Source of the DNA: Caryophanales bacterium UBA6768
GTDB lineage: Bacteria; Bacillota; Bacilli; Bacillales_D; Amphibacillaceae
NCBI GenBank assembly: GCA_002453315.1
Contig: DKGO01000144.1
Span: 1-36,356 of the forward strand
Direction: 5' to 3'
DNA: 36,356 nucleotides
Positions 1 to 36,356 of the stretch are shown piece by piece; position 1 is the stretch's first letter; each line of letters opens with the position of its first letter. The position numbers were made by a program, and so were the translations under genes. The notes beneath the pieces were generated by a model. It was not told the DNA's origin. It did no database searches and saw only the letters and a list, made by a program, of their open reading frames with translations.

Positions 1-673
1 CTGATTAATAAGGAATTCTGATTAATTAAGAAGAATTATAAAAGATAGTTATCTTATTTGTGTAATGTTTTGTTTTCACATCACAAATATGTGATATATC
101 AATATAGGTTGGTGATAAAGTAAGTATGATAATTATTTAATATATTATGTAAAATAAGTGACTGAAGGAAATTCAACCATAGTAACAACAAATACCTAAG
201 GGAACATTATAGCTATTTAACTAAGGATTAATCAAATGTAAATTGAATTCATTAATTAAGTGAATTTTTGTTGTTATGGTGAAATGAAATAATCGTAACT
301 TGAATGAATGTGTAGCGAATGAAGATGTCTGTCGGGTGATTGAAGGAGGGGACAATCAAAAATACAAAGGTAGGACATCAAGTCATTATAAGAGAAAATC
401 ACATTCATAAGAGCTTACTGTAATTATTATTATATTCATTTATAAATGATAAAAAATGTATGTTACTTGTTTTACTTTTCATACAAATTCATAAATATTT
501 TACTGGTAGTACATAATGAATATGACGAAAAATTAAATGGGTTCGTTTTATTCATTATTTTCACGATGAATAATTCATTCTATTTTATAAACCGATAACA
601 ATATAGTAATATGATAAATAATATGTACTGTAATTGAATTGAAGTATTTAATGAGGAAGAGAGGTATGCATAA
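1..673. other. AT-rich stretch upstream of ctaC, no gene seen
   Basis: No open reading frame with a credible ribosome-binding site was found on either strand. In B. subtilis the heme A synthesis genes ctaA and ctaB lie next to ctaC; neither is visible here. A GGAGGGG motif near 345-351 has no start codon at a usable distance. The promoter of the oxidase operon is expected in this stretch, but I could not pick out a -35/-10 pair convincingly. Confidence 0.5.
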
Positions 674-1744
674 ATGAAAGGTCGGTTAGGGAAATTACGT
701 TCCTTTACAATTTTAGGTTTATTAGCCTTTATACTTTCGGCATGTGGCAGGGAAAACTTAACAGCACTTGTACCAAAAGGTTATGGTGCAGATGTTTCAA
801 TGGATTTAATCATATTAACAACTGTAGTAATGACATTAGTTTTTATCATTGTCATGATATTATTCGTCATAGTATTAGTAAAGTTCCGTAAAAAGAAAGG
901 GGATAAAGTCATTACCCCTGAACAGACGGAAGGAAATAAAGTATTAGAAACAGTATGGACGATTATACCAATTATATTAGTAGTGATTATGGCTGTCCCA
1001 ACTGTTCTTGCAACATTTCACTTGGCTGATGATGCCGACGCAGCAGACCACATTAACATTGATGTGACAGGAAATCAATATTGGTGGCATTATAACTATT
1101 TAAATGAAGAAATAACAGCGAGCCAGGACTTGTATATTCCTGTGAATACAAAAGTATACGTACATCTACTAACATCAGATGTATTGCATTCATTTTGGGT
1201 ACCAAGTATTTCGGGTAAACTAGATGTGAACCCTGAAAACGTCAATACAATGTATTTAAAAGCATATGAAGAAGGTGTCTATTTTGGTAAATGTGCTGAG
1301 TTATGTGGCCCATCACACTCCTTAATGGACTTTAAAGTTGTCGTTGTCAGTGAGGAAGAATATCAACAATGGGTGAGTGATATGCAATCATTTGATTCAG
1401 AAGAAGTAGAGTTAGATGCGGTTGCACAAGAAGGTCAAAATTTATTTGAGGAAAAGTCTTGTATAAGCTGTCATGCAACAGATACTCAGGGCTATTCCGC
1501 TGAATCACAGCCTATTGGTCCAGACTTAACGAATATGGGAGACCGTGCAAGAGTTGCTGGATATAAAGAAAATACGAAGGAAAATTTAATTGATTGGATT
1601 ATGGATCCTGAATCAATTAAACCTGGAAATAAAATGACTGGAGCCTATCCAGCTGTAGATAAAGATGAAGCAGACAAAATTGCGGAGTTTCTCTTACAAT
1701 TAAAACCGTCTGATGTTTCGGCTTTAGAATTAGAAAAGAAATAA
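674..1744 (+). CDS. ctaC: Cytochrome c oxidase (caa3-type) subunit II with fused cytochrome c domain
   Basis: Subunit II of the caa3 oxidase takes electrons through its own C-terminal cytochrome c domain, passes them to the CuA centre and then to subunit I. The 356-residue protein begins with a lipoprotein signal ending in LSAC (lipidated Cys24). Two membrane segments follow (about 44-70 and 93-115), then the periplasm-facing CuA domain. The CuA ligands are all present: His172, Cys207, Glu209, Cys211, His215 and Met218. A heme c site CISCH (263-267) lies in the C-terminal extension that defines caa3 enzymes, and Met321 is a plausible second axial ligand. GAGG at 661-664 supports the ATG start. 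It is the first gene of ctaCDEF, 35 bases before ctaD. Confidence 0.96.
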   Translation: MKGRLGKLRSFTILGLLAFILSACGRENLTALVPKGYGADVSMDLIILTTVVMTLVFIIVMILFVIVLVKFRKKKGDKVITPEQTEGNKVLETVWTIIPIILVVIMAVPTVLATFHLADDADAADHINIDVTGNQYWWHYNYLNEEITASQDLYIPVNTKVYVHLLTSDVLHSFWVPSISGKLDVNPENVNTMYLKAYEEGVYFGKCAELCGPSHSLMDFKVVVVSEEEYQQWVSDMQSFDSEEVELDAVAQEGQNLFEEKSCISCHATDTQGYSAESQPIGPDLTNMGDRARVAGYKENTKENLIDWIMDPESIKPGNKMTGAYPAVDKDEADKIAEFLLQLKPSDVSALELEKK

Positions 1745-1779
1745 GGGAGATTTCAAATAATATATAGGAGGTTAAAATC

Positions 1780-3648
1780 GTGAGTAGTTTAACAGCGACA
1801 GGAAAGCGTAGTTTTGGAAGTTTTTTGTGGGATTATTTAACGACAGTTGACCATAAAAAAATTGCCCACCTATATTTAGCAGGCGGTGCTTTCTTCTTTA
1901 TATTAGGTGGTTTAGAAGCCATTGTAATTCGGATTCAATTAATTGTTCCGGAAAACAATTTTGTAAGTGCTGGATTTTATAATGAAATTATTACGATGCA
2001 CGGAACGACAATGATATTTTTAGCGGCAATGCCACTTATTATAGGGTTTATGAATGCTGCCATGCCATTACAAATTGGTGCTAGAGACGTAGCATTTCCG
2101 TTTTTGAACGCTTTGAGTTTCTGGTTGTTTTTATTCGGAGGAATATTACTTAATTTAAGTTTTCTCTTAGGAGGGGCTCCAGATGCAGGGTGGACATCAT
2201 ATGCTTCATTAGCAATGCACTCTCCTGGTCATGGGGTAGACTTTTATATAGCCGGACTGCAAATAGCCGGGGCAGGTACGTTAATGACTGGTATTAACTT
2301 TATCGCTACCATCGTAACAATGCGTGCTCCTGGAATGACATATATGAGAATGCCGCTTTTCACCTGGGCAACTTTCATTACAAGTGTGTTAATTTTATTT
2401 GCATTCCCACCATTTACGATTAATTTGTTTTTATTAATGTTTGACCGTATGTTTGATACAGCATTTTTTAATGTAGCTCTAGGCGGAAATACCATTATTT
2501 ATCAACATTTATTCTGGATTTTCGGACACCCTGAAGTATATATTTTAATGCTTCCTATGTTCGGAGTGTTTAGTGATATATTTGCTACATTTTCACGAAA
2601 AAGATTATTCGGTTATACAGCGATGGTGTTCGCAACAATGTTAATTGCTTTCCTCGGATTTATGGTATGGGCCCACCATATGTTTACGGTAGGTCTTGGA
2701 CCAGTTGCAAACTCAATCTTTGCTGTTGGAACAATGGCAATTGCAATACCTACTGGTATTAAAATATTTAACTGGTTAGCAACTATGTGGGGCGGTCAAG
2801 TAACGATTAATTCAGCGATGTTATGGTCATTGGCATTTATTCCTTCCTTTACAATTGGTGGTATGACAGGGGTAATGGTTGGATCATCTGTAGCTGACTA
2901 TCAGTTCCATGATACGTATTTCGTTGTTGCGCATTTCCACTATGTTATCGTTGGTGGTACAGTGTTTGGACTATTTGCTTCAGCACATTACTGGTGGCCA
3001 AAAATGTTTGGAAGAGTATTGAATGAGGCAATGGGTAAGTGGGCGTTTTGGTTGTTTTTCATTGGATTCCATTTAACGTTCTTTATCCAACATTTCTTAG
3101 GTTTAATGGGTATGCCTCGTAGATATTGGGTATTCTTACATGATCAAGGTTTAGAGCTAGGTAACTTAATTAGCTCAATTGGGGCCTTTTTCATGGCTGC
3201 TGGTGTAATTATTTTCCTTTACAATATTGTATATGTAGCAGTGAAGGGTGAGAAGGCGGAAGCAGATCCATGGGATGGCCGTACTTTAGAATGGTCGATT
3301 TCATCTCCACCACCGTACTATAATTTTGAACAGTTACCATTAGTACGTGGATTAGATCCATTATGGATTGAAAAGATGGAAGGAGAAGGGAATCTTTCTC
3401 CAGGAGAGCCACTAGACGATGTTCATATGCCTAATAATTCATTTATTCCATTTTTAATGGCTGTCGGTTTCTTTGTGGCAGGTTTAGGTTTTATATATCA
3501 AGTGGATCATTCATTGTGGTATTTAGCTCTTTATGGGGGATTAGCTTTCTCAATTGGCTGTATGATTGTTCGCTCAGTAAAAGATGACTTTGGCTACTAC
3601 ATCCCTAAAGAAGAATTAGAAAAAGCATTAAAAGGGGAGGCTAAGTAA
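1780..3648 (+). CDS. ctaD: Cytochrome c oxidase (caa3-type) subunit I
   Basis: This is the catalytic heme-copper subunit that reduces oxygen to water and pumps protons across the membrane. The 622-residue protein has the 12-helix core plus the extra C-terminal helices usual in Bacillus CtaD. The low-spin heme a ligands are His74 (MHGTTM) and His387. CuB is bound by His250 (HPEVY, with the cross-linked Tyr254) and His299-His300. Heme a3 is bound by His385 in the AHFH motif. The start is GTG, preceded by AGGAGG with proper spacing. The stop is two bases before ctaE, so the genes are co-transcribed and probably translationally coupled. Confidence 0.97.
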   Translation: MSSLTATGKRSFGSFLWDYLTTVDHKKIAHLYLAGGAFFFILGGLEAIVIRIQLIVPENNFVSAGFYNEIITMHGTTMIFLAAMPLIIGFMNAAMPLQIGARDVAFPFLNALSFWLFLFGGILLNLSFLLGGAPDAGWTSYASLAMHSPGHGVDFYIAGLQIAGAGTLMTGINFIATIVTMRAPGMTYMRMPLFTWATFITSVLILFAFPPFTINLFLLMFDRMFDTAFFNVALGGNTIIYQHLFWIFGHPEVYILMLPMFGVFSDIFATFSRKRLFGYTAMVFATMLIAFLGFMVWAHHMFTVGLGPVANSIFAVGTMAIAIPTGIKIFNWLATMWGGQVTINSAMLWSLAFIPSFTIGGMTGVMVGSSVADYQFHDTYFVVAHFHYVIVGGTVFGLFASAHYWWPKMFGRVLNEAMGKWAFWLFFIGFHLTFFIQHFLGLMGMPRRYWVFLHDQGLELGNLISSIGAFFMAAGVIIFLYNIVYVAVKGEKAEADPWDGRTLEWSISSPPPYYNFEQLPLVRGLDPLWIEKMEGEGNLSPGEPLDDVHMPNNSFIPFLMAVGFFVAGLGFIYQVDHSLWYLALYGGLAFSIGCMIVRSVKDDFGYYIPKEELEKALKGEAK

Positions 3649-3650
3649 AT

Positions 3651-4277
3651 ATGAGTCAAGATCATAGTGGCTTATTTCCAGAACGATTACCTGCCCATCC
3701 AGAAAGGGCTACATTAGAAGGTAAAAACAAGTTCTTTGGTTTATGGTTTTTCCTTGGTGGAGAAACAGTGTTATTTGCCAGTTTATTTGGAACTTATTTA
3801 GCATTAAAAAATTCCACTGCTGGTGGGTCATCATCAGATGAAATATTTGGGTTAGGTCTAGTATTTTTAATGACGATGTTATTATTAACGAGTTCATTAA
3901 CAAGTGTTTATGCCATGTATCATATGCGTAATGGTGACTTTAAGAAAATGATGTTATGGCTAGGAATTACCGGTCTGTTAGGGATTGGCTTCCTAGCAAG
4001 TGAAATATATGAATTTGCGCATTATATTATAGAATATAAATTTAGTTTCCGTTCTTCAGCATTTGGTTCAGCTTTCTTTGCATTAGTTGGTTTCCACGGT
4101 GGACACGTCTTGTTCGGTATCTGTTGGCTTATTACACTAATGATTCGTAATGCGAAAAGAGGCTTAAACTTATATAACGCACCTAAATTTAATACATTTA
4201 GTTTATACTGGCACTTTATTGATGTCGTATGGGTATTCATCTTTACAGTTGTTTACTTAATGGGAAAGGTGGGTTAA
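3651..4277 (+). CDS. ctaE: Cytochrome c oxidase (caa3-type) subunit III
   Basis: A 208-residue membrane protein with five predicted helices, the usual size for the short Bacillus subunit III. Family hallmarks are FHGGHV near residue 148 and the C-terminal WHFIDVVWVFIF segment. Subunit III stabilises the D-channel side of subunit I and holds lipids in the complex. It lies between ctaD (2-base gap) and ctaF (3-base gap), and its GGGGAGG ribosome-binding site lies inside the end of ctaD. Confidence 0.96.
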   Translation: MSQDHSGLFPERLPAHPERATLEGKNKFFGLWFFLGGETVLFASLFGTYLALKNSTAGGSSSDEIFGLGLVFLMTMLLLTSSLTSVYAMYHMRNGDFKKMMLWLGITGLLGIGFLASEIYEFAHYIIEYKFSFRSSAFGSAFFALVGFHGGHVLFGICWLITLMIRNAKRGLNLYNAPKFNTFSLYWHFIDVVWVFIFTVVYLMGKVG

Positions 4278-4280
4278 CGA

Positions 4281-4610
4281 ATGACTGACAAAGTAGATGT
4301 AAAAGTCGAGCAATCAGAAATGTTCCAACGACAAAAAAGTAAGGAAGAAATGCAAAAGCAACTTATCTCCTTTGGGTTAATGATCCTGTTTACCCTCGTA
4401 GCATTTGCACTTGTGATTGCAGGAGATATAGGCAGTGCTTATATCGTTCCAGTTTTGTTTGTTATGGCACTTGTTCAAGCAGGCTTTCAATTTTACTATT
4501 TTATGCATTTAAAAGATAAAGGTCATGCATTTCCTGCTTTATTAATTTATGGTGGTGTTTGGGCAGCGTTTCTAACCTTAGCTGGTATAGCTGCAATTTC
4601 TTGGTGGTAA
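4281..4610 (+). CDS. ctaF: Cytochrome c oxidase (caa3-type) subunit IVB
   Basis: A 109-residue small membrane subunit. A charged N-terminal stretch (about 1-28) is followed by three hydrophobic helices, which matches the bacterial subunit IV (COX4_pro) family. The QFYYFMHLKDK segment near residues 70-80 is characteristic. It is the last gene of the oxidase operon, and a strong terminator starts about 20 bases after its stop. The role is structural; the exact contribution to catalysis is not clear for the family. Confidence 0.93.
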   Translation: MTDKVDVKVEQSEMFQRQKSKEEMQKQLISFGLMILFTLVAFALVIAGDIGSAYIVPVLFVMALVQAGFQFYYFMHLKDKGHAFPALLIYGGVWAAFLTLAGIAAISWW

Positions 4611-4631
4611 TATTAATTAATTTCAAAACTT

Positions 4632-4660
4632 AAAAACTGGAGGGCAACCTCCAGTTTTTT
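4632..4660 (+). terminator. Rho-independent terminator after ctaF
   Basis: A perfect 12-base stem (4632-4643 with 4648-4659) closes a GCAA tetraloop and ends in a run of T. It closes the ctaCDEF transcript. Confidence 0.92.
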
Positions 4661-5225
4661 AATTGTTCAAACAAATGTCACGATTTTTTTAATTTAATAC
4701 GTTATAATATACATGTATAAGGTTAATTAAATTACTCTCTTTATAGTGAAAGAAAGAGGGGTATATAGGAGTAAAAGTAAATTTCATAATTCCAAGCCCA
4801 TGTGGGGCAAAGGTTTAAAAAGTTGAAAGAGGAAGCACCTCCCCAAATCTTAATATGACAGAATAAAGTCTATGTTGACACCAGCTTCACGCAGACTCCT
4901 GTGGGGAAACAACAAGGGAACGTAGACTAAAATCGCCACGTCCTGTGGCAACGTCTACGCTAGTACATCCTGTACGTCGGAAAATCTACGTCAAGAGTTT
5001 GCTTAGTGCAAACTTTTGAAGTTAGTTGAGGCATTGCCCACGGAAAGCGAAGTGAGGCTGGTAAACATAGAAAACAATAATTTTTAAATTACATTTAGAA
5101 ATTCTGTTAAGCAGTAACTTTTTAAAAAGAGTAATTATGAAATTGATTCAGGTGTTATTTTATTTAATGTTCCAAACTAAGGCGATCAAAATCTAGTTGG
5201 TGGGTATAAATAGAGGTGGTTAATC
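4661..5225. other. Gene-free stretch between ctaF and ctaG
   Basis: No gene is seen. A TATAAT at 4703-4708 is a good -10 sequence but has no good -35 at normal spacing. The middle of the stretch holds a structured repeat, listed separately. ctaG usually follows ctaF directly in Bacillus, so the extra DNA looks inserted or acquired. Confidence 0.5.
4880..5060 (+). repeat. Structured intergenic repeat of Bacillaceae type
   Basis: The left edge carries GCAGACTCCTGTGGGG (4891-4906) and the right edge CCCACGGAAAGCGAAGTGAGG (starting 5038). Both resemble the ends of a dispersed intergenic repeat that I recall from many Bacillaceae genomes. Between them lie several small hairpins: CGTAGAC/GTCTACG enclosing GCCAC/GTGGC (about 4921-4959), GTAC/GTAC (about 4963-4976), and AGTTTGC/GCAAACT (about 4996-5013). 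GC content is visibly higher than in the flanks. Copy number cannot be judged from this window. Confidence 0.6.
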
Positions 5226-6125
5226 ATGTGGTTACAATTACAAATATTCGGATTTCGAGCGCTATGGAGTCCTTACTTTTTTCTGTTTATTTTAAGCTTG
5301 GCAATCATCTATTTCCTATTTTCAGGGCCATTAAAACATAAATTTATAAAAATTTCAAAATTGACGATGAGGCAACAGCTTTTATTTTACTCTGGCTTGG
5401 TGATATTATATTTAGTCAAAGGGGCACCAATTGACTTATTGTCTCACATTATGTTGAGTGCGCACATGATTCAAATGGCGTTTTTGTATTTCGTTGTTCC
5501 TGTATTGTTGATTAGGGGATTACCTACGGAATGGATAAATAAATTCATCCATTTACCTGTCATTAAACCAATTTTCAAATTATTTACTTCTCCACTTATT
5601 GCATTGGGGTTGTTTAATAGCTTATTTGCTTTATATCATATTCCAGCGATATTTGATTTTGCAAAATCTTCACAAACAGCACATGCCACAGTAACAATTA
5701 TATTGTTTGTACTAGCCATATTTATGTGGTGGCCGATTATCACGCCACTAAAAAAATACGACGTGTTAGATCCACTATTAAAAATTGGTTATTTAGTCAT
5801 TAGTATTTTTATTGTGGCTATTGCTTGTGCATTAATTATTTTTGCAAGTGAACCACTCTTTAGTGCCTATAGTTCTACAGGTGCATGGATACAAGCATTA
5901 AGCTTGTGTGTCCCGGTGGATGTTCTCTCAGGCCTTGGAGGGCAACTATCTGGAGCAGAAATGTTTTCACCGTTAAGTACATTACATGACCAACAATTCG
6001 GTGGCATATTAATGATGTCTTTACAGGAGATTTTTTATGGTATTATTATTTCTAAAATATTTTTTAATTGGTTTAGTAAGAAAAATCTAGGTGTTGATCC
6101 ATTACCAGAAGATTTACCTCAATAA
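5226..6125 (+). CDS. ctaG: Cytochrome c oxidase assembly factor CtaG (caa3_CtaG family)
   Basis: A 299-residue integral membrane protein with about seven helices. It belongs to the CtaG family found next to caa3 oxidase genes in Bacillus, where it is needed for a functional CtaCDEF oxidase, probably at the copper-centre assembly step. Conserved histidines sit in membrane segments, for example in SAHMIQMAFLYF (near residue 80) and LYHIPA (near 138). The C-terminal region has HDQQFGGILM with LQEIFYG. AGAGGTGG is five bases before the ATG. This family is unrelated to the mitochondrial-type CtaG/Cox11. Confidence 0.93.
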   Translation: MWLQLQIFGFRALWSPYFFLFILSLAIIYFLFSGPLKHKFIKISKLTMRQQLLFYSGLVILYLVKGAPIDLLSHIMLSAHMIQMAFLYFVVPVLLIRGLPTEWINKFIHLPVIKPIFKLFTSPLIALGLFNSLFALYHIPAIFDFAKSSQTAHATVTIILFVLAIFMWWPIITPLKKYDVLDPLLKIGYLVISIFIVAIACALIIFASEPLFSAYSSTGAWIQALSLCVPVDVLSGLGGQLSGAEMFSPLSTLHDQQFGGILMMSLQEIFYGIIISKIFFNWFSKKNLGVDPLPEDLPQ

Positions 6126-6265
6126 TTTACGCATAAATAGATTTTTTGATTAATATTAATAAGACAGAAGATAAATAATGGGATAGTATCAAAAAGGAAA
6201 TGTAAATTAATGTAAAGATTAAGTATTCATTTTAATAATACCTTATAAAAGGATGAGTGACACTA

Positions 6266-6793
6266 TTGAAAAAACGAAATTATACCCCTATGATTTGGGT
6301 TTTAACTATACTGCTAATTGTTATTGTGCTAGGTTTAAATTATATTCCCCGTTCAACAGATAATATGATTTTCGGTATAGATGTAACGATATTACCGTTA
6401 ATAAATGCTATTTTAAACGGAATTGCGTTTTTTTTGTTAATCGGGGCGCTAGTTATGATTAAAAAAGGCAATATAGAGGCACATCGTAAATTTATTTATA
6501 GTGCATTTTTGGCAACCTTGTTATTTTTATTATCATATGTCACTTATCATGCTGTTGCTGGGTCAACAAGTTTCGGTGGTGAAGGAATCATTGTTTATTT
6601 TTATTTTTTCATATTAATAACACACATTATTTTGGCGGCAATATTACTACCATTAGCATTAATAACTTTAGCACGTGGTTTAAATAGGGAAGATAAGAAA
6701 CATCGTAAAATTGCACGATGGACAATGCCTATTTGGTTATATGTAAGTGTTACAGGGGTTGTTGTATATTTGCTAATTTCTCCTTATTATTAA
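6266..6793 (+). CDS. ctaM: DUF420 membrane protein, CtaM/YozB-like oxidase maturation factor
   Basis: A 175-residue protein with about five membrane helices. It matches the DUF420 family (B. subtilis YozB, Staphylococcus aureus CtaM). CtaM is required for activity of heme-A-type oxidases in S. aureus. Four conserved histidines lie at or near helix ends: His73, His95, His120 and His146. I chose TTG at 6266 because AAAGGATG (6248-6255) sits ten bases before it. An in-frame GTG at 6257 would touch the ribosome-binding site and is unlikely. Its position directly after ctaG supports a role in oxidase assembly. Confidence 0.85.
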   Translation: MKKRNYTPMIWVLTILLIVIVLGLNYIPRSTDNMIFGIDVTILPLINAILNGIAFFLLIGALVMIKKGNIEAHRKFIYSAFLATLLFLLSYVTYHAVAGSTSFGGEGIIVYFYFFILITHIILAAILLPLALITLARGLNREDKKHRKIARWTMPIWLYVSVTGVVVYLLISPYY

Positions 6794-6962
6794 TGGTTAA
6801 CGAAATGATTTTTGGCTTTACTTTAGTTGACTAACAGGCACATAAGTCATTGGGGAGAAACTTAGCCGAATTTCCAATAAAGCAGTCTCCCATCAAGTTA
6901 TCTAGGGAAAAATTTGAATGGAAGTGTTTTTTATAACAATAAGGATTTAACTTTGCCAATAT

Positions 6963-7003
6963 AAAAGGTAAGTCGACAATGATTGGTCTAGACTTACCTT
7001 TTT
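6963..7003. terminator. Bidirectional terminator between ctaM and the yugN-like gene
   Basis: A perfect 12-base stem (6963-6974 with 6991-7002) has a 16-base loop. It has A runs on the left and T runs on the right, so it can serve both the plus-strand ctaM and the converging minus-strand gene. Confidence 0.8.
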
Positions 7004-7071
7004 CTTTATCATTAAATTCAGCAAATTATTACAATTTATACACTTTAGATATGGTATACTTTAACATATCT

Positions 7072-7437
7072 TTATTTTTTAAATGGTTCTAATTCTTTTA
7101 CTGCATCGATGATTAAGTTATTAGCACGTTCTATTAAGTTTTTAGGAAAATTTTCTTCTTCTCCATATTCAATTCCGTGTGGGTAATAATGTTTTCCTAA
7201 TAAAGGGGTTTTTACTTTAATGACGGCATCACGTTTGTCAACATCCCCTTCAATTGCTTCTCCTTGTATTCGAATATAGTAGGTGACATTTTTCTCTTGT
7301 GAGCTTATTCTGTAGTCATAAGTAACCCGATCATAATCCCATTGTTCACCACGAATAAATGCATGTTTACCCATAATTTGGTCTAAAGGAGATAAATCAA
7401 AGACTGCATTGTCAATACCTGTATTTTCTATTTTCAT
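7072..7437 (-). CDS. YugN-like family protein
   Basis: A 121-residue soluble protein resembling the YugN-like family (small Bacillales proteins of unknown function). The pattern includes an N-terminal KIENTGIDN, a central YDRVTYDYRI strand region and a C-terminal acidic/amphipathic helix. There is no signal peptide and no recognised catalytic motif. GAGGTG lies six bases before the ATG. It is transcribed alone, opposite to its neighbours, with its own promoter-like sequence. The same place in B. subtilis holds ylbA, but I cannot confirm orthology. Confidence 0.8.
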   Translation of the reverse strand: MKIENTGIDNAVFDLSPLDQIMGKHAFIRGEQWDYDRVTYDYRISSQEKNVTYYIRIQGEAIEGDVDKRDAVIKVKTPLLGKHYYPHGIEYGEEENFPKNLIERANNLIIDAVKELEPFKK

Positions 7438-7471
7438 TTTTTCACCTCATATAAATGAATTCATTAAATTA

Positions 7472-7500
7472 ATCATAGTAGAAAAAGTCCTAAGTTGCAA
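7472..7500 (-). promoter_or_regulatory. Sigma-A-like promoter of the yugN-like gene
   Basis: Read on the minus strand: TTGCAA (7495-7500), a 17-base spacer, then TATGAT (7472-7477). The -10 is about 35 bases before the start codon. Confidence 0.55.
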
Positions 7501-7582
7501 CGAATAACGTGTTTTCAGAACAATGTTTAGTAAAATTTCCGATAAGTATGAAATTATTTAATTATTTATTTTGGAGGCAGTT

Positions 7583-8644
7583 ATGCGAAGTATTCGTGTA
7601 TTATTAATGGTCATGTTGTTATTAATTGCCGGCAGTTTCTTTTTGTTACAATTAAGCCACTATAGTAATAAGACATTAAATCTGAATGTCAAGGAACTGC
7701 CAAATTTAGCCCAATTTGAAACATCCCGGGAAGAAAAGCAATTATTAAATTTATTTAAAGGAAATACATTTCATTTAATAGATAAAACGAAAGAGGAATT
7801 AGAAGATATAATGCAACGTGAGCCGGACGAGATCTTTTTAAGTGCTTACGGCTATGAATGGCATGTTTTTGAAAACGGCAAGCAAAATTATATTCAGGCT
7901 GGGCTTGATGATGGTGTTGTAAAAACTATTTATGCGACTGGTGATGAACTTTCTAGTGATCCTTTTCAAATAGGCTCTACATACGAGGAACTTAACAAGC
8001 AATTTTCATTTAAAAATGAAATTACCTATGAAGATGGCATGTCTTTTTATACCTTTATATTAAATGATGAGGAATTAAACGTCACTCCACTTGTAAAGCT
8101 CTCAGATGATTTGTTTATCCAATGTTATTTTGATACGTTCACCGAGGAACTTTCATCAATTCGATTAATAACAGGTGAGATTTTATTACGTCAACGTTTT
8201 TATGAAATGGAATACCGTGGAAAACTTCCCGAGGAACCGACATTTACAGATGAGGAATGGAGGGAAATAGAGGAAGGAATGGAAAAACAAATTCTTTCAA
8301 TCACAAATCTATATCGGGACCGGTTTGATTTGCCGCCACTTATTTATGATGAGAAAGTTAGCGAGGTGGCATTATTACATAGCAAGGATATGAAAAAGGA
8401 ACAATATTTCTCCCATGAAAGACCAGATGGTACTGGTTTAAAGGAACGTTTAGCAAATAAGGAAATTTATTATTTGATGGCAGGGGAAAACATCGCAGCA
8501 TATCATCCAGATGCCCCGGCTGCAGTTGAAGGATGGTTAAATAGTGAAGGGCATCGTGTAGCGCTATTACATAAGGATTATAGTCATCTTGGGATTGGAG
8601 TATATCGTTCTCACTACACACAAAATTTCATCAAAAAATATTAA
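7583..8644 (+). CDS. ylbC: CAP-domain (SCP-like) extracytoplasmic protein YlbC
   Basis: A 353-residue protein with an N-terminal signal/anchor helix (about 5-25), a middle CAP-associated region (about 45-190), and a C-terminal CAP/SCP domain (about 230-350). The CAP signature includes HSKDMKKEQYFSHERPDG, GENIAA and GWLNSEGHR. The biochemical role of bacterial CAP proteins is poorly known; several are cell-surface or spore-associated. I use ATG at 7583 because GGAGG (7573-7577) is five bases upstream; a TTG at 7571 would precede the ribosome-binding site. The gene occupies its expected place in the cta-ylb order. Confidence 0.9.
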   Translation: MRSIRVLLMVMLLLIAGSFFLLQLSHYSNKTLNLNVKELPNLAQFETSREEKQLLNLFKGNTFHLIDKTKEELEDIMQREPDEIFLSAYGYEWHVFENGKQNYIQAGLDDGVVKTIYATGDELSSDPFQIGSTYEELNKQFSFKNEITYEDGMSFYTFILNDEELNVTPLVKLSDDLFIQCYFDTFTEELSSIRLITGEILLRQRFYEMEYRGKLPEEPTFTDEEWREIEEGMEKQILSITNLYRDRFDLPPLIYDEKVSEVALLHSKDMKKEQYFSHERPDGTGLKERLANKEIYYLMAGENIAAYHPDAPAAVEGWLNSEGHRVALLHKDYSHLGIGVYRSHYTQNFIKKY

Positions 8645-8724
8645 TAAAATTGATATTCCCTAAACCCTTTTTGGCCCTTCTTTTAAAAGAAAAAGAATGG
8701 ATCTTGATTCATCTTCAATTTTTA

Positions 8725-8753
8725 TTCACAAATTTGTCAAAAAGTGATAATAT
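8725..8753 (+). promoter_or_regulatory. Candidate promoter of ylbF
   Basis: TTCACA (8725-8730), a 17-base spacer, then TAATAT (8748-8753), about 24 bases before the ylbF start codon. Confidence 0.4.
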
Positions 8754-8776
8754 ATGACTATGGGGGTGTAATCATC

Positions 8777-9229
8777 ATGATAGTCAATATGGATTATATT
8801 GATATTTTAGATTATACAGATACATTAATCGATCATATAAAACATTCAGATGTAATGAAATCATATAAAGATGCCTATAATGAATTGATAGCGGATAATG
8901 AAGCTCAACGACTTATTCAAGCATTTAAACAAATAAAAAATGATTATGAGGATTTACAGCGTTTTGGACGTTATCATCCAGATTATAATGACATTATGAA
9001 AAATGTTCGCCGTGCTAAGAGGCAAATGGATATGAATGAGTATGTGGTAGCCTTTAAAATAGCAGAAAGACAATTACAAAACTTTTTAGATGAGATTAGT
9101 ACTATTGTTGCCCATAGTGTTAGCGAACATATTATTGTCCCAGTGGATGGTGCTGCTTTAACCGATGGAGGATGCTCTACTGGGGGCGGTTGTGGATCCG
9201 GTGGATCTTGCAGTTGTCAAGCATCATAA
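8777..9229 (+). CDS. ylbF: RicF/YlbF, regulatory protein of the Y (RicAFT) complex
   Basis: A 150-residue helical protein of the YlbF/YmcA family. In B. subtilis it forms a complex with YmcA and YaaT that carries iron-sulfur clusters. The complex works with RNase Y in mRNA maturation and affects competence, biofilm formation and sporulation. The helical core (about 5-115) is followed by a glycine-rich tail with four cysteines (133, 139, 145, 147), the expected cluster-binding tail. ATG at 8777 is chosen because GGGGGTG (8762-8768) lies at correct spacing; a GTG at 8744 overlaps the promoter and lacks a ribosome-binding site. Confidence 0.93.
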   Translation: MIVNMDYIDILDYTDTLIDHIKHSDVMKSYKDAYNELIADNEAQRLIQAFKQIKNDYEDLQRFGRYHPDYNDIMKNVRRAKRQMDMNEYVVAFKIAERQLQNFLDEISTIVAHSVSEHIIVPVDGAALTDGGCSTGGGCGSGGSCSCQAS

Positions 9230-9294
9230 ATGTTGGTAATTAAAGTGAAATAAAAAGTGACAATGTCATTATTTTCAAATTGTGAGGCTGAAAA

Positions 9295-9570
9295 ATGAGA
9301 ACGAAACGTCAAGGATTAATCGTTTGGTTTCAACATAAAAAAAACATTAAACATCTAAAGAAGTTTGGTAATCTTATATATGTTTCATTGAAAATGCGAT
9401 ATGCCATTATTTATGTTGATCAAAATGATATTAACCGTATTGAAGAGACGCTTTTAAAATTACCATATATAACTAAAGTTGATCATTCGTATAAACCATT
9501 TTTGAAAACGGATTACGAAAATGCTCGTCCAGATCAAGCAAAAATGTATGATTACAAATTAGGAAAATAG
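9295..9570 (+). CDS. ylbG: YlbG, DUF2129 (UPF0298) family protein
   Basis: A 91-residue cytoplasmic protein of the conserved UPF0298/DUF2129 family, present in this position across Bacillales. It starts with RTKRQGLIVWFQHKK and has a central KMRYAIIYVD strand followed by an amphipathic helix, an RNA-binding-like small alpha/beta fold. The function is not established. GAGG lies seven bases before the ATG. The gene lies 65 bases after ylbF and is closed by a terminator. Confidence 0.92.
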   Translation: MRTKRQGLIVWFQHKKNIKHLKKFGNLIYVSLKMRYAIIYVDQNDINRIEETLLKLPYITKVDHSYKPFLKTDYENARPDQAKMYDYKLGK

Positions 9571-9606
9571 ATAGACTTTTAAATTATTGTATAATTTGAT
9601 ACTTCT

Positions 9607-9642
9607 AAAACCTTTGTCTATATTTTCAAAGGTTTTATTTTT
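9607..9642 (+). terminator. Rho-independent terminator after ylbG
   Basis: A ten-base perfect stem, AAAACCTTTG (9607-9616) with CAAAGGTTTT (9627-9636), is followed by ATTTTT. Confidence 0.85.
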
Positions 9643-9712
9643 GTCAATAACATAGTGAAGAGTAATACCAAACATTTAAATTAATGCTAAAATAGCTAGT
9701 AGGGGTGCTATT

Positions 9713-10264
9713 ATGCGAGTTATTGCTGGTGAATATAAAGGCTTCCGTTTAAATACTGTACAAGGAACAAATACAAGACCTACAACAGATAAAATAAAAG
9801 AAACAGTATTTCATATGTTAGGTCCTTTCTTTCAAGGTGGGGTTTGTTTAGACTTATTTGCCGGTAGTGGTGCCCTAGGGATAGAAGCATTGAGTAGGGG
9901 AATGGCCAAGGCTGTTTTTGTTGATAATAATCTACAAGCGATTAAATGTATCCGTAAAAATATTGACCATGTTAAGGCAATTGGACAAGCAGATATAATT
10001 CGTATGGATTCTTTTCAGGCAATAAAGTTTTTTGGGCGTAAAAAATTAACATTCGACTTGATTTTAATAGATCCCCCTTATGGGAAATTTAGTATAAAAA
10101 AGCTAATAGAAGCAATTGTTGCGGAACAAATATTATTAAGAAATGGAATAATGTTTATTGAACATGGGGAGGCACTAGAAATAGACAATATAAAACAGGT
10201 ACATATTATTAAACAAAAATTTATTAATCAGACCACAACAATCACAATATTGGCCAGTGATTAA
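9713..10264 (+). CDS. rsmD: 16S rRNA (guanine(966)-N(2))-methyltransferase RsmD
   Basis: A 183-residue SAM-dependent methyltransferase that modifies G966 (E. coli numbering) of 16S rRNA in the 30S subunit. It has the N-terminal MRVIAGEYKG, the TRPTTDKIKETVF family signature (21-33), the SAM-binding LFAGSGALGIEALSRG (48-63), and the amino-methylase catalytic motif DPPY (120-123). AGGGG precedes the ATG. It is ylbH in B. subtilis and precedes coaD as in most Bacillales, 84 bases away. Confidence 0.95.
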   Translation: MRVIAGEYKGFRLNTVQGTNTRPTTDKIKETVFHMLGPFFQGGVCLDLFAGSGALGIEALSRGMAKAVFVDNNLQAIKCIRKNIDHVKAIGQADIIRMDSFQAIKFFGRKKLTFDLILIDPPYGKFSIKKLIEAIVAEQILLRNGIMFIEHGEALEIDNIKQVHIIKQKFINQTTTITILASD

Positions 10265-10315
10265 TTGTAATTTAATTAAAATAGATATTTAGTAACAGCA
10301 TTTCGAGGGTAATAA

Positions 10316-12051
<1,736 letters not shown>

Positions 12052-12456
12052 AAGTATCACTCCTCCAAGTGGTCCACTTGTCACATTAAGCATAGAAATA
12101 TAAAAAGAATCAATTAGATCTAGTGAAAAATATTTTTTAATTCCGCAACATGACATAGCTTGTTTTAATACTATACGCATATATAATTCGAATAATAACC
12201 CCAGTAAATATGTCGAAATATCACCATTATGTCATTGAGTAATGTCATCAGTACCATTTTTCCCTTATTAAACTTTACGAAAGTATTGTTCCAGTCCTTA
12301 GGTTATTCAAAATATTTTAGTCTGCTTTTTAAAACGCATGTCCATATATTTGATGGATCATATCAGTTTATTCTCGGGTCTTTCAACAAATTCAATAGGT
12401 GAAACATTTATATAACCGAATGATGTAGTGGGGGTGACGTAGACAATGTTCCTGAT

Positions 12457-12478
12457 AATCAGCCAAATAGGGCTGATT
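12457..12478 (+). other. Orphan hairpin
   Basis: A perfect eight-base stem, AATCAGCC (12457-12464) with GGCTGATT (12471-12478), has a six-base loop and is followed by TGTTGTTGTTG. It could be a weak terminator or part of a small RNA. A TTGACA at 12487-12492 lies just after it. Confidence 0.4.
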
Positions 12479-12764
12479 TGTTGTTGTTGACAACATGCCT
12501 GATAGATTTGTTAATTGAAAGTAGCCCTTACCTTAATCCGATTTAGCATGGATAAGTGATTAATGAATCAATCTATTCTGTTGATATCAAAATAAATATC
12601 CTTATCAATATTTGTATTATACAATTCTATTTTTATTCACCTTTTGGCATGTAGACAGATACTTAAGGGAAATAATCAGATAAAATTTGTTTTCCACTCT
12701 TTTGGGCAAAAAAATTAAAAATGCTAATTTATCAGTTAAATTAACAAAAAAACAGACAATAAAT

Positions 12765-12788
12765 AAAGCCAACGACTGTTGGTTTTTT
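12765..12788 (+). terminator. Orphan plus-strand terminator
   Basis: The stem AAAGCCAAC with GTTGGTTTT (one G-T pair) encloses GACT and ends in a run of T. No plus-strand gene precedes it for about 1.9 kb (coaD ends at 10834), so it may end a small RNA. Confidence 0.6.
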
Positions 12789-12913
12789 GTATTTAATAAT
12801 AAAACTATTCCTAATCACTTTATATTCCAATGGTAATTTCCTTATTGAAGAAACATTTGATAAATTAAACTATCCCCCATTTAGTCCCTTTTAAATACAT
12901 TCTTTTACATTCA

Positions 12914-12942
12914 TTGGCATAACATTTAAAATGATATATAAT
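12914..12942 (+). promoter_or_regulatory. Sigma-A promoter of ylbL
   Basis: TTGGCA (12914-12919), a 17-base spacer, then a perfect TATAAT (12937-12942). It would give a leader of about 120 bases before ylbL. Confidence 0.75.
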
Positions 12943-13067
12943 TAAATTTGTTGATAAATCAACGTTTGCAAGAATCGGAACATCGTAAAAACAAAATTAA
13001 GCAATATTATCCCTATTTATATAAGAATGAGAAACCAATTTTGATTTAAAGTTTAGAAGGTGTAAAG

Positions 13068-14090
13068 ATGAAAATTTCCAAAAGAATCATCACTTTTATT
13101 TTATTAGTCACAGTGTTGACATTTACATTAGTTGTTTATAAATTACCCTATTATGTTTATCAACCAGGTGGTGTTAATGCTTTAACAGAAGTTGTTAATG
13201 TTAATGGCGGATATAAAAGTGAAGGAGAAATGTATTTAGTCACCGTTAGTGGCGGACAACCGACAATTTTAGAATATTTATTTGCAAAGTTTCAATCGTT
13301 TCATGAAATTGTTCCGTTAGAACAAGTTCGTCCAGATGATATGACACAGGAAGATTATTTACACTATCAGTTAAAATTAATGGATGGATCCCAAAATGCT
13401 GCTGTTGTTGTTGCTTATAAAGCAGCGAATAAAAAAGTAACTTTTATTGATAACGGTATTTATGTCATGGGTGTTATTAAGGGAATGCCGGCAGAAAACT
13501 TTGTGAAAATTGGTGATCGATTTATATCTGTTGACGATCAACCGATTAAAAATAGTAAACACTTAATCAATTATGTTGAACAATTACAAGAAGGAGATAC
13601 TATTACAGTTACTATTGACCGTTATGGAGAAAAATTGGTAGAAAAAATTCCTATATCGACGTTTCCTGATGATCCTGAAAAAGTGGGCATCGGTATAAGA
13701 TTAGTTAATGATACAGAGGTAAGTGTCGAACCGGAAATATCTTTCGATAGTGGAAAAATTGGTGGACCAAGTGCTGGCTTAATGTTCGCCTTAGAAATGT
13801 ACGATCAATTAATGGAAGATGATATCACAAAAGGGTATCAAATTGCGGGAACCGGTGAAATAGATGATACTGGAATGGTTCATCGAATTGGTGGAATTGA
13901 TAAAAAAGTAGTCGCTGCTAATAAGTCGGGAATAGAAATCTTTTTTGCCCCTAATGAAAATGGTAAAAATAATTCTAATTATGAGGAGGCAAAGGAGGCT
14001 GCCTCGAAAATAAATAGCAAGATGGAAATAATTCCTGTTGATCATTTTTCCGAGGCTTTAGAGTATTTAAAAGGATTACCAAATAAATAA
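13068..14090 (+). CDS. ylbL: YlbL, membrane-anchored PDZ/Lon-like (S16) serine protease
   Basis: A 340-residue protein with one N-terminal membrane anchor (about 5-25), a PDZ-like domain (about 115-200) and a C-terminal Lon proteolytic (S16) domain (about 225-335). The catalytic Ser-Lys dyad is visible: Ser235 in GGPSAGLMFALE and Lys280 in GGIDKKVVAA. The B. subtilis homologue contributes to degrading the SOS cell-division inhibitor YneA. GAAGG precedes the ATG with normal spacing. Its own promoter at 12914 suggests it is a single-gene unit here. Confidence 0.94.
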   Translation: MKISKRIITFILLVTVLTFTLVVYKLPYYVYQPGGVNALTEVVNVNGGYKSEGEMYLVTVSGGQPTILEYLFAKFQSFHEIVPLEQVRPDDMTQEDYLHYQLKLMDGSQNAAVVVAYKAANKKVTFIDNGIYVMGVIKGMPAENFVKIGDRFISVDDQPIKNSKHLINYVEQLQEGDTITVTIDRYGEKLVEKIPISTFPDDPEKVGIGIRLVNDTEVSVEPEISFDSGKIGGPSAGLMFALEMYDQLMEDDITKGYQIAGTGEIDDTGMVHRIGGIDKKVVAANKSGIEIFFAPNENGKNNSNYEEAKEAASKINSKMEIIPVDHFSEALEYLKGLPNK

Positions 14091-14108
14091 CTTCTTGTTA
14101 AAATTGGG

Positions 14109-14158
14109 GGTTCCAGTGGTGTACTCGACTAAAAGTTTTTATGCGGTTGGCTGGAACC
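14109..14158. terminator. Possible bidirectional terminator between ylbL and tmcAL
   Basis: GGTTCCAG (14109-14116) pairs with CTGGAACC (14151-14158) across a 34-base loop. It lies between two converging genes. The large loop and short T run make it weaker than the others. Confidence 0.45.
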
Positions 14159-14208
14159 TTTAACTCCTCGTTGATTTTATCAATTAAGCGATAACTACAC
14201 ACTATCTA

Positions 14209-15417
14209 CTAATGCTGATAAAAAATTGGTAGTTGAAATTCCTGATTTCGTAATTTTATCTGTATTGATGGAGAAAGTATACTGTAATATACTTGTAGAG
14301 CTTTTTCATCAGCATAGAGTAAAGAAGAATATTTTGCATTTAAATTTGAAATTAACGGTAATTGTAATTGCTTTTTGATTAAATTTAAATATATCCTACC
14401 TGTTTTTGTCATTCCTAATAATCGTAAGTAAGGAACAGAAGGCAATCGTGTCACTGATTCACTTTCCTTTTTAGAGGTGTTTGTTAAAATATGTGTTGCC
14501 ATTCGTTGTAATCGGACCTCGGTATATCTCTTCGTTTTTAAGGCTTTCATCCATTCTTGAAATGAATGGGCATGTTGGATTGTTTTCTTTATTCGATGTT
14601 CTAACCCTTCATCCACCCCTTGAATTGAAGCAAGTTGTTGTAATGACATCGATGTAATACGATATCGTAAGTAAGGAAAGTATGCTTCCCACATATGCCA
14701 TTTCCGAGAAAGTTTGTAGTATTCTTTTAGCTGGTGGATTGTTGTTTCTGGTAATGCATCAGTAACAGATGGTGTCCAGTCGTGATTAAGTAGTTCTTTA
14801 CGGATGCTCGTTGCACTAGCAATTTTATTTGTTATCACACTCTCATGGTAATCACTTTTAATCCGCTTAATGGTTTCTGGTTCAATATCAAATTGATGAT
14901 TTAAAATTTGCTTCACATAACTAAATCCGAGTATATTGTTAGGTTGCATCATATCAACATGTTTCATGCCGATTAATTCAAATGCTCTGCTATTAGCCAA
15001 TGGATAGGATAATCCTTCCGCTAAATAACGTTGAACGTGTTCGTCAAATTTATCCTGACTGCTTTTTAATAAGTAATAACTATCGATAAATGATTGTATA
15101 TTCCCTGATTCACTGCCAAAGCAAATATTTTCAACACCAATCTCATTCAAAGATAGAACAGCACCTTTAGCAAACAAATGACTGCTCTGAACAGCATAAT
15201 GATAAGGTAATTCAAGGACAATATCAACTCCACTAGCTAAAGCGGCTTTTGTTCGATGAAATTTATCAATGATGGCAGGTTCCCCTCTTTGTAAAAAGGA
15301 ACCACTCATAATGGCAATGATACAGTCAGCATTTGTTTTTTGTTTTGCTTTTGCCACATGATATTGATGACCATGATGGAAAGGGTTATATTCAACAATA
15401 AGTCCGCAAGCTTGCAC
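14209..15417 (-). CDS. tmcAL: tRNA(Met) cytidine acetate ligase TmcAL (YlbM)
   Basis: Uses ATP and acetate to form N4-acetylcytidine at the wobble position of elongator tRNA(Met). The 402-residue protein starts with a nucleotidyltransferase-like domain carrying the ATP-binding YNPFHHGHQYH motif (10-20), GSFLQRGEPAI, and CFGSESG near residue 95. A C-terminal tRNA-binding region contains RLPSVPYLRLLGMTKTGR. The start is GTG, with GGAG upstream on the minus strand. A promoter-like sequence lies at 15451-15480. The gene is divergent from ylbN, as in B. subtilis. Confidence 0.94.
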   Translation of the reverse strand: MQACGLIVEYNPFHHGHQYHVAKAKQKTNADCIIAIMSGSFLQRGEPAIIDKFHRTKAALASGVDIVLELPYHYAVQSSHLFAKGAVLSLNEIGVENICFGSESGNIQSFIDSYYLLKSSQDKFDEHVQRYLAEGLSYPLANSRAFELIGMKHVDMMQPNNILGFSYVKQILNHQFDIEPETIKRIKSDYHESVITNKIASATSIRKELLNHDWTPSVTDALPETTIHQLKEYYKLSRKWHMWEAYFPYLRYRITSMSLQQLASIQGVDEGLEHRIKKTIQHAHSFQEWMKALKTKRYTEVRLQRMATHILTNTSKKESESVTRLPSVPYLRLLGMTKTGRIYLNLIKKQLQLPLISNLNAKYSSLLYADEKALQVYYSILSPSIQIKLRNQEFQLPIFYQH

Positions 15418-15450
15418 AACAACATCTCCTAAATATTCTTTTATGTTATA

Positions 15451-15480
15451 ATTGTATCAAGTTTAAAATAGTTTTAACAA
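15451..15480 (-). promoter_or_regulatory. Candidate promoter of tmcAL
   Basis: Minus strand: TTGTTA (15475-15480), an 18-base spacer, then TACAAT (15451-15456), about 34 bases before the GTG start. Confidence 0.45.
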
Positions 15481-15570
15481 TGGTTATACCGCATAATATT
15501 GCAATAAGTGTAGGATAATGAGAATGATTGGTTATATTAGGGAATATCACTTATTAAAATCTTAATTTAC

Positions 15571-15599
15571 TTGACAAAACAACGATTTCCTTTTAAAAT
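15571..15599 (+). promoter_or_regulatory. Sigma-A promoter of ylbN-rpmF
   Basis: A perfect TTGACA (15571-15576), a 17-base spacer, then TAAAAT (15594-15599). Transcription would start near 15606, about 20 bases before ylbN. Confidence 0.8.
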
Positions 15600-15626
15600 T
15601 ACTCTTGTTGCCTTGAGGTGATTTAT

Positions 15627-16145
15627 TTGATATTTTCAATTGCTGATTTACAACAAAACGCAATGCACCAACCTTTTAATTTTGATGAAACAATCGATGT
15701 ATCAGACATTGTTAAATTAAACAATGATATTCGGAGTATTGATTTAGTTCATGTAAAAGGATATTGTGTCATTGATGAACAAGAATTTATCTTCCAATTC
15801 AAAATTAATGGGGAAATGATATTACCATGTTCCAGAACGTTAGTAGATGTTCCTTATCCATTTTCAATTGATGCCACTGAAATTTTTACATTTAAAATGG
15901 AGGAAGTCAATACAAAGGAAGAGACTAATGTTCACGAAATTTCCGGCAATACCATTGACTTAACACCAGTAATTAAGGAAAATATAATTTTAGAGACCCC
16001 ATATAGAATTATTTCTGATGAAAAAATGATTGATAAAGGAAAAGGTTGGGAGTTTCATACAGAAGATTTACTGGAACAAAAAAAGGAAAATGAGATAGAT
16101 CCTCGTTTAAGTAAATTACAACAGTATTTAAAAGATAAAAAATAA
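15627..16145 (+). CDS. ylbN: YlbN, DUF177/YceD family protein
   Basis: A 172-residue member of the DUF177 (YceD) family, almost always encoded directly before rpmF and co-transcribed with it. In plants and bacteria DUF177 proteins are linked to 23S rRNA accumulation and ribosome assembly. The central [12 protein letters not shown] is typical of the family, and the charged C-terminus carries [13 protein letters not shown] at 15627 is chosen because GAGGTG (15615-15620) is six bases upstream; an in-frame GTG at 15618 lies inside that ribosome-binding site. rpmF follows 34 bases later. Confidence 0.92.
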
Positions 16146-16179
16146 CGATATTTTCTTCATTTTTAAGGAGGTGTACGTG

Positions 16180-16353
16180 ATGGCAGTACCAAAGAGAAAA
16201 ACATCTAAAAAAGTTAAAAATCAACGCCGTACGCATAAAAAATTACATGCCCCGGGACTAATTGAATGTTCAAATTGCGGTGAACTAACGAAGCCACACT
16301 ACGTTTGTAAATCATGTGGACATTATGATGGAAAAGAAGTTGTTGAAAAATAA
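16180..16353 (+). CDS. rpmF: 50S ribosomal protein L32
   Basis: A 57-residue ribosomal protein, normal L32 length, starting [10 protein letters not shown]. It has four cysteines in a CxxC-x9-CxxC zinc ribbon (Cys30, 33, 43, 46), so this is the zinc-binding form of L32. ATG at 16180 follows AAGGAGG (16165-16171) with eight-base spacing; an in-frame upstream GTG at 16171 overlaps that site and is rejected. It is the second gene of the ylbN-rpmF operon and is followed by a terminator. Confidence 0.97.
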
Positions 16354-16356
16354 TGA

Positions 16357-16398
16357 AAAAGGTACTGTATCTTTGTTTGAGGATATAGTATCTTTTTT
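16357..16398 (+). terminator. Rho-independent terminator after rpmF
   Basis: A stem of about 14 bases (16358-16371 with 16382-16395, two G-T pairs) is followed by a run of T. Confidence 0.85.
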
Positions 16399-16461
16399 TA
16401 ATTATCTGTGGTTTAAAATAGTTAGTTATCCCAGACTTAAAAAATAGAAAGGTGTTTAGTG

Positions 16462-17214
16462 ATGGATAAACCAATTATCTATGAGGAAAATGAAGACTAT
16501 GGAATTATTTATTTAAATCGCCCGGAAAAACGTAATGCCATTTCAATTAACATGGCTAAACAATTAAACGAACTGTTAACAAAAATCAAAAATCGTCCAT
16601 TATTATTTTTAATGATTAAATCCAAAGGAGATACTTTTTGTGCTGGTGGTGATTTACATGATTTTCATGGAAAATTATCAAAAGTGGAAATTACAGAACA
16701 ATTACAGTTAATGAGAGATGTCCTGGCGCAATTAATTACCTTTCCTGTACCGACGATTTGTCTTTTACAAGGGGATGCATTTGGAGGGGGATGTGAACTT
16801 GCTACATCATGTGATATTAGGATTGTAAAAGAAGGCACCCGTTTCGGCTTCGTACAAACTAACTTAGGCATACTTCCAGGATGGGGTGGTGGGGCAATCT
16901 TAAATCATAAGGTAGACCCAAGTTTCGCCTTACAGTGGTTAATTAGTGGATCTGTCTATAATGCTCAATATTTATATGAAAAAGGATGGATCCAACAAAT
17001 TATTTCAGAAGATAAATGGCATGATGAATCCACCTATTTACACACCTATAAATCGAAGTCATTGTTACAAATGCGCCATTTGAAAAGCCAATTTATGGAA
17101 TCATTACAAATACCAACGCTAATTGAAAAAATGGATAAAGAATTAGCAAACTGTGCCCAATTATGGGGTTCTGAGGAACATCAGAGACAAATCGAACGTA
17201 TTTTGGACAAGTAG
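16462..17214 (+). CDS. Enoyl-CoA hydratase/isomerase (crotonase) family protein
   Basis: A 250-residue crotonase-fold protein acting on a CoA thioester. The oxyanion-hole regions are KGDTFCAGGDLHDF (55-68) and GDAFGGGCELA (104-114). Glu112 matches the first catalytic glutamate of rat crotonase (Glu144). The second position (rat Glu164) is Gln132 in FGFVQTNLGILPGWGG, so a classical hydratase reaction is doubtful. A related isomerase, hydrolase or decarboxylase activity, or a non-catalytic role, is possible. AAAGGTG lies seven bases before the ATG; a GTG directly before the ATG is the less likely start. The gene stands alone between rpmF and the rsfA-like gene. Confidence 0.85.
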   Translation: MDKPIIYEENEDYGIIYLNRPEKRNAISINMAKQLNELLTKIKNRPLLFLMIKSKGDTFCAGGDLHDFHGKLSKVEITEQLQLMRDVLAQLITFPVPTICLLQGDAFGGGCELATSCDIRIVKEGTRFGFVQTNLGILPGWGGGAILNHKVDPSFALQWLISGSVYNAQYLYEKGWIQQIISEDKWHDESTYLHTYKSKSLLQMRHLKSQFMESLQIPTLIEKMDKELANCAQLWGSEEHQRQIERILDK

Positions 17215-17345
17215 ATGTTTTAATCTAGTTTAATTTTAAATAAATCCACATTGTAAATAAATATTCTCGTATTTTCTTATTTATTTCTATTCTATCAATT
17301 AGGTCATATACATATAGTGATAGAAATGAAGAGGAGTGGGATACG

Positions 17346-17819
17346 ATGAATAAATTAAGGCAAGACGGTTGGACTCAAGATGATGATATTTTATTAGCAG
17401 AAATTGTATTAAGCCATATACGTAACGGAAAAACCCAACTAGATGCATTTAAAATAGCAGCGGGTAAATTATCAAGAACTCCAGCGGCATGTGGATTTCG
17501 TTGGAATGCAACAATTAGGCATCAATATGAAGATGCCATATATTTAGCGAAAAATGCTCAGAAACAGCAACCGATGCAAAATAATCTTCCTATTAATCAG
17601 GAGCAACAATTTAAACAGGGACAATCACTTGATTCCGCCATCACATTGTTGAAAAATTTAAAAAATCATGTCATTCAACAGGAGCAAACAATTAACAATG
17701 AAAGTCAATTAGTCCATTTACAAAAAGAAAATCGTCAATTAAAAATAGAGATAAAACGTTATGAGGAAGCATGGAAGGAAATGGGGAATTTGTGGGAATG
17801 GATTAAAAGTGAAAAATGA
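17346..17819 (+). CDS. RsfA-family transcription factor (YlbO-like)
   Basis: A 157-residue DNA-binding protein. The N-terminal Myb/SANT-like domain (about 5-60) has conserved tryptophans in [13 protein letters not shown] and a GFRWNA end. The C-terminal half is glutamine-rich with a predicted coiled coil (about 100-150). It resembles the RsfA family, where RsfA is a prespore regulator in B. subtilis and YlbO is its paralogue in this position. GAAGAGGAG precedes the ATG. I saw no clear sigma-F or sigma-G promoter. Confidence 0.85.
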
Positions 17820-17846
17820 ACATGAGCTTATTCATGTTCATTTTTT
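17812..17846. terminator. Bidirectional terminator between the rsfA-like gene and ylbP
   Basis: A perfect 14-base stem (17812-17825 with 17832-17845) begins inside the last codons of the rsfA-like gene and ends in a T run. It has an A run on the other side, so it can serve both converging genes. Confidence 0.88.
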
Positions 17847-17869
17847 CAATCATTATCGATATCAATTTT

Positions 17870-18349
17870 TCACTCTGGTTGTAATGCCTCTTTTACCCCT
17901 TGGGGAAGCCAAATATATGGGTTTTCTCCCAAATCTCGTTCCATGTTATATGAAACAGCCTCAAAGCCCATTCTCTCCCAAAAGTCGCTAGAATCTACAA
18001 ATGGATTAGTTTTAATAGGCAAATTAAAGCCCTTAGCAAAGTCTACAAGCATTTTTCCATAGCCATTTCCACGATATTCGTTTAAAACCTCTAATTTAAA
18101 TAACACCAAATAGTCTTGTGGGGGATTAAAATAATGATCATATTTCGAAGACCGTTTATATAAACTCATTCGTGCAACTAATCGATCACCAAAGTAAATT
18201 CCATAAAAAGGTGATTCACTATCATTTTCAACAATTTCATTTTGTAAATCTTCAAGCATTGATAATTCCTGAATACCATACGCCTGAAATTGTTTAAAAT
18301 CCTCTAAAGTTTTGTAATTAATTAATAGACGTTCTATCTTTATACCCAT
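17870..18349 (-). CDS. ylbP: GNAT-family N-acetyltransferase YlbP
   Basis: A 159-residue acetyltransferase of the GNAT fold. The acetyl-CoA binding motif A is visible as LNEYRGNGYGKMLVDFAK (about 90-107). The C-terminal SDFWERMGFEAV is the usual GNAT ending. It matches YlbP, which closes the ylb block in B. subtilis; the substrate is unknown. GAGG lies just upstream of the ATG on the minus strand. It is the last conserved housekeeping gene before the accessory island. Confidence 0.9.
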   Translation of the reverse strand: MGIKIERLLINYKTLEDFKQFQAYGIQELSMLEDLQNEIVENDSESPFYGIYFGDRLVARMSLYKRSSKYDHYFNPPQDYLVLFKLEVLNEYRGNGYGKMLVDFAKGFNLPIKTNPFVDSSDFWERMGFEAVSYNMERDLGENPYIWLPQGVKEALQPE

Positions 18350-18684
18350 CTTTCATCCCTCATTTCACTTCCTATAATTGTTTACTACACCCATATTATA
18401 ATATAAGATAAATGATAGTTCCACTTTGACAAGTATACATTATGTAGTGGATATGGAAGGATATCATTTTAACACGTCACAAATATGGTTTAAGGGATGA
18501 TAAAAATCGTCCTTATTTGTTTTTAGTGAAGGATATGGAACAACAAGGAAGAAAGGGGATCCACATAATCTAAAGTGAAAGATTGGATATTACTGTATTA
18601 AATAGAATACGGTAATATAAAAATGACAGCGGATGTGGATTAGATCAATTGCCACCCTTTCTTCTTTTATGATGTTGTTGACTA
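18350..18684. other. Boundary stretch between ylb block and inositol island
   Basis: No intact gene is seen. An open stretch of about 43 codons (roughly 18448-18576, plus strand, containing KYGLRDDKNRPYLF) has no start codon and no family I recognise. It may be a gene remnant. A nested inverted repeat lies at 18559-18640. Confidence 0.45.
18559..18640. repeat. Nested inverted repeat at the island boundary
   Basis: The outer arms ATCCACAT (18559-18566) and ATGTGGAT (18633-18640) are perfect complements. Inside them lies a 13-base stem with one G-T pair (18587-18599 with 18606-18618) and a six-base loop. There is no T run, so it is not an ordinary terminator. It may mark a rearrangement end or a structured RNA. 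Confidence 0.5.
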
Positions 18685-19274
18685 TTTTGGATTAATCAAA
18701 GATAAAGTTGACTTAAAGGGATTGGAAGGGTAATTCCTGTCGTATATGATTGTAAGTTATTTTAATAAGAGGATTAATTTAATTGTTTTATTTTTCAGTA
18801 ACTATCCTTATAGAAATCTAATTGGATCAATTTGTTCCGCAATACCATAGTTGTTGGATCTATTAGTATAAGTGGGATTTTGCTTAAGGAATAGACACTA
18901 ATTCGTGTCTAGTGATAGTTGTGAATTTTGAGGGAGTATAAGGTTTCGAAATAGGGGGTTTAGTAAATAATATACGAAGTTGTAGAAACTTTGGGATGCT
19001 GTTGTATTAGATATTGATCATGTTTCGGAAGGATTGCAAGAGTTTTATATTAAAAGGATTTTCACCGTGGGATGTAGCAGAAGGCAGAGTAATTTTATAT
19101 GAAGTTGGTGGAATTGCATCAAGAAATATTGGAGCTAGAATAAATAAATTAGATAAGGAAATGGAAGTTATATGTAATAATGTTTTACATGAAAAGGTGA
19201 TAGTGAATTATTTAAGTGAATGGGAAAATAATTCACAGACATATATGAATCTGGAAATAAAAGAGACAAATTAA
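18685..19274 (+). pseudogene. Decayed inositol-monophosphatase-family gene
   Basis: Pieces of an IMPase homologue can be followed across frames when aligned with the intact gene at 21331. YPYRNLIGS (18803-18829) matches YPKHLLLGE. NTIVVG near 18841 matches the start of NTIWIVDPIDG. LVNNIRSCR (about 18960-18986) matches LVNQIRSTR. LWDAVVLDIDHVSEGLQEFYIK (from 18989) matches LRGSAALEIAHVAEGITDGYIS. GFSPWDVAEGRVILYEVGG (from 19056) matches ELSPWDIAAGMIIIKEVEG. Stops and at least two frameshifts separate the pieces; one is a one-base excess in the A run at 19052-19055. The metal-binding DPIDGT motif is destroyed. The last 86 codons remain open but have no valid start. Confidence 0.8.
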
Positions 19275-19293
19275 AAATGTTTAAAAATAAATG

Positions 19294-19322
19294 TTGCAAT
19301 AAAATTTAAAATGTATTATGAT
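19294..19322 (+). promoter_or_regulatory. Candidate promoter P1 of the island
   Basis: TTGCAA (19294-19299), a 17-base spacer, then TATGAT (19317-19322). It lies 12 bases before a LacI-type operator, the same kind of geometry as the promoters at 19450 and 27842. Confidence 0.45.
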
Positions 19323-19334
19323 AATTAACAATGG

Positions 19335-19346
19335 TTAAGCGTTTAC
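19335..19346. promoter_or_regulatory. LacI-type operator O1
   Basis: TTAAGCGTTTAC differs by one base from the operator at 19489 (TTAAGCGCTTAC). Both are followed by CCTAAA or a close variant. The central CG-step pseudo-palindrome is typical of LacI/GalR-family operators. Confidence 0.55.
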
Positions 19347-19358
19347 CTAAAAGTGCAA

Positions 19359-19372
19359 TGAAAACGCTAACA
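19359..19372. promoter_or_regulatory. cre site (CcpA binding)
   Basis: TGAAAACGCTAACA fits every position of the Bacillus cre consensus TGWAANCGNTNWCA. It lies downstream of P1, where bound CcpA would block transcription. It implies catabolite repression of the island by glucose. Confidence 0.7.
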
Positions 19373-19449
19373 GATGAATTGATTGTAGATATATTAAAAT
19401 TACAATTAGTATATTCGTATAAAATACGATTAAATCCACTGACTAAAGG

Positions 19450-19478
19450 TTGTAATTTATAAAAAAACGGTAAATATT
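19450..19478 (+). promoter_or_regulatory. Candidate promoter P2 of the island
   Basis: TTGTAA (19450-19455), a 17-base spacer, then AATATT (19473-19478). The hexamers are weak, four matches of six each. The distance to the downstream operator (10 bases) is almost the same as in front of iolB (9 bases). Confidence 0.4.
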
Positions 19479-19488
19479 GTTCCGTTTA

Positions 19489-19500
19489 TTAAGCGCTTAC
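19489..19500. promoter_or_regulatory. LacI-type operator O2
   Basis: TTAAGCGCTTAC contains the perfect ten-base palindrome TAAGCGCTTA. It shares an 11-base core with the operator in front of iolB. Confidence 0.7.
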
Positions 19501-19519
19501 CCTAAATGAAAATTTTTAT

Positions 19520-19539
19520 ACGGAAGACCTCACTTCCGT
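19520..19539 (+). other. Leader hairpin before the HAD gene
   Basis: ACGGAAG (19520-19526) and CTTCCGT (19533-19539) form a perfect seven-base stem with a six-base loop. It ends about six bases before the strong AAAGGAGGAG ribosome-binding site. Confidence 0.45.
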
Positions 19540-20415
19540 TTGGTAAAGGAGGAGAATAATATCACGAAAAAAATATTGTTTGTATCTGATTTAGATGGAA
19601 CCCTTTTAAACAATCAACATGAGGTTAGTGAGAAAAATGTAAAAGCTATTGAAAAGTTTAAATCTAATGGTGGGTTATTTACGTTTGCAACTGGGAGAAT
19701 GGAAGAGACAACTTTACCGTACGTAGATAAGTTAAATATTAATATTCCACTTATTTCTTATAATGGTGCTAGGTTATATTGTCCAATTACCAAAAAAGTA
19801 ATCTTTGAAGAAAGAATGAGTGTACCAGTAGATATTTGGGAACTTATTCTAAAAGTAAAACAACCTATGGGAGTCTTTATATATAAAGATAATCAACCCT
19901 TCGTACTTAAACGAAATGAGATTGTAGAGGAATTTGAAAGAAAAGAAGGATTTACATGTAAAGATGGTAGTCTTGATGACTTTATCGAGGGTTCAATTTC
20001 CAAAATACTCATCATCATGAAAGCGCTATCTGATTCAGAAAAAGTACCAGCTCTTCAGGTACTTGAGGATGAAATAAAAGTCAGTGAATTTTCTTGTGAA
20101 TCAGTTTTTTCTGAAGTAAATTACTTGGAGATTCTTCCAAAAGGTACATCTAAGGGAAAAGGTCTAGCCCGATTAATCGATTATCTTGGAGAAAAGGAAA
20201 TTCATACTATCGCCATTGGGGATAATTTGAACGATATACCGCTTCTTACTGTTGCTAATACCGGAATTGCTGTCCGGAATGCACAATCAAAGTTAAAGGG
20301 GGTCGCTGATTTAGTTTTAGATCAAAATAATGATGAACATGCAATTGCTTATGTCATTGAAAATGTAATTGCCAAAGAAAAGCTAGATCATATTTCACTG
20401 ACAGACAATATGTAG
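19540..20415 (+). CDS. Cof-type HAD-superfamily phosphatase
   Basis: A cytoplasmic haloacid-dehalogenase phosphatase of the Cof/YwpJ type, probably acting on a sugar or cyclitol phosphate. It has motif I SDLDGTLLNN with nucleophile and acid aspartates, the SYNGA motif, a C2-type cap, and motif IV GDNLNDIPLL. The start is a puzzle. The longest frame begins with TTG at 19540, which would translate through AAAGGAGGAG (19545-19554). That ribosome-binding site is perfectly spaced for codon 19561, but the codon is ATC, not ATG. From there the protein would be 284 residues with the DxD at 10-12. It is the first gene of the island, under O1, O2 and cre. Confidence 0.85.
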   Translation: MVKEENNITKKILFVSDLDGTLLNNQHEVSEKNVKAIEKFKSNGGLFTFATGRMEETTLPYVDKLNINIPLISYNGARLYCPITKKVIFEERMSVPVDIWELILKVKQPMGVFIYKDNQPFVLKRNEIVEEFERKEGFTCKDGSLDDFIEGSISKILIIMKALSDSEKVPALQVLEDEIKVSEFSCESVFSEVNYLEILPKGTSKGKGLARLIDYLGEKEIHTIAIGDNLNDIPLLTVANTGIAVRNAQSKLKGVADLVLDQNNDEHAIAYVIENVIAKEKLDHISLTDNM

Positions 20416-20448
20416 ATAAAAATAAAAAATTATTATGGAGTGATTTTA

Positions 20449-21327
20449 ATGAAAATAGGCTTTTCTATTCAAGACCCAGCGTTTAAAAAAAATGATAAGG
20501 TATTACTTGCAAGTCACAATAGTTTTGAAGAATTTATTACATCACTTAAGTCAAAGGGCGTTAAATCCATTGAAATTAGAAAACTTTCAAGGGAACTTGA
20601 TCAGAATACATATGAAGCATATAACAAATCCATCCAAAAAATATGGGATATAGGGTTGGAAATAACGATTCACGGAGATTTAACAGGTGAACTATCTGGG
20701 GATAGATTTGTAGATGTTTACCCATCGATGGAGTATATCTTAGACAATTATAAGAAATACCAAAGTAAACTAGTAATGACGTTACATGCTCTTCAAGAGA
20801 AAAGAGAGCAATCTAAATTTAGTTCTAAGGAACTGAAAGAACAAACTATTGAGATGTTAAATGATTGGACACAAAAGGTAGAATCAGAAAATTTACCAGT
20901 TTACTTTGCTCTTGAAAATAATCGTAGTAAGGAAAAATCTATTGATCCAGGCAACTCCTGTAAAGGGGTGGTGGAGATGGCTGAAAGTGTAGATCATCCT
21001 AATCTTGGTATTTGTTGGGACATGGGACATTTGTATTCAAACCTGTTAGCTGGGACAGAGCTAGAATTAGAATTAGGTGATCTGCCACCTAAGGAATTTT
21101 TGGAAAAGGTATATCACACACATATTCATGGACTTAATTCAGTAGGGGGAACCCATTTTCCATTGACGGAGGAATACACTTTACCAATTGAAAGCTATGT
21201 AGATACCCTGAAAGAACACGGATATGATGGAGCTTATAATCTAGAACTTAGCTTTGATCGGTATAGTAAAGACATGTCTGTTGCTGAAAAAGTCATTGCG
21301 TCCGTGGCAAGATTAAAGGAGTTGTAG
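20449..21327 (+). CDS. Xylose-isomerase-like TIM-barrel protein (sugar phosphate isomerase/epimerase family)
   Basis: A 292-residue AP-endonuclease-2/xylose-isomerase-like TIM barrel. Likely divalent-metal ligands are Glu156 (ALENNRS), Asp191 and His194 (CWDMGH), His225/His227 (THIHG) and Glu266 (NLELS). Family members include inosose isomerase IolI, IolE, IolH and many keto-sugar epimerases. Here it may interconvert an inosose or open-chain sugar, but no specific reaction can be read from the sequence. ATG at 20449 is chosen because GGAG (20437-20440) is eight bases upstream; a GTG at 20440 overlaps that site. The IMPase gene follows after three bases. Confidence 0.82.
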   Translation: MKIGFSIQDPAFKKNDKVLLASHNSFEEFITSLKSKGVKSIEIRKLSRELDQNTYEAYNKSIQKIWDIGLEITIHGDLTGELSGDRFVDVYPSMEYILDNYKKYQSKLVMTLHALQEKREQSKFSSKELKEQTIEMLNDWTQKVESENLPVYFALENNRSKEKSIDPGNSCKGVVEMAESVDHPNLGICWDMGHLYSNLLAGTELELELGDLPPKEFLEKVYHTHIHGLNSVGGTHFPLTEEYTLPIESYVDTLKEHGYDGAYNLELSFDRYSKDMSVAEKVIASVARLKEL

Positions 21328-21330
21328 GTA

Positions 21331-22155
21331 ATGAGTTTAGAAATAGATGAAAAATTCTTTGATCAAGTTTTTTACCAAGCAAAGAAATGGGTATTAGAGG
21401 CAGGGGCAAACATACGGAAAAAAATTAATGAACCAATGGTTATCAATACAAAATCAAACCCAAATGATCTTGTTACAGAAACAGATAGAGAAACGGAAAA
21501 ATTTTTTGCTGATAATATTAGAGGGAAATATCCAAAGCACTTACTTTTAGGGGAAGAAGGCTATGGGGATAATGTCACTTCTTTAAACAATACTATATGG
21601 ATTGTGGATCCAATAGATGGCACAATGAATTTTGTTCATCAAAAAAGAAATTTCGCCATCTCTCTTGCTGTCTTTCACCAAGGAATTGGGGAGTTTGGGT
21701 TAGTTTATGATGTTATGGAAAATATACTCTATAGTGCAAGAAAAAATAGTGGAGCATACAAAAACAATGTTAAATTAAAACCACTGATTCCTAAAAAGCA
21801 AATCGAAAAATCAATCCTATCATTTAAGCATGAATTATTATGTGAAAATGATCATTTTGATCGAAAGGTAATTGAAAATCTTGTTAATCAAATTCGATCT
21901 ACTAGACTACGGGGATCAGCTGCATTAGAAATTGCTCATGTTGCTGAAGGAATAACAGATGGTTATATATCAAAAGAATTATCTCCTTGGGATATTGCTG
22001 CGGGAATGATAATTATAAAAGAGGTTGAAGGAGAAATGACAAGAAGTAATGGAGAGTACATAAAACTTCTTGAAAAAGGATCAATTTTAGTATGCAATCC
22101 AGGTATTCACAAAAAGATTGTATCAGGATACCTAAAGAGTTGGTTAAGAAAATAA
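21331..22155 (+). CDS. Inositol-monophosphatase-family phosphatase
   Basis: A 274-residue magnesium-dependent phosphatase of the IMPase/SuhB family. The metal-site motifs are intact: GEEG (74-77), WIVDPIDGTMNF (90-101, Asp93, Asp96) and SPWDIAAG (218-225, Asp221). It would hydrolyse inositol monophosphate or a related phosphate to the free polyol. AAAGGAG precedes the ATG, and the gap to the isomerase gene is only three bases. The decayed homologue at 18685-19274 lies upstream of the same promoter region. Next to an importer and a complete iol pathway, it is the best candidate for making free inositol inside the cell. IMPase-family enzymes also act on other substrates such as PAP and fructose bisphosphate. 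Confidence 0.88.
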   Translation: MSLEIDEKFFDQVFYQAKKWVLEAGANIRKKINEPMVINTKSNPNDLVTETDRETEKFFADNIRGKYPKHLLLGEEGYGDNVTSLNNTIWIVDPIDGTMNFVHQKRNFAISLAVFHQGIGEFGLVYDVMENILYSARKNSGAYKNNVKLKPLIPKKQIEKSILSFKHELLCENDHFDRKVIENLVNQIRSTRLRGSAALEIAHVAEGITDGYISKELSPWDIAAGMIIIKEVEGEMTRSNGEYIKLLEKGSILVCNPGIHKKIVSGYLKSWLRK

Positions 22156-22364
22156 TCGACTCACTATCTTTTGAAAATATTTAAAGGAGGTATGCAAACT
22201 AAATTTTACTTGACTATTTTATAACAGTTAATGGTTATCACGAAGGGGGTGGGGGAGTGGCTTGAATCAACTAAATATTTTATTAACTTGCAATAATATA
22301 TTTTAAAAGACATGTTTCAGAAGGATTTTAAAGTAAATAAAATTTTATACGGGGAGTGTTTATA

Positions 22365-23585
22365 GTGAAAAAGATAAATAAGGCTGTAATTGGTGTATTG
22401 TTTCTATCTCTTCTTCTTATAATTTCAGCATGTGGAGGAAATAATGATGCCGAAACAAGTAAAGGAAATGCGGATAATAATGAAAATGTGGAAAACGGAA
22501 AGAGTGAAGAAAGTAGTTGGTTAGAAAAAGCAAATTTAGATGCGGATGAACCTATGGATGAACTGTATGAAAAAGCAAAAGAAGAGGGAAAACTAACTGT
22601 CTATTCTTCTACAAGTGCTGTTATGAATGTGGTTGAGAACTTTGAGAAAGACTATCCAGGTATAAAAGTAGAGGCTACTAAATTAAATGACGTGGAAATG
22701 ACAGAAAAAATTAAAAGGGAACAAGAAAGTGAAGTCTATCAAGCGGATTTAACTTTTTCAAGTGGAAATAATGGGGCTTTCCAAAGAGAATTAATTGATG
22801 AGGGTTTACTCCATATTTATAACCCTTACTCGGAAAAATTAATCGAACCATATAATCAGAACCCCCTTTTACAAATTACAGCAGAAGCATATGCAGTAAT
22901 GTATAATACAGATAAAAATGATGGTCCACCTATTGATAATTGGTGGGATTTAACTAAACCTGAATGGGAAGGAAAGGTATTATCAAATGATCCATTGAGT
23001 TCCGCAAATTTATCAAGTCTTTTCCTATCTTTTATGGCTAATCCCGAAGAAATGGCGGATGCATACGAAGAAGAGTTTGGTGAAGAAATTGTTTTAGATG
23101 GTACTAAAAATGCGGGTTATGAATTTGTCAAAAGATTAATGGACAATGGACTAGTTCTATTGAAATCAGGTGGTGATGCAGTAGATGGGGTAGCCCTTTC
23201 AACAGATGACACTCCGCCTTTGGCTATAGCCTCGACAGTATCGCTAAGGGATGTTGTAAATCAGGACTACAATATTGCTATTGTTGAAGATATTAAACCT
23301 AGGGTATCATCCCCAATTTTAAAGAGCTTTACAGTAGCTAATAATGCGGAAAATGTAAATGCTGCTAAACTATTTATTAAATATATGGCAGGTGGAGATG
23401 ATGGAAAAGCATTAGGATTTGAACCACTTAACACACCTGGAACATGGGCATTAAGATCCGATATAGAACAAGATTTTGGCACAATTGTTACAACGTATGA
23501 GGAACTCAACTGGTGGGACAGAGATGACGATTTCATTTATGAAAATACTGGTGAATTAAGAGATTTCCTATTGTCAATTCAATAG
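22365..23585 (+). CDS. ABC transporter substrate-binding lipoprotein (Fbp/Afu type)
   Basis: A 406-residue lipoprotein with a signal ending in ISAC (lipidated Cys23), an acidic/Asn-rich linker (about 24-55), then a family-1/type-2 periplasmic-binding fold. Motifs include KLTVYSSTSAVMNVVENFE, WWDLTKPEWEGKV and GFEPLNTPGTWALR. The class includes ferric-binding FbpA, phosphonate binders, and AfuA, which binds hexose phosphates. The Tyr-Tyr pair that holds iron in FbpA is absent; no YY occurs anywhere in the protein. GTG at 22365 follows GGGGAG with eight-base spacing. The 209-base gap after the IMPase gene allows a separate promoter, but none is clear. Confidence 0.88.
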   Translation: MKKINKAVIGVLFLSLLLIISACGGNNDAETSKGNADNNENVENGKSEESSWLEKANLDADEPMDELYEKAKEEGKLTVYSSTSAVMNVVENFEKDYPGIKVEATKLNDVEMTEKIKREQESEVYQADLTFSSGNNGAFQRELIDEGLLHIYNPYSEKLIEPYNQNPLLQITAEAYAVMYNTDKNDGPPIDNWWDLTKPEWEGKVLSNDPLSSANLSSLFLSFMANPEEMADAYEEEFGEEIVLDGTKNAGYEFVKRLMDNGLVLLKSGGDAVDGVALSTDDTPPLAIASTVSLRDVVNQDYNIAIVEDIKPRVSSPILKSFTVANNAENVNAAKLFIKYMAGGDDGKALGFEPLNTPGTWALRSDIEQDFGTIVTTYEELNWWDRDDDFIYENTGELRDFLLSIQ

Positions 23586-23617
23586 TAACATAATGATATT
23601 AGGTGAAGTAATAGCGG

Positions 23618-23648
23618 ATATCCCCGTAAATCTAATTTACGGGGATAT
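23618..23648 (+). other. Strong intercistronic hairpin after the binding-protein gene
   Basis: A perfect 13-base stem (23618-23630 with 23636-23648) closes a five-base loop. No T run follows, so it probably protects the 3' end of the binding-protein mRNA or causes partial termination. That would give more binding protein than permease. Confidence 0.7.
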
Positions 23649-23817
23649 TAAATATAAAAGCATTATTAAGATAATAAATCCGATTTATATGAAGTATGTA
23701 TTCTATTGGCAATAATTATGAAATAGAAGGGTTATATGGATTATATGCTTTAAAAAATAAAATACTTGAAAGAATGAAGGGTTTACAAAACGTACAATTA
23801 GTATTGGGGGTAAGGGA

Positions 23818-25626
23818 TTGGGATCAAATAAGGGATTGAGAAAAAACCGAATTATTAATTTTTTTAAAGGTGCAATTACAAACCCAATTTATATTTTTAG
23901 TTTTATAGCAATTTCATTTTTGATATACACGGTAATTGTACCATTATTGGAGATTGTAAAAACCACATTCCAATGGAATGTTAGAGATATGGAACCAGAG
24001 GCAGTACCGGGAGAATTCACATTATCTCATTGGATAACCGTATTTTCAAGTGACATAAGTCAAGCTATGCTATATAAACCTATGTTCAATGCGTTAAGTA
24101 TTGGTATTACAGTATCAATTTTTGCTTTGGCGCTAGGTGCTGGTTTGGCGTGGTTAATTGTTAGAACAGATTTACCGTTTAAAAAGACAATTGGTTTTCT
24201 GGTTATTTTACCTTACATGTTACCATCTTGGTTTAAAGCCTTTGTATGGTTAATCGTTTTCAAAAATGACAAAATAGGTGGTGGAGGTGGACTATTCCAG
24301 TATATTACTAATATCGCCCCTCCGGATTGGTTGGCATATGGGTTTTTACCAATAGTCCTAGCGCTATCTACACACTATTATGTATTTTCATACTTATTAG
24401 TAGGAGCAGCTTTAGGTTCGATGGGAAGTAGCTTAGAGGAATCAGCCGGAATACTTGGGGCAAGTCGATTTAGAACAATGAGGAAGATTACATTTCCACT
24501 AGTTTTACCAGCTATTCTATCCGCATTTATTCTCATTATCTCTAAAGCAATTGGTTCGTTTGGTGTTCCTGCATTTTTAGGGCTTCCCGTTAGGTACTAT
24601 ACACTTTCAACAATGATATATAGTAATATTGGAAGTGGAAGACCAACTGAGGGATATATATTGTCCTTAGTTTTAATTGTTTTAGCAAGTTTAATTATTT
24701 ATTTCAACCAAAAAATACTTGGAAAAAGAAATTATGAGACCGTAGGCGGTAAGGATTCCAGCAATCGATTAACACCACTCGGAAAATGGAAAATACCTGC
24801 ACTTGCAGGTATAGGTAGCTTTATTATGCTAATTAGTGTTGTCCCTTTATTTCTATTATTTTGGCAAACACTAATGCTAAGAACGGGAGATTATAGTTTT
24901 AAAAATTTAACTTTACATTATTGGATCGGTGATTCAATTCCAAATATTGCTGCGGGTGCAGTTGGTGTACTTAAAAATGACACAATTATAAATGCATTTA
25001 AAAATTCCATTATACTAGCATTAACAGCATCAGTAGTAGCTGCATTAATTGGATTAATACTTGGTTATGTAATAACAAGAGGAAAAGGTTTACCCTCTAA
25101 ATTAATTGACCAAATGTCCTTTTTACCATACTTAATACCTGGAATTGCTTTAGGAGGAATCTTCCTTTCCATGTATTCTAAACCAACTCTTTTGCTCCCA
25201 TCTTTATATGGGACATTAACTATCCTTATTTTAATAACTGTAGTCAAAGAACTACCATTTGCAGCAAGAGCAGGTACTAGTACAATGATTCAAATTGGAG
25301 GAGAGTTGGAAGAAGCCGCTAAGGTTTCAGGGGCCTCTTGGTTAAAAAGATTTATGAAAGTTTTACTGCCTCTAAGTAGAAAAGGACTTTTAACTGGATT
25401 TATTTTAGTATTTATAAGTGGTATGAAAGAATTAGACCTAATAATTATGTTAGTAACGCCAGCTACCAGTACCTTAACTACACTTACTTTTGACTTTCAA
25501 GAAGGTGGATACCCTCAATTAGCCAATGCGGTTGTTGCAATTATTATTGTAGTGATTATTGTTGTTTATATTTTAACTACCACTATAGGAAAAACAGATA
25601 TTTCACGTGGAATTGGAGGTAAATAG
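23818..25626 (+). CDS. ABC transporter permease, fused double-domain (FbpB/AfuB type)
   Basis: A 602-residue membrane protein made of two tandem binding-protein-dependent permease domains, about 12 helices. Each half has an EAA loop that contacts the ATPase: EESAGILGASRFRTMRK (about 206-222) and EEAAKVSGASWLKRFMK (about 500-516). Fused permeases of this kind are usual in the Fbp/Afu and phosphonate groups. The start is TTG at 23818, seven bases after GGGGG. The ATPase gene follows one base after its stop. Confidence 0.9.
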   Translation: MGSNKGLRKNRIINFFKGAITNPIYIFSFIAISFLIYTVIVPLLEIVKTTFQWNVRDMEPEAVPGEFTLSHWITVFSSDISQAMLYKPMFNALSIGITVSIFALALGAGLAWLIVRTDLPFKKTIGFLVILPYMLPSWFKAFVWLIVFKNDKIGGGGGLFQYITNIAPPDWLAYGFLPIVLALSTHYYVFSYLLVGAALGSMGSSLEESAGILGASRFRTMRKITFPLVLPAILSAFILIISKAIGSFGVPAFLGLPVRYYTLSTMIYSNIGSGRPTEGYILSLVLIVLASLIIYFNQKILGKRNYETVGGKDSSNRLTPLGKWKIPALAGIGSFIMLISVVPLFLLFWQTLMLRTGDYSFKNLTLHYWIGDSIPNIAAGAVGVLKNDTIINAFKNSIILALTASVVAALIGLILGYVITRGKGLPSKLIDQMSFLPYLIPGIALGGIFLSMYSKPTLLLPSLYGTLTILILITVVKELPFAARAGTSTMIQIGGELEEAAKVSGASWLKRFMKVLLPLSRKGLLTGFILVFISGMKELDLIIMLVTPATSTLTTLTFDFQEGGYPQLANAVVAIIIVVIIVVYILTTTIGKTDISRGIGGK

Positions 25627-25627
25627 G

Positions 25628-26743
25628 ATGAGTGAAATTATATTAAATAAGGTAAATAAATATTTTGGTGATAACCATGTATTGAAAAATATTAAGTTAA
25701 ATATAAAAGATGGTGAATTTATGACATTATTAGGCCCCTCTGGTTGTGGAAAAACAACTTTATTACGTTCAATTGCGGGCCTTGAAAATCCGGAAGGTGG
25801 AATTATCACTATAGGAGATAATGATGTTGTTAATGGGGAAGAAAAATACTACGCCCCTCCGGGTAAAAGGGGCCTAAACCTAGTGTTTCAAAGCTATGCA
25901 CTTTGGCCACATATGACAGTTTTCGAAAATGTAGAATTTGGGCTGAGCGTAAAAAAAATGGGTAAGTCCGAAATTAGGGAAAAGGTTGAAGAAGCACTTG
26001 AAAGATTACAGATTAATCAATTAATAGATAGATATCCCTCTGAGTTATCAGGTGGACAACAGCAGCGAGTTGCTATTGCTAGAGCAATTGTTACAGAACC
26101 AAGAGTCCTTCTACTAGATGAGCCCCTTTCTAATCTTGATGCAAAATTAAGGGTAGAAATGAGAACCGAATTAAAGAGGTTGCACCATGATTTAAAAACA
26201 ACAATTATTTATGTGACTCATGATCAAGTTGAAGCATTAACGCTTTCTAGTAGAATAGCAGTATTTTTTGAGGGGGAGTTGGTACAGGTAGATACACCAC
26301 AGGAACTTTATCGAAAACCCATCGATCTGAGAGTTGCGGATTTTATAGGTAATCCGACAATAAACTTTATTAAAGCATCAGGTAACTATGAGGATGGAAG
26401 TCTACACATTAATTCCCCATTGGGTAAAATTCAATTTGAATGTGAAAATAACTTATCTACAAATTTGACAATGGCATTGAAGCCCGAAGATATTATCATC
26501 CATAATGAAAAGATAGAAAACAGTATTGAATGTAATGTTTATTCGGTACTCCCTGCAGGATCGGAAACTTTAATTCATTTAACAACCGGAAATGAAGAAT
26601 TAATTGTAAAGGTAATGGGAGAAGTAAATTTTGATATGGATAGTAAAGTTTGGATAACTTTTAAAGAACATAAAATATGTATTTATGATGATAATGGGAA
26701 GATGATTCCTTTTAATGGTGTAAAGGTATACAAACACTCTTGA
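25628..26743 (+). CDS. ABC transporter ATP-binding protein (Fbp/Pot type)
   Basis: A 371-residue ATPase. Walker A GPSGCGKT (37-44), Q-loop Gln88, signature LSGGQQQR (140-147), Walker B LLLDE (161-165) and switch His198 (THDQ) are all present, so it is catalytically intact. The C-terminal third (about 240-371) is a TOBE-type regulatory domain as in PotA/FbpC. ATG at 25628 lies eight bases after GGAGG, which itself sits in the last codons of the permease. It completes the importer with the two upstream genes. Confidence 0.92.
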   Translation: MSEIILNKVNKYFGDNHVLKNIKLNIKDGEFMTLLGPSGCGKTTLLRSIAGLENPEGGIITIGDNDVVNGEEKYYAPPGKRGLNLVFQSYALWPHMTVFENVEFGLSVKKMGKSEIREKVEEALERLQINQLIDRYPSELSGGQQQRVAIARAIVTEPRVLLLDEPLSNLDAKLRVEMRTELKRLHHDLKTTIIYVTHDQVEALTLSSRIAVFFEGELVQVDTPQELYRKPIDLRVADFIGNPTINFIKASGNYEDGSLHINSPLGKIQFECENNLSTNLTMALKPEDIIIHNEKIENSIECNVYSVLPAGSETLIHLTTGNEELIVKVMGEVNFDMDSKVWITFKEHKICIYDDNGKMIPFNGVKVYKHS

Positions 26744-26813
26744 TAATATTATCTAACTTGAAACTTCAGATAATAAATAATAATCTGTAAAATAAGATGT
26801 ACGGGGTGATTTA

Positions 26814-27836
26814 ATGGAAAAAATAAACGTCGGTATAATCGGTGCGGGTAGAATTGGTCAGCTACATGCAAACAACATATTAAAATCGGATTTATTAGAC
26901 CTAAAGGCGATTACCGATATTAAAATAGATCATTTAAGAAATACAAATATTGAAAAACAGGTATCTGTCATTACAACTGATGCAAATAAAATATTTGCTG
27001 ATCCAGAAATAGATGCAGTCATCATTTGTTCTTCAACAAATACACATACAGACTATATAAAAAGAGCTGCCTATGCTGGTAAACATATATTTTGTGAAAA
27101 GCCGATTAGTTTTAATTTGAGGGATACAAAGGCTGCATTACAAGTAGTGGAAGATGCCGGTGTTAAATTTCAATCCGGATTTAACCGTCGATATGATAAT
27201 AATTTCCGAAAAGTTTATGAAAGTGTACGTGCTAATAAAGTGGGGGATCCCCATATCATTAAAATCACTTCACGTGACCCTGAAATCCCATCCGAAGAAT
27301 ATGTGAAAAATTCCGGGGGAATGTTTATGGATATGACGATACATGACTTTGATATGGTTCGATATTTGGCTGGAAGTGAAGTAACTGAAGTAAGTGTGAA
27401 AGCAGCAAATCTAGTTGACCCGTTGTTTAGAAAATATGATGATGTTGATACGGCTATTATTACGTTAACATTCGAAAATGGAGTCATTGCAGTCATTGAC
27501 AATAGTAGAAAAGCTGTTTATGGATATGATCAACGGATTGAGGTTTTTGGTAGTGAAGGGGTTGTTACAGCGGGTAATGAATATAAATCAAATGTGCAAA
27601 TTTCAACAAAAGATACTTCAGTATTTGATAATCCTAAATATTTCTTTTTAGACAGATATAAAGATGCATATATTGAAGAAATCAATTCATTTGCGGAAGC
27701 ATTACTCTGCAACAAGCCATTATCATGTACAGGTGAAGATGGATATAAAGCGGAGTTATTAGCCCATGCTACACATATTTCATGGAAAGAAAACCGATCT
27801 GTAAAAGTTTCAGAATTGGAATTAGTGAACACGTAA
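26814..27836 (+). CDS. iolG: Inositol 2-dehydrogenase (Gfo/Idh/MocA family)
   Basis: Oxidises myo-inositol (and often D-chiro-inositol) with NAD to 2-keto-myo-inositol, the first step of the iol pathway. The 340-residue protein has the Rossmann motif GIIGAGRIGQLHA (7-19), EKP (95-97) with the catalytic Lys96, and the active-site pair Asp173 and His177 in FMDMTIHDFDM. These match Lys97/Asp172/His176 of B. subtilis IolG. GGGGTG precedes the ATG. It lies between the ABC genes and iolB, linking uptake to catabolism. A related dehydrogenase of another cyclitol isomer cannot be excluded. Confidence 0.88.
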   Translation: MEKINVGIIGAGRIGQLHANNILKSDLLDLKAITDIKIDHLRNTNIEKQVSVITTDANKIFADPEIDAVIICSSTNTHTDYIKRAAYAGKHIFCEKPISFNLRDTKAALQVVEDAGVKFQSGFNRRYDNNFRKVYESVRANKVGDPHIIKITSRDPEIPSEEYVKNSGGMFMDMTIHDFDMVRYLAGSEVTEVSVKAANLVDPLFRKYDDVDTAIITLTFENGVIAVIDNSRKAVYGYDQRIEVFGSEGVVTAGNEYKSNVQISTKDTSVFDNPKYFFLDRYKDAYIEEINSFAEALLCNKPLSCTGEDGYKAELLAHATHISWKENRSVKVSELELVNT

Positions 27837-27841
27837 TTGTA

Positions 27842-27870
27842 TTGCATAATAGTTATTTTCGTAGTAATAT
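27842..27870 (+). promoter_or_regulatory. Candidate internal promoter in front of iolB
   Basis: TTGCAT (27842-27847), a 17-base spacer, then TAATAT (27865-27870). Predicted transcription starts near 27877, just before the operator at 27880, so a bound repressor would block it. Confidence 0.55.
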
Positions 27871-27879
27871 TGTAGTTGA

Positions 27880-27891
27880 TTAAGCGCTTAA
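27880..27891. promoter_or_regulatory. LacI-type operator O3
   Basis: TTAAGCGCTTAA is a perfect 12-base palindrome. It matches O2 (19489) at 11 of 12 positions and sits in the same place relative to its promoter. Confidence 0.75.
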
Positions 27892-27910
27892 CTTAAGTGG
27901 AGGTATTAAC

Positions 27911-28708
27911 GTGTCAAAATTACTTTTGAAATCTCAAAGTCCCAAACCGAACGGAAATATTTTGAATGTTACTCCAGAATCAGCTAATTGGGAGTATGTA
28001 GGGTTTCAAGTTTATCAATTAAAAAAGGGAAATACCCTTGAAAAATTAACGAAGGAGAATGAAGTTTGTCTCGTTCTTTTAACAGGAAAGGCGAATGTTC
28101 AAACAAATAAAGAGAGGTTTTCCGAAATTGGTAACCGGATGAGTGTATTTGAGAAGGTCCCACCATTTTCAATATATGTGCCAAATGATGATTCCTATCT
28201 TGTTGAAGCATTAACAGATGTTGAAATCGCAATTTGTTTGGCACCTGGGAAAGGGAATCATAAAGCACGTTTAATTGCTCCGTCTGATGTCGGGGTGGAA
28301 GAACGTGGTTCTGGCAAAATGAGTCGGAAAATCCACAATATTTTACCAGAAGACAAAGGGGCAGATAGTTTACTAGTTGTGGAAGTTTTTACCCCAGACG
28401 GGAATACATCCAGCTATCCACCACATAAGCATGATGAATTAAATTTACCAAATGAATCCTATTTGGAGGAAACATATTATCATCAAATCAATCCTGAACA
28501 AGGATTTGCATTTCAAAGGGTTTATAACGATGACCGGAGTTTGGATGAAACGCTATGTGTTGAAAATAAAAGTGTCGTTCTAGTACCAGAAGGATACCAT
28601 CCAGTGTCCTGTGTTCCAGGTTATGAATCCTATTATTTGAATGTTATGGCGGGACCTGTAAGAACTTGGAAGTTTCATAATGATCCAAACCATGAATGGT
28701 TATTTTAG
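27911..28708 (+). CDS. iolB: 5-deoxy-glucuronate isomerase
   Basis: Converts 5-deoxy-D-glucuronate, made by IolD, into 2-deoxy-5-keto-D-gluconate. The 265-residue bicupin protein has the metal-binding YPPHKHDE (about 173-180) and EETYYHQINPEQGF segment of IolB. VLVPEGYHPVSCVPGYESYYLN near the C-terminus is strongly conserved. The start is GTG after GGAGG. It has its own promoter/operator and begins the downstream half of the island. Confidence 0.95.
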   Translation: MSKLLLKSQSPKPNGNILNVTPESANWEYVGFQVYQLKKGNTLEKLTKENEVCLVLLTGKANVQTNKERFSEIGNRMSVFEKVPPFSIYVPNDDSYLVEALTDVEIAICLAPGKGNHKARLIAPSDVGVEERGSGKMSRKIHNILPEDKGADSLLVVEVFTPDGNTSSYPPHKHDELNLPNESYLEETYYHQINPEQGFAFQRVYNDDRSLDETLCVENKSVVLVPEGYHPVSCVPGYESYYLNVMAGPVRTWKFHNDPNHEWLF

Positions 28709-28801
28709 TATCCCGATATTTCATTGACTATGAAGTATTGGAATGACTAGTTAAAGGATTAACTAAAATTTTAACTATAAATAAATGGGAGGCTTCAACA
28801 T

Positions 28802-29305
28802 GTGAATTATTTATTGTTTTTTTTAAATATTGAAGGTGAACTATATATACGGATATTATTAGGTGCAGTTTTAGGTTTTTTAATTGGAATGGATAGGGGA
28901 TATAAAAATAAACCTGCAGGGGTAAAAACGTTTATGTTTGTAACCGTAGCATCTACTTTGTTAACAATTATCTCCATTGAAAGTGTAGGGAGATACGGAG
29001 AAATTAATCATTTAGTCAGGATGGACCCACTTCGACTTGCAGCACAAATTGTCTCTGGTTTAGGTTTTTTAGGGGCGGGAGTAATTTTAAAAGACGGTCT
29101 AGAAGTTAGGGGGTTAACAACGGCTGCAATGATTCTTTTTGCCGGTGGTGTTGGTATAGGAATTGGTGCAGGATATTACGGTGTAGTAATTTTTGCAATG
29201 TTTAGTTCATTAATACTTGCACGAATTGGCGAAAAGCTAGAAAAAGTATTAAGAAAAAAAGAAATCATTGATCCACCTTCTAATAGCAATCGCTCGGAAG
29301 GATAG
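28802..29305 (+). CDS. MgtC/SapB-family membrane protein
   Basis: A 167-residue protein with about four to five membrane helices and the family signature segments GAVLGFLIGMDRG, LGFLGAGVIL and RGLTTAA. It lacks the C-terminal ACT-like domain of full-length Salmonella MgtC. Family members affect growth at low magnesium, phosphate balance and membrane potential. It is not a known part of inositol catabolism. The GTG start overlaps an ATG that is immediately followed by TGA (ATGTGA at 28800-28805), both downstream of GGGAGG (28787-28792). It sits between iolB and iolC in the same orientation. Confidence 0.88.
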   Translation: MNYLLFFLNIEGELYIRILLGAVLGFLIGMDRGYKNKPAGVKTFMFVTVASTLLTIISIESVGRYGEINHLVRMDPLRLAAQIVSGLGFLGAGVILKDGLEVRGLTTAAMILFAGGVGIGIGAGYYGVVIFAMFSSLILARIGEKLEKVLRKKEIIDPPSNSNRSEG

Positions 29306-29356
29306 GTATATTTCTAAAATAGATATTTAATTAAATATGAGAATGGGGGGAGAATC

Positions 29357-30361
29357 ATGTATCAATTAGACATTCCTAAAAATCGTTCCATCGACATCAT
29401 TGGGATTGGTCGGTTATGTATTGATTTAAATGCAGATCAAATTAATCGACCAATGGAGGAAACTTCCTCATTTACAAAATATGTAGGTGGTTCACCGGCG
29501 AATATAGCTATTGGTGCAGCCCGTCTGGGACTAAAAAGTGGCTTTATCGGTAAAGTAGCAGATGATCAGATGGGACGATTTATCGTCCAATATTTGCAAG
29601 AAAACGAAATAGATATATCTGAAGTTTCAGTCGATAACACTGGTGCAGTAACAGGTTTAGCATTTACGGAAATTAAAAGCCCTGAAGACTGTAGTATATT
29701 AATGTATCGGGATAATGTGGCTGATTTAATGCTAGAAACGACTGATGTATCGGAAGATTACATTAGCCAGACGAAGGTACTTCTTGTTTCAGGAACAGCC
29801 CTTGCTGCAAGTCCATCCAGAGAAGCCGTATTTTTGGCTTTAGATTATGCAAGAAAGCACGATGTTATTGTCGTTTTTGATTTAGATTATCGTCCATATA
29901 CTTGGAATTCTGATAAGGAAACAGCAGTTTATTACAATTTAGTAGCGGAAAAATGTGACGTAATTATCGGTACAAGAGAAGAATTTGATATGATGGAACA
30001 GTTTGAAAAAGGGAAACAGACCGATCAACAAACAGCACAAAAATGGTTTGATTTTCAAGCAGAAATAGTCGTTATCAAACATGGGGGAGATGGTTCCATC
30101 ACATATACGAAGAACGGTGATGCTTACCAAGGTGGAACATTTAAAACAAAGGTATTAAAAACATTTGGTGCAGGAGATTCATATGCATCTGCGTTTATAT
30201 ATAGCTTAATGCAACAGTGGGAAATTCCAAAAGCAATGGACTATGGAAGTGCTTCAGCAACGATTGTAATTTCTAAACATAGTTGTTCTGAAGCAATGCC
30301 AACATTAGAAGAAATTGAACGTTTTATAGAGACAGCAGAAAAAATTGATGTCAATGTTTAA
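29357..30361 (+). CDS. iolC: 5-dehydro-2-deoxygluconokinase
   Basis: Phosphorylates 2-deoxy-5-keto-D-gluconate to its 6-phosphate using ATP. The 334-residue PfkB-family kinase has the first signature GGSPANIAIGAARLG (44-58) and the second GAGDSYAS (271-278), with catalytic Asp274. The N-terminal IGIGRLCIDLN is typical of IolC. GGGGGGAG precedes the ATG. Its product is the substrate of the next gene, iolJ. Confidence 0.94.
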   Translation: MYQLDIPKNRSIDIIGIGRLCIDLNADQINRPMEETSSFTKYVGGSPANIAIGAARLGLKSGFIGKVADDQMGRFIVQYLQENEIDISEVSVDNTGAVTGLAFTEIKSPEDCSILMYRDNVADLMLETTDVSEDYISQTKVLLVSGTALAASPSREAVFLALDYARKHDVIVVFDLDYRPYTWNSDKETAVYYNLVAEKCDVIIGTREEFDMMEQFEKGKQTDQQTAQKWFDFQAEIVVIKHGGDGSITYTKNGDAYQGGTFKTKVLKTFGAGDSYASAFIYSLMQQWEIPKAMDYGSASATIVISKHSCSEAMPTLEEIERFIETAEKIDVNV

Positions 30362-30395
30362 TTTTATTTAAACAAAATTGAGGAGGTAGATATTT

Positions 30396-31253
30396 TTGAT
30401 CGTTACTTTAAATGATGTATTGAAATATACGATGGAAAAATCTTATGCTGTACCTGCATTTAACGTGTTTGGATATGAAGATGCAAAAGCAGTAATAGAA
30501 GCAGCGGAGGAACTAAAGGCTCCAGTCATTTTAGCAACAAATAAAGTAGCGATTTCCCATATGTCGATGCCTATTTTAGGAAATATGTTATCCAAATTGG
30601 CGGAAAATGCGACTGTCCCTATTGTTGTTCACTTAGATCATGGAAGTGACTATGATACAGTTGTCTCTGCATTAAAGTCTGGATATAGCTCTGTTATGTA
30701 CGATGGCTCCCAATTACCTTTAGAGGAAAATATCCAAACGACAAAAGAAATTGTGAAAGTTTCCCATGCTTTTGGAATTCCGGTTGAAGCAGAAATTGGT
30801 TCTGTCGGTTATACCGATCCAAATATGGGAATGAAAGCTACGTTAACAGATCCGGCGGAAGCAGAGGAATTTTCAAAACGTACCGGGGTTGATGCATTAG
30901 CAGTTGCAGTGGGTACTTTACACAGGATGGAAGAACAGACAGCTGATCTTCGATTCGATCTTATCGAAGAAATAGAGAGAAGAATAGATGTACCACTTGT
31001 CATGCATGGTTCTACTGGAATTCCAGATGAGGATTTAAAAAAAATTACAAAGACGAATTTTGGAAAGGTGAATATTGGTACTGCTCTTCGGATGGCATTT
31101 GGAAATACGCTTAGAAAAGAGATAGAAGAACAACCTGAAACATTTGACCGTATGGAATTATTTAAAGAACCGATGAAAGCCGTAAAGGAAGCAGCAATGG
31201 AAAAAATAAAACTATTGAATGCGGATCAATATATGTCATTGATAAAGTCATAA
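30396..31253 (+). CDS. iolJ: 6-phospho-5-dehydro-2-deoxy-D-gluconate aldolase (class II)
   Basis: Splits 2-deoxy-5-keto-gluconate 6-phosphate into dihydroxyacetone phosphate and malonate semialdehyde. The 285-residue class II aldolase has zinc ligands in HLDHGSD (79-85; His82), His176 and His204 (VMHGSTG), and the EAEIGSVG motif (131-138). The start is TTG with a GAGGAGG site upstream. A generic fructose-bisphosphate aldolase is the alternative, but the place between iolC and iolA favours IolJ. Confidence 0.92.
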   Translation: MIVTLNDVLKYTMEKSYAVPAFNVFGYEDAKAVIEAAEELKAPVILATNKVAISHMSMPILGNMLSKLAENATVPIVVHLDHGSDYDTVVSALKSGYSSVMYDGSQLPLEENIQTTKEIVKVSHAFGIPVEAEIGSVGYTDPNMGMKATLTDPAEAEEFSKRTGVDALAVAVGTLHRMEEQTADLRFDLIEEIERRIDVPLVMHGSTGIPDEDLKKITKTNFGKVNIGTALRMAFGNTLRKEIEEQPETFDRMELFKEPMKAVKEAAMEKIKLLNADQYMSLIKS

Positions 31254-31273
31254 TTGATGATTATATTTCTAGA

Positions 31274-31310
31274 CTGTATTGGGAGGGGAAACGAAACCCT
31301 ATGAATACAG
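31274..31310 (+). other. Intercistronic hairpin before iolA
   Basis: CTGTATT (31274-31280) pairs with AATACAG (31304-31310), with an inner AGGG/CCCT stem. It lies just upstream of the iolA ribosome-binding site and contains a GGAGGGG-AAACGAAAC core. Confidence 0.5.
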
Positions 31311-31334
31311 AATCGTAAGAGGAGGAATTTTGTT

Positions 31335-32795
31335 ATGAGTAAAACAACCGTCCAAACACTGAAAAACTTTATTGGTGGAGAATGGATTCAGGCAAAAACA
31401 GATAAAACAGAGCCTGTATATAATCCGGCAACAGGGGAAGTCATCGCCCATGTCCCGATTTCAACGAAAGAAGATTTAGATCATGCTGTACATGTTGCAA
31501 ATAAAGCATTCCAAACTTGGAAAGAACTAGCGGTACCAAGAAGGGCACGGATTTTATTTAAATTTCATCAATTATTAGTTGAAAATTGGGATGACCTTGC
31601 GAAAATGATCACGATTGAAAATGGGAAAAATTTTAACGAATCACATGGTGAAGTGTTACGTGGTATCGAATGTGTGGAATTTGCTGCAGGTGCACCAACG
31701 TTAATGATGGGAGATAATTTAGCATCGATCGCAACTGGACTTGAGTCTGGTGTCTATCGTTATCCAATTGGAGTTGTCGGGGGAATTACACCATTTAATT
31801 TCCCTATGATGGTGCCATCATGGATGTTTCCAATGGCGATTGTCACTGGAAATACATTTGTGTTAAAACCATCTGAACGTACTCCATTACTTGCTAATCA
31901 ACTTGCAGAATTACTTGATGAGGCAGGTTTACCCAAAGGTGTATTTAATATTGTACATGGGGCACATGATATTGTGAATGGACTACTAGATCATGAAAAG
32001 ATAAGTGCTATTTCATTTGTTGGTTCCCAGCCAGTTGCCGAATATGTGTACAAAAGGGGAACCGCTAATTTAAAACGAGTTCAAGCACTTGCAGGAGCAA
32101 AAAATCATTCTATCGTTTTAAATGATGCCAATTTAGATAATGCATCTACACAAATTTTAAATGCGGCTTTTGGTTCTGCTGGAGAACGGTGTATGGCATG
32201 TGCCGTAGTGGCAGTGGAGGACTCAGTTGCGGATGAATTCATTGAACAGTTAGTTCAAAAAGCAAACGAAGTGAAAATAGGAAATGGATTAGATGAAGGA
32301 ATCTTTTTGGGTCCAGTTATTCGAGAAGAGCATAAAGCTCGTACATTGAATTATATTGAAATTGGGGAAAAAGAAGGGGCAACTCTTATACGAGATGGTC
32401 GTAAAGATAAAAGTGCTCAATCAGGCGGTTATTATGTAGGCCCGACTATTTTTGATAATGTGACAAGTGAAATGAAAATATGGCAAGATGAAATATTCGC
32501 TCCAGTCTTATCAATTAGTAGGGTGAAAGATTTAGACGCGGCGATTAATCTAGCGAATACATCAACTCTGGCAAATGGGGCTTGTATTTTCACAAAAGAT
32601 GGTGGTAGTGTACGTACATTTCGTGAAAATATTGATGCAGGTATGTTAGGTGTTAATATAGGTGTTCCTGCTCCGATGTCTTTTTTCCCTTTTTCAGGTT
32701 GGAAAGATTCTTTCTACGGTGACTTACACGCGAACGGGAAAGATGGGGTAGAGTTTTACACACGAAAAAAAGTAGTGACAGCACGTTGGGTCTAA
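31335..32795 (+). CDS. iolA: Methylmalonate-semialdehyde/malonate-semialdehyde dehydrogenase (acylating)
   Basis: Converts malonate semialdehyde with CoA and NAD to acetyl-CoA and CO2, the last step of inositol breakdown. The 486-residue aldehyde dehydrogenase has catalytic Cys286 in [10 protein letters not shown] (279-288), the [15 protein letters not shown] motif typical of the CoA-acylating MMSDH group (154-168), and [19 protein letters not shown] precedes the ATG. It sits after iolJ, which makes its substrate. Confidence 0.95.
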
Positions 32796-32805
32796 TATTC
32801 ATTAT

Positions 32806-32841
32806 AAGTCCGGAGGGAAATGAAACTTTCCGTTCGGATTT
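32806..32841 (+). other. Intercistronic hairpin between iolA and iolD
   Basis: A 15-base stem (32806-32820 with 32827-32841, two G-T pairs and one mismatch) closes a six-base loop TGAAAC. Only a short T-rich stretch follows, so it is an attenuator-like or mRNA-stabilising hairpin rather than a full terminator. Confidence 0.6.
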
Positions 32842-32881
32842 ATTTCGTCATAAGCACAAAAATCTTTATGAGGTGAAGTAG

Positions 32882-34807
32882 ATGAGATTAACGACGGCAC
32901 AAGCACTAATAAAGTTTTTAAATCAACAATATGTTCGTGTAAATAATAAAGAACAAAAATTGTTTAAAGGGGTTTTCACAATCTTTGGCCATGGAAATGT
33001 ACTCGGGATAGGTCAAGCATTAGAAGAAGACCCAGGTGATTTAGAAGTATACCAAGGTAGAAATGAACAAGGAATGGCCCATGCTGCAACTGCCTTTGCG
33101 AAGCAAAATCATCATCGTCAGCTAATTGCTTGTACTTCTTCTGTGGGACCTGGATCAGCTAATATGGTAACCGCAGCTGCGACCGCTACTGCGAATAATA
33201 TACCTCTCCTTTTATTGCCAGGGGACACGTTTGCGAGTCGTCAGCCTGACCCTGTATTGCAGCAAATAGAACAGCCTTATGATGCAACAATTTCGACAAA
33301 TGATGCTTTTCGTCCGGTGAGTAAATATTGGGATCGAATTAATCGCCCAGAGCAACTCATGTCAGCAATGATTAATGCAATGAGGGTGTTAACGAACCAA
33401 GGAGAAACTGGAGCAGTTACTATTTCATTACCACAAGACGTACAAGGGGAAGCATATGATTATCCCGATTACTTTTTTAAAAAGCGGGTACATTATTTCT
33501 CACAACAAAAACCGCAAGAACAAGAAATTGCTACAGTAGTTAAACTAATGAAGGTAAAGAAAAAACCGCTAATTATTTGCGGTGGAGGTGTCCGTTATTC
33601 GGAAGCGGCACAAACTTTGGAAGAATTTTCAGAGAAATTTAATATTCCATTCGCGGAAACTCAAGCTGGGAAAAGTGCTATACCAAGTACTCATCCATTA
33701 AATCTTGGTGGGATTGGTGTGACTGGAAATGCTGCAGCAAATGAAATTGCCAAACAAGCGGATGTAATTATCGGTGTTGGTACACGATTTACTGATTTCA
33801 CAACCGCATCTAAACAGCTTTTCCAAAATAAAGAGGTCGATTTTGTGACGATTAATTTATCGGAATATCATGCTTCTAAGTTTGATGCCGTTAAAATTGT
33901 TGCAGATGTCAAGGAGGGACTCCTTACACTTACTAGACAGCTTGATAAAATTGCATATCAATCTCAATATAATGGGGAAATTGAACAAGCAAAGGTAGCA
34001 TGGGCTGAGGAATTATTTCGATTGTATGCCACTGATTATACATCGGAAGATTTCCAACCGGAAGTTGCGGGTCATTTAGATAATGAGCTAGAGGACTATG
34101 AAAAGGCATTACAGTCATGCCTAACCCAAACCGCTGTTATTGGAAAAATTAATGAAATCATCGAAGAAGATTCCATTATCATTGGTTCTTCGGGCAGCTT
34201 GCCGGGAGATTTACAGAGAATGTGGGTTGCGAAAAAGCCAAACACTTACCATATGGAGTACGGTTACTCTTGTATGGGTTATGAGATTTCAGGGGCTTTA
34301 GGAGTAAAAATGGCTGAACCGAACAAAGAGGTATATTCGATGGTGGGTGATGGAAGTTATATGATGCTTCACTCTGAATTAATTACTAGTATACAAGAGA
34401 ACAAGAAAATTAATATCCTTTTATTTGATAATGCTGGATTTGGTTGTATTAATAATCTACAAATGGGTAATGGGATGGGAAGTATCGGTACGGAATTTCG
34501 TAAAAGAAGTGAAAAAACTAATCAATTAACGGGAGAAGTCATTGTGACGGATTTTGCTCATAATGCTACTGCTTATGGAGCAAAAACTTATCGTGTGAGA
34601 ACGATGGGGGAACTTACGGAAGCATTAGAAGATGCAAAAAAACAAACGGTGTCTACTTTATTAGATATAAAAGTTTTACCAAAAACCATGACCGACGGTT
34701 ATGGTGGTTGGTGGAATGTTGGTGTTGCTGAAGTTTCGGAAAAAAGGAAAATCCAACAAGCTTTCACAGACAAGAAGGAGCAATTACAGACAGCGAGAAA
34801 ATACTAG
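32882..34807 (+). CDS. iolD: 3D-(3,5/4)-trihydroxycyclohexane-1,2-dione acylhydrolase
   Basis: A thiamine-diphosphate enzyme that opens the ring of the trihydroxycyclohexanedione made by IolE, giving 5-deoxy-D-glucuronate. The 641-residue protein has the catalytic glutamate region [10 protein letters not shown] (Glu62) and the ThDP/metal motif beginning GDGSYMM at residues 489-491. Length and the [16 protein letters not shown]-terminus are typical of IolD. GAGGTG precedes the ATG. iolE follows 14 bases after its stop. Confidence 0.95.
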
Positions 34808-34821
34808 GTAGGTGAGGATAT

Positions 34822-35718
34822 TTGTTTAAAAAGGATTCCATTAAACTAGGAATTGCACCAATTGCATGGACAAATGATGACATGCCGTACTTGGGAGCAG
34901 AGAATACGTTTGAGCAATGTATTAGTGAAATGGCACTAGCAGGATTTTCTGGTACAGAAGTCGGCAATAAATTCCCCCGTAGCATTAAAAAATTAAAAAA
35001 ATCACTACAATTAAGAAATATGGAAATTGCTAGTGCTTGGTATAGTGCTTACTTAACTACAAAACCATATGAAGAAATAAAAGAAAGTTTTATAAAACAT
35101 AGAGACTTTTTATATGAAATGGGGGCTAAAGTCATTGTTGTTTCTGAACAAGGACACAGTATTCAAGCAGATCCATCAAAGGCATTATTTTTGGAAAAAC
35201 CTTTTTTTAATGATTCAGAGTGGGATAAACTTGCATATGGTTTAAACTCGTTAGGGGAATTGGCGCAAGAAAAAGGAATGAAGGTTGTTTACCATCACCA
35301 TATGGGTACAGGTGTGCAAACTACTGAGGAAATTGATCGATTGTTATCCTCGACAAATGATGAATTAGTTTATTTACTGTATGATACTGGCCATCTCTTT
35401 TTCTCTGGAGAGGATCATATGTATATTTTAAAACGTTATGTATCTAGAATAAAACATGTCCATTTAAAAGATGTCCGTGATGACGTTGCAAAAAAGGTTA
35501 AGGAAAAAGGTTTAAGTTTTTTAGATGGGGTTCGGGAAGGAGTCTTTACAGTTCCGGGAGATGGAGTGATAGATTTTACCGAAGTATTCGAAGTATTAGC
35601 CCTATCTAATTATAAAGGTTGGATGATTGTGGAGGCAGAACAAGATCCAGCAAAGGCAAATCCGCTTCAATATGCACAAATCGCTAGGGATTATATAAAG
35701 AAAACAGCGGGAGTATGA
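34822..35718 (+). CDS. iolE: Myo-inosose-2 dehydratase
   Basis: Dehydrates 2-keto-myo-inositol (from IolG) to the trihydroxycyclohexanedione used by IolD. The 298-residue TIM-barrel protein of the xylose-isomerase-like superfamily carries LGIAPIAWTNDDMP at the N-terminus, VVYHHHMGTGVQT, LLYDTGHLFFSGED and RIKHVHLKDVR, with likely metal ligands among these Asp/His residues. The start is TTG with GGTGAGG upstream. Its stop codon overlaps the next start codon by one base (TGATG), so the following dehydrogenase is probably translationally coupled. Confidence 0.95.
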   Translation: MFKKDSIKLGIAPIAWTNDDMPYLGAENTFEQCISEMALAGFSGTEVGNKFPRSIKKLKKSLQLRNMEIASAWYSAYLTTKPYEEIKESFIKHRDFLYEMGAKVIVVSEQGHSIQADPSKALFLEKPFFNDSEWDKLAYGLNSLGELAQEKGMKVVYHHHMGTGVQTTEEIDRLLSSTNDELVYLLYDTGHLFFSGEDHMYILKRYVSRIKHVHLKDVRDDVAKKVKEKGLSFLDGVREGVFTVPGDGVIDFTEVFEVLALSNYKGWMIVEAEQDPAKANPLQYAQIARDYIKKTAGV

Positions 35719-36356
35719 TGGATATGAAAGAAGTTAAAGTTGGTATTGTTGGAATTGGGCGGTTGGGATCGCAACATGCGGAAAATCTAGCTTATAGAAT
35801 TCAAAATTGCAAGCTAACAGCCGTATGCAGTATAAGGGAAGAGGAAGTTAAAAATGCACAGGATAAGTGGGATATTCCTTATTCGTATACTGATTATGAT
35901 AAAATGCTAGAAAATAAGGATCTTGATGCAATATTCATTTCTTCCCCATCTAGTAATCATTGTCATCAAATTAAAAAAGCACTAGAAGCAGGTTTTCATG
36001 TTTTTAGTGAAAAACCGCTAGGACTATATTTGGATGAAGCCTATGACGTTCGAGAAAAGGTTAACAAATTTAAGGATCAAATATTTATGTTAGGGTTTAT
36101 GAGGAGATATGATCAATCGTATTTGGAAGCAAAGCACCATATAGATGAAGGTGCTATAGGAGAGCCTATTTATATACGTTGCTATGGGCTAGATCCAGCT
36201 AAACAAATGGATAGGTTTCTTAAATATGCAAAAAAGAATGATAGTGGTGGATTATTTTTAGATATGGCTATTCATGACTTTGATTTAGCTCGTTGGTATT
36301 TAGGAACGGAAGCCCGGAAAGTATGGGCGATTGGCGGCAATTATACTCGCCCAGAA
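35718..36356 (+). CDS. Gfo/Idh/MocA-family dehydrogenase, partial at window end (IolG/IolX-like)
   Basis: The frame opens with ATG at 35718 and runs without a stop to the window edge (213 codons seen). It has the Rossmann motif GIVGIGRLGSQHAENL, SEKPLG with the catalytic lysine, and FLDMAIHDFDLARWYLG with the active-site Asp/His pair. It is a second inositol-type dehydrogenase distinct from the one at 26814. Candidates are scyllo-inositol or another stereoisomer dehydrogenase, or a D-chiro/1-keto form. It belongs to the iol operon through its overlap with iolE. Confidence 0.88.
   Translation, partial: MDMKEVKVGIVGIGRLGSQHAENLAYRIQNCKLTAVCSIREEEVKNAQDKWDIPYSYTDYDKMLENKDLDAIFISSPSSNHCHQIKKALEAGFHVFSEKPLGLYLDEAYDVREKVNKFKDQIFMLGFMRRYDQSYLEAKHHIDEGAIGEPIYIRCYGLDPAKQMDRFLKYAKKNDSGGLFLDMAIHDFDLARWYLGTEARKVWAIGGNYTRPE

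Follow-up and report, generated by a model that had tools for sequence, protein, structure and literature searches.

The iol operon of Caryophanales bacterium UBA6768 is headed by genes for three phosphatase-type proteins and a complete ABC importer, and this system probably takes up phytate or its breakdown products, whose phosphates would be stripped inside the cell before the inositol is catabolised. A preliminary description of the stretch of DNA analysed here (the window, 36,356 nucleotides) had proposed that an inositol phosphate is imported, dephosphorylated and then oxidised by IolG. That proposal is now strongly supported by context, namely by the linkage to phytase genes in relatives, by shared palindromes and by a sister operon, with the substrate itself being read from that same context.

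Profile matches uphold the gene order given in that description, in which an IMPase, a Cof-type HAD phosphatase and a TIM-barrel protein lie before an Fbp/Afu-type importer, followed by iolG and further iol genes (Table 1). All of these genes are intact and run in one direction on the + strand, from the Cof HAD gene to iol. The Cof HAD carries the motifs DLDGT and GDNLND, and the IMPase carries GEE, DPIDGT and WDxAA, with an inositol monophosphatase (3t0j, E 9e-63) as its best PDB match. Upstream lies the remnant of a second IMPase, to which residues 181-271 of the 274 of the intact protein align (37% identity, E 1.7e-14); in locus L001 an intact IMPase gene occurs upstream of the Cof gene. 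IolG, B, C, A, D and E all score above curated cut-offs, marking a myo-inositol catabolic operon, and the iolJ-type aldolase falls below the equivalog cut-offs of the other aldolase models among the matches listed. Between iolB and iolC is mgtC, on which the preliminary description was silent. As that description stated, no transporter of IolT/IolF size is seen, which holds for the window only because the operon continues past its end.

Table 1. Features of the window, with positions counted from its first nucleotide
Feature	Position	Strand	Basis or remark
Decayed second IMPase remnant, C-terminal third only	18951..19223	+	tblastn with the window's IMPase
LacI-type palindrome, one mismatch, TTAAGCGTTTAC	19335..19346	.	
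LacI-type palindrome, one mismatch, TTAAGCGCTTAC	19489..19500	.	
Cof-type HAD phosphatase	19540..20415	+	TIGR00099 171 bits, cut-off 137; start codon uncertain
TIM-barrel protein PF01261, proposed metal-dependent phosphoesterase	20440..21327	+	Pfam 7e-16
Inositol monophosphatase (IMPase) family phosphatase	21331..22155	+	PF00459 6e-60
Substrate-binding lipoprotein, Fbp/Afu class	22356..23585	+	PF13416 2.9e-10; lipobox ISAC; start codon probably GTG at 22365
Permease, two fused transmembrane halves	23818..25626	+	PF00528, two stretches (BPD_transp_1)
ABC ATPase with TOBE domain	25607..26743	+	ABC_tran and TOBE_2
iolG, inositol 2-dehydrogenase	26814..27836	+	TIGR04380 439 bits, cut-off 355
Perfect LacI-type palindrome TTAAGCGCTTAA	27880..27891	.	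iolG-iolB gap
iolB	27911..28708	+	TIGR04378 360 bits, cut-off 205
MgtC/SapB family membrane protein, short form	28802..29305	+	PF02308 7e-31
iolC	29357..30361	+	TIGR04382 423 bits, cut-off 300
iolJ-type class II aldolase	30396..31253	+	TIGR00167 257 bits, cut-off 216
iolA	31335..32795	+	TIGR01722 602 bits, cut-off 449
iolD	32882..34807	+	TIGR04377 964 bits, cut-off 715
iolE	34822..35718	+	TIGR04379 422 bits, cut-off 290
Second Gfo/Idh-like dehydrogenase, cut by window end	35715..36356	+	Open frame overlapping iolE stop; kind assigned by eye

The importer-phosphatase module recurs in other genera, and the grouping seen in the window is therefore more than chance. Among 77 transporter loci, in which neighbouring protein clusters were scanned by one representative each, a PTP-like phytase is present in 14 and a beta-propeller phytase in 9, at distances of 0-5.3 kb from the binding protein or permease gene. 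Genome-wide searches, which covered these two phytase families, placed 18 of 24 PF14566 sites (38 genomes) and 9 of 13 PF02333 sites (34 genomes) inside transporter loci when mapped from coordinates. Starting instead from the phytases, a PTP-like phytase adjoins the transporter in 16 of the 18 genomes with a clear phytase, out of 296 searched; for this count, 26 of the 44 genomes with PF14566 matches were set aside, since their weak matches (mostly proteins of about 148 aa, E 1e-6 to 1e-3) covered only part of the family. In 14 of 76 loci the operon run includes an mgtC gene, which is a member of the module, and 71 of the 76 have no iol genes in that run.

Locus L018, from Pseudogracilibacillus, reads MgtC-COF-TIM-PTP phytase-SBP-PERM-ATP-IMP-iolG-B-C-J-A, and is thus nearly the operon of the window with a phytase at the position of its IMPase; the order of phosphatases, ABC importer and iol that was sought in other genomes is accordingly found there. 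L014, from Paenibacillus rigui, has the order beta-propeller phytase-LacI-PTP phytase-SBP-TIM-PERM-ATP-MgtC-COF-IMP-iolD-E-C, and L002 the order LacI-COF-SBP-TIM-PERM-ATP-MgtC, with iolG, J, E and D on the opposite strand about 1.2 kb on. In a permease tree with midpoint rooting, the clade of the window falls between phytase-bearing clades. No phytase was found among the 26 of the window's 36 ORFs that were scanned (eight of them against NCBIfam alone), nor was a PTP-like or beta-propeller phytase found in the four genomes searched from its own permease clade, and its substrate may therefore be lower inositol phosphates.

Copies of a LacI-type palindrome stand in front of a phytase gene, a binding protein gene and iol genes, and the copy in the iolG-iolB gap is also present in L001 and L018. 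The exact sequence TTAANCGNTTAA occurs once in the window against 0.07 expected, and 9 times in all 77 loci against 2.4 expected; with one mismatch, 6 copies are found in the window against 2.3, and with two mismatches there is no excess (20 against 18.3). These expectations are rough, because they come from single-base shuffles and the pattern was picked after the sequence had been seen. CcpA is itself a LacI-family protein, and presumably could also read these sites.

The TIM-barrel protein had been described as an isomerase, of which the fold stands (PF01261; pLDDT of the structure model 96), but the protein looks more like a metal phosphoesterase than an isomerase, and such a function is proposed here. 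Ten residues are invariant in 42 sequences (H78, H116, E159, D194, H197, H226, H228, H230, H239 and E269). The E-D-H-E metal site, common to the CbiR / endonuclease IV / IolI superfamily, aligns with that of IolI, whereas the invariant H78 and H116 face F and P in IolI. Besides these two, H228, H230 and H239 are invariant residues additional to that site. The three-metal ligand set of endonuclease IV includes two extra histidines, after strands 3 and 4, and by sequence order most of its positions look matched. Fold comparison puts epimerases on top, with xylose isomerases also close, and the 50 fold matches listed do not include endonuclease IV, which excludes nothing; a match to CbiR is weak (E 1e-6, 28.5 bits against a cut-off of 105). 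The family is rare: of the genomes searched in two orders, 2 of 397 in one and 15 of 296 in the other have it, and it is almost always accompanied by the transporter or a phytase; at E <= 1e-25, 14 of the latter 15 genomes are among the 18 with a clear phytase.

These features bear on a different substrate, an inositol phosphodiester (for example glycerophosphoinositol, or else a cyclic inositol phosphate), which the TIM barrel would open and the IMPase finish. The two histidines missing in IolI and the superfamily shared with endonuclease IV and with CbiR, which hydrolyses a phosphodiester bond, speak for this possibility. It is nevertheless unlikely, as phytases recur in the operons of relatives and no glycerophosphodiesterase family was found among representatives of the 18 of 22 neighbour clusters scanned. 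Of the substrates first listed, which included glycerophosphoinositol-like compounds, an inositol phosphate is retained. Phytate, together with the products of its partial breakdown, is the likeliest source, ahead of glycerophosphoinositol.

The transporter belongs to the Fbp/Afu class: its lipoprotein, of the SBP_bac_6/8/11 type, exceeds the cut-offs of PF13343 and PF13531 as well as PF13416, and the domains of its permease and ATPase agree, the latter with Walker A, LSGGQ and Walker B. Basic residues conserved in the lipoprotein are K118, K207, K259, R298, R316, K338 and R367. Scores against the 2-aminoethylphosphonate importer PhnS2/U2/T2 (29, 147 and 335 bits) lie below the NCBIfam equivalog cut-offs of 393, 593 and 458. 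Transport of iron, a metal chelate or another sugar phosphate by a system merely situated beside iol would suit the nearest PDB sequences of the lipoprotein, which are MctA metal-citrate-binding entries, then a glucose 6-phosphate (G6P) binder and ferric-binding proteins. Binders of iron, metal-citrate, G6P and PLP are hardly separated in the fold comparison; the fold is equally compatible with binding of iron, citrate or a sugar phosphate, and structure comparison is not decisive in naming the substrate. An adjacent Tyr-Tyr pair is the motif by which FbpA binds Fe3+, and some iron binders do not use it. The pair is missing in 28 of 37 aligned lipoproteins, including that of the window, and is at scattered positions in the other 9. 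This, together with the conserved association with genes for phytase, IMPase and Cof HAD, and in some loci with iol genes, makes the reading as an iron, chelate or other sugar-phosphate importer decidedly improbable.

Two of the closest known systems carry phosphorylated ring compounds on the same fold: as given in the excerpted sources, AfuABC of Actinobacillus is a hexose/heptose 6-phosphate importer, bearing out the earlier remark on AfuA-type proteins, with sugar contacts at His205, Asp206 and Glu229 (PMC4546632), and P5PA carries pyridoxal phosphate (PMC8427247). In structural alignments the window's lipoprotein is 18-20% identical to these, and its system differs in the fused permease halves and in having phosphatase, iol and, in relatives, phytase genes as neighbours. 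MctA (7f6e and mutants), from an ABC importer, is the best match by both sequence and Foldseek (20-22% identity); it binds a polyanion chelated to a metal, and an inositol phosphate could be bound in this way too, although citrate is unphosphorylated. Some other bacteria take up free inositol through ABC importers, and no other inositol transporter is seen in the window, but import of free inositol or another unphosphorylated cyclitol, with the phosphatases serving something else, is extremely unlikely given three phosphatase-type genes in a module that recurs with phytases and, in most loci, with no iol genes in its run.

In the proposed inositol-phosphate pathway, the lipoprotein, permease and ATPase would import one or more inositol phosphates. 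Phytate could be among them, but in this organism the likelier substrates are lower inositol phosphates that the phytases of others have left behind. The Cof HAD, the TIM-barrel protein and the IMPase would then remove phosphates stepwise, and myo-inositol would pass through IolG-IolE-IolD-IolB-IolC-IolJ-IolA. A regulator of LacI type, whose gene would lie outside the window, may act on the palindromes in front of the module and in the iolG-iolB gap, and MgtC may adjust magnesium or phosphate balance during uptake of a metal-chelating, phosphate-rich substrate. The PTP-like phytases of relatives apparently lack signal peptides, which suggests the boldest reading, import of intact phytate in these relatives. 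Tentatively, the family could bring in phytate whole, or inositols that still carry many phosphates, perhaps chelated to metals; in the phytase-bearing relatives a PTP-like phytase in the cytoplasm would start the dephosphorylation, and the form in the window would feed iol directly, with no phytase of its own. This reading is plausible but falls somewhat short of probable.

The catabolic genes iolG, B, C, J, A, D and E are those of the Bacillus subtilis-type iol operon, from which the window differs in its LacI-type palindromes and the importer-phosphatase module in front, in having no transporter of IolT/IolF size, and in that no IolR was seen among the 26 ORFs scanned. Phytate degradation in Mitsuokella likewise leads through inositol to inositol catabolism, but the excerpted text mentions no ABC importer (PMC7618129). 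Among the literature matches listed, from a search that reached few subscription papers, none described an ABC importer by which bacteria take up phytate or inositol phosphates. The usual picture of bacterial phytate use is that the phosphates are removed outside the cytoplasm and that phosphate and inositol are then taken up. Plants store phosphorus mainly as phytate (PMC9430895). If true, a dedicated importer would give bacteria a second, private route to phytate, would account for a class of 'iron' transporters encoded next to phytases, and would point to what a rare TIM-barrel family, and MgtC in such operons, may do.

The preliminary description placed an inositol-monophosphatase-family (IMPase) gene, a Cof-type HAD phosphatase gene and a TIM-barrel gene before an ABC importer, followed by iolG and the rest of iol, and all of these were found in the window on the forward strand. 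The phosphatases, importer and iol genes run in the same direction, and the order 3' of the ATPase is iolG, iolB, mgtC, iolC, an iolJ-type aldolase gene, iolA, iolD and iolE. Beyond iolE, the operon runs on into a further dehydrogenase-like frame that is cut by the window end. Family motifs were found in the IMPase, the Cof protein and the ATPase. Locus L001, from another genome, has an intact IMPase at the place matching the decayed copy in the window. MgtC is 227-266 aa long in 14 of 15 fetched cases and 161 aa in the remaining one; compared with these, the window product seems to be without a C-terminal part.

Features of the window operon and its upstream flank
Feature	Position	Strand	Remark
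Decayed IMPase C-terminus	18951-19223		second IMPase gene remnant, just upstream of operon
Cof-type HAD phosphatase	19540-20415	+	
TIM-barrel protein	20440-21327	+	PF01261
IMPase-family enzyme	21331-22155	+	
Binding lipoprotein	22356-23585	+	Fbp/Afu class
Fused permease	23818-25626	+	
ATPase	25607-26743	+	
mgtC	28802-29305		product 167 aa

For the Cof gene, the best Shine-Dalgarno-like stretch (AAAGGAGG, 19545-19552; region 19540-19576) comes after the listed TTG start. Translation may instead begin at a non-AUG codon near 19561-19564 or at the TTG at 19576. An inverted repeat spotted by eye 3' of the lipoprotein gene (ATATCCCCGTAAAT then ATTTACGGGGATAT, 23618-23648) might hold the lipoprotein transcript at a higher level than that of the permease. 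Elsewhere in the window, an Rfam Bacillaceae-1 RNA was matched at 4911-4976 (72 bits).

Transporter relatives were collected by scanning genome contigs once with 37 aligned binding proteins; of the 108 confirmed matches, the best 80 gave 77 loci. Their ORFs were called, labelled by BLAST against the window proteins and clustered, and one representative per cluster was scanned with Pfam for 18 of 22 chosen clusters. Among the 76 loci whose operon run contains a binding protein or permease, the run includes a TIM barrel in 16, Cof in 14, MgtC in 14 and IMPase in 11. Genes labelled iol share the run at five of the 76 loci (L001, L014, L018, L019 and L038, the last by a 25% match only). For instance, L018 (a Pseudogracilibacillus bin) reads MgtC, Cof, TIM barrel, PTP-like phytase, binding protein, permease, ATPase, IMPase, iolG, iolB, iolC, iolJ and iolA, with 55%, 63% and 72% identity to the window Cof, TIM-barrel and IolG proteins. 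L014 (Paenibacillus rigui) reads beta-propeller phytase, LacI, PTP-like phytase, binding protein, TIM barrel, permease, ATPase, MgtC, Cof, IMPase, iolD, iolE and iolC. L002 has iol genes on the opposite strand, about 1.2 kb downstream. A PHP-family gene occurs in 18 of the 76 runs and is absent from every run that has the TIM barrel, which suggests that the two proteins may do a similar job. A sister transporter branch carries the PHP-family gene with an RpiR/SIS-type regulator (L015-L017, L022, L028, L031, L033-L036, L042, L044, L046, L052 and L053), and no phytase cluster members were found in those loci. In L019 and L025, the transporter is accompanied by a Kelch plus purple-acid-phosphatase-like protein, an Exo_endo_phos-like protein and a PfkB kinase; L019 additionally has an IolG relative.

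By their scanned representatives, two neighbour clusters are phytases: c8 (PF14566, PTP-like; 20 proteins in 14 of 77 loci, all 20 keeping the HCRxGxGR loop) and c14 (PF02333, beta-propeller; nine proteins in nine of 77 loci). The distance from these phytase genes to the nearest binding-protein or permease ORF is 0-5.3 kb. Whole-genome searches for PF14566 in the genomes of the first 40 loci gave 24 places spread over 16 of 38 genomes; mapped from coordinates, 18 of these places are inside transporter loci. Similarly, PF02333 searches covering 38 of the 77 loci gave 13 places, distributed among 11 of 34 genomes, and nine of these places are inside transporter loci. The converse search, starting from phytases, covered 296 genomes of the order of G004; PF14566 matches of any strength occurred in 44 and clear ones (E <= 2.7e-13) in 18, 16 of which have the phytase beside the transporter. 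Ten of the 18 belonged to the first set; the eight fetched afresh comprise six linked (L108-L113) and two unlinked (L114, L115) cases. Three of the six are, or appear to be, first-scan genomes (G024, which holds L026, and those of L041 and L045), so wholly new genomes score three of five. Eight spirochaete loci (L054-L057, L061, L062, L065 and L072) hold the transporter with a beta-propeller phytase; a phosphohexomutase-like gene is present in seven of these, a 6-bladed-propeller-like lipoprotein in seven and another TIM barrel, c13, in five.

The TIM family (E <= 1e-25) was found in 15 of the same 296 genomes, 14 of them among the 18 phytase genomes (hypergeometric 1.4e-19, kinship uncorrected). 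The sole exception is G245, where a 35% relative lies in a different setting; no transporter was found in the 19.9 kb fetched. A distant TIM-barrel relative (35%) at L116 7059-7940 has neighbours that by eye resemble sulfatase-type proteins and a PEP-mutase-type protein. In the order of G002, the family occurs in two of 397 genomes, both times at known transporter loci (L002 and L004).

A permease tree was built from 68 rows and rooted at the midpoint. The window permease clusters there with five TIM-bearing Bacillaceae/Bacilli rows (100/100). With this root, its sister is a group that includes the Paenibacillus TIM and PTP-phytase clade and the PHP clade, and the spirochaete beta-propeller-phytase clade lies further out. 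The window clade is thus bracketed by phytase linkage; within it, neither PF14566 nor PF02333 phytases were found in G001, G002, G003 and G006. The L018 permease was placed with the phytase-bearing clade on a long branch, a position flagged as unsure, although its operon is otherwise window-like, which suggests that transporters of similar purpose were exchanged.

Candidate LacI-type operator palindromes recur in these operons. The window has an exact TTAAGCGCTTAA in the iolG-iolB gap (27880) and two copies with one mismatch before the Cof gene (19335, 19489); with two mismatches allowed, the window count was not above shuffles. Exact TTAANCGNTTAA lies in the iolG-iolB gap of L001 and L018, as in the window. 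Further exact copies precede Cof in L001 (two copies), the binding-protein gene in L011, and both the beta-propeller phytase gene and iolD in L014. The 77 loci together hold nine such sites, eight intergenic and seven adjoining genes of this system; the other two are in L015 and L029. A LacI-family cluster (c4) is present in 15 operon runs. No LacI- or DeoR-type regulator was found among the 26 window ORFs scanned, where the ORF at 17346 gave a weak Myb-like match.

Localisation was judged by N-terminal hydropathy (maximal 12-residue window), a simple test rather than a signal-peptide predictor. A strongly hydrophobic N-terminus was present in eight of nine beta-propeller phytases and absent from 19 of 20 PTP-like phytases (median maxima 2.85 versus 0.53); the PTP-like exception, in L005, is apparently an ORF over-extended upstream by the caller. 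Should this hold, the operon-encoded PTP-like phytases would be cytoplasmic, in which case the importer would need to carry a multi-phosphate substrate.

No described importer of this kind was found in the literature searched, most subscription papers lying outside that search, and the main text of a large iol survey contains neither 'ABC transport' nor 'phosphatase' (PMC9430895). To the extent that context can tell, the proposal of inositol-phosphate import and dephosphorylation was correct in general type. The gene set is best explained by a probable route in which the ABC importer would take in an inositol phosphate, whose phosphates would be removed stepwise by the Cof, TIM-barrel and IMPase proteins before the product enters iol catabolism. 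The phytase linkage, the MgtC and TIM-barrel members of the module and the shared palindromes are new elements, as is the idea that phytate itself may be imported by some relatives.
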